In this document: one piece after another, positions 1 to 64,000 of the stretch | How the letters are laid out: every line of letters begins with the position of its first letter | How positions within the stretch are numbered: position 1 is the stretch's first letter | From: a candidate division FCPU426 bacterium | GTDB lineage: Bacteria; Oederibacteriota; Muellerivitia; Muellerivitales; DAHXKG01 | Assembly (NCBI GenBank): GCA_027366525.1 | Contig: DAHXKG010000002.1 | Coordinates: 1-64,000, forward strand | Length of the DNA: 64,000 nt | Direction of reading: 5' to 3' | The notes under the pieces: model-generated | What the model saw: only the letters and a program-made list of their open reading frames with translations | What the model was told of the DNA's origin: nothing | Databases searched by the model: none | Translations under genes and position numbers: made by a program

Positions 1-2763
1 CGTGGCGGTGGGCGTCCACGTGTTCGTGACCGTGGGAGTTCCCGTAGGCGTATTGGTATTTTGAGGAGTTAGCGTTCCGGTCGGCGTGGTGGTTGGGGTT
101 GAAGTAATCGTCGAGGTCAACGTCGAGGTTGCAGTGGCGGTAAAAGTCGGGCTCAATGTTGACGTGGCTGTAGCAGTGAAAGTCGAGGTTGGTGTTGTTG
201 TCAACGTCGAGGTTGCGGTGGCCGTGGAAGTTGGGCTCAATGTTGATGTGGCCGTAGCGGTGGAAGTCGTTGTTGAGGTTGCGGTGGCGGTATTGGCTAG
301 TGTGGCCGTGAGTGTAGGCGTAGCCGTATTGGTCGGGGTTGACGTGAGCGTCGAGGTCGGAGTCATCGTAACGGTATTCGTCGTGGTGGAGGTAGTTGTT
401 GGTGTCATTGTGGTGGTATTTGTCGCAGTGGGAGTGGCTGTGGGTGTCATCGTTACGGTATTGGTTGAGGTAGGGGTGTTTATAGGGGTTGAAGTACTAG
501 TGGCTGTAGGTGTTGCTAGCATTTGACCATAAATATAACCACGGCCACCAGTTGTTAAGTAACATTGTCCATAAATATGTTCATCGCCCGCAATATAATT
601 GTTTTGAAGCCAACCATATTGATGATTATTGTCATTGATGCGTACCCAACTTACTCCGGCGCCATCATCACATCTAAAAAAGCCATATTGTCCTCCAACA
701 GTGCCAATTAAGAAAATAGCTGGATGTGTTTCACCAGATGCGGGGGCTCCAAAACCAACACCATAGGCGTTAGTTACAGATGAAATTTGGGTTTCGACGG
801 GTGTTGAAGTTCCAAGACCAGTGAATCGATATAGAGAGCCACCATTAGCAGCAACCCATACTTCTCCTGAAATACCAAATACGGGTCGTGGAGTTCCAGA
901 TCCACTAAATGTTTCAGTCGATGAAAAACTTTGCCCTCCATTGGTGCTAACATAAAGAGTTCCGCCATCGGTAGCATAAAATAAATTAGAATTAACTCGA
1001 TCGGCAGCTACTATGGATCCAGAAGGAAGTCCGGTGCAAGTTGTCCACGCACCGCCGACAGTATTCGTCCAAGCCGGAGATCCATAACCAGCATAGGGAG
1101 ATACAATGACAATTTGTCCATTAGCTCCAACTGCGACTGATTGCATTTCATTGGATGTAGTATAGCCTGGAGGTGCTACGCCCCAGGGAGCCCAGGTAAC
1201 TCCATTATCATCTGAATAGGCGATATCTGAAGTAACAGAACCACTATTACCAACGCGTACAACAAAGTTGGGATTTGATTCAGCATAATCGAGAGCATTC
1301 GTATTGGTAAAAACTGGATTTCGATACATTCCGATGGTAGACGGTGAGGTCAGGCTAGTATTCAACATTCCACCGACATCGCCAACAGCACCTAGAAAAT
1401 TTCCATTAATTGCTGGTGGTAAAAATAGTGGAACGGTTTCTTCTAAACCAGAGTCATAAAAAGTCCACGTGACAGCTTGAGGAGCTCCAGACGCTTCAAT
1501 ATTTGAACTTACAAATAAACCTTCACCCGTTCCATAAAAAGCTTGATTTGAATTAAAGGGGTTGAGACAGACGGCTTCAACCCAGTTTGTGGCACCCGTA
1601 CCAATTTCAGTAACTCCAGTAGAGGGATCAAGAATATCTCCAAAATAAAGATAAAGAGCACCATTGACGTTGTACTGAGAATATGGTGATCCATATCCTG
1701 CGTCAGGATTGGCAATAACAACCCAACTGGTGCCTCCATTAGTGGTTTCTAAAACTTTGTCTGGACCATACCAATCTAGCGTGGAGACGATGGCGTGTTG
1801 CGGATTTTCAGCATCCACGCTAATTCCACCAGCTTGCCCACCCCAATTGGATGTAGGTGTAACATTGGTCCATGTGCCAGTTGCAATGGTATATTTCCAT
1901 ACTTGGCCGGATAATGTGACGCCAGTAACATCATACGGTCCATAATCATTGCCATAAGCGAGCCAGAGATTTCCATCGGAGCCTAAAGAAGCGTGTCTTG
2001 GGAAAAGGGAAACAGGGCCTCCGCTGACTTCACTCCAACTTGAACCCGCATTGGTTGATATATATAAATTGCTTCCACTGCCAGATTGATTGGCAACTCC
2101 AACTAGAATTGTTGTTGAAGCTGTTCCAGATGTGCCACCAAGGCCATCGACTATGACAAAAGATAAACCATATTCAGAAGCGCCATTAGGTAATCCGTTG
2201 CTATTGTTAGTTAATTGAGTCCAACTTGCACCTGAGTTTGTACTTTTCCAAAGTCCGTTATTGGGGGAAGCAAAGTAAAGAATTGCATCATCATTAGGAT
2301 CAACAGTTAATCGTTCCCCCATTCCGCGACCATTGGCATTCCCTCCCATTGAAACTGGAATATTATTAATAGTCCAACTGGCTCCTTGATTGGTTGAGCT
2401 AAGGATGACTCCATTACCACTTCCAAAATACATCCCAGCGGCAGCGTAGACAATATTAGCGTTTGCAGGATCCGGAGCAATGCTTTCAATGCCCATATAG
2501 TTTCCTTCACTCATGGGGAACATATCGGTCAAAGGAGTCCAACTATCAGTTGAACTGTTCCAACGATAAGCACCGCCAACATCTGTTCGTGCATAAATTA
2601 AACCAGATTGGGCCGGGCTGGCTACAATGCCATCAACAAAACCACCTCCCATAATGACAACATTGTTCCATTGGTACTGGCCAAACGCATAACATGGCCA
2701 AAAAGATAGCAGGATCCCCAAGCTAGATAGGATTAGATATAAAAATTTTCGAAATGAAATCAC
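1..2763 (-). CDS. Secreted GH74-like (xyloglucanase-type) beta-propeller protein, 3' end cut by window edge
   Basis: The minus-strand frame stays open from a GTG at 2763 to base 1 (921 codons, no stop). AAGGA lies 5 bases before the GTG. Residues 1-28 form a signal peptide. The mature start contains the GH74 hallmark: a GGGFV loop followed by ARTDVGGAYRW around Asp61. A second conserved site, GDVGGM with Asp462, matches the second acidic motif of the family. Many BNR-like repeats (STNxGxSW) build the two propellers up to about residue 745. From residue 750 to the edge the protein is a Thr/Pro/Asn-rich linker of the TPTxT type, so a further C-terminal domain or anchor is probably outside the window. 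Known GH74 enzymes cut xyloglucan outside the cell. The exact substrate is an inference, and a non-catalytic exo-sialidase-like propeller remains possible. GC looks higher than in the neighbours. Confidence 0.8.
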   Translation of the reverse strand, partial: MISFRKFLYLILSSLGILLSFWPCYAFGQYQWNNVVIMGGGFVDGIVASPAQSGLIYARTDVGGAYRWNSSTDSWTPLTDMFPMSEGNYMGIESIAPDPANANIVYAAAGMYFGSGNGVILSSTNQGASWTINNIPVSMGGNANGRGMGERLTVDPNDDAILYFASPNNGLWKSTNSGASWTQLTNNSNGLPNGASEYGLSFVIVDGLGGTSGTASTTILVGVANQSGSGSNLYISTNAGSSWSEVSGGPVSLFPRHASLGSDGNLWLAYGNDYGPYDVTGVTLSGQVWKYTIATGTWTNVTPTSNWGGQAGGISVDAENPQHAIVSTLDWYGPDKVLETTNGGTSWVVIANPDAGYGSPYSQYNVNGALYLYFGDILDPSTGVTEIGTGATNWVEAVCLNPFNSNQAFYGTGEGLFVSSNIEASGAPQAVTWTFYDSGLEETVPLFLPPAINGNFLGAVGDVGGMLNTSLTSPSTIGMYRNPVFTNTNALDYAESNPNFVVRVGNSGSVTSDIAYSDDNGVTWAPWGVAPPGYTTSNEMQSVAVGANGQIVIVSPYAGYGSPAWTNTVGGAWTTCTGLPSGSIVAADRVNSNLFYATDGGTLYVSTNGGQSFSSTETFSGSGTPRPVFGISGEVWVAANGGSLYRFTGLGTSTPVETQISSVTNAYGVGFGAPASGETHPAIFLIGTVGGQYGFFRCDDGAGVSWVRINDNNHQYGWLQNNYIAGDEHIYGQCYLTTGGRGYIYGQMLATPTATSTSTPINTPTSTNTVTMTPTATPTATNTTTMTPTTTSTTTNTVTMTPTSTLTSTPTNTATPTLTATLANTATATSTTTSTATATSTLSPTSTATATSTLTTTPTSTFTATATSTLSPTFTATATSTLTSTITSTPTTTPTGTLTPQNTNTPTGTPTVTNTWTPTAT

Positions 2764-3098
2764 AGGAATCCTTATTTATTTTGAACTACTACTCTTATAA
2801 TTCTATCATGACAATAATTAATTGAGAATGCAGGTATCAGAAGAAAGTATGTTAATATATAATTGCAATGTCGTTTTTATTTATCATTTATATATGCAAT
2901 GCATCATAAAGTTTCCAAAATAGCCGTTTAGTGTCAACTGACTGGAAAATTATTTTAGTGAATCCCTGTAGCGTGTCCAGTGGATATTCGTTAAATGATT
3001 GCAATATAATACGCAACAAATTATTTTCAGATTTGCAAGTTTATTAAATTATGAATTTATAATGGATCATATTTAAATTTTAAAAATTGAGGCTTAAA
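2764..3098. other. Intergenic region between the divergent GH74-like gene and the thi operon
   Basis: 335 bases, very AT-rich, no open frame with a ribosome site. It must hold the promoters of both divergent genes. I looked for the conserved TPP riboswitch (thi box) elements because thiamine genes follow, and did not see them. Confidence 0.6.
2981..3010 (+). promoter_or_regulatory. Possible sigma-70-like promoter for thiSGE
   Basis: TGGATA (2981-2986), an 18-base spacer, then a perfect TATAAT (3005-3010), about 90 bases before thiS. A second TATAAT occurs at 3058-3063 with a weaker TTGCAA 19 bases upstream. The -10 match is good and the -35 is only 4 of 6, so this is tentative. Confidence 0.35.
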
Positions 3099-3302
3099 AT
3101 GGAATTAATAATAAATGGAGCAGTGAAAAATTTTCCAGATGAGATGAGTGTTGAAAAATTAATCGAAACTTTAGGAGTCAATAAAAACTTTTTGGTAGTA
3201 GAAGTAAATCATGAAATCATTCGTCTAACGGACGATCAAATCAAAAAAAAATTGAATTCAGGAGATCAAGTTGAACTTATACAATTTGTCGGTGGAGGAT
3301 AA
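3099..3302 (+). CDS. thiS: Sulfur carrier protein ThiS
   Basis: A 67-residue ubiquitin-fold protein ending in Gly-Gly-Gly (family hallmark Gly-Gly). The C-terminal glycine is converted to a thiocarboxylate and gives sulfur to the thiazole of thiamine, working with ThiG. I prefer the ATG at 3099 because GAGG lies 6 bases upstream. An in-frame TTG at 3087 would add four residues and would bury that ribosome site. It is directly followed by thiG (3-base gap), whose Shine-Dalgarno GGAGG is inside the last thiS codons, so the two are probably translationally coupled. No adenylating ThiF is seen in the window. Confidence 0.9.
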   Translation: MELIINGAVKNFPDEMSVEKLIETLGVNKNFLVVEVNHEIIRLTDDQIKKKLNSGDQVELIQFVGGG

Positions 3303-3305
3303 AAT

Positions 3306-4094
3306 ATGCTGATGGAAGAGATCATTGCTAAGGATAGTTATGAGATTAACGGAAAAGTTTTTAAATCACGTTTATTAGTCGGAACGGGAAAATACACCAG
3401 TCTGGAACTCATGCAACAATGTTTGGAAGCTTCGGGAACGCAAATTGTTACGGTTGCATTGCGACGCATCTCCTTGGAGAAAAAAAATGAAAAAAACATA
3501 TTCGATTATATTGATAGAAATCGATTTACTATTTTACCTAATACTGCAGGATGCTTTTCCGTTGAGGAAGCGGTTCGGGTAGCGCATTTAGCCCAAGCTA
3601 GTGGCATTTCAAATTTTATAAAATTAGAAGTCATTCATGATGAAAAAACATTGTTGCCGGATCCTGTCGCTACGTTAGAGGCGACCCGCATTTTGGTTCA
3701 AGAAGGATTTATCGTGATGGCTTATACATCAGATGATCCGGTTATGGCGCAAAAACTAGAGCAAGCTGGAGCCCATGCTGTTATGCCTGCAGGAGCTCCG
3801 ATCGGATCAGGTCAGGGGATTTTAAATTCGAATAATATTCGAATTATTTTAGAACGTCTGAAGTGCCCCGTCTTAATTGATGCTGGAGTGGGAACGGCTT
3901 CCGATGTGGCCAAAGCAATGGAACTAGGGGTAGTAGCCGTATTATTGAATACAGCGGTTGCGTTAGCAAAAGATCCGCTTTATATGGCTTATGCAATGAA
4001 GCAAGCTTGCGAGGCCGGACGATTGGCATATTTGGCTGGGAGAATTCCCAAAAAACTTTATGCCCAGGCCTCGACGCCGGAAAAAGATTTTTAA
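3306..4094 (+). CDS. thiG: Thiazole synthase ThiG
   Basis: A 262-residue TIM-barrel enzyme of normal length. It joins 1-deoxyxylulose 5-phosphate, ThiS thiocarboxylate and dehydroglycine (iminoglycine) into the thiazole phosphate of thiamine. Visible family motifs are [10 protein letters not shown] near the N-terminus, LPNTAGC, the FIKLEVI stretch that holds the Schiff-base lysine, [12 protein letters not shown] and the phosphate-binding DAGVGTASD. The ATG at 3306 is 7 bases after GGAGG; a second in-frame ATG at 3312 is also possible. Middle gene of thiS-thiG-thiE. Confidence 0.95.
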
Positions 4095-4117
4095 ATATTG
4101 GCATTTAACGAAGCAAC

Positions 4118-4783
4118 ATGACTCCTCAAAATTGGCTCATAACACGATTAAGAAAGTCAAGGCTTTATCTGGTCACGGATCAAGCATTGTCCATGGGACG
4201 TTCGACAATTGAAGTAGTTCATCGCGCACTAGACGGTGGAGTGGATATTGTTCAATTGAGAGAATATTCATTAAGTGACAGTGAGTTACTTAAAGTGGCT
4301 ATTCAAGTGCGCAAATTGACACGACAATATCGAGCACTTTTTATTGTTAATAATCGTCCAGATATTGCCCTGCTTTCTCGTGCGGATGGTGTTCATATCG
4401 GACAAGAGGATCTTCCGGTCAATCAAGTTAGGCGTCTAATAGGACATCAAAAAATTATTGGAGTTTCAACGCATGAATTAGCTCAGGCACTTCACGCTGT
4501 TAAGGCCGGTGCGGATTACATTGGCGTGGGTCCCATTTATCCAACTAAGACGAAAAAACATGTGGGGCCTCCCGTGACATTAAAATATATTCAGACTATT
4601 TGTAACGCGGGTATTCCCGTTCCCTTTTTTGCAATTGGTGGAATAAAATTACATAATTTGGAATCAGTAATGATGAGTGGGGCCCGACGTGTTGCAATTG
4701 TTTCGGAAATTGTGAGCGCGTTAAAGGTCAAAAATACAACGCAGCGAATTAAAAATATTTTGAAACGATTTTCTCTGTCATAA
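4118..4783 (+). CDS. thiE: Thiamine-phosphate synthase ThiE
   Basis: 221 residues, TIM barrel. It couples the pyrimidine pyrophosphate with the thiazole phosphate to form thiamine phosphate. Motifs seen: LYLVTD near residue 18, VQLREY (pyrophosphate and substrate site), NNRPDIAL, ADGVHIGQEDLP, IGVSTHE, GADYIGVGPIYPT and FAIGGI. It begins 23 bases after thiG with no strong ribosome site. The operon holds the late steps (thiazole and coupling); thiC, thiD, thiH/thiO and thiF are not in the window. The N-terminus is about 13 residues longer than the core fold needs. Confidence 0.93.
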   Translation: MTPQNWLITRLRKSRLYLVTDQALSMGRSTIEVVHRALDGGVDIVQLREYSLSDSELLKVAIQVRKLTRQYRALFIVNNRPDIALLSRADGVHIGQEDLPVNQVRRLIGHQKIIGVSTHELAQALHAVKAGADYIGVGPIYPTKTKKHVGPPVTLKYIQTICNAGIPVPFFAIGGIKLHNLESVMMSGARRVAIVSEIVSALKVKNTTQRIKNILKRFSLS

Positions 4784-4789
4784 TTCAAG

Positions 4790-4812
4790 AAACAAAGAAA
4801 GCCTTGTTTTTT
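4790..4812 (+). terminator. Possible weak intrinsic terminator after thiE
   Basis: AAACAA and TTGTTT arms (extended by an inner G-C pair around an A-C mismatch) surround a short loop, and the right arm runs into six T's. The stem is AT-rich, so strength is doubtful, but it sits just behind thiE and before def. Confidence 0.4.
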
Positions 4813-4866
4813 GATGCGAGTAACCCTATAATAAAAATATCTAAGAAAAACTAAGAAAGATCATAT

Positions 4867-5388
4867 ATGATTAAACCCATTGTTCTCTATCCAGATCCTC
4901 GATTAAAAAAACAGAGTTTGCCAGTTGAGAAATTTAATGAAGAATTGGTAAAGCTGTCGGTGGACATGATTGATACCATGAATCAGGCCGCGGGTGTCGG
5001 ATTAGCGGCTGTTCAAATTGGTGAATTGATTCGGATGATGGTCATGAACGTTAATTATGAATCGGATGATAAAGAAGGTGTTGTTTTATGTAATCCTGAA
5101 ATTTTAGAAACAAATGGGACCGAATTATCGGAAGAGGGATGTTTATCAATACCCAATGTGCGAGAAGAGATTGAGCGGGCGTTGGAAGTTAAGGTTCGAG
5201 CGTACGATCTTCAGGGAAAAGAAAAAATTTGGGTTTTTAAAAATTTATTAGCAAGATGTATTCAGCATGAAATTGATCATATGAATGGACAGTTATTTAT
5301 TGAAAAAATTCCAGCGATGCGTCGTTTGGTCATTCAGCCTCAACTTAAACAGTTAAAAAAGAAGTTTTCAAAAGAAATAGTCTTTTAA
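4867..5388 (+). CDS. def: Peptide deformylase
   Basis: 173 residues. It removes the N-formyl group from new polypeptides, using a metal held by one Cys and two His. All three motifs are intact: GVGLAAVQIG (43-52), EEGCLS with ligand Cys92, and QHEIDH with His134, Glu135 and His138. The next genes are fmt and rsmB, a classical translation cluster; fmt makes the formyl-Met-tRNA whose product Def later processes. Confidence 0.96.
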   Translation: MIKPIVLYPDPRLKKQSLPVEKFNEELVKLSVDMIDTMNQAAGVGLAAVQIGELIRMMVMNVNYESDDKEGVVLCNPEILETNGTELSEEGCLSIPNVREEIERALEVKVRAYDLQGKEKIWVFKNLLARCIQHEIDHMNGQLFIEKIPAMRRLVIQPQLKQLKKKFSKEIVF

Positions 5389-5416
5389 TGAAGCGTGGAG
5401 TTTAGAAAGTTATCCT

Positions 5417-6373
5417 TTGAAGTTCCCACTTAAAATTGTTTTTATGGCCACATCTGAGTTTTCAGTAGCTCCGTATAAAAGTTTTGCACAAGATAAAGAT
5501 AAATATTCAATTGAAGCTGTAATTACACAACCCGATCGTCCAGCTGGGCGTGGTTTGAATTTGAAATTTTCCCCCATAAAACAAGTGGCGGTTCAAGAAA
5601 ATAGATTGATTTTTCAGCCAGAAAAGATACGTTCAACCGAATCAATTGAATTTGTAAAAAAAATAGAACCAGATTTAATCATTGTGGTTGCATATGGGCA
5701 GATTATTCCAAACGCGATTTTGAATATTCCTAAAATAGCATGTTTAAATATTCATGCATCTTTACTACCGGAATTCCGTGGGCCGGCTCCAATTCATTAT
5801 GCGATTTTGCAAGGGAAAAAGGAAACGGGCATCAGCATTATTTATATGAATGATCAGCTGGATGCAGGTGATATTTTGATTGCTGAAAAATGTCCCATTG
5901 ATTCTCAAGAAACATTTGGTGCGCTTCAAAATCGCTTGTCACTGCTATCGGTTAATTTAATTCATCAAGCAATTGATCTTTTACTCCAGGGTAGGGCTCC
6001 ACGCAGGCGGCAAGATCATTCAAAGATGTCCTATGCACCGATGTTGGGGAAAGCGGAACTGTCTATTGATTGGAATCAAACAGCGCTGGATATTTTTAAT
6101 AAAATTCGTGGTTTATATCCTTGGCCGGTGGCTCGTTGTTGGTTGAGTTCTCAGGAAGTAAAGGTGATTCAAGCTCGATTGCAGAACACCACTGAAAATC
6201 CAGGAACCATTACTCATATTGGAAAAGAGGGGATTGAGGTTGCCGCTGTTCAAGGTTCGATTTTGCTTCAACAGATTCAACCTGCGTCGCGACGCGTCAT
6301 GGCTGCATATGAATATTTTTTGGGCGCTCGACCTCCCATGAAAGAAGGCGATATCCTTGATAGTAAAAGATAA
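5417..6373 (+). CDS. fmt: Methionyl-tRNA formyltransferase
   Basis: 318 residues. It transfers formyl from 10-formyl-tetrahydrofolate to Met-tRNA for initiation. Motifs: KIVFMATSEFS at the N-terminus, QPDRPAGRG, the folate-site HASLLPEFRGPAPI, and LDAGDIL. A C-terminal OB-like tRNA-binding domain follows from about residue 205. Start is TTG at 5417; the internal ATG at 5444 would remove the first beta strand of the Rossmann fold, so the TTG is preferred. The 3' end overlaps rsmB by 17 bases. Confidence 0.94.
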   Translation: MKFPLKIVFMATSEFSVAPYKSFAQDKDKYSIEAVITQPDRPAGRGLNLKFSPIKQVAVQENRLIFQPEKIRSTESIEFVKKIEPDLIIVVAYGQIIPNAILNIPKIACLNIHASLLPEFRGPAPIHYAILQGKKETGISIIYMNDQLDAGDILIAEKCPIDSQETFGALQNRLSLLSVNLIHQAIDLLLQGRAPRRRQDHSKMSYAPMLGKAELSIDWNQTALDIFNKIRGLYPWPVARCWLSSQEVKVIQARLQNTTENPGTITHIGKEGIEVAAVQGSILLQQIQPASRRVMAAYEYFLGARPPMKEGDILDSKR

Positions 6374-7706
6374 TAACTCCAATTCAATTCAGGCACTTGA
6401 AAATTTAGGCGCTCGTGGAAAAGCGGTTTCAAAACTGCTAATGATTGAAAATGGAATTAAAATAGATAAAGTGATTCATGAAGAACTTTCCTTGTCCGAT
6501 AAGGATTATAGACTTTTTTCTGAGTTAGTCTATGGATGCACACGCCAAAAACTTTTTTTAGATTATCGCATTCAAGAATTGTGCCATACATCAACTCGTC
6601 AATTGCCGATGGAAGTTTTGATAATTTTGAGAATGGGAGTATATCAATTATTGTTTTTAAATAAAATTCCTAACTACGCAATAATATCAGAAGCCGTTCA
6701 ACTTAGTAAAAAAACAAAATTTTATAAATTGTCCGGGTTGGTGAACGCCATTTTAAGAAAAATTGCGATAAAAAAAAAGATGGAAATTAAAATTGAGGAT
6801 CCAGTGGAGAGATTATCAATTCAATTTTCACATCCCAAAAATTTGATTGAAAGGTGGAGGAGACAATTTCCGCTTGAAAAATTAGAAAAAATATTACAGG
6901 GTGATAATCTTCCCCATTCAATTTTTTTGAAAATTAAACCGGATCAACGCGAACGCGTACAGTTGGACTTGAAATCCTTTGAGTGGAAATTGGTTGAAAA
7001 TTTACCGGATACGCTGGAGATTCAAATGGGACGAAATAAATTATTTCAAACTCAAAGTTTTTTAAACGGAGATTGGTTCGTGCAAGATTGGACTCCACAA
7101 ACAATGTTATCGATAGCGCCGATTCAAGAAGGCCAGCAAATCTGGGATGTCTGTGCGTCGCCGGGGAGTAAGAGTTTATGGATGGCGATAACGGCGGGAA
7201 GGGACGGCAAGGTACTAGCAACCGATAACTCGAATGAAAAATTATTGAAGATTAGTGAAAGTGTTCAACGAATGGGATTAAATAATATTGAATATTTTAA
7301 TGGTGAGATATCTCGATTGCCCAAGCCGCGACGATTTGATTTGATTTGGGTGGATGCTCCTTGCAGTGGAACTGGGGTATTGTCTCGACGTGCCGATTTG
7401 CGGTGGAAGTGGTCAGTGGAGAATCTAAAAAATCACCAAAAAAAACAAAGTGAAATCCTGGAAATTATCGAACCACATTGCTATGGTGGTGGATGGATTG
7501 TTTATAGCACATGTTCGTTGGAGCCAGAGGAAAATGAACAAGTTATTTCAAATTTTTTAGATCAATTTCCGACGTATGAAATTATTAATCCAGCATCAAA
7601 TAATATTCCCGATATTGAAGTCATGAAATCCGGGACATATTTTTTACCCACGGAGAACCATGATGGTGGGTTCTTAAGTATTTTGAAAAAGAAAGTATTA
7701 GTATAG
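6357..7706 (+). CDS. rsmB: 16S rRNA (cytosine(967)-C(5))-methyltransferase RsmB
   Basis: 449 residues. An N-terminal NusB-like RNA-binding domain (about 15-150) is followed by a Rossmann SAM methyltransferase. The SAM loop reads VCASPGSKS, and the two family cysteines are present: Cys336 in DAPCSGTG (release) and Cys386 in STCSLEPEENE (nucleophile site). It begins with TTG inside the end of fmt, with GAAGG 8 bases upstream, so it is likely translated by coupling to fmt. The def-fmt-rsmB order is common in bacteria. Confidence 0.93.
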   Translation: MIVKDNNSNSIQALENLGARGKAVSKLLMIENGIKIDKVIHEELSLSDKDYRLFSELVYGCTRQKLFLDYRIQELCHTSTRQLPMEVLIILRMGVYQLLFLNKIPNYAIISEAVQLSKKTKFYKLSGLVNAILRKIAIKKKMEIKIEDPVERLSIQFSHPKNLIERWRRQFPLEKLEKILQGDNLPHSIFLKIKPDQRERVQLDLKSFEWKLVENLPDTLEIQMGRNKLFQTQSFLNGDWFVQDWTPQTMLSIAPIQEGQQIWDVCASPGSKSLWMAITAGRDGKVLATDNSNEKLLKISESVQRMGLNNIEYFNGEISRLPKPRRFDLIWVDAPCSGTGVLSRRADLRWKWSVENLKNHQKKQSEILEIIEPHCYGGGWIVYSTCSLEPEENEQVISNFLDQFPTYEIINPASNNIPDIEVMKSGTYFLPTENHDGGFLSILKKKVLV

Positions 7707-7715
7707 GAATAAACT

Positions 7716-9305
7716 ATGCACGCCTTTTTTTGTAAACAAAAATTTTTAAAAAGTATATTGGGATTAATTGTGTTTTTAGGCGGGATCTCCTCCCTTCATG
7801 CCCAGCGCCACCTCAAGTATGATTTGATATTGAAAGGAGGACTGATTATTGATGGGACGGGGCGAGAACCATATCACGATGATATTGCGATTCGAAATGG
7901 AAAAATTGTTAAAATTGGGCACTGTTCATCGCGCAATGCATACAAAACGATTAATGTTCATGGGCAATGGGTGGTCCCTGGGTTTATTGATATTTTGTGC
8001 CAAAATGATTTGTGGTGGTCCCAAAATCAACAACACTATGCATTGGAACGCGGGGTTACATCTGCTTTGACCGGAAATTGTGGATGGTCTTTTACCCGTG
8101 TCCGATTTAATTTGAACCGTTTTACACATGAACCCATGCTTTTAAATATCGGTACATTAATTGGGCAAGGAACGTTAAGGGATCAAGTCTTAAATTTAAA
8201 TAAATATCAACAACCCACACCGCAGCAAATTCAACTCATGAAAAAATATATTCGGCGTGCACTCAAAGCGGGTGCATTTGGACTTTCAAGTGGATTGGCA
8301 TATCAACCCGGCGAATGGTGCCGTCCACAAGAACTGGTGGAAGAGGCTTCTGTCCTTAAAGCATTTCCTCATGCAGCCTACTATACGCATATCCGGAATT
8401 TCCATTCGCAAATTTTGAGTGCCGTCCAAGAGGCCATTCATGTGGGACAGGTAGATCATATCCCAGTAATTGTTCAACATCTTTTAATAAAAATGCCCCA
8501 TAACTGGAATAAAGCTGAAAGGGTTTTTTTGCTTTTTGAAAAAGCACGTTCGGAAGGGCTGCCCGTCTATGCCACGATTTATCCCTATGATTTTTGGGGC
8601 AATGAAGTTCAATTACCGTTAAGTCAATTTTTATACTTCCCAGACAATGTGACATCATTGAATTTTTATTCCAATCCCAGACAATATCAATTGGTTTTAA
8701 AAAAGATCCAGGATCAGCTTCAAATGTATGGAGGGGGAAAATGGATTGAAGTTACACGACTAAGCCCAGATATGCCTCAAAATGATTTAGGAAAAACAAT
8801 ATCACAACTCGCCCAAAAATGGAAAATGTCAGATGTGCGCACGGTATTGGCACTCTTGCTAAAAAATAAGGAACAAGTGGGCATTTGCTATCATGGCTTA
8901 TCACGGCGCAACATTCAACGTAGTATTCAAGAACCGTTTATGCTTTTTGGATCTGACGCTACTCGTCACATGATTGATCCGCGTATTGTAGGAGCTTTTC
9001 CCAGACTGATTGCTCATTATGTGCGAAAAGATCATATGATCAATTTAATTACGCTGATTCACCGTTTGACAGAGGCTCCGGCTCATTTAATGGGATTAAA
9101 ACATCGAGGCAGTATAATGGTTGGAAATTGGGCGGACTTAGTTATATTTAACTATCAAAAAATTCATGATCAAGCGACACCCGTACATCCGTTAATTCCG
9201 TCACAAGGGATACGATTTGTTTTGGTAAATGGACAAATTGCCTTACATCGGAACCAAATTGTTTCCAATTGCGCGGGACATGTTTTAAGACGAAGTAACC
9301 ATTGA
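7716..9305 (+). CDS. Exported D-aminoacylase-like amidohydrolase, HxH motif lost
   Basis: 529 residues with a signal peptide (about 1-29, cut near LHA-Q). The body matches the N-acyl-D-amino-acid deacylase branch of the amidohydrolase superfamily: GGLIIDGTG, VVPGFID (86-92), a GNCGWS loop holding metal ligand Cys122, THIR, VQHL, GSDATR and DPRIVGAFPR near the C-terminus. The family's HTHDD after PGFID is replaced by LCQND, so both histidines of the first metal pair (positions 94 and 96) are missing while the Cys and the later His and Asp sites remain. It follows rsmB by 9 bases. The function may be D-amino-acid amide hydrolysis in the periplasm, or something altered. Confidence 0.75.
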   Translation: MHAFFCKQKFLKSILGLIVFLGGISSLHAQRHLKYDLILKGGLIIDGTGREPYHDDIAIRNGKIVKIGHCSSRNAYKTINVHGQWVVPGFIDILCQNDLWWSQNQQHYALERGVTSALTGNCGWSFTRVRFNLNRFTHEPMLLNIGTLIGQGTLRDQVLNLNKYQQPTPQQIQLMKKYIRRALKAGAFGLSSGLAYQPGEWCRPQELVEEASVLKAFPHAAYYTHIRNFHSQILSAVQEAIHVGQVDHIPVIVQHLLIKMPHNWNKAERVFLLFEKARSEGLPVYATIYPYDFWGNEVQLPLSQFLYFPDNVTSLNFYSNPRQYQLVLKKIQDQLQMYGGGKWIEVTRLSPDMPQNDLGKTISQLAQKWKMSDVRTVLALLLKNKEQVGICYHGLSRRNIQRSIQEPFMLFGSDATRHMIDPRIVGAFPRLIAHYVRKDHMINLITLIHRLTEAPAHLMGLKHRGSIMVGNWADLVIFNYQKIHDQATPVHPLIPSQGIRFVLVNGQIALHRNQIVSNCAGHVLRRSNH

Positions 9306-9315
9306 TTTTGAAGAC

Positions 9316-10446
9316 TTAAATTAATTTTTGATAAATACGATATTTTTTATAAATGGTGCCTCCCATGGCTTTTATCCCATCATTTATAAGGTGATTGTCC
9401 TCTAAAGTCCATGAAAGTTCTCCACCAAGTACATTCCGTTTTTTCCCTGTTTTAAGTGCTTCCAAGTACATGATTGCATCAACACCTTTTTTTCGATATT
9501 CAGGTAGGACCCCCATGGCAATCATACGCGTGTCATTGATTTTTCGACTGTACCAGAGAAATTTAATTAAGCCTGATAGGTTTAACTCCCCATTCATGTG
9601 AATAAGAGCTTGATTGACATCGGGCAATACAATATTACAGGCAATGGGTTTACCGTTTACTTCAGCAAATTGAATAAAGTCTGGCCAAGCGATAGGTTTG
9701 AATTTTTTAGCCGCATATTCAAATTCCTTGTCCGTCATGGGAACAAATCCCCAGTTTTTCTCCCAAGCTTTATTATAAATGTCCTTAAGATAAGCGGTGT
9801 CCCGGTCGAAGTGCTTCATATCCAAAGATCGTACAGTAATATTTTCTTTTTTCATTACATAAGCGGCAATGCGACTGATTCGTTCAGGTATTTCAGTACT
9901 CGCTTTTAAATACCAAGCGTATAAATCCTTGATTTTAGTCAACCCGTTTTTTTCTGCGAGTTGATGGTAATAAGGAGGATTATAGGTCATGGTTATTTTG
10001 GGTGGAGAATCATAGCCCTCTAAAAGGAAAGCCACTTCATCATTAAGTGATGGACTGGCGGGACCACGTAAAATTTGCATGCCTTGTTCTTTAACCCATG
10101 TTTCAACGGTTTTAAATAGCAAATTAGCGGCCTGGAAATCATCGGGACATTCAAAAAATCCAAACCATCCTGTTTTTTCATTGTGAACTTGATTGTGTAG
10201 ATCATCAATAATTCCTGAAATTCTTCCGACTGCACTTTTTTGTTCATCCATTAAAATAAAATTTTGTACTTTCGCATGTTCAAAAAATGGATTTTTTTTA
10301 GGGTTCAGAATACTTCGGTAATCATCCAAAAAAGGTGGCACCCAATTGGGGTCCTTTTTCCCGTTTTGTATGTAAATTTTCCAAGGGACATGTAAAAAAA
10401 TTTCAAGTTCTTTTGGAGACATAACGGGAACAATGGTGTAGGGCAT
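9316..10446 (-). CDS. GNAT-fold acyltransferase, candidate bacterial ceramide synthase (bCerS-like)
   Basis: 376 residues. The N-terminal part (FLHVPWKIY, then WVPPFLDDYRSILNPKKNPFFEH) and the AVGRISGIID, GWFGFFE and LRGPASPSLNDE stretches are typical of a conserved GNAT-like family with two acetyltransferase-fold halves; a second acyl-CoA-like loop, MGVLPEYRKKGVDA, lies near residue 315. It is 35 bases behind the serine-palmitoyltransferase-like gene on the same strand, with AAAGGA before its ATG. In Caulobacter the ceramide synthase that N-acylates the long-chain base was identified as a protein annotated as a GNAT acyltransferase and encoded near Spt. The assignment here rests on fold, length and neighbourhood; I cannot show the acyl donor. 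Confidence 0.6.
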   Translation of the reverse strand: MPYTIVPVMSPKELEIFLHVPWKIYIQNGKKDPNWVPPFLDDYRSILNPKKNPFFEHAKVQNFILMDEQKSAVGRISGIIDDLHNQVHNEKTGWFGFFECPDDFQAANLLFKTVETWVKEQGMQILRGPASPSLNDEVAFLLEGYDSPPKITMTYNPPYYHQLAEKNGLTKIKDLYAWYLKASTEIPERISRIAAYVMKKENITVRSLDMKHFDRDTAYLKDIYNKAWEKNWGFVPMTDKEFEYAAKKFKPIAWPDFIQFAEVNGKPIACNIVLPDVNQALIHMNGELNLSGLIKFLWYSRKINDTRMIAMGVLPEYRKKGVDAIMYLEALKTGKKRNVLGGELSWTLEDNHLINDGIKAMGGTIYKKYRIYQKLI

Positions 10447-10481
10447 AGCATTCCTTTCTCGAATCCTAGTTAGAAGAAAAA

Positions 10482-11666
10482 TTATTTAATAATATTTAAT
10501 TTTTTCCCAATTTTATAAAACTTGTCTAAAACAATATCTAATTGTTCATCAGTATGGGTAGCCGTATAACTAGTACGAATAAGAGCCATTCCTGGAGGAA
10601 CCGCAGGGCTAACAATTGGTGTTGCAAAAACTCCTTCTTCTCCCAGTTCTTTAGACATGATGAACGCTTTCGCATCTTCACCAACTAAAATAGGTATAAT
10701 AGGCGATTGAGTGGAACCGGTATTATAGCCCATATCTTCAAAGCCTTTTTTCATTTTTTGAGCAATAGCCCAAAGTCGTTGCCGTCGTTCAGGTTCTCTT
10801 TTAATAATTTCAAGCGATTTCAATACGGCCGCCACAGCGGAAGGGGGCATGCTTGCAGAAAAAATCATAGGTCGTGATACATGTTTAAGATAATCAATTA
10901 CTTTTCGCGATGATGCAATAAATCCACCAAGTGATGCAAAGGATTTACTGAAAGTTCCCATTACAATATCAACATCGTTTTGAAGTAAAAAGTGTTCACC
11001 AGTTCCCGAACCATGCTTTCCTAATACGCCTATGGTGTGGGCTTCATCGACCATTAATCGTGCGTTATATTTATTTTTTAACTGAACTAACGTCGGAAGA
11101 TTGCAGATTTCTCCGCCCATGCTGAAAATACCGTCAGTGACGATCAGCTTAGGAGTGTCATAATCTAAACGACTGAGGATGCTTTCAAGATTTTTAGGAT
11201 CATTGTGATCGTACTTAATTGTTTTAGCAAAGGAGAGCCGGCAGCCATCTACAATACTTGCATGATTTTCTCGATCAGAAAGGATAAAGTCGCCTCGGGA
11301 AGCGATCGTAGATAAAATTCCCAGATTCGATTGAAATCCTGTAGAGAAAACAAGCGCAGCTTCCTTATTAACAAACGACGCAAGCTGGATTTCAAGGGTT
11401 TCGTGTAAATCGAGGGTTCCATTTAGAAAACGAGAACCGGTACACCCGGAACCATATTTTTGTATTGCGGCAATCATAGCGGCTTTAACTTCAGGATGAT
11501 TCACTAACCCAAGATAATTGTTAGAGCCAACCATAATCATCCGTTTACCATTAACCGTAACTTCGGTATCTTGAGCAGAGGAGATAGCTCTAAAATAAAG
11601 ATACAAATCTTGAGATCGTACATCGTCGGCTGTAGTCCAGTGATTGGCTTTGTCAAATAAATCCAT
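10482..11666 (-). CDS. spt: Serine palmitoyltransferase-like alpha-oxoamine synthase
   Basis: 394 residues, fold type I PLP enzyme. NNYLGLVNHP (49-58), GSGCTGSRFLNGT (72-84), His135 in the ENHAS loop, the DEAH motif (207-210) and the PLP lysine Lys241 in GTFSKSFASLGGF are present. The GSG-TGSR-LNGT stretch and FSASMPPS resemble serine palmitoyltransferase more than the glycine C-acetyltransferase (Kbl) or BioF sisters. The reaction would join serine and an acyl thioester to give 3-keto-sphinganine. Flanked by a bCerS-like gene downstream and a reductase-like gene divergently upstream. BioF/Kbl activity is the alternative. Confidence 0.75.
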   Translation of the reverse strand: MDLFDKANHWTTADDVRSQDLYLYFRAISSAQDTEVTVNGKRMIMVGSNNYLGLVNHPEVKAAMIAAIQKYGSGCTGSRFLNGTLDLHETLEIQLASFVNKEAALVFSTGFQSNLGILSTIASRGDFILSDRENHASIVDGCRLSFAKTIKYDHNDPKNLESILSRLDYDTPKLIVTDGIFSMGGEICNLPTLVQLKNKYNARLMVDEAHTIGVLGKHGSGTGEHFLLQNDVDIVMGTFSKSFASLGGFIASSRKVIDYLKHVSRPMIFSASMPPSAVAAVLKSLEIIKREPERRQRLWAIAQKMKKGFEDMGYNTGSTQSPIIPILVGEDAKAFIMSKELGEEGVFATPIVSPAVPPGMALIRTSYTATHTDEQLDIVLDKFYKIGKKLNIIK

Positions 11667-11706
11667 TATTTATCGCCCCTGTAATGTATAGTTTTTAAAT
11701 TTTTAT

Positions 11707-11734
11707 TTGCCATAAAAGTTTGCCGTATTATAAA
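11707..11734 (+). promoter_or_regulatory. Possible promoter in the spt / epimerase divergent spacer
   Basis: TTGCCA (11707-11712), 16 bases, then TATAAA (11729-11734). A perfect TATAAT also stands at 11747-11752 without a well spaced -35. The 132-base spacer must serve both divergent genes. Confidence 0.35.
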
Positions 11735-11798
11735 ATATGGTCCCAATATAATCAAACATTTTACCAATTTATTTGAGAAGTTGAATTATGATGTATTT

Positions 11799-12788
11799 AT
11801 GAAACCTTTAGTACTAATAACAGGAGCAAGTGGATTTGTTGGAAGTCATTTAACACGAGAACTTCTTAAAAAGAAATGGAATGTTAGATTACTTTTGAGA
11901 GAAAACAGCACGATTCCAGTTTTAAATTCCTCAAATTCCAATGTTGAAATTATCCGCGGCGATATCAGAAATCAAGATGAAGTGGAGCAAGCTGTTAACG
12001 GCGTTCATTACATTTTTCATTTAGCAGCAGTTCTAAAAGGGAAAAATCTTTCTGATTTTAAGCGTGTCAATGTCGAAGGCACTAAAAATTTATGTCGTGC
12101 ATTTGCAAAAAATAAAAATGCCAAACGATTTGTCTACATCAGCTCTTTGGCCGCTGCAGGGCCCGCCACAGGTTCTACGCCATTAACGGAGAACGATTTT
12201 GGTTCGCCCATTAGTTTTTACGGACAAACAAAATGGTTGGGCGAACAAATAGTGCTTTCCTATAGAAACGAATTTGCATCCGTTATATTACGGCCGGGCA
12301 TTGTTTATGGTCCTTATGAAAAAGATTTTTTTAATTTTTTTAAAATGATGAAATGGGGAATTGTGTTTTTACCGGGTAATGGAGAACAACGTGTCAGTGT
12401 GGTTTTTATTGATGATTTAATAAGAGCTATTGTAAAAGTAACTCAAGCTTCATCCGCCATGAATCAAATTTTTTTCATCGCGGAAAATCGAACGTATACA
12501 TGGAATGAAATTATTCAACAATTGGGTAGAGTCATGAATCGTAAATATATCGTTTGTAAAATACCGTGGAAGGCTGTAACGATGTTAGCTTTAATTTCAG
12601 AACAGTGGAGTCAAATCACTAAAAAAGCGGGTCTGCTCAATTTGGATAAAATCAAAGAAGCTCGAGCTTCGGCGTGGATTGGTAACCCAGAAAAGATGAA
12701 AAAATTACTGTCATTTCAATGTGAAATCGACTTGAATCAAGGATTGAGTGAAACGTTGATTTTTTATCAACAAGCCAAATGGATATAA
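11799..12788 (+). CDS. cerR: NAD-dependent epimerase/dehydratase-family reductase, candidate ceramide reductase
   Basis: 329 residues from the ATG at 11799. An in-frame TTG at 11781 adds six residues, but GAGAAG abuts it directly, and the Rossmann strand begins at the ATG. It is an extended short-chain dehydrogenase: LITGASGFVGSHL (glycines 9, 12, 15), HLAAV, the Ser-Ser loop YISSLAAAGP, and the catalytic YGQTK pair Tyr141 and Lys145, then LRPGIVYGP. In the Caulobacter ceramide pathway a member of this superfamily, CerR, reduces the keto group after N-acylation. The position opposite spt supports that role. A sugar epimerase or hydroxysteroid-dehydrogenase-like role cannot be excluded from sequence alone. 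Confidence 0.6.
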   Translation: MKPLVLITGASGFVGSHLTRELLKKKWNVRLLLRENSTIPVLNSSNSNVEIIRGDIRNQDEVEQAVNGVHYIFHLAAVLKGKNLSDFKRVNVEGTKNLCRAFAKNKNAKRFVYISSLAAAGPATGSTPLTENDFGSPISFYGQTKWLGEQIVLSYRNEFASVILRPGIVYGPYEKDFFNFFKMMKWGIVFLPGNGEQRVSVVFIDDLIRAIVKVTQASSAMNQIFFIAENRTYTWNEIIQQLGRVMNRKYIVCKIPWKAVTMLALISEQWSQITKKAGLLNLDKIKEARASAWIGNPEKMKKLLSFQCEIDLNQGLSETLIFYQQAKWI

Positions 12789-12812
12789 TTCATCAGGTAT
12801 GAAAGGGAAACA

Positions 12813-13844
12813 ATGGTTAAAAGACAAGCAATAGTAACATGGATTTTGTTGTTAATTTTATTATTTGAATTCAAAATCGGAGCGGCCCAAGAGAATGCCA
12901 TGCAATTAATTCCGCAAAAATATTTCTTGACTAATATTAGGGTGAAAAATGCAGTTGGTAAGCAGTCGAGTCATTTACTTTTATTTTCACATTTCAAACA
13001 GAGTTTGAATAAGGAGTATTTATTTTTGATTTTGCGAAAATTGAATTTTCAAAAAACACGACTTTCCAAAAGGAAAAATCTTTTAGAAATTTGCTCATAT
13101 AATTCATATTTAAATCGGTATCAAATTGGCTATCAGGAAAATGGATCTGAAATCAAATGGATTCAAATTTTCAAAAATAGCATGACCCCTTTTTTGCTTG
13201 TTGAAAGAGTAAGACGCGATAATCAAATTCGTTGGGAAATTATTGAAGATATTCACGATAAATTTTCTCGAATTTTAAAAACGCCTTGGGGCATTAAAGA
13301 CGCAACAATCCTTTATACTTATAAAAATCCAAAAATTTCGTTTATAATCAACAATACCCACCATACGTATCAATGGAATCCGAAATACATGGAATTTAAA
13401 GCATTGTGGAAAGTAAAACGGTTAGTTTGGCGGACTCCGGTACCAGTTAAAAAATCGACCCATTCGAACATCCGCGTGGTTTCAAAGCCATTGAACAAAT
13501 CAGAGCGGACTAAAATGAAAATGTCTGATTGGGGACTCATTCCGTTGATTTCACCATCACTTAAACAGGCGTTTATTCAATTATTGAAACAAATTCCTAA
13601 AACCGTTCGAAGTCATCAAACTATTTTATTGGGTAAGGATGCCAATCACTTTTTTTATTTGGCGCAAAAAAAACAGTTATCAACGTTGGAATTTATTCGA
13701 TTACGCGAGATTTATTTGACAAATGTGGCGCAAGCTTTTTGGGAAACAGGTGATCGGAACAATGCTGAGTTTTATCTGAATTTAGTATTAAAAGCACATC
13801 CGAATTTTCAGCCGGCACTCCAGCTAAGGAGCAAATTAAAATGA
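12813..13844 (+). CDS. Exported protein of unknown function with a C-terminal TPR-like helix pair
   Basis: 343 residues, ATG preceded by AAAGGGA. A signal peptide is visible (hydrophobic 8-23, ending near GAA-Q). The middle is rich in Lys, Trp and beta-prone stretches with no motif I recognise. The last 40 residues (AQAFWETGDRNNAEFYLNLV onward) look like one TPR unit. It follows the reductase by 24 bases and may be cotranscribed with it, which would tie it to envelope lipid work, but that is only positional. Confidence 0.65.
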   Translation: MVKRQAIVTWILLLILLFEFKIGAAQENAMQLIPQKYFLTNIRVKNAVGKQSSHLLLFSHFKQSLNKEYLFLILRKLNFQKTRLSKRKNLLEICSYNSYLNRYQIGYQENGSEIKWIQIFKNSMTPFLLVERVRRDNQIRWEIIEDIHDKFSRILKTPWGIKDATILYTYKNPKISFIINNTHHTYQWNPKYMEFKALWKVKRLVWRTPVPVKKSTHSNIRVVSKPLNKSERTKMKMSDWGLIPLISPSLKQAFIQLLKQIPKTVRSHQTILLGKDANHFFYLAQKKQLSTLEFIRLREIYLTNVAQAFWETGDRNNAEFYLNLVLKAHPNFQPALQLRSKLK

Positions 13845-13859
13845 AAGAAAACCTACCAC

Positions 13860-13942
13860 TGGTGCCGGAGGCGGGACTCGAACCCGCACGGTCTCCCATA
13901 CGCACCTCAAGCGTACGTGTCTGCCAGTTCCACCACTCCGGC
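13860..13942 (-). tRNA. tRNA-Leu (GAG anticodon), CCA encoded
   Basis: Read on the minus strand, the acceptor arm GCCGGAG (13942-13936) pairs with CTCCGGC, followed by an encoded CCA at 13860-13862. The D-arm has TGGTGGAACTGGCAGACA-type sequence, the anticodon stem TACGC/GCGTA encloses loop TTGAGGT (anticodon GAG), there is a long class-II variable arm as expected for leucine, and the T-arm is GCGGGTTCGAGTCCCGC. It reads CUC/CUU codons. Confidence 0.95.
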
Positions 13943-14020
13943 TTTTAATTTTGAAAAAATTATTATACTTTGAGATGGAAGAATGTCAACCGAAGTACAT
14001 CTCTCAAAATTGAATACAAT

Positions 14021-16396
14021 ATGATAAAAAAAATTTATCAATTTATAGTGGAACAAAAATTTTTTTTTGCGGCATGCATTTTTTTAACATTTTTATTGTA
14101 TGTTCCGGGGTCAATATGGCGGCCAAACTTGGAGATGATCAAGAATTGTTCTTGGAATTTCAAAAAAATGCCGATCCGTTTTTTGAAGGAAAAATATCCA
14201 ATCGTTTTTTTTATCCCACTCTGCGTGGGAATTTTAGGGTGGGCCAACGCAATAGGAAAATTGTTCTTTGGAAAATTCAAAGTAAGCTATCAATATATCC
14301 TGGGTTTTTTTGTATCAATTGTTCTCATTGCGACAGTGGTTTTTTCACTCGCAGTGAATGAAATATTTTATCCTGAAATTATAATTTTGTTTTTTATACC
14401 ATTTTTCAAAGAGGGATGGCGTTTATTCAAGATCATTTTCTGTCAGCTGCGACAGTATAAAAATAAAATAAACGGTTTAATTGGGTTGAGCAGTTTGATG
14501 ATGGTGTTTTGGCTTTTTGAATTTTTCTCGCCACCAATTATTTGGGATGCAGTTTTAGATCATTTCCGATTTGCGGAAGAAGTGGTTCGATTGCATTTTT
14601 TACCCCTGCATTGGGTCAATGATACCGGTGATATGCCCAAAATTATGGAAAGCGTTTTAGCTGCTTTTTGGAGCCTAGGACAAGAAGCGCTTTCAAAATT
14701 TTCATTGATACTGGACTGGTTTCTAATTTTAGGGGCGTTTTTTTTATTCTTTAAGCAACACCTTAAAAGAACTCAATTAGCATTTTTTATTTTTTTATCC
14801 ATACCCTTTTTCCTAGCCATTTTTTCGTGGGGTTATAATGAAAGCTTTTTAGCGAGTTTCGAGTTTTTGTCTTTTATTTGTTTTGTTAATTTTTTGGAAA
14901 CGGATATTGCGGAATGGGCCAATGCGGGTTTTTTATTTTTAGGAACGGCTTTTGGTATTAAGTATACAGCACTTTTTGCAGGGTTATCGGTGATTGGATT
15001 ATTGGGATTTGAACAATTAGTTCGAAAGAAAAAAATTCATTGGAAGTGGCAATGGATAATCTGGTTTTTATTTCCCTGCCTCGGTTGGTATTTGAGAAAT
15101 TTTTTAGCCACGCGCGATCCAGTCTATCCCTTGGGAACATTTATTTTTGGTAATGTGGGAAATTATACGTTTCATTCTGAATTAAATCTCTGGAAAGATA
15201 CGGGTTCAAATATTTCGTTTAACATTAAAAAGTTTTTGGAACATATTGGAACCAATTTTTTTACACCCTTTGATGCTTTAAATGCACCATGGTCTCCGCT
15301 TATTTTAATGTCTCTACCTTGGTGGGGAAGTGTTTTTAGAAAAATACGGATGCAACGTTACTTAATTTTGAGTTTAATTTTTCTTGTCTTTTGGGGCAAC
15401 TTTTGTTCAACACTACGTCATGCATCGGGATTAACCATTCTTTTATTAGGATTTTCAGTTTTAGGATGGCAGGTTGCTTTTAAAAAAGAAAAAATAAAAT
15501 CCAAAATACTTTTTGGATTGGCATGGTTATTTTCTGCCTTTTTACTTTTAGGAGCACAAATAACATCAACAGTTCCATATGCGAGTGCATTGGGCCTCCA
15601 AAATCCATTGCTTCAGTTAAAAAAGAATTATTATTTTAATGGAGATACGTTTGCCGCTTATCATTGGATTATGTCCCACTCAGGCCCCCATGCTAAAGTT
15701 GCTGTTTTTTCAACGATTCAAGCATATCCACTGCATAGAATTGCGTATACGGATTTTTTTTGGAGACAACCCTTATTTTTAAGGTGGGCCTCTCATTGCT
15801 CAACGGCACACCAGTTTTCGAACAAATTGCGCGAGAAGGGAATACGGTTTTTACTTTATGAGCGTCAGGAATCAATTTGGATGTATCAACGTAATAAACA
15901 TTTTAAATTAACTCATCTACCCCGCGCACAGTATATTCGTTTCTTTCGATATTATGTTCGACCAGTTAAAATTTATGAAAACACAACCGTTTATCGAATT
16001 TGCTATCATAAAGCTACACATCCGATATCATTAATTGATCTACCAGGACTGGAAGAACCGTATCTGTCTTCAATTCAAATCAATATCCACAAAGGTTATT
16101 GGAATTTAGCTGAAAATGAGGTTAACCAATTTAATCATACATTCCATGACGTAGCATATTTTTGGTATGAAAAAGCATGGATCGAATTCTATTTTCATCA
16201 CTATAAACGGTCAATTAAGGATGGCAGAAGGTCAGTTTTTTTAGGATTGAATAGTTTGAAGTTATACGCCATAATGAGCATGGATGAAGAGCAATTAGGG
16301 CATCTTAAAAAAAGCATAAGATGGAAACAAAAATTTTTTAATCGGCAACAATGGCTTCGGCAAGTCATTGCTCAAGGAATGAAGAGCGAAAATTGA
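14021..16396 (+). CDS. Large polytopic membrane protein, GT-C (GT39/ArnT-like) fold, with soluble C-terminus
   Basis: 791 residues from the ATG at 14021; an in-frame TTG at 13970 lies close to the tRNA and lacks a ribosome site. There are about 11-13 hydrophobic spans to residue 540. After span 4 comes IIWDAVLDHFRFAEE with the Asp and His expected in the first external loop of GT-C enzymes, and later DPVYPLG, typical of lipid-phosphate-sugar dependent transferases. The last 250 residues are soluble, with HxxR-rich segments and helix pairs near the end that resemble TPR. It probably moves a sugar from a polyprenyl-phosphate donor at the outer face of the inner membrane. The acceptor is unknown. 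Confidence 0.65.
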   Translation: MIKKIYQFIVEQKFFFAACIFLTFLLYVPGSIWRPNLEMIKNCSWNFKKMPIRFLKEKYPIVFFIPLCVGILGWANAIGKLFFGKFKVSYQYILGFFVSIVLIATVVFSLAVNEIFYPEIIILFFIPFFKEGWRLFKIIFCQLRQYKNKINGLIGLSSLMMVFWLFEFFSPPIIWDAVLDHFRFAEEVVRLHFLPLHWVNDTGDMPKIMESVLAAFWSLGQEALSKFSLILDWFLILGAFFLFFKQHLKRTQLAFFIFLSIPFFLAIFSWGYNESFLASFEFLSFICFVNFLETDIAEWANAGFLFLGTAFGIKYTALFAGLSVIGLLGFEQLVRKKKIHWKWQWIIWFLFPCLGWYLRNFLATRDPVYPLGTFIFGNVGNYTFHSELNLWKDTGSNISFNIKKFLEHIGTNFFTPFDALNAPWSPLILMSLPWWGSVFRKIRMQRYLILSLIFLVFWGNFCSTLRHASGLTILLLGFSVLGWQVAFKKEKIKSKILFGLAWLFSAFLLLGAQITSTVPYASALGLQNPLLQLKKNYYFNGDTFAAYHWIMSHSGPHAKVAVFSTIQAYPLHRIAYTDFFWRQPLFLRWASHCSTAHQFSNKLREKGIRFLLYERQESIWMYQRNKHFKLTHLPRAQYIRFFRYYVRPVKIYENTTVYRICYHKATHPISLIDLPGLEEPYLSSIQINIHKGYWNLAENEVNQFNHTFHDVAYFWYEKAWIEFYFHHYKRSIKDGRRSVFLGLNSLKLYAIMSMDEEQLGHLKKSIRWKQKFFNRQQWLRQVIAQGMKSEN

Positions 16397-16749
16397 AAAA
16401 ATTTTTAATGTTAATAGGGTTAAGCGTTTTGGTTTTGATGGCGTCAAACGTGTATGCACAAGTGGTATCCTCCTTTACGATTAGCGAAAATGTATTTATT
16501 CCTGCGCAGGAAGGCACAGTCAGTATTAATTTTACACCGACACAAGGTGGTGCAGGACAGTTGTATTTATATAATGCAGCGGGAGAGTTGATACGAAGTT
16601 GGAATCTTGGTGTACTTTCAGCTGCACCACAGTCAATTTCATGGAATGGAAGGAATGCACAAAACCAATTAGTTGCTAGTGGAATTTATTTTTTTTATTT
16701 GGAATTACCGTTGGGGTCCGTTCAAAAAGATTTATTAGTTGTGCGTTAA
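16393..16749 (+). CDS. Small secreted protein made of a single FlgD-like Ig domain
   Basis: About 118 residues. The TTG at 16393 shares TTGA with the stop of the upstream gene, implying coupling; the first ATG is at 16408. A signal peptide (KKFLMLIGLSVLVLMASNVYAQ region) is followed by one beta-sandwich: VSINFTP, GQLYLYNAAGELIR, ISWNGRNAQNQLVASGIYFF and a final KDLLVVR. That is the FlgD-Ig pattern also used as the C-terminal tail of proteins in lineages with PorV-type secretion. Here it stands alone without a cargo domain. Confidence 0.8.
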   Translation: MKKFLMLIGLSVLVLMASNVYAQVVSSFTISENVFIPAQEGTVSINFTPTQGGAGQLYLYNAAGELIRSWNLGVLSAAPQSISWNGRNAQNQLVASGIYFFYLELPLGSVQKDLLVVR

Positions 16750-16753
16750 ATAG

Positions 16754-18073
16754 CTACTTTTGATAATAAAGTAACGAATTTAGATTAAATCGACACTCCG
16801 TGGCAATTTGAAAGGGAGCTATTTTTTTTTCTTGACGTAAAGTATATAAAGCAGGAACAATTTTGTCACGAAGAGCTTCTGGAGAAACCGGGTTAATATA
16901 AATTTTAGTTCCGCCTTCAAAACCAGCTTGATTGATAGTTCTCCATTTGATCAAGACATGCCAAGGCATGACGCTTAATGCATCTTTAGGCGAAAAATAC
17001 CATTCTTCATTGCATGGAATCGCAGTGCCCATTGCAGCATGGCAGGCATGTAAAATATCTGAAAACCCACGTATTTCATTATCTGTATGTTCTTCGGGGC
17101 GAGCATGGGTACTTTTAGAATAAATAGCTAATGTTGGATAACGGTGTCCAATTTCTGAAAGTGCAATTGCGTAATCATTTTCAGCAAAGACCAAATTATG
17201 GAAAATTGAAAAATTAATAATGGCATCATTATATATATTTGGATTTTTATTTACGAGCGAGCATTCTAATTCAACAGAGGAACCCCATTCATCAATTCCA
17301 ACAAGCTGTTTATGCAGATGATTAAAAGAAGCGCCGGCAGGCTTTAACCAATTTTGAAAAATGGTGACATATCGGACATAACGATTATTTTCATAAATAT
17401 CGACCATGGCATCAATGGTGAATTTAATAAATTGATAGTGCTCTTCAGGACTAAGATTTCCAGACGATAGAAGCTGGTCATCAAAATCTGCCTCAGGGGC
17501 ATAATGTTTTCCAACAATGATTAATTCATGTGATCCTCCAAAAAATGCATCGGCAATGGAGAGTTTTTCATCGATCGGAAGATTGGCAATTTCTTTTTCC
17601 GTTTTATTACCTAATTTTAATTTAGTATCAACCATTTGAATCACATGTTGGTATCCTTCAGGGAGGGATAGATACGATTCTTTCCACTGCTGTTGCAACG
17701 AAGTTAATTTATATCCATAATTTTTAGACCAATAAGCATAGGTTATAATTTCAAAAAGATTTCCAATTCGCCGGAAAAGGACATTGCCGTTTTTAATTTC
17801 ACAAGCGGGAAGGTGGACTTGTTTTTCAATAGCATGATGAGGAAGAGTGATAAGCCGAGATTTTTCAGGAGGTGTTTTAAAATAATTAGCGGCACAAAAA
17901 TCGCAATAATTTTCAATGGGGGTTGCGATGAGTTTTTGCTTGGGACGATCAAAAGTTTCTTGGGGCCGATGTGCACGTCCCGGAACGGTCCAAACTTCTG
18001 TTCCCGAAAGCGGATTTTTATGTTTTAATGTTCCATCGGGCATCGTAACGTAGAGATTGTTGAAGTTCGACAT
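16754..18073 (-). CDS. GalT-like HIT-superfamily nucleotidyltransferase (DUF4921-like)
   Basis: 439 residues. An HLHKQ motif within GASFNHLHKQLVGI is the HIT-type nucleotidyl-transfer site of galactose-1-phosphate uridylyltransferases, and an N-terminal YCDFCAANYF pair of cysteines suits a zinc site. A second C-terminal half has PWHVLIKW, like the second GalT repeat. The architecture matches the DUF4921/GalT-like group rather than classic GalT. The likely role is NMP transfer between a sugar phosphate and a nucleotide sugar; the actual sugar is unknown. It ends four bases from the convergent FlgD-Ig gene. Confidence 0.65.
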   Translation of the reverse strand: MSNFNNLYVTMPDGTLKHKNPLSGTEVWTVPGRAHRPQETFDRPKQKLIATPIENYCDFCAANYFKTPPEKSRLITLPHHAIEKQVHLPACEIKNGNVLFRRIGNLFEIITYAYWSKNYGYKLTSLQQQWKESYLSLPEGYQHVIQMVDTKLKLGNKTEKEIANLPIDEKLSIADAFFGGSHELIIVGKHYAPEADFDDQLLSSGNLSPEEHYQFIKFTIDAMVDIYENNRYVRYVTIFQNWLKPAGASFNHLHKQLVGIDEWGSSVELECSLVNKNPNIYNDAIINFSIFHNLVFAENDYAIALSEIGHRYPTLAIYSKSTHARPEEHTDNEIRGFSDILHACHAAMGTAIPCNEEWYFSPKDALSVMPWHVLIKWRTINQAGFEGGTKIYINPVSPEALRDKIVPALYTLRQEKKIAPFQIATECRFNLNSLLYYQK

Positions 18074-18164
18074 GACCCACCTTGAAATTCTATTTTTAAA
18101 AATATTATTATATACCTTTGGTTAGAACTACAAAAATATTTTTGATTTTTCTTTTAAATGTAAA

Positions 18165-18208
18165 TTACACTTTAATTTTTTGAAAGTGTAAAACTATGTT
18201 AATATATA
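18165..18208 (+). promoter_or_regulatory. Perfect 9-bp palindrome overlapping a promoter for the metallophosphoesterase-like gene
   Basis: TTACACTTT (18165-18173) and AAAGTGTAA (18183-18191) form a perfect inverted repeat with a 9-base spacer. The right arm contains part of TTGAAA (18180-18185), which is followed after 17 bases by TATATA (18203-18208). The site lies between divergent genes and looks like an operator placed over a -35 box. A hairpin role is also possible. Confidence 0.5.
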
Positions 18209-18259
18209 TATGAATGTTGTTCAAAAATGATTTAACAATTGAAAGCTACGGGAGACATC

Positions 18260-19030
18260 ATGAAGTTATTGTGCTTTTCTGATTTTAATGCAGCACTTCA
18301 TCTGGGTAATCAGTTCTCTCAAACCATTCAACAAGAAGACCCCGATATTATTTTTTATTGTGGGGGAACTATGCGGGGAATTAAAAGAATTGCGGAATTC
18401 GAATCCGCAATGCGATTTCAAAGCAAACCATCGTCAGATAGCTTGGAAATACAGGAAGAAATAAAAAAAGATTTAGAATTTTTGAAGTCGTTTATTCAAA
18501 TTTTAGTCGATACACAAAAACCGGTTTATTTAGTTCCCGGACGCACCGATGCCCCCGAGGCAGAATATTTTAAAATTATTTATCAATACCATCGAATTTA
18601 TCCTAACTTAAAATCAATTCATGGCGAGATTGCTGAGGATGATCTCTTTATTTTATCAGGTTTTGGTGGTGATCTGGGTCAATCATTTGATGATCGGAAT
18701 TTTTTACTACAATATACACGTTCTTGGGTGGAATTTACTTTAAGGACATTGGAATTTATAAATAGAGATAAAATTTTAATTTTTTATTCGCCACCAGTTT
18801 GTCGACTGGATTTAAAAGAAAATGGAGAACATTGTGGTGTCATAGTTGTAAATGAATTGATTGAGCGGTTTTCTCCGAAAATTTTAATTTGTGGTCAAGC
18901 AACGAATCATGGGGTTGTTCGCTTGGGCGAAACGGTAGTTGTGAATCCTGGATTATTTTTTATGAATGGTAAATATGCAGTAATTGATTTCCCGTCTTTG
19001 GATGTTCAATTTAAATCAATGGTAAATTGA
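18260..19030 (+). CDS. Metallophosphoesterase-fold protein with degenerate metal sites
   Basis: 256 residues from the ATG at 18260, chosen because GGGAG lies 5 bases upstream; a TTG at 18239 is the alternative. The fold order of calcineurin-like phosphoesterases is intact, but each metal motif is altered: DFN where D-x-H is expected (Asp8, Asn10), GGTMRG for the GD box, PGRTDAPE for GNHE, FYSPP for the HSPP histidine, and CGQATNHG for GHxH, followed by the usual VVNPGL. It may be a non-catalytic binding or scaffold protein, or use another metal set. Confidence 0.7.
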   Translation: MKLLCFSDFNAALHLGNQFSQTIQQEDPDIIFYCGGTMRGIKRIAEFESAMRFQSKPSSDSLEIQEEIKKDLEFLKSFIQILVDTQKPVYLVPGRTDAPEAEYFKIIYQYHRIYPNLKSIHGEIAEDDLFILSGFGGDLGQSFDDRNFLLQYTRSWVEFTLRTLEFINRDKILIFYSPPVCRLDLKENGEHCGVIVVNELIERFSPKILICGQATNHGVVRLGETVVVNPGLFFMNGKYAVIDFPSLDVQFKSMVN

Positions 19031-19283
19031 AAATTATATATTTCGGTTTTAAAACAATAAAAATAGTTCTTTTTTATTTTCAAAAAAACGAATAAGGTAT
19101 CTTGATTTCGAAAAAATATTTATAGAAGTATTAAAATGGAATCGCTACACGAATGGGTGAATGTTGGATGAATTTTTCTACTCTTAAAGATGCTACATTT
19201 CGTTGCTGAACTTTTAGCGAATTCCCAAATATTAATCAGGATTTTTGGCATCATCGTTCTTTAATTGGATATTTAAAATTCAA

Positions 19284-20780
19284 TTAGTAACTCCAATGTG
19301 TTCTCACGGCAAAAACTGGAACAGGCCCTCGAGCTTGATTGAAAGCTGGATTGGTAACATACTGGCCATCTAGCGTAATATTGATGAAATTAAAAAATTT
19401 GCAATTGTAATAAACTTCCACTACGTTTTCAGGACCATAAGTCAAAGTCCCATCACCAGCTAAAATACCCAATCCTCCCGCCTCTAGAAATCGTTGGTTT
19501 GCTAGTGAAGCACCACTAATTATTTCCGCGACTCCGCAACTATCACCAGTTCGGTCCCAAATGGCACCATTCAGGCTCAATCCCAAAGATGCAGTCCAGT
19601 TGGCATCCGTGAATTCTAGTGCCTGTGTCTGACCATCATTCCATCCAAGCCGTGAGAAAAGTCCAATTCCTTTCTTGATTTCTTGCTCCCAATTCAATCC
19701 GAAACCGTAGGCGTAATGCCAGGCTTCTGCAGGAGCGATGTTGGCATTTGGACCATCTGTAAGCAGAATGGTAGTTGCAGCAGTGTAGCTGTCCATATAC
19801 GAATGTGTGAGCCACGCGAGCAATCGGACAGTTCCAGAATGAGACTGGATGCGGTAACGCAACTCTAGCTCTACTGCCTGGTTCCAGGATTTTAGCAGTG
19901 GCAAATAAGCCCCACTAGCTGGCCAAGTAAGCAATTCATCATCACCACCGTTGCCGGAACCTATATTTTGGTAATTAGTATATTGCGGCATGGGGAAAAA
20001 ACCATAACGTAAGGCCCATTTGGGCTGATTAAGCTCTGCCATGAATCCAGTTTCATATCCGATGGTGTCTTGACCATAATCAAAAGTCATGTTTGACATG
20101 GTGGCCCAGTTCAGGAATTGCGTGTTTGGATTATCCGCATAAGTGTTGTGATCAAATATATCCAAAGGCGTCATCCGTCCTAGCATAAAAGTCAAGTGAG
20201 AGATATCTTGTTTACCAGCCAAGGTTAATTGTCCATCCTTGATATTTTCTTGTTTTCCACCTAATCCAAAGGTTTGACGTATGAACAGATGAGCAAAAGA
20301 AAAATTTGGTATTTTGGTGCCACTTTTAAAAGCATCGCCATTGGGAAAATCTTCAATACCTAAGGTGCCGCTTAAGCCTTGGCCTTGCCACATGAGCCCA
20401 TCCAGATGCAATGCACCTCCGTGCCAAAGTTTGAATCCCAAAAAAATGTCGAGGTTTACAGTTTCAGCATCCTCGCTGATGTTTTTTAAGCTATGAGGAC
20501 CCGAATAAGCTGCTGGAAATGGTGGATGCCATTGTAAGATGTCGGTATTTTGAACATGAAAATTGAAATTCTGAGATTCGTTTGTGGAGGTAATTTGAGT
20601 GGCTGATCGAGATTGTTCCGTCACCAGCTCCTGTGGGTTAGCGGTCGCGTTGCTTGGTGCTACAACTATCAGAATTGAAACAGGAACAAAAATTAGCAAA
20701 AAAGCTGAAATTTTTTGTACCCAATATTTTTTGAAATTTAAAGTGCTTAAAATAATTTTAAACATATTTTTGTATTTCAT
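19284..20780 (-). CDS. Carbohydrate-selective porin, OprB family
   Basis: 498 residues, with an N-terminal signal region (hydrophobic 25-45, APSNATANPQ). The mature start NFHVQNTDILQWHPPF with AYSGPHSL matches the OprB family's opening motif. Alternating beta strands, DIFLGFKLWHGG, FLNWATMSN and FDYGQDTIGYE fit a 16-stranded outer-membrane barrel; it ends in aromatic VRTHWSY, as BAM substrates do. It should admit sugars across the outer membrane. It is isolated by 253 and 333 non-coding bases, and its GC looks higher than neighbours, so transfer is possible. Confidence 0.85.
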   Translation of the reverse strand: MKYKNMFKIILSTLNFKKYWVQKISAFLLIFVPVSILIVVAPSNATANPQELVTEQSRSATQITSTNESQNFNFHVQNTDILQWHPPFPAAYSGPHSLKNISEDAETVNLDIFLGFKLWHGGALHLDGLMWQGQGLSGTLGIEDFPNGDAFKSGTKIPNFSFAHLFIRQTFGLGGKQENIKDGQLTLAGKQDISHLTFMLGRMTPLDIFDHNTYADNPNTQFLNWATMSNMTFDYGQDTIGYETGFMAELNQPKWALRYGFFPMPQYTNYQNIGSGNGGDDELLTWPASGAYLPLLKSWNQAVELELRYRIQSHSGTVRLLAWLTHSYMDSYTAATTILLTDGPNANIAPAEAWHYAYGFGLNWEQEIKKGIGLFSRLGWNDGQTQALEFTDANWTASLGLSLNGAIWDRTGDSCGVAEIISGASLANQRFLEAGGLGILAGDGTLTYGPENVVEVYYNCKFFNFINITLDGQYVTNPAFNQARGPVPVFAVRTHWSY

Positions 20781-21113
20781 TTCTGTAAAAACTAATTCAT
20801 TAACGGCAAAATAGCTAGCCCAAATTGAAATTTTCTATCGACTTTGTTTATTAACATTGTCGAGGTTTTTTGCGTTAATATTGCTTGATTTTGAGATTAC
20901 CTCTTTTCATTTGATTTTGAATTTAGAACCGAATGGGGATGAACTTGGGTTAGCGTCATCAGATTTGGAAGTCTATCCCAACAACATCAAAAGAACTTTT
21001 CTTTCGTGGTTGGCCAAAATATTCTTTTATTGATGAAAATTTATGATTGAGTATTATAATAATAATTAGCTTGGGTTTAAAAGTATCTTGGTATTTAGAT
21101 TAAGGAAGATGAT
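20781..21113. other. Intergenic region between the divergent porin and radical SAM genes
   Basis: 333 bases. It holds the promoters of both genes: on the plus strand TATAAT stands at 21055-21060 with a loose TTGATG 19 bases upstream. A 58-codon open frame from TTG 20857 lacks a ribosome site and resembles nothing I know. No repeats seen. Confidence 0.5.
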
Positions 21114-22580
21114 TTGAAAGTACTAATTATTAATCCACCAACTTGTACGGGAAGAAAATATATTCGTGAGGGACGTTGTGAGCAACGGCTGGACTCTTTT
21201 CAGTATGTGATGGTACCAATTTCATTGCCAATGATAGCAGGGGCATTAAAATCCAAAAGACATGATGTGAAAATTGTCGATTGCATAGCAATGAACGCAA
21301 CGGTTGAAGAATTAAAAAAAGAAATAACGACAGTTCAGCCTGAGCTTTTAATTTTTAATATGTCAACCGCCACCTCGAGTAGTGATGTAGAAGTAGTCAA
21401 ACAACTTCGATCAGTAACACAAGCACATTTTACTGCGATTGGAAATCATGTTACATCTTTACCTGAAGAAACACTGAGGTCCTCAGAACTTGATTCCATT
21501 GTTCGCAGAGAGCCCGAACTAACAGTGTGTGATTTAGCAGAAGCGCTATCATTGGATGGGGACTTAGCAAAAGTTTTAGGAATCTCATATAAAAGTAAAA
21601 CTGGAGAAATTTACCATAATCAAGATCGGCCCTTTAATGAAAATTTAGATGATCTTCCATTTGCAGCCCGTGAACTTTTAGAGAATGATCGGTATATGCT
21701 TCCAGTAATTAATGAGCCATATACTTTGATTATTACCAGCCGTGGTTGTCCATATTCATGTATTTATTGTACAGCTTCCCAGTACTACGGAAAAAAGCTT
21801 CGAGTTCGGAGTCCAGTGAACGTAGTTAATGAAATAGAAGAATGTTTAAATGTTCATAAGATTAGGAACTTTACTATGTGGGCGGATACATTTAATCAAA
21901 ACCGGGATTTTGTTTTAGGACTTTGCAATGAAATTAAAAAACGCGGGTTAGAAAAAAAAATTCGATGGATGGCAAACAGTCGTGTCGATCACATGGATCA
22001 AGCAATCTTAAGAGAAATGAAAGCCGCAGGATGCATCGGTATTTCCTATGGGGTTGAATCAGGTGTTGACAGTATTCTAAAAAATATGAAAAAAGGGGCA
22101 TCGGCTGATCAAGCAAAACAAGCGGTTCAATGGACGAAGGAATCGGGAATTGAAGTTCTAACGCACATTATTTTTGGACTACCGGGCGAGACTCGAGAAA
22201 CAATTCGTCAAACTATGAAATATATTAAAGAACTTGATCCGGATTATGCTCAATTTTATTGTGCAATACCGTTTCCCAAAACCGAATTAGAAACGCTTGC
22301 TAAAAACAATGGATGGATTAGCACGTTTGATTATTCAAAATATGAACTTAACCAACCTATTTTGAATTTGCCGGAACTTTCAATCGAAGAGCTTCAAAAA
22401 GCTCGGATTAATGCTTATCGTGAATTTTATTTGAGACCAAGCTATATTTGGAAAAGAATCAAAAAAATAAATGGATTTCGAAATTTAGTGTTGAATTTTA
22501 AACAAGCCACTAGTTTTATAAAAAATTGGATTTTGAAGGATTCAAGTTATAAAAATCCAATTTCAGCGAATATTAAATAA
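21114..22580 (+). CDS. B12-binding-domain radical SAM protein
   Basis: 488 residues, TTG start with AAGGAAG 5 bases upstream. An N-terminal cobalamin-binding-like Rossmann domain (VLIINPP, PISLPMIAGALK, IVDC, IGNHVTSLPEETL) lacks the DxHxxG histidine, as many BchE-type relatives do. The radical SAM core begins near residue 200, with the 4Fe-4S motif CPYSCIYC in TSRGCPYSC, then GVESG and HIIFGLPGET. The closest type is the BchE/P-methyltransferase-like group that acts on lipids, pigments or antibiotics; the substrate is not readable here. It precedes the 2-oxoacid:ferredoxin oxidoreductase, which could supply reduced ferredoxin. Confidence 0.85.
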   Translation: MKVLIINPPTCTGRKYIREGRCEQRLDSFQYVMVPISLPMIAGALKSKRHDVKIVDCIAMNATVEELKKEITTVQPELLIFNMSTATSSSDVEVVKQLRSVTQAHFTAIGNHVTSLPEETLRSSELDSIVRREPELTVCDLAEALSLDGDLAKVLGISYKSKTGEIYHNQDRPFNENLDDLPFAARELLENDRYMLPVINEPYTLIITSRGCPYSCIYCTASQYYGKKLRVRSPVNVVNEIEECLNVHKIRNFTMWADTFNQNRDFVLGLCNEIKKRGLEKKIRWMANSRVDHMDQAILREMKAAGCIGISYGVESGVDSILKNMKKGASADQAKQAVQWTKESGIEVLTHIIFGLPGETRETIRQTMKYIKELDPDYAQFYCAIPFPKTELETLAKNNGWISTFDYSKYELNQPILNLPELSIEELQKARINAYREFYLRPSYIWKRIKKINGFRNLVLNFKQATSFIKNWILKDSSYKNPISANIK

Positions 22581-22629
22581 TTGTTGTTTGAGAAATTACA
22601 TAAAATTTCTATGAAAGTTGAGGTGTCTC

Positions 22630-24501
22630 ATGAAAGTAGTTAATGAGGTTTCTTGGATGATTGGAGGGCCGCAGGGATCTGGAGTGGATTCTTCGGCAAC
22701 TTTGTTTGCACAAGCATGTGCGACAGCAGGACTTTGGATATTTGGGAAAAGAGAGTACCATTCGAATATTAAAGGCAAGCATAGCTATTTTCAGGTTCGG
22801 GTTTCTAATCAACCAATTCATAGTCATGTAGATGATGTTCACATTTTAGCTACGTTTGAAGAAACTACGGCTAAACTTCATGCAGGTGAAATTGTTAAAA
22901 CTGGGGCGTTGATCTATGATCCTACTAAAATTAAATTAGATGATTTAGATTTAAAATCAGGGGTTATTACCTTGCCCATTGATTTTAATTTGGTTCTTCG
23001 GCAAGTTGCAGAAGAAACCGGGGTCGAATATTCCAAATTATCAATTATGCGAAACACGATTGCCGTGGCGGCTTCATTTGCCCTTTTAAGAGTGGAAATA
23101 GAGAGTCTTGAAAAGACATTGGAACGTATGTATACGGGGAAAAAATCCAAGTTAGTTGCCATGAATATGACAGCAGTTCAGAAAGCGTATCGTGCGGTTG
23201 AAATATTACCTGAAGAACTTCATGCTCAATTTCCGTATCATTTAGTGCCGAATAACAATACCCCGAAAAGACTTTTGATCAATGGGGCAACAGCAACTGC
23301 ACTTGGGAAATTAAAGGGAGGGTGTCGATATCAAACTTATTACCCAATTTCACCTGCAACCGACGAAAGTGTTTATTTGGAGTCGCATAATCAATATGGA
23401 TGTGCGGTTGTTCAATGTGAAGATGAAATTGCTGCCATTAACATGGCCATTGGAGCAGCAACAACGGGTGTAAGAGCTTCGACGTCTACTTCAGGCCCAG
23501 GTTTTTCTTTGATGCAGGAAGGACTTGGGTGGGCAGGAATGAATGAAGTGCCGGTAGTGGTTTTTGATTATCAGAGAGGTGGGCCATCAACTGGATTACC
23601 GACACGACATGAACAAGGGGATTTAATGTTTAGTTTGTTTGGAGGACATGGCGATTATCCTCGATTGGTTTTTTCTCCGGGAAGTATTGCCGATCATTTC
23701 CGCTTGGCATTTGAATCCTTTAATTACGCTGAAAAATTCCAGACACCAGTGATTGTGCTAAATGATAAATTTTTGGCTAATAGTACTCAAACTATTCTCC
23801 CATTTAAAGAAAATGACTTGGTTATTGAAAGAGGGCATTTAGCAACCGAGGATGATTTGAAAAATGCTAAATCAGAAGGACGCGGATTCCCTCGGTTTCA
23901 ACCAGATGTGAAAAGTGGAATTTCATCCAGGCCTTTGCCCGGTGTTGAGGGAGGGCATTATTGGATGACAGGAGACGAACACGATGATTATGGACATATT
24001 ACAGAAAATCCAGAAAATCGGAAAAAAATGCATGAAAAACGGATGAAAAAATATGAATTGATTTTACAACAAATACCACTTGATCGGCAATTTTCTATTC
24101 ATGGGATTCCTAATGCTGATATTACGCTGGTATCTTGGGGAACTATGTTTGGGGCTCTTATGGATGTACTTCCGGCTTTGAAAGAAAAAAATATTAATGC
24201 CAATTTTATTAATATTAGAATGTTGAGCCCGTTCCCATCAGCAAAAGTAGCTGCTTTTTTGAAATCGTCTAAAAAATTAGTTCTGTTAGAACATAATTAT
24301 TCAATGCAATTAGGTCAGCTAATTCGACTCCATACCGGGATATTGATTACTTCTCGGATATCAAAATATACAGGTCGGCCCATGTCTTTGAATGAAATTG
24401 TTTCAGCAACTGAAAAAATATTTAATGGTGAAGTTCAAGAAGAAAAGGATGAAACTTTGGATGCTTCTATAGAAAGGGTGGTTTTAACTTATGGTCTCTA
24501 A
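22630..24501 (+). CDS. korA: 2-oxoacid:acceptor oxidoreductase, fused gamma-alpha subunit
   Basis: 623 residues from the ATG at 22630 (GAGGTG 4 bases upstream; a TTG at 22618 is less likely). The N-terminal 190 residues are the gamma domain (GGPQGSGVDSS, GKREYHSNIKGKHSYFQ). The alpha (PYR and following) domains start near 215: GCRYQTYYPISPATDES, TSTSGPGFSLMQEG, RGGPSTGLPTRHEQGD, then ALPALKEK and a C-terminal domain with NIRMLSPFPS. It oxidises a 2-oxoacid (2-oxoglutarate or a similar acid) to the acyl-CoA with reduction of ferredoxin, in complex with the next gene. It overlaps that gene by 11 bases. Confidence 0.9.
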   Translation: MKVVNEVSWMIGGPQGSGVDSSATLFAQACATAGLWIFGKREYHSNIKGKHSYFQVRVSNQPIHSHVDDVHILATFEETTAKLHAGEIVKTGALIYDPTKIKLDDLDLKSGVITLPIDFNLVLRQVAEETGVEYSKLSIMRNTIAVAASFALLRVEIESLEKTLERMYTGKKSKLVAMNMTAVQKAYRAVEILPEELHAQFPYHLVPNNNTPKRLLINGATATALGKLKGGCRYQTYYPISPATDESVYLESHNQYGCAVVQCEDEIAAINMAIGAATTGVRASTSTSGPGFSLMQEGLGWAGMNEVPVVVFDYQRGGPSTGLPTRHEQGDLMFSLFGGHGDYPRLVFSPGSIADHFRLAFESFNYAEKFQTPVIVLNDKFLANSTQTILPFKENDLVIERGHLATEDDLKNAKSEGRGFPRFQPDVKSGISSRPLPGVEGGHYWMTGDEHDDYGHITENPENRKKMHEKRMKKYELILQQIPLDRQFSIHGIPNADITLVSWGTMFGALMDVLPALKEKNINANFINIRMLSPFPSAKVAAFLKSSKKLVLLEHNYSMQLGQLIRLHTGILITSRISKYTGRPMSLNEIVSATEKIFNGEVQEEKDETLDASIERVVLTYGL

Positions 24502-25468
24502 ACTACAAGTCCCGTTAACTGTTGCAGCGTATAAAAGTGATGTTCATAATGATTGGTGCCCCGGGTGTGGAGATTTTGGAATATTACAGGCATTACAACA
24601 AGCATTAGCTGAATTAGGGTTACCACCATGGGAAACCATGGTTTTTGGAGGTATTGGCTGTTCTGGAAAAGTTTTTAATTATATGGCGTGCTATGGGGTT
24701 CATACTTTACATGGACGCGTATTACCTTTTGCCATGGGTGCTAAGTTAGCTAATCCAGATTTAGAAGTTATTGCAGTGGGGGGGGATGGCGATGGATATG
24801 GCATCGGAGCTGGTCATTTTGTCCATGCCGGCCGTCGTAACGTTGATATGGCTTATATTGTACTCAATAATGAAGTTTATGGTCTTACTAAAGGTCAAGC
24901 CTCTCCAACTTTAGACAGGGGTCAACAAACTAAATCCCTTCCGTTGCCAAACATTAATGATGGAATTAAGCCGTTAGCTTTGGCATTGGTCACAGGGTAT
25001 ACATGGATTGGAAGAAGTTATGCTTTTGATGGAAAACATTTAAAGGAAATGATTAAGCAGGCCATTGAACATAAAGGGATGGCTTTATTAGATATTATCC
25101 AACCGTGTCCTACATATAATGATCTTCATACGGCAGAATGGTTTAATAAAAAAGTAAAAGAAGAAGAGAAAAGTGTTTCTAAATTAGTAACAGTTGAAGA
25201 ATTAAAACATGATGGTGTAATCAAGGATCCGACAAATCGGGATGAAGTATTTGAAAAGCAACGGAAAGCATTTGATTTAATACAGTATCGTGGTGAGCGC
25301 ATTCCAATTGGGGTATTTTATCAGATTAAATTACCGACGTATATTGAGCGCATGCAATCACAAGTTCCTATGCTTAAAAAATATTCTCCGGTACGAATAC
25401 CATATGCAGATGCGAATCATCTGCCAACTACGGATTTAACCGATGCGTTTGAAGAAATTACATTTTGA
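24491..25468 (+). CDS. korB: 2-oxoacid:ferredoxin oxidoreductase, beta subunit
   Basis: 325 residues. Thiamine-diphosphate subunit: WCPGCGDFGIL (Cys23, Cys26), GIGCSGKV with a further cluster cysteine, GVHTLHGRVLPFAMGAKLA, the TPP/Mg motif GGDGDGYGIG, and NNEVYGLTKGQASPT. A cysteine near CPTYND completes the 4Fe-4S site typical of these subunits. The last 80 residues are a charged extension common in the 2-oxoglutarate/pyruvate-type beta subunits. The start lies inside korA, so the two are probably made in equal amounts. Substrate choice cannot be decided here. Confidence 0.92.
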   Translation: MVSKLQVPLTVAAYKSDVHNDWCPGCGDFGILQALQQALAELGLPPWETMVFGGIGCSGKVFNYMACYGVHTLHGRVLPFAMGAKLANPDLEVIAVGGDGDGYGIGAGHFVHAGRRNVDMAYIVLNNEVYGLTKGQASPTLDRGQQTKSLPLPNINDGIKPLALALVTGYTWIGRSYAFDGKHLKEMIKQAIEHKGMALLDIIQPCPTYNDLHTAEWFNKKVKEEEKSVSKLVTVEELKHDGVIKDPTNRDEVFEKQRKAFDLIQYRGERIPIGVFYQIKLPTYIERMQSQVPMLKKYSPVRIPYADANHLPTTDLTDAFEEITF

Positions 25469-25496
25469 TTTTTAGATTTTAAAGAGAAAAATTTCA

Positions 25497-26330
25497 TTGA
25501 CATCGAAAAAGCAGGCGGTGGGTAATAAAAAAAAATTACCCCGTAAATGTGTTTGCGTTTTGCCGGTTTATAATGAACAAAAAACTTTAGCGGATATCCT
25601 TCAGCGCGTCTGGCGTTATGTGGATATTTTAGTTTGTATTAATGATGGATCGAACGATCAGTCTTTAAGCTTGCTAACGGAGTTTGTTGCAACGCATTCC
25701 AATGTTTATTTAGTTAATCTTGAAAAAAACCAGGGCATGGCAGGGGCTCTTAAGGCTGGTTTTTTGTTTATCGAGTATTTAAATAAAAAAAAATATATTG
25801 GCCCTGATGATATTGTAATTACAATGGATGCCGATGGACAACATTACCCGGAGTCCATCCCAGGGGCATGTCAGTATTTTTTAAAAAACAAACTGGATAT
25901 TCTATTAGCTCAAAGAGATTTTTCACTTTACCCCAAGTATAAGATTATTGGAAATAAGTTTTTAAGTTTTACCAATTCGATACTTTCTGGCTATACCTAT
26001 CATGATGTCGAGTCGGGGTTTAGACTTTTAAAAGTGAAAACATTAAAACCCATTTTAGCTTATTATACGGGCATTCGATATTCATGCGCTCAAGAAATTG
26101 CATTGATTTCGGCTCGACTTAAATATAAAGTTGATAATAATTATAGAATTAATATAGCTTATTATAGACCCGGGACAACTGTTGTGGATGGATTGATTGT
26201 TTTAAGTATCAGTGGGTTAACCTGGATTCGACTGTTATTGAAAAAAGGAATGATTGTTGATACGGCTGATCAATTAATGAGAAAAAATTTTAATAAATCA
26301 ATTAGTTTGCGGAAAACAAATTATACTTAA
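25497..26330 (+). CDS. Family 2 glycosyltransferase (polyprenyl-phosphate sugar synthase type)
   Basis: 277 residues, TTG start 28 bases after korB. The GT2 fold shows VLPVYNEQKTL, INDGSND, LEKNQGMAGALKAG and the acidic MDADGQHYPESI motif (DxD). HDVESGFRLLK matches the DPM1-like subset, which attach a sugar from a nucleotide to a polyprenyl phosphate. One C-terminal hydrophobic segment (LIVLSISGLTWIRLLL) may associate with the membrane. It opens the glycan island, but may be transcribed with the korAB operon. Confidence 0.85.
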   Translation: MTSKKQAVGNKKKLPRKCVCVLPVYNEQKTLADILQRVWRYVDILVCINDGSNDQSLSLLTEFVATHSNVYLVNLEKNQGMAGALKAGFLFIEYLNKKKYIGPDDIVITMDADGQHYPESIPGACQYFLKNKLDILLAQRDFSLYPKYKIIGNKFLSFTNSILSGYTYHDVESGFRLLKVKTLKPILAYYTGIRYSCAQEIALISARLKYKVDNNYRINIAYYRPGTTVVDGLIVLSISGLTWIRLLLKKGMIVDTADQLMRKNFNKSISLRKTNYT

Positions 26331-26372
26331 AATTGATCAATCAGTATGAAGTGGCGCTAAGAAGCGGTTTTT

Positions 26373-26398
26373 ATAGAAATGGGTTTGAAAATTTCTAT
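26373..26398. repeat. 8-bp perfect inverted repeat in the spacer before the glycan genes
   Basis: ATAGAAAT (26373-26380) and ATTTCTAT (26391-26398) with a 10-base loop. No T-tract follows, so it is a hairpin or operator candidate rather than a clear terminator. The spacer (26331-26531) otherwise looks empty. Confidence 0.45.
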
Positions 26399-26531
26399 TC
26401 AAATGCATCAATTATTTTTCTACGGTAGGGGGTTTATATTTTTGAAATGGTTTGTAATAATTTTAATAAATATATTTTAGATAGATTTTGTTAATTGAAA
26501 CTATGAAAAGGCGAGGAGTCAAAGCTAAAAC

Positions 26532-27299
26532 ATGGTTCATGACCACCGGGTTGTTGTAATTATGCCAGCATTGAATGCTGAAAAAACTTTGGAGAAAACC
26601 TATTCGGAAGTCCCCAAGGATATTGTCGATGAAATTATTTTAGTAGATGACCAAAGTTCAGATGCGACTCCAGAACTTTCCAAAAAATTAGGTATTCAAA
26701 CAATTGTTCATTTGACCAATACTGGATACGGTGGAAATCAGAAAACAGCATATCAAGCAGCGTTAAAAACGCAATCGGATTTTATTATTATGCTGCACCC
26801 AGATTATCAATATTCTCCCAAATTAATTACTTCTATGGCATACTTATTAGACAGTGGATTTTATGATGTTGTTTTAGGATCGCGCATTTTAGGAGGAGGA
26901 GCATTGCGCGGGGGAATGCCGTTATATAAATATTTTTTTAATAGAATCTTAACTGCAATACAAAATATTTTAATGGGTGCGAAATTGTCTGAATACCATA
27001 CAGGATATAGAGCCTATCGAAGGAAAGTACTTGAGGTCATTCCTTATTTAAATAATTCAAATGATTTCGCTTTCGACGCTCAATTGCTTTCGCAAGCCAT
27101 TTTTTGGGGGTTTTCTATCGGAGAAATTAGCTGTCCAACCCGTTATTTTTCAGAAGCTTCTTCTATTAATTTTCAAAGAAGTGTAAAGTATGGAATTCAA
27201 TGTTTAATTACGGCTTTCCAATTTCGTTTAGCAAAATGGAAATTGATGTCAAATGCGCTTTTTATCCCTCAAGATAGGAGAAGCAATAAGACCACTTGA
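26532..27299 (+). CDS. Family 2 glycosyltransferase, DPM-like
   Basis: 255 residues, ATG with GGCGAGGAG upstream. IIMPALNAEKTLEKTY, LVDDQSSDAT, NTGYGGNQKTAYQAAL and the acidic motif HPDYQYSP in place of D-x-D mark the same clade as the NTGYGGNQK-type transferases. EYHTGYRAYRRKVLEVIPYL and NDFAFDAQLL follow. It likely loads a sugar onto polyprenyl phosphate, giving the donor for the GT-C proteins downstream. Its stop overlaps the TTG start of the next gene. Confidence 0.85.
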   Translation: MVHDHRVVVIMPALNAEKTLEKTYSEVPKDIVDEIILVDDQSSDATPELSKKLGIQTIVHLTNTGYGGNQKTAYQAALKTQSDFIIMLHPDYQYSPKLITSMAYLLDSGFYDVVLGSRILGGGALRGGMPLYKYFFNRILTAIQNILMGAKLSEYHTGYRAYRRKVLEVIPYLNNSNDFAFDAQLLSQAIFWGFSIGEISCPTRYFSEASSINFQRSVKYGIQCLITAFQFRLAKWKLMSNALFIPQDRRSNKTT

Positions 27300-30200
27300 A
27301 AATGAAAACAATAGTTACCAAAAATTTTAAATCGATTCCTCCCTTAAAGGAATTATTAAAACGCCCTGTTTTTTGGCTTATTGTTGTTGCCCTCATTGGT
27401 GCGTTTTTTAGATTTTATAACCTGAATTGGGATTATTATCATTCATTTCATCCAGATGAAAGAAATATTTTTGGTCAAACTGCCTCAATCCACGAATCGA
27501 CGGGGTTTCGGGTAACATTTTTTTCATATGGACAATTTTCAATTTATTTATACCGAGCTACGGCTGAAATTCTGTCCGCTCCACAAATCTGGGCAGATGC
27601 ATTTGGAGTCCATCAAACAACAACATTTCTATGTAATTTTTCCTATTGGATTTTTTTGGCGCTAATAGTTGGGTTATTAGCTTATTTGTGCTTATGGAAC
27701 CAAGAACAACGTAGGAAAAAAATATTTTGGAGTGCCGGCATCATATTCACCGGTTTGGTTTTATTTGAAGTCTTTCCCATTTTTATTCATTGGTTTGATT
27801 TTTTAAGAGGATGGCAGGCACATGTCAGTAGTTTATTTTTAGTTGCAATTGTAGCGTATGCGGTTGCGGGTGTTTATTCAAAAGTTTTCGAGATAGACTG
27901 GATTAGCTGGCCCTTTTATATTGCTTCAGGTGCAGTATTTATATTTGGAATAATTCCAATGTTTCTCCCCATCGCCTTTAGTCAAACATTTGGACTATTT
28001 GCATTTGTTTTAATATTGCTTTCCCTGGCGTGGATTTGGGCATGGGTTTCAAAATGGGGAAGATTTAGCCTGAGTCTCTTGTCGGTTTCAATCATATTAA
28101 TACTTTTAAAACATGCGACTCCCAATTTTATTAATTACTCTCGTGAAATGATTATTGGACGCGGATGGGAAGCTATTTTTTCGACATTAACTATTTTCGC
28201 GGTTTATTACTTTGTGGAGAAAGCATATAAAAATCAATTTTTGGCGTTTCTGGCGGCTGCATTTTTTTCATTTTCGGTGATCAGTATTCAATTGGCTCAC
28301 TTTGGAATTACCGAGTCGTGCATTACTTTCTTGGTAGTCGTTACAGCCATTGCTTCGTATGATGTCGTTGAACATGAAAGTTGGAGATCTTATTTAATTG
28401 CGGGCGCCGCTTTTGGACTATCGATGGCCGCAAAGACAAGTAGTCTCTATTATATTTTGATTTTTGCGAGTGCACATTTAATTTCATTGGCTAAAAAAAA
28501 TAAAATGTATTGGCTTCAACAGGATCGACGTAATAAGGAAAATTATATATTCCGATTTGCGGGGGCGGTCCTTATTATTGTGCTGAATTTTATTGCTTTT
28601 CTTTTTGTTGCTATTAAATTCCGACCAATTATTTCAGATCTTTTTTATTCGGAACCTCAAGTAGCCGAAACCATTTGGATTATTTTGTTTTTGGCTTTAT
28701 TTGGTTTAGGAACATTTTTGTCGATTTGGGCAATTGCGGAATTTAAGGTTTTACGAGGCCAACTTCATCAATGGATCAAATTTTTAAGCTCAATTGGGCT
28801 CGGCGTTTTTTTGTTTTTCTTATTTTCGCCATGGTCTTTACTGGATTTTTCTGGATTTATGAAAGCAATGAATTATGAATGGAGTGTGGTTTCGCTAGCA
28901 AATGCATGCTACGTGCTGCAGTTTAAGAATACATTGCGATATATTTTTCAATTGCAAAATCTTGTTAATGTTGAATTATGGATTCCGTTGGGGATAACCA
29001 CCATTGTGGGAATGGTTTGGGTTATATGGAAATTAGTTTGGGGCCTATTGCATCCCGTTGCGGAGCCAGCTGTTTTACCAGTGCCATTTTCAAAGAAAAA
29101 AAGCTTCAATATTTCCGTAGGCGATTTTTTACTTTTATCTTGGTTTGTTCCATATTTTGTTTTTATTGGGGCTTGGAACACAAAATTCATTCGATATATG
29201 GTACCGTTAATTCCATTTTTTTGTATTTTTGGTGCAATTGTTTTAGTGGATTTTTTTTCATGGCTTCAAAAGATAAAAATTAAATTTTTTAAAGTTATTA
29301 GAATTATATTAGTCACTCTAGTGCTGGGAGGTAGTTTATTTTATTCATTGGCATTTATGCATGTTTATTTTCATCGGCACCCGTGGATCAAGGCATCAAT
29401 TTGGATGTATAAACACATTCCATATGGTTCAACAATTTTGACAGAAGTCTGGGATGATAGTTTACCTACGTGGATTGGGCCGTCCATGAGTAAAAGTGTT
29501 ACTCAAATTTTAAATCCATCCCTATATCGAAATATCGGCGTGAATATTTACAATCTTCCGGATAATACACTTCGGAAAAAAGAAATGTATGCACGAGTGT
29601 TAAAAGAAGGAGATTATATATCGATTTCGTCGAAAAAATTATGGTACACCTTAACCGATGAAACGCCAGAGTTCCGTCCTCATGGTTACAATAAATATCC
29701 TGTTACATCGCGCTACTATCGATTGCTTTGGTCAGGATTGCTCGGTTATCAAATGGTGGCGGAATTTCATAATTTCCCATCGTTTTTGGGATGGACACAT
29801 GATGATGATGCGGCAGAAGAAACGTTTTCAGTTTACGACCATCCGCATGTTTACATATTTAAAAAGGTTCGTGATGTACCTTCACAAGTGATTATAAAAC
29901 TTTTATCAACCAATGCGTTTGTGAAGGGTATTAATCGTTCAATTATGTTGACAATTGCTCCCCATAATTTAAAAAAATTTATGCGGCAACGAATTCACTA
30001 TTTGAAAAAAAGAGGCTTGTGGAAAAAACTTCAAAAATGGATGATGGAAGCACGTACATCCCAAAATGGAAAAATGGTTAATTTAACGCATCGTTCAAAA
30101 CCTCGCGATAACATTTTGATAAAACAAATTAATACGCGGCAAGTCCATGCACCATCACCGGTAAATTTTCCAGTTCCCTTAGGAGTTCCCAAGCTTCCCA

Positions 30201-33200
30201 GCCCCAAAGTTTTAAAAGTCCTAAATTATTTTAAAAAACATCCTGTTTTTGTTTCCAATGTTTTTGATATGCCGGAACCTCGGGCTCAAAAAATTGCCTA
30301 TGAAGTCCGGGCATGGATTTCTTGGGTTCTATTAATAATTGTTTTAGGGTGGATAGCTTTACCATTAACGTTAAAAGTGCTTGAACCCTTCCCGTCAGGA
30401 GCTTATTCCATAAGTAAGGTTCTGGGAATGTTGTTTTTTGGGTGGATCGTTTGGGTTATCGGCAGTTATAAAATTCTTCCGTTTTCTATGCTGGTATGTT
30501 GGATCATGCTTTTATTGATGATTGCAAGTTCCGCCATTTTGTATATGAAAAATTGGAAAAATTATTATTTACTATTTCAAACCTGGAAAAAAAGTTGGAT
30601 AACACAAGAAGTTATTTTTATTGGTGCTTTTAGTTTATTTACATTCATTCGCATTTTTAATCCTCATATTCATGATCCCATTGGCAATGGTTATAATGGG
30701 GGTGGAGAAGCTGGAATGGATTTCGGGTTTTTAGCTTCAATTGTGCGAGGACGAACGTTTCCACCGCAGGATATGTGGATGGCAGGACAACCAATTGGGT
30801 ATTCAATGTATTTTGGGCATATAATTATTGGCGTATTAACTAAGACCCTCGGCCTAGTTCCAGCAATCACGTATAACTTAGGAATTATAACATTATTTGC
30901 TTTGATTTTTTTAATTCCATTTGCAATTGCCTATTCTCTTTCTGGGCGATGGATGAGTGGTTGGATTGCGGGATATCTTTGCGCCATGGCAGGCAATTTA
31001 GCGGGTGCGAATCAGTATTTACACGTGATTAAGCAATGTATCACGAATGGACATTGGGGAAATTTAATTCACTATACGTTTGATTTTTGGGGCCCCTCTC
31101 GTGTAATTCCATATTCAATTAATGAATTCCCATTTTTTAGTGTTTTGTTTGCTGATTTGCATGAGCATACGCTGGCAATGCCGTTTGGTATGTTATACAT
31201 TGCCATGTTGGCGGCGCTATATGTATCATGTTCAAATTTGACTCAATTGAAGAAATATAGTTGGTTTCTAGTTCCACTCGGATTTGTGTATGGAGGCATA
31301 ACATTCATTAATACATGGGAAATTCCAACTTGGGGAACTTTAACAGTCATAGCGCTATTGGTGATGTTGATGCCAACGCTGAAAACCAATGTACTTTCAA
31401 AAAGTATAAAAATAATTTTTTCGGTTGGGATAGTGATGTTGATGGCGTTAGCTTGGTTCGGATTTGTAGATCCATCAAAAAACTATATGATTTTAGGAGG
31501 TCATACACGTTATATTGCGATATTTGGTTTTATTAGTTTCCTGATAGTTTTAAGTATCTTGTGGAAAAAATCGCAGCTTCAATCTGCAGCGAAGCAATTA
31601 TGGAGCATTTTTGTATTTTTAGTACTGTTCTTAATAATAGCAGTAATCTTTTGGTTGCCTTACTTTATTCAATTTCATCCCCAAAAACACGACATTTTGT
31701 GGGTTAAACCGCAGTACCGAACTAGCTTAAGTGATTACTTAATTATTTATGCTTCCTTTTTGTCAATAGTGGGGATTGGATTTATACCTGCATATGCTAC
31801 TGAATTGCTAGGTTCCATTCAAGCCAATTTCAAGCGTTCTAAAATTAAAGATTATTGGCAATGGATCTATGATTATGGAGAAAGAATTTTTCAGAAGTGG
31901 ATAAATCCTAGTCATGCAGTTTCAAGTATGCTATCACTGGGTGTAGCATCACTGATAGTGATTGTAGGTGCATCATGGGTTCATTTTACGTATCCACTGA
32001 ACCTGCTTTGGATTTCAATTAGCATTGCAACCATCATGTGTATTTTATGGATTATGGCATTGTTTTCGAAAAAAAGTATTTTTTGGATTTTATTTTTAAT
32101 TGGGGGCTTATGTTGGATTGCATTACTTATGAGTGGAATCATTGGGTTGCAGTATCACGCACTTCTAACATTAAACTTGGGAATTTTTTCTGTGCTCTGG
32201 ATTATGGCATTTGCTAATTTGGGATTTGCAATCCGAGTAAGAAAAAATCGAGCGCTTTCATTTATTTATATATTGATATCCGAATTTTTCTTTATTACAG
32301 CTACGGTCGAAATATTTGCAATTCAAGAATATTTGGGCGGAAAATGGATGAGAAATAACACATTATTTAAGTATGGAATTAATGCGTGGACACTCGGGTC
32401 GATTTCTGCTGGAGCAATAGCGCCATGGATATTTGATTTTATTAAAAAGATTTTTAAAACAATTCGACGTGAGAAACCATGGTTTAGGCCCATTGCGTTG
32501 TCAATTTCAACCATATTCATTGCACTAGCAATAACGGCATTATTTTCACAATTTCATTCGGTGTTTTCCAATCCAGCGATCTATATTTTTGAATTAATGT
32601 TTATTGAATGGGGATGGATTTGGTTAGTATGGAATAAAAAAATACCCCAGTGGTTTGGTTGGATAGGTGGGGTTTTTATTTTGCTCTTTTTGCTTTTACC
32701 AGTGTTGTGGCCTAATCCGGCTTTTGGAACAGTGCTCTATTTTATGCAGAATTTCACTGGAAATTTTAGAACCGGCTTTTTGTTTTCATTGGTTTTATCC
32801 ACTGTCCTGATCATTTCATTGACTTTGAATAATAAAATACAAGTATCAAAACTTCTTGCCCAATCATGGATAGGTTTAATAAGTGTTTTATTTATTATGA
32901 CATTGGTTTATCCAATTGCTGCGAGTATTTCGAAATGTCATGGTTTTTTTGCTACCACTAGAAAAGCCAGTATGGGATATAATGAACGGCCAACATTGGA
33001 TGGTTTGAATTATATGAAATTTGAAGATCCCTATGATTGGGCGGCCATTCGATTTTTAAATGATAATATTCCAGGTCAACCATGTTTAATTGAAGCCGTT
33101 GGTTTAGGTTATAATACGTGGGGTTCACGGTATTCTATTTTTACAGGTATCCCCGCATTAATGGGATGGAACGATCATGAAGAAGAATGGGTAGGGCAAT

Positions 33201-33457
33201 GGGAGAATCAAGCCATTGTTGATCGGTATAATGCAACAGTTAAAATTTATAACACCCAGAATAAAGTCTTGGCTCAAAAATTGTTAAATGCATATGGAGT
33301 CAGATTGATAATTGTTGGACCTTTAGAGCGCGGGGAACTGGAACCGCCGTTTCATTACAATGCAAGAGGATTAAGGAAATTTAAAACAATGCTTCCGTTA
33401 ATTTATAAAAATCCAGAGGTTGCAATTTATTATAATCCTCCATCGCAAGGTAGTTAA
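27296..33457 (+). CDS. Giant membrane protein: GT39-like half fused to DUF2298 (YYY) half
   Basis: 2053 residues, polytopic throughout. Start is TTG at 27296 (TTGA overlap with the previous gene); ATG at 27302 is equally possible. Residues 1 to about 700 look like a GT-C/GT39 transferase: membrane span 31-50, first external loop HPDERNIFGQ, HFGITESCITF, GLSMAAKTSSL and KFIRYMVPLIPFF. A periplasmic-type soluble part follows (700-990). From about 1008 a second module aligns by eye with the start of the neighbouring 841-residue DUF2298 protein, and near 1135 has NGGGEAGMDFGFL and FPPQDMWMAGQPIGYSMYFGH. The YYY triad is written YSMY. The two modules are usually separate genes. Confidence 0.8.
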   Translation: MKMKTIVTKNFKSIPPLKELLKRPVFWLIVVALIGAFFRFYNLNWDYYHSFHPDERNIFGQTASIHESTGFRVTFFSYGQFSIYLYRATAEILSAPQIWADAFGVHQTTTFLCNFSYWIFLALIVGLLAYLCLWNQEQRRKKIFWSAGIIFTGLVLFEVFPIFIHWFDFLRGWQAHVSSLFLVAIVAYAVAGVYSKVFEIDWISWPFYIASGAVFIFGIIPMFLPIAFSQTFGLFAFVLILLSLAWIWAWVSKWGRFSLSLLSVSIILILLKHATPNFINYSREMIIGRGWEAIFSTLTIFAVYYFVEKAYKNQFLAFLAAAFFSFSVISIQLAHFGITESCITFLVVVTAIASYDVVEHESWRSYLIAGAAFGLSMAAKTSSLYYILIFASAHLISLAKKNKMYWLQQDRRNKENYIFRFAGAVLIIVLNFIAFLFVAIKFRPIISDLFYSEPQVAETIWIILFLALFGLGTFLSIWAIAEFKVLRGQLHQWIKFLSSIGLGVFLFFLFSPWSLLDFSGFMKAMNYEWSVVSLANACYVLQFKNTLRYIFQLQNLVNVELWIPLGITTIVGMVWVIWKLVWGLLHPVAEPAVLPVPFSKKKSFNISVGDFLLLSWFVPYFVFIGAWNTKFIRYMVPLIPFFCIFGAIVLVDFFSWLQKIKIKFFKVIRIILVTLVLGGSLFYSLAFMHVYFHRHPWIKASIWMYKHIPYGSTILTEVWDDSLPTWIGPSMSKSVTQILNPSLYRNIGVNIYNLPDNTLRKKEMYARVLKEGDYISISSKKLWYTLTDETPEFRPHGYNKYPVTSRYYRLLWSGLLGYQMVAEFHNFPSFLGWTHDDDAAEETFSVYDHPHVYIFKKVRDVPSQVIIKLLSTNAFVKGINRSIMLTIAPHNLKKFMRQRIHYLKKRGLWKKLQKWMMEARTSQNGKMVNLTHRSKPRDNILIKQINTRQVHAPSPVNFPVPLGVPKLPSPKVLKVLNYFKKHPVFVSNVFDMPEPRAQKIAYEVRAWISWVLLIIVLGWIALPLTLKVLEPFPSGAYSISKVLGMLFFGWIVWVIGSYKILPFSMLVCWIMLLLMIASSAILYMKNWKNYYLLFQTWKKSWITQEVIFIGAFSLFTFIRIFNPHIHDPIGNGYNGGGEAGMDFGFLASIVRGRTFPPQDMWMAGQPIGYSMYFGHIIIGVLTKTLGLVPAITYNLGIITLFALIFLIPFAIAYSLSGRWMSGWIAGYLCAMAGNLAGANQYLHVIKQCITNGHWGNLIHYTFDFWGPSRVIPYSINEFPFFSVLFADLHEHTLAMPFGMLYIAMLAALYVSCSNLTQLKKYSWFLVPLGFVYGGITFINTWEIPTWGTLTVIALLVMLMPTLKTNVLSKSIKIIFSVGIVMLMALAWFGFVDPSKNYMILGGHTRYIAIFGFISFLIVLSILWKKSQLQSAAKQLWSIFVFLVLFLIIAVIFWLPYFIQFHPQKHDILWVKPQYRTSLSDYLIIYASFLSIVGIGFIPAYATELLGSIQANFKRSKIKDYWQWIYDYGERIFQKWINPSHAVSSMLSLGVASLIVIVGASWVHFTYPLNLLWISISIATIMCILWIMALFSKKSIFWILFLIGGLCWIALLMSGIIGLQYHALLTLNLGIFSVLWIMAFANLGFAIRVRKNRALSFIYILISEFFFITATVEIFAIQEYLGGKWMRNNTLFKYGINAWTLGSISAGAIAPWIFDFIKKIFKTIRREKPWFRPIALSISTIFIALAITALFSQFHSVFSNPAIYIFELMFIEWGWIWLVWNKKIPQWFGWIGGVFILLFLLLPVLWPNPAFGTVLYFMQNFTGNFRTGFLFSLVLSTVLIISLTLNNKIQVSKLLAQSWIGLISVLFIMTLVYPIAASISKCHGFFATTRKASMGYNERPTLDGLNYMKFEDPYDWAAIRFLNDNIPGQPCLIEAVGLGYNTWGSRYSIFTGIPALMGWNDHEEEWVGQWENQAIVDRYNATVKIYNTQNKVLAQKLLNAYGVRLIIVGPLERGELEPPFHYNARGLRKFKTMLPLIYKNPEVAIYYNPPSQGS

Positions 33458-33503
33458 TTGAGATTAAGATTATATTCATATTAATTGAGAAGGAGCACTT
33501 GAA

Positions 33504-36029
33504 ATGGGTCATGTTTTTGAATGGTGGCTAACGGTAACCATTTTAGGATTTTTATCGTTCCCTCTGACGTTTTTAACGTTTCGTTATTTACCGGATAAGG
33601 GATATGCATTTTCAAAAATTTTATCTCTTTTTTTGTTGGGATATTTTTCATGGATTTTGGGATATGTTGCGTGGAATGTATTAACCATTTTTTCGTCAGT
33701 TTTATTGTTGATATTTTTGTTTCTCTATTTGCTTTCAAAAACATGGGTTGCGTTAATTGATTTTTTAAAACAACATTTAGGTTACATCCTCATAATTGAA
33801 CTACTATTTTTCACGGCATTTTTCTTAGCGTGCTCTTATAAGATGCGAACACCAGCTATTTTAGGGACCGAAAAACCCATGGATTTTACAATGATCAATG
33901 GAATTTTAACATCCGCGCATATGCCTCCACATGATCCATGGCTGGCAGGGGGAAACATTTCTTATTATTATTTTGGGTATCTTCTAATGGCTATGTTAAT
34001 TAAATTAACATGGATAAAATCTTCAATCGGTTATAATCTTGGGGTTGCATTGATTTGGGCATTAGCTGCAGTGGAAGCATTTGGCTTAGTTTATGCGTTA
34101 ACACGCAAATACCGATACGCGGCTTTTTCTTCATTGGCATTAACCGTTTTAGGAAATTTGGATTTTTGGTATAGAGCCGTTCAGTCATATATTTATGGGG
34201 ATCTGCGAGTCCCATATTATAATATGACACCAAATCCTAATGCGGTTCGAGGATTACAAGGATTTTTTGATTTTGTTTTTAGTCCGCTTCATCACTACTG
34301 GGACTATTTTCAAGCATCGAGGATCATTCCGGTTAGTGCGACCGATAAAATGATTAATGAATTTCCTTCCTTTAGCTTTTTTTTGTCAGATTTGCATCCA
34401 CATTTGATGGTTATTCCGCTGGATTTATTGGCGATAGCTTTGGCATTTAATCTCTTGAAATCCCCATTGAAAAAATTATATGTTTTTGGAGAACGAACAG
34501 GGTGGCAAATTGCTCAGTTAATATTATTAGCTTTGGTTTTTGGAAGTTTAGGATTTACCAATAGTTGGGATTATCCAAGTTTAATTTTACTATTAACGGC
34601 ATGTTTAGCACTGCAACAATATTGGGCACTAGCAGATACTGGGGAGGGTGTTACAGTTAGAAATTGGGTCGATTCTTTGTGGAAATTAGGACTTCCAATT
34701 TATGTTGGTACATTTTTGTTTTATCTTCCATTTTATTGGAAATTTCAATCGCAAGCCTATGGTATTGGAATTGTTCACAACAGAACAAATTTTGGCTATT
34801 TCATCGTGATTGTTGGCTTGTTTTTGATTTTTATCATACCCGCCGTAATTGGAATGTTTTTTTCAGCCTTAACTTCGAAAAATACTAAAAATAAAATTAA
34901 AAAAGCAGCAGTGGAATTTGAATGTGTTCTTTGTAAACGAATTGGACGTGAGAAAAAATTCTGTGGGTATTGTGGTGGAGAACTAATCCCAGTTTATGAT
35001 ACCGAAGTAATGCCGTTACCAGATGGGTCTTTTAAAACTTGGAGTTTAACGAATTGGTCTAAATTTTTCCCATCAAATCAACCACTTAGAAAATGGTTGG
35101 TTTTAATAAGTATCCTAATTCTGATTTTTATTTTGAATTTGGGACAACTACAATTCTCAGTAGTGCTATTTTCGATTATATTTATCATTTTATTAATATC
35201 GACATTATTAACGAAATCAGCAAATAAAGAGATGGTTTTTATAACTTTAGTTCTTATTCTTGCGTTTAGTATTATGCTTGGATGTGAACTCATTTTTGTC
35301 CGAGATGAATTTCAATCGACGGATTTATATCGAATGAATACATTTTTTAAATTTTATTTTCAGATTTGGATTTTATTTAGTATTGCTTCTGGCCCATTAA
35401 TTAAATGGATTTTTGAAAATCAGTGGAAGGGGTGGCACTTATACAAAAAAACGATTTGGTTAACAATTGCAATTATAGGTTTAATCGGGTCTGGGTTATA
35501 CCCAATATTAACTTTAATTTCTAGAACCAAAGGAATTAAACGTAGCGAACTGACTTTAAATGGGAATAGAATGTTCGATCAGATGGACCCCTCGGATGCA
35601 GCCGCGATTCATTGGATTGAACGAAACATTAAACCAATTAATGGAAAAGCACCGGTTATTTTGGAAGCTTGGGGTGGCTCATATACAAATTATGCTCGTG
35701 TTTCGATGCGAACAGGTTATCCGACAGTTTTGGGTTGGAATTTTCATGAAGCTCAATGGCGCGGCTCATGGAATAAGGCGGTCATTCCAGGAGGAAGTCC
35801 ATATGATACGGTGTTGCAACGTCAATCTGATGTGGACACTATTTATAAAACTACGAATCTTGAGACAGCACGACAATTATTGCAAAAATATGGTGTCAAA
35901 TATGTCTATATTGGTTATTTAGAAATGCAAAAATATCCTAATAATCAAGCTGGTTTTTCTAAATTTTCTCAACTTGGAAATATTGTTTATTCAAATGATG
36001 GCGTTACAATATATAAAATAAATGGGTAA
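33504..36029 (+). CDS. DUF2298 (Chlor_Arch_YYY, TIGR03662) membrane protein with internal zinc ribbon
   Basis: 841 residues, ATG with GAGAAGGAG upstream, about 16 membrane spans. The family signature HMPPHDPWLAGGNISYYYFGY (read in two parts, near residue 140-160) has the name-giving YYY. FINEFPSFSF-type and DLHPHLMVIPLD follow. Between two span groups at about residues 473-490 is a four-cysteine zinc ribbon (CVLCKR then CGYCGG). The last 150 residues are a soluble domain with EAWGGSYTNYARVS and a TGYPTVLGW stretch. It shares this C-terminal layout with the fused protein upstream (IEAVGLGYNTWGSRYS). Function of the family is not established; the fold suggests lipid-linked sugar handling. Confidence 0.85.
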   Translation: MGHVFEWWLTVTILGFLSFPLTFLTFRYLPDKGYAFSKILSLFLLGYFSWILGYVAWNVLTIFSSVLLLIFLFLYLLSKTWVALIDFLKQHLGYILIIELLFFTAFFLACSYKMRTPAILGTEKPMDFTMINGILTSAHMPPHDPWLAGGNISYYYFGYLLMAMLIKLTWIKSSIGYNLGVALIWALAAVEAFGLVYALTRKYRYAAFSSLALTVLGNLDFWYRAVQSYIYGDLRVPYYNMTPNPNAVRGLQGFFDFVFSPLHHYWDYFQASRIIPVSATDKMINEFPSFSFFLSDLHPHLMVIPLDLLAIALAFNLLKSPLKKLYVFGERTGWQIAQLILLALVFGSLGFTNSWDYPSLILLLTACLALQQYWALADTGEGVTVRNWVDSLWKLGLPIYVGTFLFYLPFYWKFQSQAYGIGIVHNRTNFGYFIVIVGLFLIFIIPAVIGMFFSALTSKNTKNKIKKAAVEFECVLCKRIGREKKFCGYCGGELIPVYDTEVMPLPDGSFKTWSLTNWSKFFPSNQPLRKWLVLISILILIFILNLGQLQFSVVLFSIIFIILLISTLLTKSANKEMVFITLVLILAFSIMLGCELIFVRDEFQSTDLYRMNTFFKFYFQIWILFSIASGPLIKWIFENQWKGWHLYKKTIWLTIAIIGLIGSGLYPILTLISRTKGIKRSELTLNGNRMFDQMDPSDAAAIHWIERNIKPINGKAPVILEAWGGSYTNYARVSMRTGYPTVLGWNFHEAQWRGSWNKAVIPGGSPYDTVLQRQSDVDTIYKTTNLETARQLLQKYGVKYVYIGYLEMQKYPNNQAGFSKFSQLGNIVYSNDGVTIYKING

Positions 36030-36073
36030 AATGCAAGGTGCTACTTTAACGTCGATTGTATGGAAAGGAACTC

Positions 36074-37093
36074 ATGTTAGAAAATATGGGGCTGGGTATT
36101 AATAAAAAAGAGATGGGTATTCTCGCAATTCTTGGAATAATTGCACTAATAGCAATTTTTTCGATGGTCCGGAAAACTCCTAAACCCTCTATTTTAACCG
36201 AATTAGCTAAGCCAGGAATAGTGCTGGCCGTTGGTGGGCAGCCAGGACAAGCTCCGGGAGAATTCGATTATCCTCGAGGCTTGGCAGTGGATTCCCATGG
36301 AAATATTTATGTAGCGGATAGCCTTAATAATCGCGTTCAAGAATTTAGTGGGAATAATTGGAAATTAGTTCGTATATTTGGAAAATTCGGAAAAATTTCT
36401 GGTCCGCCTTCGGTTCTGGATACGCAAGGGAAAGGCGCCCTGAACCAACCCAATGGAGTTGCAATTGGTCCGCATGGATCGGTATATGTAACAGATACTT
36501 GGAATCAACGAGTAGAAGTATTTAATCCCAATGGTAGTTTTAAAATGGCATTTGCACCGCTAGATGGATTTTATGGCCCTCGGGCAGTTGCCGTTAGTAA
36601 AGAAGGGATGATCTATGTGGCAGATACGGGAAAACATCGTATTGTAGAGTTTAATCATCAAGGACAAGAAGTTAGAACATGGGGAAAAAAGGGATCACAA
36701 ATTGGAGAATTTGATGAACCAATTGGATTGGCGATTGGTAGCCAGGGTGATCTATATGTTGCCGATCGTTTGAATTTCAGAATACAAGTTTTTACAGCCA
36801 ATGGGAAGTTTTTGAGAACTTGGCCGGTTCATGGATGGTCAGTGCAACAAATTAATATGGAGCCTCATTTAGCCCTAGATACCCAAAAGAAAATTCTTTA
36901 TGTATCCGATGGCCGACGAAGGAAAGTATATGCCTATACCTTGCAGGGAAGATTGATACAAACTTATTTCAAAAATTCACAAAATAAAAATTTGTTTGAT
37001 ATTCCCATCGGTGTTGCAGTTGATTCAGATGGTTCTTTATTAGTTAGTGATGCGGGCGCAGATCATATCATGAAATTAAAAGGTGCACATTAA
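36074..37093 (+). CDS. Membrane-anchored NHL-repeat beta-propeller
   Basis: 339 residues from the ATG at 36074 (AAGGA 4-5 bases upstream; TTG at 36056 is an alternative). One N-terminal membrane span (about 14-32) is followed by NHL repeats: PGEFDYPRGLAVDSHGNIYV, then further DxxNxRVQ, TWNQRVEVF and DTGKHRIVEF blades, six in all. The propeller would sit outside the inner membrane. NHL propellers bind protein, RNA or glycans. This is the first of three such proteins in the island, immediately behind the YYY protein. Confidence 0.85.
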   Translation: MLENMGLGINKKEMGILAILGIIALIAIFSMVRKTPKPSILTELAKPGIVLAVGGQPGQAPGEFDYPRGLAVDSHGNIYVADSLNNRVQEFSGNNWKLVRIFGKFGKISGPPSVLDTQGKGALNQPNGVAIGPHGSVYVTDTWNQRVEVFNPNGSFKMAFAPLDGFYGPRAVAVSKEGMIYVADTGKHRIVEFNHQGQEVRTWGKKGSQIGEFDEPIGLAIGSQGDLYVADRLNFRIQVFTANGKFLRTWPVHGWSVQQINMEPHLALDTQKKILYVSDGRRRKVYAYTLQGRLIQTYFKNSQNKNLFDIPIGVAVDSDGSLLVSDAGADHIMKLKGAH

Positions 37094-37111
37094 AATATTG
37101 TAAGGAGCAAA

Positions 37112-38107
37112 ATGGATTCTAAATCAGGCAAAAATAAAGCAAAGAAATCTAAACCCAAATTACGGACAAAAATTCCAAGAGAAATGAAATTTTTTGTTAC
37201 ATTAATTGTATTGGTTATTATTAGTTTTTCCATTTGGTTTGGAATCAAACAGATTTCAAAGGGTTTATTGAAATCCAAAATTATGAAAATTACTCCAGAA
37301 GCTATTTGGGGTGGTTCAGGGAGTCAATTGGGAAAATTTGAACAACCTTGGGATGTTGCTCTTGATTCAAATGGCAATATTTTTGTAACAGACTTTTCGG
37401 GTAATCGTGTTGAGGAATTTGGGCCGAATTTAAAACCGATTTTAGAATTTGGTAAAGCCGGGAAAGGGCCTGGGGAATTTAATCAACCCTCGGGTATTTT
37501 TATTAATGATAAAAATCAAGTTTTGGTTTGCGATACCTTTAACTCTCGAATACAAGAGTTTGATGAAAACGGGAAATTTATTCGTCAGTGGTCTCATCAG
37601 TTTTTTGGTCCTAAATCGATTGTTGAAAGTACTACGGGAAAAGTTTATGTAGTTGATACAGGCAATCATCAAGTGCAAGTATTTACACCACATGGCGATT
37701 TTATCCGAAAGTGGGGAGGATTTGGTACTGCTAATGGAAAATTCAGGGAACCGGTCGGATGTGTATGGGATCCACGGGGATTTTTATATGTCGCCGATTC
37801 AAATAACAATCGAATTGAAAAATTTACTGGCAATGGAAAATGGCTAGAGACATTTGGTATACCGACTTGGCATGGCAAAACTCGAGAGATGCCTTATTTG
37901 GCATTTGCCCACGGATCATTATGGGCATCGAATGCGAGTCAAAATGCAGTATTGCGCTTATCCCCGAATGGAAGTATTCAAGCAATTTATACCAAAGCTA
38001 ATGGTGGATTTTCCGGTGCGGCAGGTATTGCGGCATATAACAATGAAATTTATGTTGTCGAAAAATCCGTGGATATGATCGCTAGTTTTCTTATCCCTAA
38101 CAACTAA
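37112..38107 (+). CDS. Membrane-anchored NHL-repeat beta-propeller (second)
   Basis: 331 residues, ATG with AAGGAG at 37101-37106. A Lys-rich N-terminus (KSGKNKAKKSKPKL) and one span at about 29-47 make it a type II anchor, with the propeller outside. Blades show QLGKFEQPWDVALDSNGNIF, NRVEEFG, PGEFNQPSGIF, NSRIQEFDENGKF, GNHQVQVFTPHGDF and NNRIEKFTGNGKW. It follows the first NHL gene by 18 bases. Sequence is clearly related to that copy but diverged, so this is an old duplication. Confidence 0.85.
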   Translation: MDSKSGKNKAKKSKPKLRTKIPREMKFFVTLIVLVIISFSIWFGIKQISKGLLKSKIMKITPEAIWGGSGSQLGKFEQPWDVALDSNGNIFVTDFSGNRVEEFGPNLKPILEFGKAGKGPGEFNQPSGIFINDKNQVLVCDTFNSRIQEFDENGKFIRQWSHQFFGPKSIVESTTGKVYVVDTGNHQVQVFTPHGDFIRKWGGFGTANGKFREPVGCVWDPRGFLYVADSNNNRIEKFTGNGKWLETFGIPTWHGKTREMPYLAFAHGSLWASNASQNAVLRLSPNGSIQAIYTKANGGFSGAAGIAAYNNEIYVVEKSVDMIASFLIPNN

Positions 38108-38115
38108 AAGACCGA

Positions 38116-38823
38116 ATGCACATGAATAATTGGGACGGACAGCGTGAAACATTAGATGATCTTGCGCATGCGGTTCATTATAATCGATGGATTTATAGCC
38201 TGATACAACCCTATTTGGGCCACCGCATTATTGAGATTGGATGTGGCACCGGAAATATCACAGAATTTTTTGATGATAAGTATGTAGTACTAGCTACGGA
38301 TATTCATGATGGGTACTTGAAGACAGCTCAAACGCGTTTGAATTTTAAATCAAATATTACCTTTGAAAAAGTTGATTTGGAAAAAGGCCTTCAGCGACTA
38401 AAACAATTTAAGCCCGAAACGTTAATTTGCATTAATGTTTTAGAACATGTATTGAATGATTTCAAAATTATTCAGGATGGATTCCGTATTCTTGAACCCG
38501 GAGGCAAGTTTTTAATTTTTGTGCCTGCACTGCAAAAAATTTTTGGATCGATGGATATCAGTTATGGGCATTTTAGACGATATTCAAAAAAACAATTATC
38601 AAATTTATTTATGAAGAATGGATTTGAAATTCAAGTTTGTGAATATTTAAATTTGATAGGAGTAGTTGGATGGTGGTTTAATGGGCAGGTATTAAAACGT
38701 ACAATTATTCCTAAAATTCAAATGATAATATATGATCAGATGATTCGGTGGATGGCGCCAATTGGAAATAAAATTCCAAAACCATTTGGGCTATCTCTGT
38801 TTTGTGTTGGTGTGAAACGCTGA
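38116..38823 (+). CDS. Class I SAM-dependent methyltransferase
   Basis: 235 residues, ATG at 38116 eight bases after the second NHL gene. Motif I RIIEIGCGTGNITEF (about residue 33), an acidic VLATDIHDGYL motif II, then VLEHVLND and LEPGGKFLIFVPALQKIFGSMD. That last stretch is typical of the sugar- or lipid-associated methyltransferases found in polysaccharide loci. The substrate is unknown; possibly a glycan or the polyprenyl-linked sugar. A C-terminal hydrophobic stretch (LIGVVGWWFNGQVL) may bind the membrane. Confidence 0.8.
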   Translation: MHMNNWDGQRETLDDLAHAVHYNRWIYSLIQPYLGHRIIEIGCGTGNITEFFDDKYVVLATDIHDGYLKTAQTRLNFKSNITFEKVDLEKGLQRLKQFKPETLICINVLEHVLNDFKIIQDGFRILEPGGKFLIFVPALQKIFGSMDISYGHFRRYSKKQLSNLFMKNGFEIQVCEYLNLIGVVGWWFNGQVLKRTIIPKIQMIIYDQMIRWMAPIGNKIPKPFGLSLFCVGVKR

Positions 38824-38849
38824 TTATTAATCTGAAAAAGAGTACGAAT

Positions 38850-39584
38850 ATGGAATCTCAAGCCCAAAATCATGAGTTGGTGTTAGTCATTATTCCAACC
38901 TTTAATGAGCGCGAAAATATTGAAATCATCTGTGAGAAAATTTTAAATCAGATTATAAATTGTAATGTATTAATTATTGATGACAACTCGCCGGATGGCA
39001 CTGGTCAGCTAGCGGATGCTCTGGCACATAAGGATACTCGAATTTCTGTTTTGCATCGCGAAAAAAAAATGGGCTTAGGTAGTGCTTATATTCTGGGATT
39101 TCAATATGCCCTTGATAAGAATTATTTATCGGTGGTGACCATGGATGCAGATCTTTCACACGATCCAATTGCGATTGCCCAAATGCAACAATTGTCTCAA
39201 AAGTATGATTTAATTATTGGGTCACGCTATATTGAAAATGGAGCCATGATTAATTGGCGATGGTATCGATATTTGATTAGCCAGATGTCCAATTATTTAG
39301 TTAAAATATTTTTGGGTATTCCATTTAAGGATTGTACAGGGGGATTTAAACTATATTCGACGAGTTTAATAAAAAAAATTTTAACTGAAAAAATTTTTTC
39401 AAAAGGTTATGCCTTCCAATTTGAGGTTTTGTATCGAAGTATAAAATTAAATGCCACGATTATTGAAATACCGATCATTTTTTCAAATCGTACTCGTGGA
39501 ATGAGCAAATTATCGTTTCGCGAATTTCTGTTATTTGGATATACAATTTTTTTATTAAAATTCAGGACTTGGAACAGAAATTAA
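38850..39584 (+). CDS. Polyprenol-phosphate mannosyltransferase-like GT2 (DPM1-type)
   Basis: About 244 residues from ATG 38850 (AAAAGAG upstream); the upstream TTG frame overlaps the methyltransferase. Motifs: VIIPTFNERENI, IIDDNSPDGTGQLAD, REKKMGLGSAYILGF, the catalytic TMDADLSHDP (DxD), GSRYIENGAMINW, DCTGGFKLYS and the C-terminal GMSKLSF. It matches the soluble bacterial/archaeal DPM1 type that makes polyprenyl-phosphate mannose (or another hexose). No C-terminal membrane domain. It could supply a sugar donor for the GT-C proteins around it. Confidence 0.9.
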   Translation: MESQAQNHELVLVIIPTFNERENIEIICEKILNQIINCNVLIIDDNSPDGTGQLADALAHKDTRISVLHREKKMGLGSAYILGFQYALDKNYLSVVTMDADLSHDPIAIAQMQQLSQKYDLIIGSRYIENGAMINWRWYRYLISQMSNYLVKIFLGIPFKDCTGGFKLYSTSLIKKILTEKIFSKGYAFQFEVLYRSIKLNATIIEIPIIFSNRTRGMSKLSFREFLLFGYTIFLLKFRTWNRN

Positions 39585-39784
39585 TATAAAATTGTACTTG
39601 TGGAAATTTGAGTTTGTTTAGTCGCCAGGGTTCTAAAACAGTTTTAAAAACAAATGAATTTAACCTTAAGTGACTTTTATATGATAAAATCAACGGAGTT
39701 ATATGTATGTCTTTATCAACTGTAAAACGGTCCAATGAAGTTCATTTTAAAATGTAGCAATAAATATTTTTTTTGAAGGGGAAA

Positions 39785-40483
39785 ATGGCTCAATTTAAGT
39801 TATTGTCCGTGATCATACCTGTATTTAATGAGAAAAATACTGTTATTAAGATTATCGAGAAAGTAAGAGCCGTTAAATTAAATGGTATTCGAAAAGAAAT
39901 TTTACTTGTTGATGATGCCTCTACGGATGGAACCACAGAACTATTAAATAAAATTAATTTTCCAAACCTTAAAAAATTTCATCATGAAAAAAACCGAGGA
40001 AAAGGGGCGGCAATTCGAACTGCAATTCCGCATACCAAGGGTGACTTTATTTTAATTCAAGATGCCGATTTGGAATATGATCCAGATGATTATTCTAAAA
40101 TACTTAACCCTCTAGTGTCTGGTGATGCTGATGTGGTTTTTGGATCTCGGTTTTTGGGACCCCGACGTGTCTTTTTATTTTGGCATTTTGTTGGGAACCG
40201 ATTATTAACGTTGATTACGAATGTTTTATATAACACAAACTTAACGGACATGGAAACATGCTATAAAGTATTTCAAGGTGATATTTTGCGTTCAATTCGG
40301 TTGCGTTCCAATCGATTTAATTTCGAACCTGAAATTTCTGCAAAAATTTTAAAGAAAAAATATCGAATTTATGAAGTGCCGATAACATATAAGGGAAGAA
40401 ATTTCGAAGAAGGTAAAAAAATCACATGGCGTGATGGCATAGTAGCATTGATGGTCTTATTTTATTATAAGTTTTTTGATTAA
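39785..40483 (+). CDS. Family 2 glycosyltransferase (polyprenyl-phosphate glucose/GlcNAc type)
   Basis: About 233 residues from ATG 39785, with GAAGGGG immediately upstream (TTG 39773 is in frame). Motifs: VIIPVFNEKNTV, LLVDDASTDGT, NRGKGAAIRTAI, QDADLEYDPDDY (DxD) and DMETCYKVF, a set common to AglJ/Alg5-like transferases. A 200-base spacer before it, with no gene in it, separates it from the DPM-like gene. Confidence 0.87.
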   Translation: MAQFKLLSVIIPVFNEKNTVIKIIEKVRAVKLNGIRKEILLVDDASTDGTTELLNKINFPNLKKFHHEKNRGKGAAIRTAIPHTKGDFILIQDADLEYDPDDYSKILNPLVSGDADVVFGSRFLGPRRVFLFWHFVGNRLLTLITNVLYNTNLTDMETCYKVFQGDILRSIRLRSNRFNFEPEISAKILKKKYRIYEVPITYKGRNFEEGKKITWRDGIVALMVLFYYKFFD

Positions 40484-40509
40484 AATATTTATTTTTAAAA
40501 GGAATAATT

Positions 40510-41520
40510 ATGGCTAAAAAATTATCCAGATCTAAAAAAGATAAGGGAAAAAATGCAGACCCGGTTAATCAATCTAAAAATAAAAAACTAGTAATTGTAA
40601 TTGGATTAATTACTTTGTTTTTGATTGTGATTGAAACGGTTTTTTATTTTACCAAATTTATTCCACCTCCGGTTTTCTTTGTTCAAGTTACGCATGAAAT
40701 AAATTCAGCGAAGGAGCCTTGTGGTCCATTTACAGCATGGGACATGGCAGCACTGGGGCATTCTAGATTGGTGGTATCGGATCAAGCCCATGACCGAATT
40801 TTGATCTTTTCCCGGAATGGACAATTTTTAAATGCGTTTGGTGTGAAAGGCAATAAATTACCTGATGAATTTCAGGAACCCTCCGCAATTCAAACCACCC
40901 AAAGCAATCATATTTGGGTGATCGATTGTTGGAATGGACTAATTAAGGAGTTTACGTCGGTTGGAAAAAATTTATTTGAAGTTAATTTAAATAATAAAGG
41001 GTTTTATGGTCCGAGGGGATTTTATTATAATGGGAAAAGTTTTTATATCGCAGACACCGGATCGCATCGAATTGTAAAAGTTTCCAAATCAGGAACAATA
41101 GAATCAATATGGGGTAAGCATGGATCTGCTCCTGGTGAATTTATTAATCCCGTGGCCATTGCATCAAACCACAAGGATTTTTTTGTTACCGATGCCGGTA
41201 ATTATCGTGTTCAGGAATTAAATAAATATGGAAAGGTTATCAGGATTTTTAAACTAAAACGCAGACCATCTGGTGTTGCAGTTGCGAACCATGGACTCCT
41301 TTTTGTTTCTTCAAACGGTGGTGGATTTATTGAAGCATTTAATTATTTGACTGGAAAATTTTTAGGAAAATTAAAACCATTGGGAAAATCATCCAGTATA
41401 TTTCAAGGAGTTCTGGGCCTTTCGATGACTCCAACGGGACGATTATTGGCGGCAGTGGGGGGACATATCTATGAAATGAATATTTCTCCTAAAATTAAGG
41501 TGCAATCGAGTAATGGATGA
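40510..41520 (+). CDS. Membrane-anchored NHL-repeat beta-propeller (third)
   Basis: 336 residues, ATG with AAGGAA upstream. The N-terminus is Lys-rich (SRSKKDKGKN) with one membrane span at about 30-50. Later blades read GPRGFYYNGKSFYIADTGSHR, PGEFINPVAIASNHKDFFV and GNYRVQELNKYGKV. It has weaker repeats than the other two. Position between a GT2 and a GT9 gene ties it to glycan synthesis, perhaps as a binding or assembly factor. Confidence 0.82.
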   Translation: MAKKLSRSKKDKGKNADPVNQSKNKKLVIVIGLITLFLIVIETVFYFTKFIPPPVFFVQVTHEINSAKEPCGPFTAWDMAALGHSRLVVSDQAHDRILIFSRNGQFLNAFGVKGNKLPDEFQEPSAIQTTQSNHIWVIDCWNGLIKEFTSVGKNLFEVNLNNKGFYGPRGFYYNGKSFYIADTGSHRIVKVSKSGTIESIWGKHGSAPGEFINPVAIASNHKDFFVTDAGNYRVQELNKYGKVIRIFKLKRRPSGVAVANHGLLFVSSNGGGFIEAFNYLTGKFLGKLKPLGKSSSIFQGVLGLSMTPTGRLLAAVGGHIYEMNISPKIKVQSSNG

Positions 41521-41592
41521 ATGCCATTAAATAAGCCAGATATCAAAAAATTTTAACTGTCAATGGGACTACACTGAAGTTGTGAGGTTAAA

Positions 41593-42723
41593 ATGAAATT
41601 TTACAAGGCGGATTGTAGTTTTTTTTCAGGAGAAAAACCTTGTGCTCCTAATAAATCTCATGGCGCTATTTGTATAAGTTGTACGCAGTATCAGCCTATC
41701 TCGATGTGTATTTTAATTATCAAGCTTGCAGCAGTTGGAGATGTTCTTAGAACCACAGCCATTTTGCCAGCTTTAAAAAGCAAGTATCCAAAATCTTCAA
41801 TTTGGTGGATTACGGCTCCTCAATCTAAGGATATTTTAAAAAAAAATCCTTATATTGATCTAATTTTAGATACCAATGCCAATTTTTTTAAATTCGTTAA
41901 ATTTTCTATTGCATTCAATTTTGATATGAGCCGAGAGGCATCAGCAATTTTAATGGAAACGCAGGCATCTATAAAAAAAGGATTTTCGTTATCTAAATAC
42001 GGTTCGGTTATCCCTGCTGATTCCAAATCTGAACGATGGTTTAAAATGGGGATCACGGATGAAATTAAAAAGAAAAATACTAAAACATATCAGGAACACA
42101 TTTTCTATATTTCGGGGCTATCTTATAAACGAGAAAAACCACAAATCAATTTAGACTTGATGGATCGACAAAAAGCGAATCATTTTTATAAGAAATTCAA
42201 ATTAAATAGTTATAAAAAAATATTGGGTCTCAATATTGGAGCTGGAACACGGTGGCCTATGAAGAAGTGGACTTTTGATGGATTTGTTTACTTGGCAAAA
42301 AAAATAAAAAATAAGTATCCCAATGTAGGCATTCTTATCTATGGTGGTCCTGACGAACAAGAGATAATTCCAAAATATTTAAAAACTTTAAAAGACAAAG
42401 TTATTTCCACTGGAACCGACAATTCATTACGTGAGTTTGCTGCGTTAGTGGACCTCTGTCAGGTTTTAGTAACGGGTGATACATTAGCACTACATATTGG
42501 AGTAGCATTAAATAAAAGAGTTGTTGCTTATTTTGGACCAACTGCGGATGCCGAAATTGATTTATATGATCGTGGAGAAAAATTAAGATCAGAGATCCTT
42601 TGTCCGGATTTTTATATGGATAAATGTTCACAGCAGTTCACCTGTATGGATCACTTAACGGGTGAAACGGTTTTTAAATCAGTGGAACGCCAGCTGAACT
42701 TTGCAGATCAGGAGCGTAATTGA
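41593..42723 (+). CDS. GT9 (heptosyltransferase-like) glycosyltransferase with Cys-rich N-terminus
   Basis: 376 residues. The first 40 residues hold a cysteine cluster (DCSFFSGEKPC ... GAICISCTQY), known in some GT9-family proteins and possibly a metal site. Then comes the GT9 core: ILIIKLAAVGDVLRTTAILPAL (about 49-70), YPKSSIWWITA, a central GLNIGAGTRWPMKKW and the nucleotide-sugar-binding C-terminal half with STGTDNSLREFAALVDLCQVLVTGDT (in two parts) and HIGVALNKRVVAYFGPT. It likely adds a heptose or similar sugar to lipopolysaccharide-type core. ATG at 41593 has GTGAGGT upstream. Confidence 0.85.
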   Translation: MKFYKADCSFFSGEKPCAPNKSHGAICISCTQYQPISMCILIIKLAAVGDVLRTTAILPALKSKYPKSSIWWITAPQSKDILKKNPYIDLILDTNANFFKFVKFSIAFNFDMSREASAILMETQASIKKGFSLSKYGSVIPADSKSERWFKMGITDEIKKKNTKTYQEHIFYISGLSYKREKPQINLDLMDRQKANHFYKKFKLNSYKKILGLNIGAGTRWPMKKWTFDGFVYLAKKIKNKYPNVGILIYGGPDEQEIIPKYLKTLKDKVISTGTDNSLREFAALVDLCQVLVTGDTLALHIGVALNKRVVAYFGPTADAEIDLYDRGEKLRSEILCPDFYMDKCSQQFTCMDHLTGETVFKSVERQLNFADQERN

Positions 42724-42732
42724 TATTAATTT

Positions 42733-43440
42733 ATGAACATTTGCGTTACGATTCCAACATACAATGAAAGTGAAAATATAAAAAGCTTGATTGAAGAAAT
42801 ACGGCAAGTCTTGCCGATTGCATCTATCCTAGTTGTTGATGATTCTTCTCCGGATGGGACATCAAATATTGTGGAATCAATTCAAAAAGCGGATTCAAAA
42901 ATACATCTTTTAACAAGACCGTCAGAGGTGCGCGGGAGAGGTTGGGCAGGCCGTGATGGATTCATAAAGGCGCTTGAACTCAATGCCGATTTTATTGTGG
43001 AAATGGATGCTGACTTTTCCCATCATCCCAAATATCTAAATAATCTTTTGGAGCCCTTGGTTAAGGAGCAAATGGATGTGACCATTGGAAGTCGATATAT
43101 CAAGGGTGGAAGTGATATGGAAAGACCACGATATCGAAAATGGATTAGTTTCTGCGCTCAAAAATATTTAAGTTTGATTCTTGGTTTTAAAGTGCAAGAT
43201 CCTACTTCTGGTTATCGTGCATTTACGCGGAAGGCCTTAGAAAAAATTCATGTTCAAACACTAAAATCCAGAGATCCTTTTATTGTCACCGAGGTTTTAT
43301 ATCGATGTTATAAAGGTCACTTGAAGATTAAAGAAGTACCAATAAAATTTGTAGATCGTAATAAAGGAAATTCAAAATTAAAATCGACGACCTTAATCAA
43401 GTATCTAATTTCTGCTTTATTTTTGCCTTTTTCTGCTTGA
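42733..43440 (+). CDS. Polyprenol monophosphomannose synthase-like GT2
   Basis: 235 residues, ten bases after the GT9 gene. VTIPTYNESENI, VVDDSSPDGTSNI, RGRGWAGRDGFIKAL, EMDADFSHHP (DxD), GSRYIKGGSDM, DPTSGYRAF and NKGNSKL: the complete DPM1-like pattern. Second such synthase in the island next to the one at 38850, so the cell may load two different sugars or serve two lipid carriers. Confidence 0.9.
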   Translation: MNICVTIPTYNESENIKSLIEEIRQVLPIASILVVDDSSPDGTSNIVESIQKADSKIHLLTRPSEVRGRGWAGRDGFIKALELNADFIVEMDADFSHHPKYLNNLLEPLVKEQMDVTIGSRYIKGGSDMERPRYRKWISFCAQKYLSLILGFKVQDPTSGYRAFTRKALEKIHVQTLKSRDPFIVTEVLYRCYKGHLKIKEVPIKFVDRNKGNSKLKSTTLIKYLISALFLPFSA

Positions 43441-43494
43441 AAATAGAAATTAGCTATAATTAGTGTGATTAAAATTTATTTACTGAGGTAAAGC

Positions 43495-46290
43495 GTGCCA
43501 TCATCCAAAAATAGAATTGACTTGAAAAAAAAATTAAAAGACAAACTCGTTTACTTAAGGGAATTTATAATTTATGGGTTATCAAGCATAGCTTTTATTA
43601 CAGGACAAATTTTCTTTATTACTCAACAAAGAACTACAGGTCTATTAATTTCGCTCATTGGGGCTGGATTTGGATTGGGATACTACCTTTTATATGGCAT
43701 TCGAATTTATTCTCCGAAGAAGTTGCATGTAAAATCCTCAATTAAAATAAAGCCCTCTTTGCTTAGAGAAAATACCAAAAGTGTGATTGCAAATGATTCC
43801 CCAAAAATGCGCGTGGTTTTTGGACGTGGCATTTTTTTGATAATCTCATTTGTCATTGCTTTCATCGCTCAAGGCATTATAGCCCAACAAGGCAATCCGC
43901 AAACTTTAGACAAAGGGGTGATTCTTTATATCATATCAGCGGCATTGTTTCTGTGGGTCTTTAAGCCTTGGTTTAGAGAAAATTTGAAAAATCTATCATT
44001 GAATCCCAAAATAGAAAGTATAGTATTTACTTTTATTATTTTAATTGCCATATTTTATCGATTTTATAAATTAAATAAAATTCCATCCGGTTTATTTATT
44101 GATCAAGGGTATGCAGGTTATTCTGCACTGAAAATTCTCCATCAAGGATGGCGTCCATTTTATATCACGGGATTATTGCATGCATTCTCGCTTGCGTATT
44201 ATCAATTAGCGCTTTGGTTTACGATTTTCAAGCCTAATCAATTTGGAATCTATTCATTCTATGCGACATTATCAATACTAGCTTTCCCACTTATTTATTG
44301 GACATTTCGACAATTAGCAGGTGCTAGGGTGGCATTATTAAGTATATTCATTTTAGCGGTGATGCGCTGGAATGTGAATTTTAGTCGTAATGGATTTCCG
44401 ACCATTCAAGTTCCATTATATATGTTTGGCACCTTAGCTTTCCTTTTATATGGGCTGAATAAAAACAAACGATGGGCTTTTATCATTGCAAGTATTTTTT
44501 TCTCGGCTGGATTTTATACATATCAGGCTTATCAAGTTTTCCCGCTCCTTTTATTGTTTTATTCAATTTATGAATTGATAAATAACCGGAGGCAGATTCA
44601 GAAGAATTTAATCAACATTTTTATTTTTACAGGATTAGGACTAATTTTAACATTTCCAGTGTATCATCGTTTATTATCCACTCAAAATCTAGGCTCCAGA
44701 GAATCTCAACTTTTTATTATGAACAAAGTAAAGGCCGAACATAGCTGGAAGCCATTTTGGAGAGTTGTCGGTAAAACAGAATTAATGTTTAATCGCGAGG
44801 GAGATTCCAATCCAAGACAAAATCTTCAAAATGCTCCAATGCTAGATACGATCAGCGGAATTTTATTTGTACTGGGGTTGTTTTATGCACTTTCTCGAAT
44901 AATTCGAAGAAAGTATTTTTATGCGATTAGTGGCTTTTTGGTGACGACGCTTCCATGTGTTTTAACCATTGATCCTGCTCACGCCAATCGGATGTTGGGG
45001 ATAACACCTTTTTTAGCATTTATTATTGCAATCCCGTTGTCAGTAATCTGGGGGAGAATTTATGAGATAGGGAAGCACAAATGGGAAAAATATTTTCTAG
45101 CAATAATGATTTTACCGTTAGGACTAATTTCATACAAAAATTTTTATATTTATTTTTATCAACAAGCAAATAATTATGCCAGTTGGGCAAACTATAGTAT
45201 CCATCCGACGGCGATGGGCAAGTTTATTCAAAGCCATGGACGAAAATATGATTATTATATCTCTCCAATATATTTTCATCATTATACAATTGATTACTTT
45301 GGCTATAAGGAATTATCACAAATTCACAGGCTTACGCTCCCAAATTCTTTAGCTCCACTTAAAACTCCTATTGGGAAAGGAGCCGCATACTGTTTGCCAA
45401 ACGATCAAAAATCCGTTTTAAAAATGCTTCTAAAATTATATCCGCATGGCGAAGCTGTTACATACCTTGATCCACAGTTTAAACCATATGTGTATGCATT
45501 TTTAGTTTCCGCCCATCAACTAAATCACGTGCGTGGAGTCAATGCGGAGATGCTGCTGGTAAAAAAGAAAATCCATTTAAAAAAATTCCCATTTAGTTAC
45601 AAAAATTTTAAGTATTCAATGAAAATTGTTGGAGATATATTTTTACCTTCATTTTCGAAGTATGAATTTCAGATTCCACATGGGGAAAGCATCCGATGCA
45701 GGATTGGTCAACGAACAATAGTGTTTGGCAAACAGTATCAGTTTGCATGTGGGTTTTATTCATTTGAAATGGATTATCATCCACTCCAATTTGAAAATAA
45801 GAATTTTTTAAATTTGAAAATGAAAATTTCAAATGGACCTTGGTCACTGGTCCCGAATTGGATGTTCACAACATTACAACTTAATCACGGATTAGAAGGT
45901 ACTTATTTTGATAATTTACAGGAATATAAAAATCGAGTCTTGGTAAAATGGGATCCGATTTTGGATTTTACAAATGGTAATGATTTAGATTGGGCATCAA
46001 TTCCAGAATTAATTTATTGGAATGGTTTTTTAAATATTAAAAAACAAGGCCTATATGCTTTTGATATTTCAACTTCTTGTCAAACAGAAATGGTGTTAGA
46101 TAATCGTATTATTTTAAAATCGCCTGACGATATTTCTAAACCAATTTACTTAACCCAAGGATTGCATTCTATTAAAATTTATTATCAAAATACAAATAAT
46201 TGGTGGATAACTTTTGCTGTTCGTTGGAAGAAGCCCTCATCATATAGATTCCATGTTATTCCTAATACAGCATGGGGTATTACGCAATAA
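43495..46290 (+). CDS. GT-C (GT39-like) membrane protein with C-terminal PA14-like domain
   Basis: 931 residues, GTG start with GAGGT upstream. Two membrane spans at the N-terminus, then a linker, and about ten more spans from 100 to 560. The first external loop has LFIDQGYAGYSAL at a GT-C-type position, followed by NFSRNGFPTIQ. The C-terminal 350 residues are soluble. From about 800, GLEGTYFDN with the spacing to IYWNGFLNIKKQGLYAFDI and LHSIKIYYQ is PA14-like. PA14 domains bind glycans in other proteins, so this tail may hold the acceptor or the product. In this family a PA14 fused to a GT-C core is unusual but not unknown. Confidence 0.75.
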   Translation: MPSSKNRIDLKKKLKDKLVYLREFIIYGLSSIAFITGQIFFITQQRTTGLLISLIGAGFGLGYYLLYGIRIYSPKKLHVKSSIKIKPSLLRENTKSVIANDSPKMRVVFGRGIFLIISFVIAFIAQGIIAQQGNPQTLDKGVILYIISAALFLWVFKPWFRENLKNLSLNPKIESIVFTFIILIAIFYRFYKLNKIPSGLFIDQGYAGYSALKILHQGWRPFYITGLLHAFSLAYYQLALWFTIFKPNQFGIYSFYATLSILAFPLIYWTFRQLAGARVALLSIFILAVMRWNVNFSRNGFPTIQVPLYMFGTLAFLLYGLNKNKRWAFIIASIFFSAGFYTYQAYQVFPLLLLFYSIYELINNRRQIQKNLINIFIFTGLGLILTFPVYHRLLSTQNLGSRESQLFIMNKVKAEHSWKPFWRVVGKTELMFNREGDSNPRQNLQNAPMLDTISGILFVLGLFYALSRIIRRKYFYAISGFLVTTLPCVLTIDPAHANRMLGITPFLAFIIAIPLSVIWGRIYEIGKHKWEKYFLAIMILPLGLISYKNFYIYFYQQANNYASWANYSIHPTAMGKFIQSHGRKYDYYISPIYFHHYTIDYFGYKELSQIHRLTLPNSLAPLKTPIGKGAAYCLPNDQKSVLKMLLKLYPHGEAVTYLDPQFKPYVYAFLVSAHQLNHVRGVNAEMLLVKKKIHLKKFPFSYKNFKYSMKIVGDIFLPSFSKYEFQIPHGESIRCRIGQRTIVFGKQYQFACGFYSFEMDYHPLQFENKNFLNLKMKISNGPWSLVPNWMFTTLQLNHGLEGTYFDNLQEYKNRVLVKWDPILDFTNGNDLDWASIPELIYWNGFLNIKKQGLYAFDISTSCQTEMVLDNRIILKSPDDISKPIYLTQGLHSIKIYYQNTNNWWITFAVRWKKPSSYRFHVIPNTAWGITQ

Positions 46291-46364
46291 TTTTTATTGA
46301 TAAAAAGACGATAGGAACTATTACTCGAATGCGATTTTTTAAAATCTCTTAAGGTGGAGAATTG

Positions 46365-47306
46365 ATGAAATTCTATGTTGGCGTGACCGATGATCAATGG
46401 TTTCAATTTCTTGCTTCCCGGCACCCTCACCCTGATGAGGTAAACTTTTGGCGTCCTAGTGGTCAGCATGAACACTGGGGTCCCATTCCAAAGGGATCTC
46501 TTTTTTTATTTAAATTACATCACCCAAATAATTTTATTGTCGGTGGCGGGTATTTTGTAAAGTACATCCGCCTGTCAGTTTCTTGGGCGTGGATGACGTT
46601 CTTGGAAAAAAACGGTGCCGATAATAGAGATCAACTTTATAAATCTATTCGAAAATATAATTCTAAATCTCATTCACATAATCCGATGATTGGATGTACT
46701 CTTTTGGCGGAGCCTTTTTTTTGGGAAAAGGAACAGTGGATTTCTAGTCCACCGGAGTGGCCTAAAAATATTGTTCAGGGGAAAAGTTTTGACTCTGAAG
46801 ATAATACAGTAGGTGCACGTCTTTGGAATCAGGTGAAACCCCTGTTGGCAAAACCACTTTTGGAACAGAAAAAGAGTCTTCAAGAAGTAGAAAAACATTA
46901 TGGAACTCCCCAAATTGTCCAACCGAGAATTGGCCAAGGAATTTTTCGAGCTTTAGTTGCAGATGCTTATCAATGGCGCTGTTCTATAACTGGCGAACGA
47001 ACTCAACCGGTTTTAGAGGCTGCTCATATAAAACCGTACTCCAAAGAGGGACCTCATGCAGTAAATAATGGGCTTCTTATGCGGTCGGACTTTCATATTC
47101 TTTTTGATCGAGGATATATAGGTATAGATTCTGATTTCAAAATCAAAATTAGTTCAAAAATCAAAGAGGAATTTAAAAATGGACGAGAATACTATGCCTA
47201 TCAAAATCAAAAATTGAAAGTTTTTCCAGAAGAACGCTCAGAATATCCTTCTCAGGAGTATTTGGAGTGGCATTTAAATCATTGTTATGAACGATTTCTT
47301 GCCTGA
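46365..47306 (+). CDS. HNH endonuclease with an N-terminal DNA-binding-like domain, possible type IV restriction enzyme
   Basis: 313 residues from ATG 46365, with GGTGGAG 5 bases upstream. The C-terminal third is an HNH_2-type nuclease: CSITGERTQPVLEAAH, then NNGLLMRSDFHILFDRGY with the His-Asn-His set. The N-terminal 190 residues (FYVGVTDDQWF, EVNFWRPSG, LFLFKLHHPNNFIVGGGYF, SWAWMTFLEKNGA, PMIGCTLLAEPFFW) belong to the domain found with HNH in modification-dependent enzymes, which resembles the sulfur-binding type. That would cut phosphorothioated or otherwise modified DNA. No partner methylase or dnd genes in the window. Confidence 0.7.
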   Translation: MKFYVGVTDDQWFQFLASRHPHPDEVNFWRPSGQHEHWGPIPKGSLFLFKLHHPNNFIVGGGYFVKYIRLSVSWAWMTFLEKNGADNRDQLYKSIRKYNSKSHSHNPMIGCTLLAEPFFWEKEQWISSPPEWPKNIVQGKSFDSEDNTVGARLWNQVKPLLAKPLLEQKKSLQEVEKHYGTPQIVQPRIGQGIFRALVADAYQWRCSITGERTQPVLEAAHIKPYSKEGPHAVNNGLLMRSDFHILFDRGYIGIDSDFKIKISSKIKEEFKNGREYYAYQNQKLKVFPEERSEYPSQEYLEWHLNHCYERFLA

Positions 47307-47721
47307 AGGATCAATGGAAATTTTAATTTATTTGTGCTTATGATTTTAAATATTTTTAGAGATAGTTGTGTAAATAGAGCTTACAGTGGTTTTTCTATCA
47401 AAAAAGAATTTTTTTCTCTTTTGGAAATTACAGAGTAATGTATTTGCGAAAGTTGGAAGAGGCCTACAGTGAACTATGCAAGTAGCAAAACCATAGATAC
47501 TTTAGCAATGAATTTTTAAGTTGTTAAGTAGGAGGAAGTCTCAGGAATGTCCAATAGTCCAACATCTTGAAATTTAATAGACTAGATTCATCACCGTAAG
47601 GGAATTGATCGTAAAATCCAATATTAAATCACCATTAAATTATGTGTTACTCTCTCGTGACTAAGCGTAGTAAATTAGATAACTAGATGCTTCAACATCG
47701 ATATAATTTGAATCACATCCT
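47307..47721. other. 415-base gap between convergent HNH and TIGR03663 genes
   Basis: No gene-like frame above 20 codons, no tRNA and no clear insertion-sequence ends. It contains AAAAAAGAATTTTTTTCT, a weak symmetrical A/T hairpin that may end both genes. A short frame reading MYLRKLEEAYSELCK ends at a stop and may be a scrap of a lost gene, but I cannot support that. Confidence 0.5.
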
Positions 47722-50115
47722 CTAATGGGTTAACAATGTTATTTTTTTCGTAGCAGTCAATACGGGTTTAGGCAACGGATATCCAGTTTGTATGTCACTT
47801 CGAGTTGTACGTGTAAAACAATATCGTTTAGCCAACTTCTTTTTTATCCATAACCTCATATTATAACTGCCTAAAGGAGACCAAACCTTCCGATAAAGAA
47901 CCCAATTAACAATGTCATGCCAGTCAACCATGCTGGGATGTTTGGTTCCAAAAGGAGTAAAGTTCCCCCATAACCAACTGAAAAATCTTTGAAAGGTCAT
48001 AGGTGCTTCGGGATAACCGGATTTAAACCACGATGGAATCCACCAAAGACGCATTTTATATTTTCTATCGATGTAACCGGCTTTTTTAAGCATATAATAA
48101 TTTCGAGCGTCAGTTTCTGTTGCGGTAAGAATAATCGGGTCTTGAGGATTGGTAATAACGTTTGGATATTGTACATAATGAAATTTTCTTAAATACCAAG
48201 CAAATGGCCATGAGCAAGTAGATTCAATCGTAATGTGAATATTGTCACCACCAGTTTCATCATACGATATCTTTTTAATCCAATGAACAACCCTTTTAAC
48301 ATCAGGTCCTGATTGTACATAAACGAGAGGTTCTACCGGGTTGGCAGCGTGATAAAAATTTAAAAGGACGGCAGAATGAATGGAGTAGGAAAAAAGTAGA
48401 ATTGCAATAACAAACGTGCCCGCTCGGATAGATTTGAAAGTGTGTTTGGGATTTTTAGATTCCCAAAGGTCGCCTAAAAAATATCCTGTTAAAATTAAGG
48501 TTGGAAGAAGTGGATGTAGGATAAGCCAAGGCATTTTTTCTCCTGCCCAGGAGAATAGCATGAGCGATCCGACATACCACCAAATTAAAAAAATAGGAGT
48601 TTTTTTTCTGTTGAAAAAAACATAATAAATAATTGCAATAATTCCAAACAAAAATGAAATGGTTTCTTCAGCCGGGAGTAAAAGTAAATAATAATACCAT
48701 GGTTCATCGCCACGATGCACAAGCCTTTGCTGCCACCAATATTGAAGACCGCCAAACGCTCCAAAATACATGGAATACACAAAATTATAAACTCTACCTA
48801 AAAATGTAAAGGCATTGGTGCCGACAGTATAAAATGTACTGAAGAGAAGCGTGAATACCATTCCGAAAATTGAAATTCCTCCAGATAAACTTGGAGAAAT
48901 ATTATTAAGCCATAACCAAAGAAATCGGAAGAGAAAAGCGATATAAGCTATGGCAAGAATCAAGGATAAAAAAGTAGGGTGGTTAACATTAATGGAAGGA
49001 ATGTTAAAGAAAATTATAGCAATAACCCACCAACTTAGAAACCCAACTATTTCCCATTTGATTGGATTCCATTCGAGAGATAAAACAATATCCCATGCAG
49101 TGCTAACGGAGGCTTGTTTGTTTTTTATTCCTTCCATAATTAAACGAACGATTGTGTAAATGAAGGCGGGGACAAGAAAGATGAACAAGACATCTACTCG
49201 AAAGGCGTTGGTTCTCGGAATAATAAGTTGACTTAATACTGCAATAGCTGAAAGTCCACCCGCAATAATTACATCAAAAGTGGGGAGTAATTGAACAAAT
49301 AAATAAGTACCAAGTACAGCAATAGTTAAAAACATGGATTCTTTAGTACAAAATGCAATGGCAAATCCAAGTGAAGCTAACCAAAAATCAATCGGTTTTT
49401 TAGTTCGACAAAATCGGAACAAAAAAACGACCATTAAAAATGTGGCACCCGCAATATAGGCATCCTCGCGAGTAAATCGGTCGAAATACATATAACTGGG
49501 GGAAAATACAAGTAAGGCAGTTGTAATTAAGGCCCCCATTTCTCCAATAAATGGCTCAAGTAAAAATGCTAATCCAACAGTCAGTAATCCAAAAAAAGCA
49601 GCTAAGAATCGTGAGGTAGCATTTGAAACACCAAACAAATAAAACATAAATGCATTTCCATGAAATTGAAAAGGGCCATGAAGCATGGGATTATATTGAT
49701 ATGTTCCATGACGCCATAATTCGAATGAATAAAACGAGTGCATACTCTCATCATGATGATGCGGCTTATTGCCAAGTTTATAAAATCGAGTGAAAATCGT
49801 GATTGAAAATAAAATGAAATAAATAATTATTTTCCAAGAAAGATTAAATCGATTTGAAGGGGGGGAAGTTAATGCTGCTGCGTTCGGAGTAGTTGGTGTT
49901 GCAGCATTGGCCACTACAGTTTTTTCTTTAGGTGACGTTGTAATAATTGGTGAAGCAGTTTTGTTATTAGTTGTTTTATGACTTGGTTCTTTTTCTTTTG
50001 AAGATTTCAATTGAGGAAGAGGCGAAGAGGAAAGCTTATAACCACAGTGTTCACAAAAATTATTATCAAACTGATTTTTAGTACCACACTTGCTACAAAC
50101 TTTAAATTCAGACAT
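47722..50115 (-). CDS. TIGR03663 family membrane protein (GT-C fold) with N-terminal zinc ribbon
   Basis: 797 residues. Residues 6-25 are a zinc ribbon (CSKCGTKN, then CEHCGYK). A low-complexity Lys/Thr/Pro linker leads to about a dozen spans. The first external loop HHHDESMHSFYSFELWRHG and NPMLHGPFQFH are the TIGR03663 signature; the acidic-His motif is a GT-C-type catalytic loop. TIGR03663 is reported to occur almost only in genomes with TIGR03662 (YYY) proteins, often next to them, as here. Function is not established. Divergent from the PorV-like gene; promoter at 50169-50198. Confidence 0.88.
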   Translation of the reverse strand: MSEFKVCSKCGTKNQFDNNFCEHCGYKLSSSPLPQLKSSKEKEPSHKTTNNKTASPIITTSPKEKTVVANAATPTTPNAAALTSPPSNRFNLSWKIIIYFILFSITIFTRFYKLGNKPHHHDESMHSFYSFELWRHGTYQYNPMLHGPFQFHGNAFMFYLFGVSNATSRFLAAFFGLLTVGLAFLLEPFIGEMGALITTALLVFSPSYMYFDRFTREDAYIAGATFLMVVFLFRFCRTKKPIDFWLASLGFAIAFCTKESMFLTIAVLGTYLFVQLLPTFDVIIAGGLSAIAVLSQLIIPRTNAFRVDVLFIFLVPAFIYTIVRLIMEGIKNKQASVSTAWDIVLSLEWNPIKWEIVGFLSWWVIAIIFFNIPSINVNHPTFLSLILAIAYIAFLFRFLWLWLNNISPSLSGGISIFGMVFTLLFSTFYTVGTNAFTFLGRVYNFVYSMYFGAFGGLQYWWQQRLVHRGDEPWYYYLLLLPAEETISFLFGIIAIIYYVFFNRKKTPIFLIWWYVGSLMLFSWAGEKMPWLILHPLLPTLILTGYFLGDLWESKNPKHTFKSIRAGTFVIAILLFSYSIHSAVLLNFYHAANPVEPLVYVQSGPDVKRVVHWIKKISYDETGGDNIHITIESTCSWPFAWYLRKFHYVQYPNVITNPQDPIILTATETDARNYYMLKKAGYIDRKYKMRLWWIPSWFKSGYPEAPMTFQRFFSWLWGNFTPFGTKHPSMVDWHDIVNWVLYRKVWSPLGSYNMRLWIKKKLAKRYCFTRTTRSDIQTGYPLPKPVLTATKKITLLTH

Positions 50116-50168
50116 TGTTGATCCTTAAGTGAGGATGGTCAAACTTATATTTTTTTTAATGTTTCAAA

Positions 50169-50198
50169 ATAATATCCGATTCTTTTTATGTTTGTCAA
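50169..50198 (-). promoter_or_regulatory. Strong sigma-70-like promoter for the TIGR03663 gene
   Basis: Read on the minus strand: a perfect TTGACA (50198-50193), 18 bases, then TATTAT (50174-50169), about 55 bases before the start codon at 50115. The best promoter match in the window. Confidence 0.6.
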
Positions 50199-50208
50199 TA
50201 AATTGACA
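50193..50208. promoter_or_regulatory. Palindrome TGTCAATAAATTGACA over the divergent promoter
   Basis: Two 7-base arms around AA at the centre. The left arm contains the TTGACA (-35 box) of the minus-strand promoter. Such placement fits a repressor operator between divergent genes, but a chance event in AT-rich DNA is possible. Confidence 0.4.
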
Positions 50209-50439
50209 TTAAAAAGTTAAAATATTCGGGTTTAATGTTAAACTTTAAAATTGGGATTTTTAATTTTTAAATCAATTTTAAATAAACAGATGGAACTGTG
50301 GTTAACTATAAAATACTTTTGTTGAATTTTTTTTTATATTGTCATACAATTGCGTCGATGTTTGAAACAGGATGAGTGTTTTGTTCTAGGCACGCAAAGT
50401 GAACAGATTTTAAAAGATTGTTATGTTAAGGAGAAGAAA

Positions 50440-51441
50440 ATGCCTAACGAACAGCAGAGTAAAATTAAAATTGTCCAATTGATTTTAATTTTTTTAATTT
50501 TCTTTTGTACGTACAGTATAACGTTTGCAGGGACAGCGACTGGAGATTTTTCAACGGAAGTTTTAGATCTTGGAGTGGGTGCACGTGCATTAGCAATGGG
50601 CGGAGCTTTTGTTGCTGAAGCCAATGACTCTTCAGCTGCGTATTGGAATCCAGCGGGATTAGCTCAAATTCATGATGTCCAAATTTCAACATTACATGCA
50701 ACACAGTCGTCAATACAAAATTACGATTTTTTCAACTTGGCTTTTAATTTACCTCAACTGGGTGGGACATATGCCATTAGTTATATCCGATTATCGGTAA
50801 GTGGAATTCCCATTACTCCGGCCTCTGGTCCCATCGTCCTTGGATATACGCAAGATGCAGAACAAGTAGGATTAATTTCTGGTGGGTGGCAAATTGCAAA
50901 ACAATTAATGCTGGGCGTGAGTCTAAAACTGATTCAAGAAAGTTTGTATACAGCAAGTGCTTTCGGTGTTGGAGCCGATGTAGGTTTTTTGTATAAGCCA
51001 TTTCCACAGTTTGGGATTGGTTTAAATATACAAAATGTTACCGATGGAACGGATGTACAGTGGAGCAATACTCCGACGAATCCAACGTATGTTGTTCCCA
51101 TTTCGGCCAAAATTGGAGTTTCATATACGGCTCAAATTGGACCAGAAATTAAAGCTAATAATACTTGGATTCCCAGCAATACGATAACTGCCAATTTAGA
51201 TGTTGATACTCAATATGCAAATCAGTCTTTGAACGATTATCACATTGGAGTCGAATATTGGTATCATCAGTTTTTTGCAGTGCGTGGAGGTGTCCAAACA
51301 TACGGTTTGCAATTTAATCAGGATAATATGGCCTTATCTGCAGGAATTGGTGTATGGGTCTACTTATTTGAAGTTGATTATGCATATGTAGATTATTCCA
51401 TTTCGCCAACTAATTATTTATCATTAATTACTAGGTTTTAA
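50440..51441 (+). CDS. PorV/PorQ-family (UPF0164-like) outer-membrane barrel protein
   Basis: 333 residues from ATG 50440 (AAGGAG 5 bases upstream); a TTG at 50350 is in frame but unlikely. Signal peptide at the N-terminus, ending near TFAG. The mature start holds the family motif LGVGARALAMGGAFVAEANDSSAAYWNPAGLAQ (read in parts; GARALAMGGAF and YWNPAGL). A 14-stranded FadL-like barrel is expected. In Bacteroidetes, PorV carries the type IX signal-peptidase/shuttle role; in other lineages the role is open. A second copy lies at 59855. Confidence 0.85.
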   Translation: MPNEQQSKIKIVQLILIFLIFFCTYSITFAGTATGDFSTEVLDLGVGARALAMGGAFVAEANDSSAAYWNPAGLAQIHDVQISTLHATQSSIQNYDFFNLAFNLPQLGGTYAISYIRLSVSGIPITPASGPIVLGYTQDAEQVGLISGGWQIAKQLMLGVSLKLIQESLYTASAFGVGADVGFLYKPFPQFGIGLNIQNVTDGTDVQWSNTPTNPTYVVPISAKIGVSYTAQIGPEIKANNTWIPSNTITANLDVDTQYANQSLNDYHIGVEYWYHQFFAVRGGVQTYGLQFNQDNMALSAGIGVWVYLFEVDYAYVDYSISPTNYLSLITRF

Positions 51442-51543
51442 AATCACGATATTATGTGGTTGTAAAGTAAAATATAATTTGTAAAATAGAACTTGGAGCG
51501 AGTTTTAAAAATTTCCTTTTTAATAAATTAAAAGAGGCGAGAG

Positions 51544-53310
51544 TTGGCATATAAAAAAATTTTCTTAGTAGCTCTGGGAATAAGTACAGTATTTTTCTTG
51601 CAACCATCGTTTCTGTGGGCCTTTTCGCACTTGAGAGATTATCCAATACCATTAGCGAAACAGGATAAAAATATATTAAAACCTATTTTCTATAGTTCGA
51701 ATATCGTTGCAGGCAAAATTATAGCTTTAGATAATGAACCAGGATATAGGTTTAGTGGTAATTATATTAATGTGGGAGAATTAGGCGGCATTAAGCGTGG
51801 AGATATATTTGCTGTTTTTACTCCGAATGGAAATCCAGTAGGATTTATTAAAATAATTGAATCCCAAACATATACATCAACGTTTAAATTTTTGGAATTA
51901 ACTATTGCTGCATCAACAGGATTGCTTGTGAAACCTGTTTCAGCACAAATGGTTGAAGCTTTGCGAAATGAAGAAGTATATCCCAAATACCACAAATATA
52001 ATTTCAATTCACGAATGCATCAGCGAATAAAAGTTAAACTGGCCAAAATCAATAAAAATTTAATTCCCATTCTTCCAGGTTCAAAAACAAACATGGGGCA
52101 ACCTTCCAACTCAATGGTATTACCTCCAGTTCCAGCTTCAAATACGGCTTCGGCTGCTTTGCCACCGTTACCAGCAACCAATACAACTTCAAGTACGTTG
52201 CCCCCATTGCCATCAAGTTCCAATTCAAATGTGGCGAATGCAATGCCAAATGCATTACCTCCTCTGCCATCTAATAATGCGGCAGGGTCACAATTACCAC
52301 CAGTTTCAAATAGTACGGTTCCACCTCTTCCGGAAACAGAAGCCAATCCGCCAGAACCTATTACCAATAGCGAACCTGTGGGGAATGGCTTGCCACCACT
52401 TCCGAGCAGTAGCAGTTCAAGTTCCAATGCATTACCGCCATTATCCAATAGTAATGGCCTTCCGCCGCTTCCCAGTGGCAATGGCGCAGCGGTTTCTTCA
52501 TTACCAACGGGCAATGGAAGCTCGTTGCCACCACTTCCAAGTAGTAGCAACTCAAATTCCAATACATTACCGCCATTATCCAATAGTAATGCAGCGGGTC
52601 TTCCACCGCTACCTAGTGGTAATGGTTCATCGGTTTCTTCCTTACCGACGGGCAATGGAAGTTCGTTGCCACCGCTTCCAAGTAGTAGCAGCTCAAGTTC
52701 CAATGCATTACCACCATTGTCCAGTAGTAGTTCAACGGGTCTTCCTCCACTTCCTAGTGGCAATGGTTCATCGGTTTCTTCCTTACCAACGGGCAATGGA
52801 AGTTCGTTGCCACCGCTTCCAAGTAGTAGTAGCTCAAGCTCCAATGCATTGCCACCATTATCCAGTAGTAATTCAGCGGGTCTTCCTCCACTTCCTAGTG
52901 GTAATGGTTCATCAGTTTCTTCATTACCAACGGGCAATGGAACTTCGTTGCCACCGCTTCCAAGTAGTAGCAGTTCAAGTTCCAATGCATTGCCACCATT
53001 ATCCAGTAGTAATTCAGCCGGACTTCCTCCGCTTCCCAGTAATGGCTCGATGGTTTCTTCATTACCAACTAACAATGGAGGTTCGTTGCCGCCGCTTCCA
53101 AGTGGCAGTAGCACAAATTCCAATTCACTTCCACCATTGTCTAATAGTGTAGGTCTTCCGCCACTGCCAAATTCAGGGCCAACGGAAACAGCTTTTCAAT
53201 CTAACGCAAGTCAAGGATCGCTGGGTGGGAATTTAAATCTCCCACCATTACCAAACGAAGCAGCACCATCAGCATTAGTTCAAGATATTCCAACCTTATC
53301 TCAGAGCTAA
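51544..53310 (+). CDS. Exported protein with FlgT-C-like domain and 47-residue Ser/Pro/Asn repeats
   Basis: 588 residues, TTG start after AGAGGCGAGAG. Signal peptide (1-22, ending LWA-F). Residues 50-130 have a FlgT/CsgG-type OB fold: GKIIALDNE, YINVGELGGIKRGDIFAV and GFIKIIESQTYTS. A basic stretch then leads to low-complexity repeats. From about residue 279 to 540 the unit LPPLPSSSSSSSNALPPLSS-SNSAGLPPLPSGNGSSVSSLPTG (spelled in parts) recurs about five and a half times. It sits between a PorV-like gene and lptF/lptD, so an envelope, surface or wall-spanning role is likely. Confidence 0.7.
   Translation: MAYKKIFLVALGISTVFFLQPSFLWAFSHLRDYPIPLAKQDKNILKPIFYSSNIVAGKIIALDNEPGYRFSGNYINVGELGGIKRGDIFAVFTPNGNPVGFIKIIESQTYTSTFKFLELTIAASTGLLVKPVSAQMVEALRNEEVYPKYHKYNFNSRMHQRIKVKLAKINKNLIPILPGSKTNMGQPSNSMVLPPVPASNTASAALPPLPATNTTSSTLPPLPSSSNSNVANAMPNALPPLPSNNAAGSQLPPVSNSTVPPLPETEANPPEPITNSEPVGNGLPPLPSSSSSSSNALPPLSNSNGLPPLPSGNGAAVSSLPTGNGSSLPPLPSSSNSNSNTLPPLSNSNAAGLPPLPSGNGSSVSSLPTGNGSSLPPLPSSSSSSSNALPPLSSSSSTGLPPLPSGNGSSVSSLPTGNGSSLPPLPSSSSSSSNALPPLSSSNSAGLPPLPSGNGSSVSSLPTGNGTSLPPLPSSSSSSSNALPPLSSSNSAGLPPLPSNGSMVSSLPTNNGGSLPPLPSGSSTNSNSLPPLSNSVGLPPLPNSGPTETAFQSNASQGSLGGNLNLPPLPNEAAPSALVQDIPTLSQS
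52381..53160 (+). repeat. Tandem 141-bp repeat array inside the repeat-protein gene
   Basis: The segment ACGGGCAATGGA recurs at 52507, 52648, 52789 and 52930 (141-base steps) and as a diverged copy at 53068 (138, one codon lost). Each copy codes 47 residues and keeps the reading frame. The outer copies are the most diverged, which fits unequal crossover. The composition opens long frames on the other strand. Confidence 0.9.
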
Positions 53311-53588
53311 TGTGCAATTGAAGCATATGATTCTTAAAAAATTAACCCTTATAGTTCACACTGTAAACACGATACATTAAATTTTAGAAAATCAGTTGCA
53401 AGGCTATTAACGTGGAGTTATTGATAAATACGTTTGAATGGTCTGTGTAATCCAAAATGTAATACGGAAGTTCTAATATATTCATTAAAATTCGATTTAT
53501 TAAAATTTCATCTATGCTAATATCAAAACTAATTAGAAATATTAATTGATGAAATATCATTGAGACAATTAAATTTATGGATTTTTAA

Positions 53589-54746
53589 ATGCCAATTCTT
53601 ATTGAATATTTTTTAATTGAATTAATTGGGCCTTTTTTATTAGCAATGATCTCCTCAATGTTTATTCTTGATTTATTATTTTATTTGTTATCATTTCTAA
53701 ATAATATTTTTGTTCAACAAATAGGGCTTGAGAATTCAATCAAACTATTTATTTACTACCAGCCTAGCTTATTAGTTTTAGCGCTCCCAATTGGATTTTT
53801 AACAGCTATTTTAATTGTGTTTGGACGCATGAGTATGGATCGAGAAATTTCTGCTATATCGGCTTCTGGCATATCTTTATGGACCATTATTGTCCCTGTA
53901 TTGACTGCATCAGCATTGTTTAGTTTTTTTTTAGTGATTGTTATGAATGTTCTTTTACCATGGGGAAACACATCTTACGTTAAATTGGAATATGCGATCT
54001 TATCGAGGCAGGAAAGTGTCCTAATTCATAAAAAGGAATTTATAAAGCATTTTAACCGTTATGTCTTATATGTTAACAAAAAAGAGGATTCAAAAAACGA
54101 ACTGAAAAATGTTGTGGTTTTTTTTACGAACCGCAAGGAAAATCCATATAGGGTTATCATAGCGAAACTAGGTCGCTTTATCAAAAATTCTAACCAAAAT
54201 TTAATACTGGAACTTAAAGATGGATTTATTCAACAATTAGGTAAAACTTTAAAAAATAAAATTCTTTTATCACAGATGATTGTAATGAAATTTCACCAAT
54301 GCAACTTGGATTTAAATCATAATTATTCAAAATTTAGTTCTGAAAATTTTGAAAATCCATTAAATATTGATATGAAAGAATTGGCTCTCAAGATTCAACA
54401 TGCCTCAAAAAAACATGAAGTTAACTCGTCCATTCGAAATATGGAAATGGAATATTATAAAAAAACTTCGATCCCATTTTCTGCACTCGCGTTTGCTTTT
54501 ATTGGGATACCCTTAGGCATTAAAATGCAATCGGGAATTTATTTAGGACCCATTTTGGCTTCTGGTCTAGTACTAGTCTATAATTTTTTTATTTTATATG
54601 GCCAAACGAGTAGTCCAATGGGACTTATTTCTCCATTTTGGTCAATGTGGTTGCCTAATGTGATTCTGATGGTGGTTGGCGTAGCACTTTTATTGATACC
54701 AAGCATCATGCTATTTATACGTAAACGTACAAAAATAGAAAACTGA
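53589..54746 (+). CDS. lptF: LptF/LptG-family lipopolysaccharide export permease
   Basis: 385 residues, ATG at 53589. Two N-terminal and four C-terminal-region spans with the beta-jellyroll periplasmic domain between (about 125-280): MSMDREISAISASGIS is the coupling helix that touches the ATPase LptB, then NVLLPWGNTSY and IPFSALAFAFIGIPLGIKM. It ends two bases before lptD. Only one permease is present here; a partner may be elsewhere or the protein may be a homodimer. Confidence 0.9.
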   Translation: MPILIEYFLIELIGPFLLAMISSMFILDLLFYLLSFLNNIFVQQIGLENSIKLFIYYQPSLLVLALPIGFLTAILIVFGRMSMDREISAISASGISLWTIIVPVLTASALFSFFLVIVMNVLLPWGNTSYVKLEYAILSRQESVLIHKKEFIKHFNRYVLYVNKKEDSKNELKNVVVFFTNRKENPYRVIIAKLGRFIKNSNQNLILELKDGFIQQLGKTLKNKILLSQMIVMKFHQCNLDLNHNYSKFSSENFENPLNIDMKELALKIQHASKKHEVNSSIRNMEMEYYKKTSIPFSALAFAFIGIPLGIKMQSGIYLGPILASGLVLVYNFFILYGQTSSPMGLISPFWSMWLPNVILMVVGVALLLIPSIMLFIRKRTKIEN

Positions 54747-54748
54747 AA

Positions 54749-56842
54749 ATGAAAAAATTTAATATAGTGATGTTTTTGGGGGGGATAATTGCTTTAATAC
54801 CTATGATTGCACAAGCTCAATTAAACTTTTCAAGTAAACTACCGGTTCATTTAGACGCAAATCATGTTGAATATTTTAAAAAAACAGGAATAGTAATTGC
54901 CATAGGAAACGTTCATATCAAGCAAGGCGCAGTTAATTTATATGCCGATAAAATTATTTATAATGTCGTCGAGCAAACAGTTCGAGCTCAAGGACATGTT
55001 ATGTGGCAAATGGATCAAACGATTGTTCATGCCCAAGTCATGAAGTATAATCTTGCTACGAAATCAGGTGAAGCAGAAGATATAAAAACAATAGTTCCGC
55101 CCTGGTTTTGTTCTGCTCCTATTATCCGATTTAAGAAAAATAAAATTATTTTAAAAAATGCCCGGTTTACGTCTTGTGATTATCCCCAGCACTATCAACA
55201 TTATCATTTAACGGCTTCTTCATTAGAAGTGGTACCTGGAAAATCCTTAGTTGCAAATAACGTTGTAATTTATATTGGACGTGTTCCTGTTTTTTATTTA
55301 CCCATTTTTGCAAGGAATTTAAGAGATTGGCGCGTTCCGTTCCAATTTAATACAGGCAGTTCGGCATATTTAGGTCAATACGTATTATTAACTACAAATT
55401 ATTTATTCAATCCGGAAAATTATGGATCAATTTATACGGATTATTTTACAAATAAAGGTATTGGCCTTGGAATTCGGGAAGAAGTAGCTTTAAACAAATA
55501 TTCGACACTTTCATTATATGGGTATCGAGTGCAAGAAAAGGATACGGGACAGGTTCGCTGGGAATCACATATCGAAGGTCGTTGGGCCTTAAATTCTGAT
55601 TTACAAGGAAGAATTGAGCTATTTATTCCTGGCGATGGACTTTTTAGTCAAGAATATGCACCAGTTGAGCGGGATCCTTCAATTACCTCAACGGAACGCC
55701 AATACGATATATCGGAAACGCTGGAACAACCCAACTATACGTTAGGAGTTTTAATTCAAAGACAAGAAGAAGTTTTAAATCCACTTTTAAATCCTAGTGT
55801 TTTTACTCGGAGTCAGGAATCATTACCACAAATTAATTTTGATCTATTTCCCCAAAATTTATTTGGAAATAATTGGCTAAAATATGACTTTAATGCAAGT
55901 TTAGATCGCCAGTATACGATTGCAAATAATTTTTATACAACTCAATTTTCAAGTCAATTTGGATTAAGTCAAAGTTATATGCCTACCGCACAAAATACAT
56001 TTTATTCTCGAGTTGCATTACAAGATAACTATCAAAATGTTTCGGATGTTGGGACAAATGATGCGGGAAATACGGCGTTACTGGATTTAACGGCTACTTG
56101 GAATACAAATTGGTCTTATTTGATTAATACACAATTTTCATATACATATGATAAAAAATTATCGCATATATTATCAACTGATCCTCCCGGCGGCGTTACA
56201 GATAATTCTTTAGTGGAATCTTTACAAATCACAGCCTCAAGTTCACTACGTTCTGTTACGAGTGATTCAGTCAATTTCCTTCAATTTGGGAATACATTAT
56301 TGGATAAATTTTCTTATTTGAATGAACAATTTTTTTGGACGGAATCTACAGTAGTTAATTTTTTTACGATTGCAGACTATTCTTTGGTGGCCAAACAGTT
56401 GAAAGATGTAAACGGTGTTTTTACTTTGACAAGTCCAGAAAATATGTGGCAATTTAAATTAGCGGCCACTTATGAAAATCCTCAAGTAACAACTACCGGA
56501 ATGGACTTTACGCAAGGTAGTCCACAGTTGGATATAACAACTAATTTAGAATTTGTGATTTTTACTAATTATCGGGTTTCGGTTTCAGAAGATTATGATG
56601 TTGAAGATGCACAATTTGTCGATCGAACGTATAGTATTTATCGCGATTTACATGATTGGGAAGCTGAACTGGATTACAGTGATTATCAAGGGCAAGGGAG
56701 GACACTTATGTTCAAGTTGGATTTAAAAGCGTTTCCTGGACGACCGTTGACGGTTTCTCAGAATTCTGTAGATCAATGGGAACAACTTCGAAGTCAAAAT
56801 GTTAGTCAAATCACGAATTCCAATGCAAGCCAATTCGAATAA
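54749..56842 (+). CDS. lptD: LPS-assembly protein LptD
   Basis: 697 residues. A signal peptide (ending QAQ) precedes an OstA/LptA-like jellyroll (VHLDANHVEYFKKTGIVIAIG, AQVMKYNLATKSGEAED). Then the LptD barrel: SCDYPQHYQHYHLTA, PVFYLPIFARNLRD and many amphipathic strands to the end. The CxxC-type pairs of E. coli LptD are not seen; single cysteines Cys-FCSAP and SCDYPQ could still pair. The adjacent lptF makes this an LPS transport pair and shows that the cell makes LPS-like lipid. A 62-base gap precedes uvrA. Confidence 0.87.
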   Translation: MKKFNIVMFLGGIIALIPMIAQAQLNFSSKLPVHLDANHVEYFKKTGIVIAIGNVHIKQGAVNLYADKIIYNVVEQTVRAQGHVMWQMDQTIVHAQVMKYNLATKSGEAEDIKTIVPPWFCSAPIIRFKKNKIILKNARFTSCDYPQHYQHYHLTASSLEVVPGKSLVANNVVIYIGRVPVFYLPIFARNLRDWRVPFQFNTGSSAYLGQYVLLTTNYLFNPENYGSIYTDYFTNKGIGLGIREEVALNKYSTLSLYGYRVQEKDTGQVRWESHIEGRWALNSDLQGRIELFIPGDGLFSQEYAPVERDPSITSTERQYDISETLEQPNYTLGVLIQRQEEVLNPLLNPSVFTRSQESLPQINFDLFPQNLFGNNWLKYDFNASLDRQYTIANNFYTTQFSSQFGLSQSYMPTAQNTFYSRVALQDNYQNVSDVGTNDAGNTALLDLTATWNTNWSYLINTQFSYTYDKKLSHILSTDPPGGVTDNSLVESLQITASSSLRSVTSDSVNFLQFGNTLLDKFSYLNEQFFWTESTVVNFFTIADYSLVAKQLKDVNGVFTLTSPENMWQFKLAATYENPQVTTTGMDFTQGSPQLDITTNLEFVIFTNYRVSVSEDYDVEDAQFVDRTYSIYRDLHDWEAELDYSDYQGQGRTLMFKLDLKAFPGRPLTVSQNSVDQWEQLRSQNVSQITNSNASQFE

Positions 56843-56916
56843 TAATATTTTTTAAAAATAACTGGATATTTGTAATGATTTGTATATTAATTACACTTAC
56901 ATAATTGAGGAGTTTT

Positions 56917-59757
56917 ATGAAAAAAGATAAACTAATTATCCAAGGTGCACGTGAACATAATTTAAAAAATATTGATGTCGAAATATTTCGGGATAAATTA
57001 ACGGTTATCACTGGTGTTTCAGGTTCGGGAAAATCTTCGTTAGCGTTTGACACTATTTTTGCCGAAGGGCAACGCAGGTATGTCGAATCGCTTTCACCGT
57101 ATGCACGGCAATTTTTGGGCGTGATGGAAAAACCGGATGTGGATTTAATAGATGGATTATCCCCGGCTATTTCAATTCAACAAAAATCAGGGATTTGGAA
57201 TCCACGTTCTACCGTGGGAACCACGACTGAAATTTATGATTATTTAAGACTTCTTTTTGCCCGAGTTGGAATTCCACATTGCCCGCAATGCAATCGCGTA
57301 ATTTCCAAACAAACAGTACAACAAATGACTGATCATATTTTAACTTTTCCAGAAAAGGGACAACTGGTGATTTTGGCACCAATCGTTTCAAGTCGAAAAG
57401 GAGAATATCGTAAAATTTTTGATCAAATTCAGAAAGATGGATTTGTAAAAGTTCGTGTGGATGGAAAAATATTGTCATTGGATGAAAAAATTGTTTTAGA
57501 CAGAAATAAAAAGCATGATATTGAAATTGTTGTAGATCGATTAATATTGAATTCTGAAATTAGGAAAAGGCTGGTCGATTCGCTGGAAACAGCACTAAAG
57601 CATGGAAAAGGGGTTCTTAAGATCCTTTTGAAACAGGAGCATAAAGAGTCGGAACATCTTTTTTCTGAAAATTATGCATGCGCAATTTGCGGGATAAGTC
57701 TGGAGCAATTAGAACCTAGAAATTTTTCATTCAATAATCCGCATGGTGCATGTCCCGCGTGTATGGGCATGGGTTTTAAAATGGAAGTTGATGAAGCGCT
57801 TATAGTAAGTCCTCAACGATCGATCCGCGGTGGAGCAATAATTCCATTTGCGTCAGTCAAGTCTCGATATTATCAAGATATTCTTTATTCTGTATGTGAA
57901 CATTTTAATGCAAGTATTGATGCGGCTTTTGAAAATCTTTCTTCAAAAGTTAAAAATGCAATCCTTTATGGCTCCGAGGAAAAAATTGAGTTTGATTTTA
58001 CCAAAAGCAGATTTCAACAAAAATATTATAAGGAATTTGAGGGTGTTATTCCTAATTTGGAACGTCGATATCACGAGACTGATTCGGACTATTTGAAAGA
58101 AGAATTTGAACAGTACATGGTGAATAAAGCTTGTCGCGTATGTCATGGGACTCGATTAAAGCCTGAAAGTTTAGCAGTAAAAATCGGCGATAAAAACATA
58201 ATAGAAATAACGCAATTCTCTATTCTCGAATGTATTGTTTTTTTAAATCAGTTAAAGTTAGAGGGTAAATTTCAGATGGTTGCCGATCAAATTTTACGAG
58301 AAATTCAGAATCGTTTAAATTTTTTAAAAAATGTTGGTCTTGATTACTTAACCTTGGATCGAATGACATCAACGTTGTCCGGTGGAGAATCACAACGCAT
58401 TCATTTGGCAACTCAAATTGGTAGTGCTTTAGTAGGAGTTCTGTATATTTTGGATGAACCTTCGATTGGTCTTCATCAGCGTGATAATGGAAAATTGTTG
58501 AAAACATTAAAACAATTACGAGATATTGGGAATACGGTCATCGTGGTCGAACACGATGAAGAGACAATGGAACAATCCGATTTTATTATCGACATGGGTA
58601 TTGGTGCTGGAATTTATGGTGGGACCGTTGTCGCAGCGGGAACGTTTCAAGATATTTTAAACAATCCCCAATCTTTAACCGGCCAATATTTATCGGGAAA
58701 AATTCAACTTGAAGCAAATATGAATCCAAGATCCAATTCAGATAAGAAATTAATTCTTAAAAATGCACATAAAAATAATTTGAAAAAAATTGATGTTGAA
58801 TTTCCTTTAGGCACCTTTATTTGTGTAACGGGAGTATCGGGATCCGGAAAAAGTACGTTAATTATGGAAACATTGTACCCAGCAGTTCAATATGCAATTT
58901 ATGGCCTGCGAAGCAAACCGGAGGGTTTTGATTCTTTAATTGGAACTGAAAATATTGATAAGGTTATTGAAATTGATCAATCGCCTATTGGGAGAACGCC
59001 ACGATCCAACACAGCGACCTATACAGGACTTTTTACGGAAATTCGAGATTTATTTTCAAATTTACCAGAATCACGAGCGCGCGGTTACAAGGAAGGGCGA
59101 TTTAGTTTCAATGTTAAGGGAGGACGGTGTGAAGCATGTAGTGGGGACGGGGTTCTAAAAATTGAAATGCACTTTTTGCCCGATGTTTATGTTGCCTGTG
59201 AAGCTTGTAAAGGGAAACGATATAACCGAGAGACCTTGGAAATTCAATACAAATCAAAAACCATTGCCGATATTTTAGATTTAAGTGTTGATGAGGCATC
59301 CGAATTTTTTTTAGCGATTCCCAGAATTAAACGAATGCTATTAACTTTAAAAGATGTAGGATTAGGATATATCAAATTAGGTCAATCCGCTGTCACGCTT
59401 TCGGGAGGAGAGGCTCAAAGGATAAAGCTTTCCACAGAGCTGGGGCGTCGAAGTACGGGCAAAACACTTTATATTTTAGATGAACCAACCACAGGTCTCC
59501 ACTTTGCCGATGTTCATCGACTTGTCCTCGTTTTGAAGCGATTAGTGGAGGCTGGAAATACAGTAATTGTTATTGAACATAATCTGGATGTTATAAAAAT
59601 GGCGGATTATATAGTCGATTTAGGCCCTGAAGGGGGAACGCATGGAGGCGAGGTTATTGCGCGTGGAGATATTCAAGCTATTATTAAAAATAGTCGATCA
59701 TATACCGGGCAGTTTTTAAAGGTAAAATTGCAAAAGGACAAAAAACTAGTAAATTAA
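56917..59757 (+). CDS. uvrA: UvrABC system protein A
   Basis: 946 residues from ATG 56917 with GAGGAG upstream (a TTG at 56905 adds four). Two ABC-type ATPase halves: Walker A GVSGSGKSS at 33-41 and GVSGSGKST near 639-647, signature LSGGESQRIHLA and LSGGEAQRIKLS, zinc modules CAICG...CPACMGMG and CEACSGDG...CEACKGKR. Recognises damaged DNA and loads UvrB. Length is normal (E. coli 940). All key residues appear intact. Confidence 0.97.
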   Translation: MKKDKLIIQGAREHNLKNIDVEIFRDKLTVITGVSGSGKSSLAFDTIFAEGQRRYVESLSPYARQFLGVMEKPDVDLIDGLSPAISIQQKSGIWNPRSTVGTTTEIYDYLRLLFARVGIPHCPQCNRVISKQTVQQMTDHILTFPEKGQLVILAPIVSSRKGEYRKIFDQIQKDGFVKVRVDGKILSLDEKIVLDRNKKHDIEIVVDRLILNSEIRKRLVDSLETALKHGKGVLKILLKQEHKESEHLFSENYACAICGISLEQLEPRNFSFNNPHGACPACMGMGFKMEVDEALIVSPQRSIRGGAIIPFASVKSRYYQDILYSVCEHFNASIDAAFENLSSKVKNAILYGSEEKIEFDFTKSRFQQKYYKEFEGVIPNLERRYHETDSDYLKEEFEQYMVNKACRVCHGTRLKPESLAVKIGDKNIIEITQFSILECIVFLNQLKLEGKFQMVADQILREIQNRLNFLKNVGLDYLTLDRMTSTLSGGESQRIHLATQIGSALVGVLYILDEPSIGLHQRDNGKLLKTLKQLRDIGNTVIVVEHDEETMEQSDFIIDMGIGAGIYGGTVVAAGTFQDILNNPQSLTGQYLSGKIQLEANMNPRSNSDKKLILKNAHKNNLKKIDVEFPLGTFICVTGVSGSGKSTLIMETLYPAVQYAIYGLRSKPEGFDSLIGTENIDKVIEIDQSPIGRTPRSNTATYTGLFTEIRDLFSNLPESRARGYKEGRFSFNVKGGRCEACSGDGVLKIEMHFLPDVYVACEACKGKRYNRETLEIQYKSKTIADILDLSVDEASEFFLAIPRIKRMLLTLKDVGLGYIKLGQSAVTLSGGEAQRIKLSTELGRRSTGKTLYILDEPTTGLHFADVHRLVLVLKRLVEAGNTVIVIEHNLDVIKMADYIVDLGPEGGTHGGEVIARGDIQAIIKNSRSYTGQFLKVKLQKDKKLVN

Positions 59758-59793
59758 CTTTATTTTGACTAAAATGTTTCTCATAAAAGAACA

Positions 59794-59822
59794 TTGCTAA
59801 AATTAAGCAATAAAGTTATAAT
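59794..59822 (+). promoter_or_regulatory. Promoter for the second PorV-like gene
   Basis: TTGCTA (59794-59799), exactly 17 bases, TATAAT (59817-59822), 33 bases before ATG 59855. An AATGTT/AACATT inverted repeat at 59773-59795 lies just upstream and could end uvrA. Confidence 0.55.
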
Positions 59823-59854
59823 TGTAACAGCTACGTTTTTACCTTGGGAATATA

Positions 59855-60835
59855 ATGATAAAAACAAAAAAGACATATTTAAAACTTCGTGAAATCGTTT
59901 TTGGATTTTTATTTTTGCTTCCAAGTGTATTGTGGGCAGGTGGCCCAGGTACTACAGGAGCTGTTGAACTCAAAATACCAGTTGCACCAGAAGCCATAGC
60001 CATGGGGGGAGCATTCGTTGCCGTTGCCAATGATGCTAATTCGGTCTATTGGAATCCAGCGGGTCTTCTTCAATTGCATGGCATTCATATAACGACCCAA
60101 TATTCTGCATTTCTTAATACCCTTAAATATGAATACTTAGCGATTGGTTCTCCATTAGGGAACAATAACGACTATGCGGTAGGTTTGGCCACTAAAATAC
60201 TTAGCTCGGGTGAAGTTCCAGCGGTTGACGCAAATGGGAATCCAACGGGTGGTTATGTGGGTGAAAATTATATGGATGTTGATTTAGCAGGTGCCATACG
60301 TTTAAATTATTGGTTAAACTTGGGATTAACGGCAAAATATATTAGTAAAAATTTATCTGGAGTTTCTGCTTCAACGTTTGCAATTGATTTGGGACTTCTG
60401 TACTTTACACCCATACCTCATTTAAGAGCAGGCTTGGATATACAAAATCTCGGTCCTGGATTGAAATTTGAAACCGTATCAGATCCACTGCCAATAATTA
60501 TTCGTACGGGCGTTGCGTATAAATTATTTAATGACAATTTTACTACATCATTTGAATTAGATTTCCCAAGTGATAACAAACCAGCAGTAAGTGTGGGTGG
60601 CGAATATTGGTACATGAATACTTTAGTCGGAAGATTTGGCTATCAGTATCAAGGTGCAATTGATGTGAATGAATTGGGTATCGGCGCATTATCAGGGCTA
60701 TACTTAGGAATGGGTGTTAAGTTCCGCGCATTTGGTTCTTATTTTGGTTTTGATTACTCTTGGTCAGATGCTGGATTTTTAGGCAATACGGCGCTGGGAC
60801 AAATTAATAATTTTGCGTTGAATGCATATCTTTAA
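59855..60835 (+). CDS. PorV/PorQ-family outer-membrane protein (second copy)
   Basis: 326 residues. Signal peptide ending LWAG. The family start EAIAMGGAFVAVANDANSVYWNPAGLLQ (AIAMGGAFVA and YWNPAGL) is present, and a barrel follows (DLGLLYFTPIPHLRAGLDIQNLG, GVAYKLF, GGEYWYM, GMGVKFRAFG). It is clearly a paralogue of the protein at 50440 but diverged (YWNPAGL kept). Ends in aromatic residues with a final AYL. Confidence 0.85.
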   Translation: MIKTKKTYLKLREIVFGFLFLLPSVLWAGGPGTTGAVELKIPVAPEAIAMGGAFVAVANDANSVYWNPAGLLQLHGIHITTQYSAFLNTLKYEYLAIGSPLGNNNDYAVGLATKILSSGEVPAVDANGNPTGGYVGENYMDVDLAGAIRLNYWLNLGLTAKYISKNLSGVSASTFAIDLGLLYFTPIPHLRAGLDIQNLGPGLKFETVSDPLPIIIRTGVAYKLFNDNFTTSFELDFPSDNKPAVSVGGEYWYMNTLVGRFGYQYQGAIDVNELGIGALSGLYLGMGVKFRAFGSYFGFDYSWSDAGFLGNTALGQINNFALNAYL

Positions 60836-60948
60836 TAGTTTTTGGTTTTTAAATTCGAAGCGTTTGTTATAATCATCCATGATGCATTTAAGTTCTCAGT
60901 TAAAATCCTTTTAAAAAATTGAAGCTTGAACTCGAGTGAGGAGTTTTT

Positions 60949-61605
60949 ATGAATTCAGAGCAAGAAATTTATGAAAAATACGGGCGTGAATATCAAACAG
61001 GTGAAGTTATTTTTAAAGAAGGTGATATTGGAAATGAAATGTATATTATTCAAGTAGGCAAGGTGAAAATTTCCAAACAGATTAAGGATGTTGAAAAGGT
61101 TTTAACTATTTTGGGCCCAGGGGATTTTTTCGGAGAAATGGCAATAATCGATAAAGATGTTCGCTCTGCAACCGCTACCGTTCTTGAAAATTCGAAAATA
61201 TTGGCACTCACCACGGAAGTTTTTGAGCTTCATATGCAAACGAATCCAAAAATTGTTAAGAAAATTTTAAAAAATTTAACGATGCGATTACGGGAAGCAA
61301 ACCAGCAAATTGCCATTTTAATGATAAAAGAGCCGAATCGCTTGATTGCAAGTACACTCCTTCTGCAGGCAGCCAAATATAAACAAAATACCGAAAATGA
61401 AGTGGAAGTTGATATGGAAATATCGTTTCAGGAACTTGGGCAATTGTGTAGTTTAGATGAAGAAAAAACACGCACTGCTATTGAAAAGATGGTGAAAGCT
61501 AAAGTGCTTCGAATACAATCGAACAATCAAATAGTGGGAATTAATTTAGTTAATCTTGAGAAATACATCAAATATTTGGAAATGAAAGAACAGTTTGATA
61601 ATTAA
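60949..61605 (+). CDS. Crp/Fnr-family transcriptional regulator
   Basis: 218 residues, ATG with GAGGAG upstream. Residues 15-120 are a cyclic-nucleotide-binding fold: GEVIFKEGDIGNEMYIIQVG and GPGDFFGEMAIIDKDVRSATA (the phosphate-binding cassette shape, with RSATA). The C-terminal 70 residues are a winged helix with a weak recognition helix (SFQELGQLCSLDEEKTRTAIEK). No Fnr-type N-terminal cysteines. Ligand unknown. It sits alone between the PorV-like gene and ispB. Confidence 0.85.
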   Translation: MNSEQEIYEKYGREYQTGEVIFKEGDIGNEMYIIQVGKVKISKQIKDVEKVLTILGPGDFFGEMAIIDKDVRSATATVLENSKILALTTEVFELHMQTNPKIVKKILKNLTMRLREANQQIAILMIKEPNRLIASTLLLQAAKYKQNTENEVEVDMEISFQELGQLCSLDEEKTRTAIEKMVKAKVLRIQSNNQIVGINLVNLEKYIKYLEMKEQFDN

Positions 61606-61644
61606 ATCGAATGCAATCAAAATATTTATTCAAGGTGAGTTAAA

Positions 61645-62640
61645 GTGGGTATTACGATGCCAGCGATACAATTAACGGATTTTACCGAACCGATTCAAAA
61701 AAAATTAGATGAAGTTGAATCAATTATTGCGCGGACGTTAAAAACCAAAAATATGTTTATTCAACAGATGGTAGATCACCTTGCGCTCGGAAGCGGGAAA
61801 CGAATTCGACCCATGTTGGCTATTCTTTCAGCTCAGTATTGCGGTAATTTAAACTCGGAAGTGGTAACACTCGGTGCAGCCTTGGAGATGCTGCATGTAG
61901 CCACATTGATTCATGACGATATTATTGATAATTCTCCGATTCGCCGAAAACAAAAAACGTTGAATTTTAAATGGGGAAATGAAGTATCAGTTCTGATGGG
62001 CGATTATGTATTCTCATCTTCATTTTATTTGATGACTCAAAGTTTAAGTAAAGATGTTTTGAAAATTCTATCTGATACCACAAACATAATTTGTAAAGGA
62101 GAAATTTCAGAAATATTTCAAAGATTCAATACGGATTTAACGGAAAAAGAATATTTGGAGATTATTCAAGAAAAGACAGCTAGTTTGATGGCAGTTAGTT
62201 GTCAAGCTGCAGCAATAATTTCAGGCGGTTCGCCTCAAATCGCAGAGGCTTTGTACCAGTTTGGATTGAATTTGGGAATTGCATTTCAAATCGTCGATGA
62301 TCTATTGGATTTTTCGAGAGAAAAAGAGAAAGTTGGAAAACCAGTGATGAATGATTTGAAAGAAGGAAAATTAACTTTGCCGATGATCCATTGCTTAAAT
62401 AATTCAACTAAGTCCGAACGGTCGCGATTAAAAAAAATTATTTTAAAAAAAATAAAAAATAAAGAAGATTTAAAATTTGTACTACGACTAGTCGAAAAGC
62501 AGCAATCTATTTTGTATTCACGAAAATGTGCGCGTGATTTTGTAACCCAAGCTCAATCTGGTCTTCTACAACTTAATGCGAATTTTAAGCAAACCGAGCT
62601 TTTTCATTTGTCGGATTTTCTTATTGGAAGAGACTTTTAA
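61645..62640 (+). CDS. ispB: Polyprenyl diphosphate synthase (IspB-like)
   Basis: 331 residues. GTG start at 61645 with AAGGTGAG 5 bases upstream; ATG 61657 in frame. Aspartate-rich motifs: first DDIID (91-95) in LIHDDIIDNSPIRR and second DDLLD (near 218); GSGKRIRP (49-56) binds IPP. It builds a long-chain isoprenoid for quinones, and in a cell with many polyprenyl-phosphate sugar enzymes it may feed those too. It precedes the nuo operon, which needs quinone. Confidence 0.92.
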   Translation: MGITMPAIQLTDFTEPIQKKLDEVESIIARTLKTKNMFIQQMVDHLALGSGKRIRPMLAILSAQYCGNLNSEVVTLGAALEMLHVATLIHDDIIDNSPIRRKQKTLNFKWGNEVSVLMGDYVFSSSFYLMTQSLSKDVLKILSDTTNIICKGEISEIFQRFNTDLTEKEYLEIIQEKTASLMAVSCQAAAIISGGSPQIAEALYQFGLNLGIAFQIVDDLLDFSREKEKVGKPVMNDLKEGKLTLPMIHCLNNSTKSERSRLKKIILKKIKNKEDLKFVLRLVEKQQSILYSRKCARDFVTQAQSGLLQLNANFKQTELFHLSDFLIGRDF

Positions 62641-62765
62641 GTTTATGCTGTTGTAGTGATCTTGATCATAGAGCAATAAACAGATAAATCATATACTTGA
62701 AACTTGATTTACTTTTATGATTTAATATAGGTATCTTTTCGAATGCAAAGTATTAGGAGTCAAAG

Positions 62766-63140
62766 ATGCTATTTAAATATGGTTACGTGCTTGCCTTTTT
62801 GGTAGCGGGTGTTTTTTTTATTTTATTTGCATTTTTAACTAATTGGATCATCAGCCCAAATGGATTACTAGGTCAAAAATTTCATGAAAATCGATCCGTG
62901 GATACTTATGAGTGTGGCGTGGACACGATCGGCACGGCTTGGGTTCGATTTAATGTTAGTTTTTATCTTTATGCGCTTTTGTTTGTGTTATTTGATGTTG
63001 AAACTGTTTTTTTATATCCATGGGCAGTTTCATTTAGAAAACTAGGTTTAGTAGGTTTTTCAGAAATGATTGTTTTTATTGGCATACTACTGGTGGGATT
63101 AGCATATGCTTGGAAAAAGGGAGTTCTTAAATGGGAATGA
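62766..63140 (+). CDS. nuoA: NADH-quinone oxidoreductase subunit A
   Basis: 124 residues with three membrane spans. The loop [24 protein letters not shown] and the second-span [17 protein letters not shown] (acidic D-E motif) are the hallmark of NuoA. The 3' end overlaps nuoB by 10 bases. Membrane arm subunit of complex I, near the quinone channel. Confidence 0.97.
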
Positions 63141-63667
63141 AAAGTTTAAACGAAAAAGAAATTAATGCAATGCAGCGAGAGAGTAAGATATCAAGTCTTT
63201 GGACTATTGAAAAAGCTGTTGAATATATTTTTAAGTGGGCAAGAAAAAACTCGTTATGGCCGTTACAGTTTGGAACCGCTTGCTGTGCACTTGAAATGAT
63301 GGCCACGGCAGGTGGTCGATATGATATGGCGAGATTTGGGGCTGAAGTTTTCCGCCCATCTCCACGTCAAGCTGACTTGTTAATTGCAGCAGGAACGATT
63401 ACCGAAAAAATGGGATATGCTTTAAAAAGACTTTATGAACAAATGCCTAAGCCAAGTTGGGTTATTGCGATGGGAAGTTGTACAATTGCAGGCGGACCGT
63501 ATTATTATGATTCTTATACAGTAGTTAAAGGAATTGATTCATTTATTCCAGTTGACGTTTATGTTCCAGGGTGTCCACCGCGGCCAGAATCTTTATTATA
63601 TGGTTTAATGGCGATTCAAAAGAAAATTGAAGATGAGCCTATTTTTTATCGTCGGAAAATTAGCTAA
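63131..63667 (+). CDS. nuoB: NADH-quinone oxidoreductase subunit B
   Basis: 178 residues. Carries cluster N2: Cys51-Cys52 in [12 protein letters not shown], Cys117 in [12 protein letters not shown] and Cys148 in PGCPPRPE. Peripheral-arm subunit next to the quinone site. Overlap with nuoA implies coupled translation. A second in-frame ATG two codons on is an alternative start. Confidence 0.97.
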
Positions 63668-63685
63668 AGTAACAGGGGCCTAACA

Positions 63686-64000
63686 TTGAATTGTGAAGAT
63701 TTAAAGAATAAGTTAGAAATGGATTTTAAAGAACAAGTTCATTCACTGAACATTACACCACAAAAAGAAGTAATTTTAACGGCACGTGATGAAAACTATT
63801 TAGATATTTGTCAATCCTTGTTTTCTAAACCTGAATATGATTTCAAGCACTTATCATGTTTGACAGCGGTTGATTATATAAAAGAAAACAAAATCACTGT
63901 TGTGTGTCATTTATGGTCCTATAGTCAAAAATGCCAATTAACAGTAAAACTTGAAACCAATCGTGAACAACCGCGGGTTCCTACGGTCGAAAAGATTTGG
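63686..64000 (+). CDS. nuoC: NADH-quinone oxidoreductase subunit C, 5' part (cut by window edge)
   Basis: 105 codons from TTG at 63686 (AGGGG upstream) to the edge, open throughout. FKHLSCLTAVDYIKEN, HLWSYSQKCQLTVKLET and PRVPTVEKIW match the middle of NuoC. It follows nuoB by 18 bases, giving nuoA-nuoB-nuoC; separate C (not a CD fusion) cannot be confirmed because the 3' end is outside. Confidence 0.85.
   Translation, partial: MNCEDLKNKLEMDFKEQVHSLNITPQKEVILTARDENYLDICQSLFSKPEYDFKHLSCLTAVDYIKENKITVVCHLWSYSQKCQLTVKLETNREQPRVPTVEKIW

Follow-up and report, generated by a model that had tools for sequence, protein, structure and literature searches.

Bacterial dihydroceramide synthesis by a serine palmitoyltransferase (SPT, or Spt), a bacterial ceramide synthase (bCerS) and a ceramide reductase (CerR) is already known as an enzyme set. 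In Caulobacter, SPT is fed by a dedicated acyl carrier, AcpR, and a synthetase, AasR, and the Caulobacter gene CC_1154 and E. coli yghO are listed as one and the same N-acyltransferase gene for making dihydroceramide (PMC9386255). Whether acylation or reduction comes first is disputed, and two models exist (PMC11087976). Spt-like enzymes have been predicted in 38 Black Sea phyla, according to the main text of PMC11334938, which does not name FCPU426 as a sphingolipid producer. A literature search combining FCPU426 with sphingolipid returned nothing relevant.

We analyzed a window of 64,000 nucleotides, the whole stretch of DNA considered here, from a member of candidate division FCPU426 whose genome is 2.0 Mb in size and 97.5% complete. 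Three adjacent genes in this window are predicted, with a probability of roughly 0.88, to encode a three-enzyme core for the dihydroceramide backbone. The analysis establishes the families of the proteins, their catalytic residues, the conserved synteny and a natural SPT-GNAT fusion in the phylum, and it detects no dedicated acyl carrier. SPT would convert L-serine and a fatty acyl thioester to 3-ketosphinganine and CO2, the GNAT-fold protein (bacterial ceramide synthase) would add a second fatty acyl chain onto the amine, and a divergently encoded SDR enzyme would reduce the ketone; we infer these substrates and activities, the acyl donor and the production of the lipid in the FCPU426 member. 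The trio adds a lineage to the wide list of predicted sphingolipid makers, and predicted sphingolipid synthesis, with its three genes together, is extended to candidate division FCPU426.

Layout and conservation of the locus

The features of the locus are as follows.

9316..10446, minus strand: bCerS-like N-acyltransferase (tandem GNAT fold, YghO/CC_1154 family), 376 aa
10447..10481, minus strand: spacer of 35 bp that separates the SPT gene from the GNAT gene and includes a Shine-Dalgarno-like AAAGGA ahead of the GNAT start
10482..11666, minus strand: predicted SPT (PLP alpha-oxoamine synthase), 394 aa, with Lys241, His135, Asp207/His210 and the SPT-type Ala271
11667..11780, no strand: divergent intergenic region of 114 bp between the SPT and reductase genes, a layout kept in relatives of the same order
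11781..12788, plus strand: CerR-like NAD(P)-dependent SDR/epimerase-type reductase, 335 aa, with GASGFVG and YGQTK

The earlier note had described a trio of adjacent genes, two on the minus strand and one divergent, and we recovered all three frames at these coordinates with no internal stop in any of them. On the minus strand the SPT gene comes first and the GNAT gene follows 35 bp on, and the two may be read as one transcript, while the intergenic region could be a regulatory region common to the SPT and reductase genes. The reductase frame opens with a TTG at 11781, and an in-frame ATG at 11799, which sits just before the Rossmann motif, appears to be the likelier start. Downstream, 24 bp behind the reductase, lies a gene for a 343-aa protein (12813-13844, plus strand) that is possibly co-transcribed and has no Pfam or NCBIfam match, and an Rfam search places a tRNA gene at 13863-13942 on the minus strand.

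The arrangement of adjacent SPT and GNAT genes with a divergent reductase recurs in relatives of the same order whose contig reaches far enough. The reductase also lies beside SPT in the FCPU426 families f2, f4 and f12, in the last two of which the GNAT gene has been relocated. More widely, we scanned for GNAT loci with a tight GNAT alignment (one built from 16 diverse GNATs was too heterogeneous for the scan). The 80 named loci span many phyla, including Zixibacteria, Calditrichota, KSB1, Ignavibacteria, Gemmatimonadota, Myxococcota and others. SPT is encoded directly upstream of GNAT in 43 of these 80 loci, 33 of which also include the reductase (26 divergent, seven co-directional). Nearly all of 26 genomes, picked mostly for an SPT gene that does not adjoin the GNAT gene, encode a strong SPT elsewhere; the exceptions are two Myxococcaceae and a Chloroflexi genome whose match, at 1.7e-88, is ambiguous. 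Across 39 FCPU426 genomes, SPT and GNAT occur together in 19, SPT alone in one (where a contig end cuts the locus), GNAT alone in six and neither in 13 (Fisher p = 4e-5, a value that is only indicative because the FCPU426 genomes are related).

The same three genes form the sets of Rubrobacter radiotolerans, Streptomyces sp. NBC_01001, Aureispira anguillae and Myxococcus. Aureispira anguillae shares the divergent layout of the window, whereas the three genes of Rubrobacter, Streptomyces and Myxococcus are co-directional. The SPT match (E=2.7e-132), the conserved neighborhood and a confident tandem GNAT model confirm that the gene set goes beyond chance.

The predicted N-acyltransferase and reductase

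The GNAT-like protein has no match in Pfam or NCBIfam. Its AlphaFold model shows a tandem GNAT fold (pLDDT 94), and Foldseek matches the model best to GNAT proteins (E about 1e-13), most of them tandem. In sequence it aligns with a Sphingomonas parapaucimobilis protein and with E. coli YghO at 33-34% identity over 99% of its length (E 1e-56 to 4e-58; 33.5% for YghO). The S. parapaucimobilis homologue (33%) is an N-acetyltransferase encoded in a plasmid cluster with an acyl carrier protein, spt, lptF and lptG, and the window GNAT protein is the single match in its genome to the cluster N-acyltransferases. At the E. coli locus, the order of spt, a carrier-sized 82-aa frame, an epimerase-type gene, a 573-aa frame and yghO equals the published ECD_02854-02850 order. 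The tie of the window protein to CC_1154 runs through YghO (PMC9386255). The protein thus falls in the YghO/CC_1154 N-acyltransferase family and not in an unrelated acyltransferase family, in agreement with its initial description as bCerS-like, and its assignment to the bacterial ceramide synthase family, with the corresponding predicted function, is supported. As with CC_1154 (bCerS/CerS) and YghO (ECD_02850), the gene accompanies spt, and the protein is homologous (33%) over its full length to YghO and to the Sphingomonas protein; unlike those genes, which are separated from spt across a larger cluster, it lies directly behind spt.

Members of this GNAT family are also found without SPT in six FCPU426 genomes and without a strong SPT in two Myxococcaceae, so family membership alone leaves the substrate unfixed. 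In the two Myxococcaceae (L098, 4276-6723; L122, 5683-8697), tandem GNAT homologues that are 44% and 35-36% identical occur without a strong SPT, and these tandem copies suggest that part of the family may act on another substrate.

The reductase is an SDR with the Rossmann motif GASGFVG (GxxGxxG) at 15 and YGQTK (YxxxK) at 147. No signal peptide is evident by eye; CerR is periplasmic in Caulobacter. PDB matches of the window protein include NDUFA9-type 39-kDa subunits of complex I, to which CerR is likewise related (PMC11087976). With the E. coli cluster reductase as query, the window reductase is the top match in its genome (E=4.8e-27, the next being 2.7e-5, in a one-way test). At 26%, identity to the E. 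coli protein is low, and the CerR assignment therefore depends chiefly on the conserved neighborhood. The enzyme resembles CerR (CC_1164) and E. coli ECD_02852 in being an SDR with GxxGxxG and YxxxK, in lying adjacent to spt and in being the best match in its genome; it differs in its 26% identity to the E. coli protein and in its divergent transcription. Its predicted function as a CerR-like ceramide reductase is supported.

HpnA-type sugar epimerases belong to the same superfamily as the SDR reductase, and HpnA is the top NCBIfam model for the window protein (130.5 bits). SPT and the GNAT protein might make an N-acyl long-chain ketone, with the divergent SDR acting as a sugar epimerase or other enzyme and the true reductase encoded elsewhere, a reading that gains from the fact that SDRs are widespread and from the unlinked Bacteroides reductase BT_0972 (PMC9278070). 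We consider it improbable, since the HpnA score is far under the cut-off of 367.65, no other protein of the genome matches the E. coli cluster reductase as well as the window protein does, and the gene stays beside SPT where GNAT has moved off and is present in 33 of the 43 SPT-GNAT loci.

The predicted serine palmitoyltransferase

The closest solved relative of the synthase is the Sphingobacterium SPT 3a2b (444.6 bits, E=2.7e-132), and scores to other enzymes are 321.9 bits for a Thermus Kbl/BioF-like enzyme, 304.6 for the Sphingomonas wittichii SPT, 289.7 for E. coli Kbl, and 268.7 and 239.7 for the cysteate enzymes 28eh and 7u7h. The top NCBIfam model is SerpalmtaseCFB (553.9 bits), with the equivalog cut-off of 640 (NF047600) missed. 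As controls, a Parabacteroides SPT passes this cut-off (683.8) and a Myxococcus SPT falls below it (497.1); because the window synthase, like that of Myxococcus, scores below a cut-off tuned to Bacteroidota, we file it as an SPT in the broad sense only.

The Spt-like motifs quoted in the earlier note are present, with TGSRFLNGT at residues 76-84 and FSASMPPS at residues 269-276. The PLP-binding Lys241 in GTFSKS and the PLP-site residues His135, Asp207 and His210 align with SmSPT. Side chains of SmSPT that contact PLP or serine are Asn52, Ser81, His138, Ser185, Thr241 and Lys244 (PMC10196870), and all six are kept in the window synthase. The alignment with the Sphingobacterium multivorum SPT (3a2b/8guh) and with Bacteroidota enzymes is ungapped over residues 5-390, and the S. 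multivorum enzyme shares the catalytic and serine-site side chains, the GTFSKS motif and the SPT-type alanine, whereas Ile268 of the window protein replaces Met271, a backbone contact. Active-site Lys281 sets the cysteate acyltransferase SulA apart from SPT (PMC9304779); the corresponding position is Ala271 in the window synthase, Ala in every SPT row and Thr or Asn in Kbl/BioF. We reject identity as SulA, and with it a sulfonolipid enzyme, on the basis of Ala271.

These residues also bear on whether the same pathway makes a non-canonical backbone, which would be a 1-deoxyceramide if alanine or glycine were used and a sulfonolipid if cysteate were. The active sites of SPT and SulA are nearly identical (PMC9304779), slow acceptance of alanine and glycine by SPT is reported (PMC10196870), and so are 1-deoxyceramides from the Black Sea (PMC11334938). 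We nevertheless regard such a product as very unlikely, given an alanine and not a lysine at the SulA-defining position, the conserved serine-site side chains, and 444.6 bits to SPT against 268.7 (28eh) and 239.7 (7u7h) to the cysteate enzymes.

In an unrooted tree of 48 rows, the window synthase falls outside a clade (99/97) that unites Kbl, BioF and two PKS-associated synthases, and AU tests reject forcing the window synthase with Kbl (p-AU 0.0007) or with BioF (p-AU 0.002). This phylogeny is the comparison that the earlier note had proposed for its naming of the gene as Spt, and the name stands; Kbl/BioF identity is rejected by the tree and AU tests. Two alphaproteobacterial plasmid matches (Thioclava, Methylocystis) proved to be PKS-associated synthases and not sphingolipid clusters. 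The window SPT sits in a branch of FCPU426, Zixibacteria and Calditrichota, unlike Bacteroidota SPTs, for which the equivalog cut-off that it misses was set. As the tree has no root and a long branch leads to the Rhodobacteria-type SPTs, we make no claim of a single SPT origin. That the synthase is the cell's Kbl or BioF with unrelated neighbors is scarcely credible: Kbl and BioF are homologous and the window protein is the only oxoamine synthase of its type detected in the genome, but the tree and AU tests, the residue signature and the synteny with GNAT and reductase across phyla speak against it, as does a second oxoamine synthase (35-38% identical) in the relatives G001-G007. The identification of the 394-aa protein as a bacterial SPT of the broad family is supported, and serine/palmitoyl condensation is its predicted activity.

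Acyl donor, gene fusion and order of reactions

We found no dedicated acyl carrier by spt, unlike the AasR-AcpR-Spt system of Caulobacter, and the single PP-binding match of the whole genome is on another contig, although a divergent carrier could escape such a search. The whole genome likewise has one AMP-binding match, on a different contig from SPT, which may be AasR or another enzyme; in Sphingomonadaceae, aasR likewise lies apart from spt (PMC9386255). The acyl donor is probably a housekeeping acyl-ACP or acyl-CoA. The initial description of the set as Caulobacter-type thus holds for the three enzyme families but not for the SPT clade, which is nearer to the Bacteroidota/Myxococcus/FCB type than to Caulobacter/Sphingomonas, nor for the dedicated AcpR-AasR pair, which was not found.

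The FCPU426 genome G032 (L047/L025, contig G032:C96, positions 165-2561, minus strand) encodes SPT and GNAT in one uninterrupted 799-aa frame, the two halves being joined by a linker rich in proline and lysine. The fusion was seen once, in a draft genome and close to the end of a contig, and four genomes of the phylum of G048 contained no further SPT-GNAT fusion. The fusion supports a functional link between SPT and GNAT and weakly favors acylation directly after condensation.

The earlier note had also read the genes as following the order of the chemistry. The Caulobacter-type enzyme set stands, but gene order tells nothing of reaction order. We offer only tentatively the idea that SPT passes 3-ketosphinganine straight to its bCerS partner, with N-acylation before reduction, and on balance we doubt it. 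If acylation did come first, that order would be recorded in nature by the G032 fusion and by the pairing of SPT with GNAT across from a divergent reductase, and the fusion would provide a single bifunctional enzyme for settling the dispute. The missing dedicated carrier and the natural fusion are handles on the acyl donor and on the order of acylation and reduction.

We also considered whether a sphingolipid replaces LPS for want of lipid A, and found no support for this, as LpxC is encoded in this genome and in 19 of 19 genomes searched. Elsewhere in the window, about 41 kb from the SPT gene, an LptF/LptG-type permease is followed by an LptD_N/OstA-like protein (53589-56842, plus strand). 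Two tandem genes on the plus strand (27296-33457 and 33504-36029) encode proteins of 2053 and 841 aa, both with DUF2298 membrane modules, and this tandem (27296-36029) adjoins genes for family 2 glycosyltransferases and NHL-repeat proteins.
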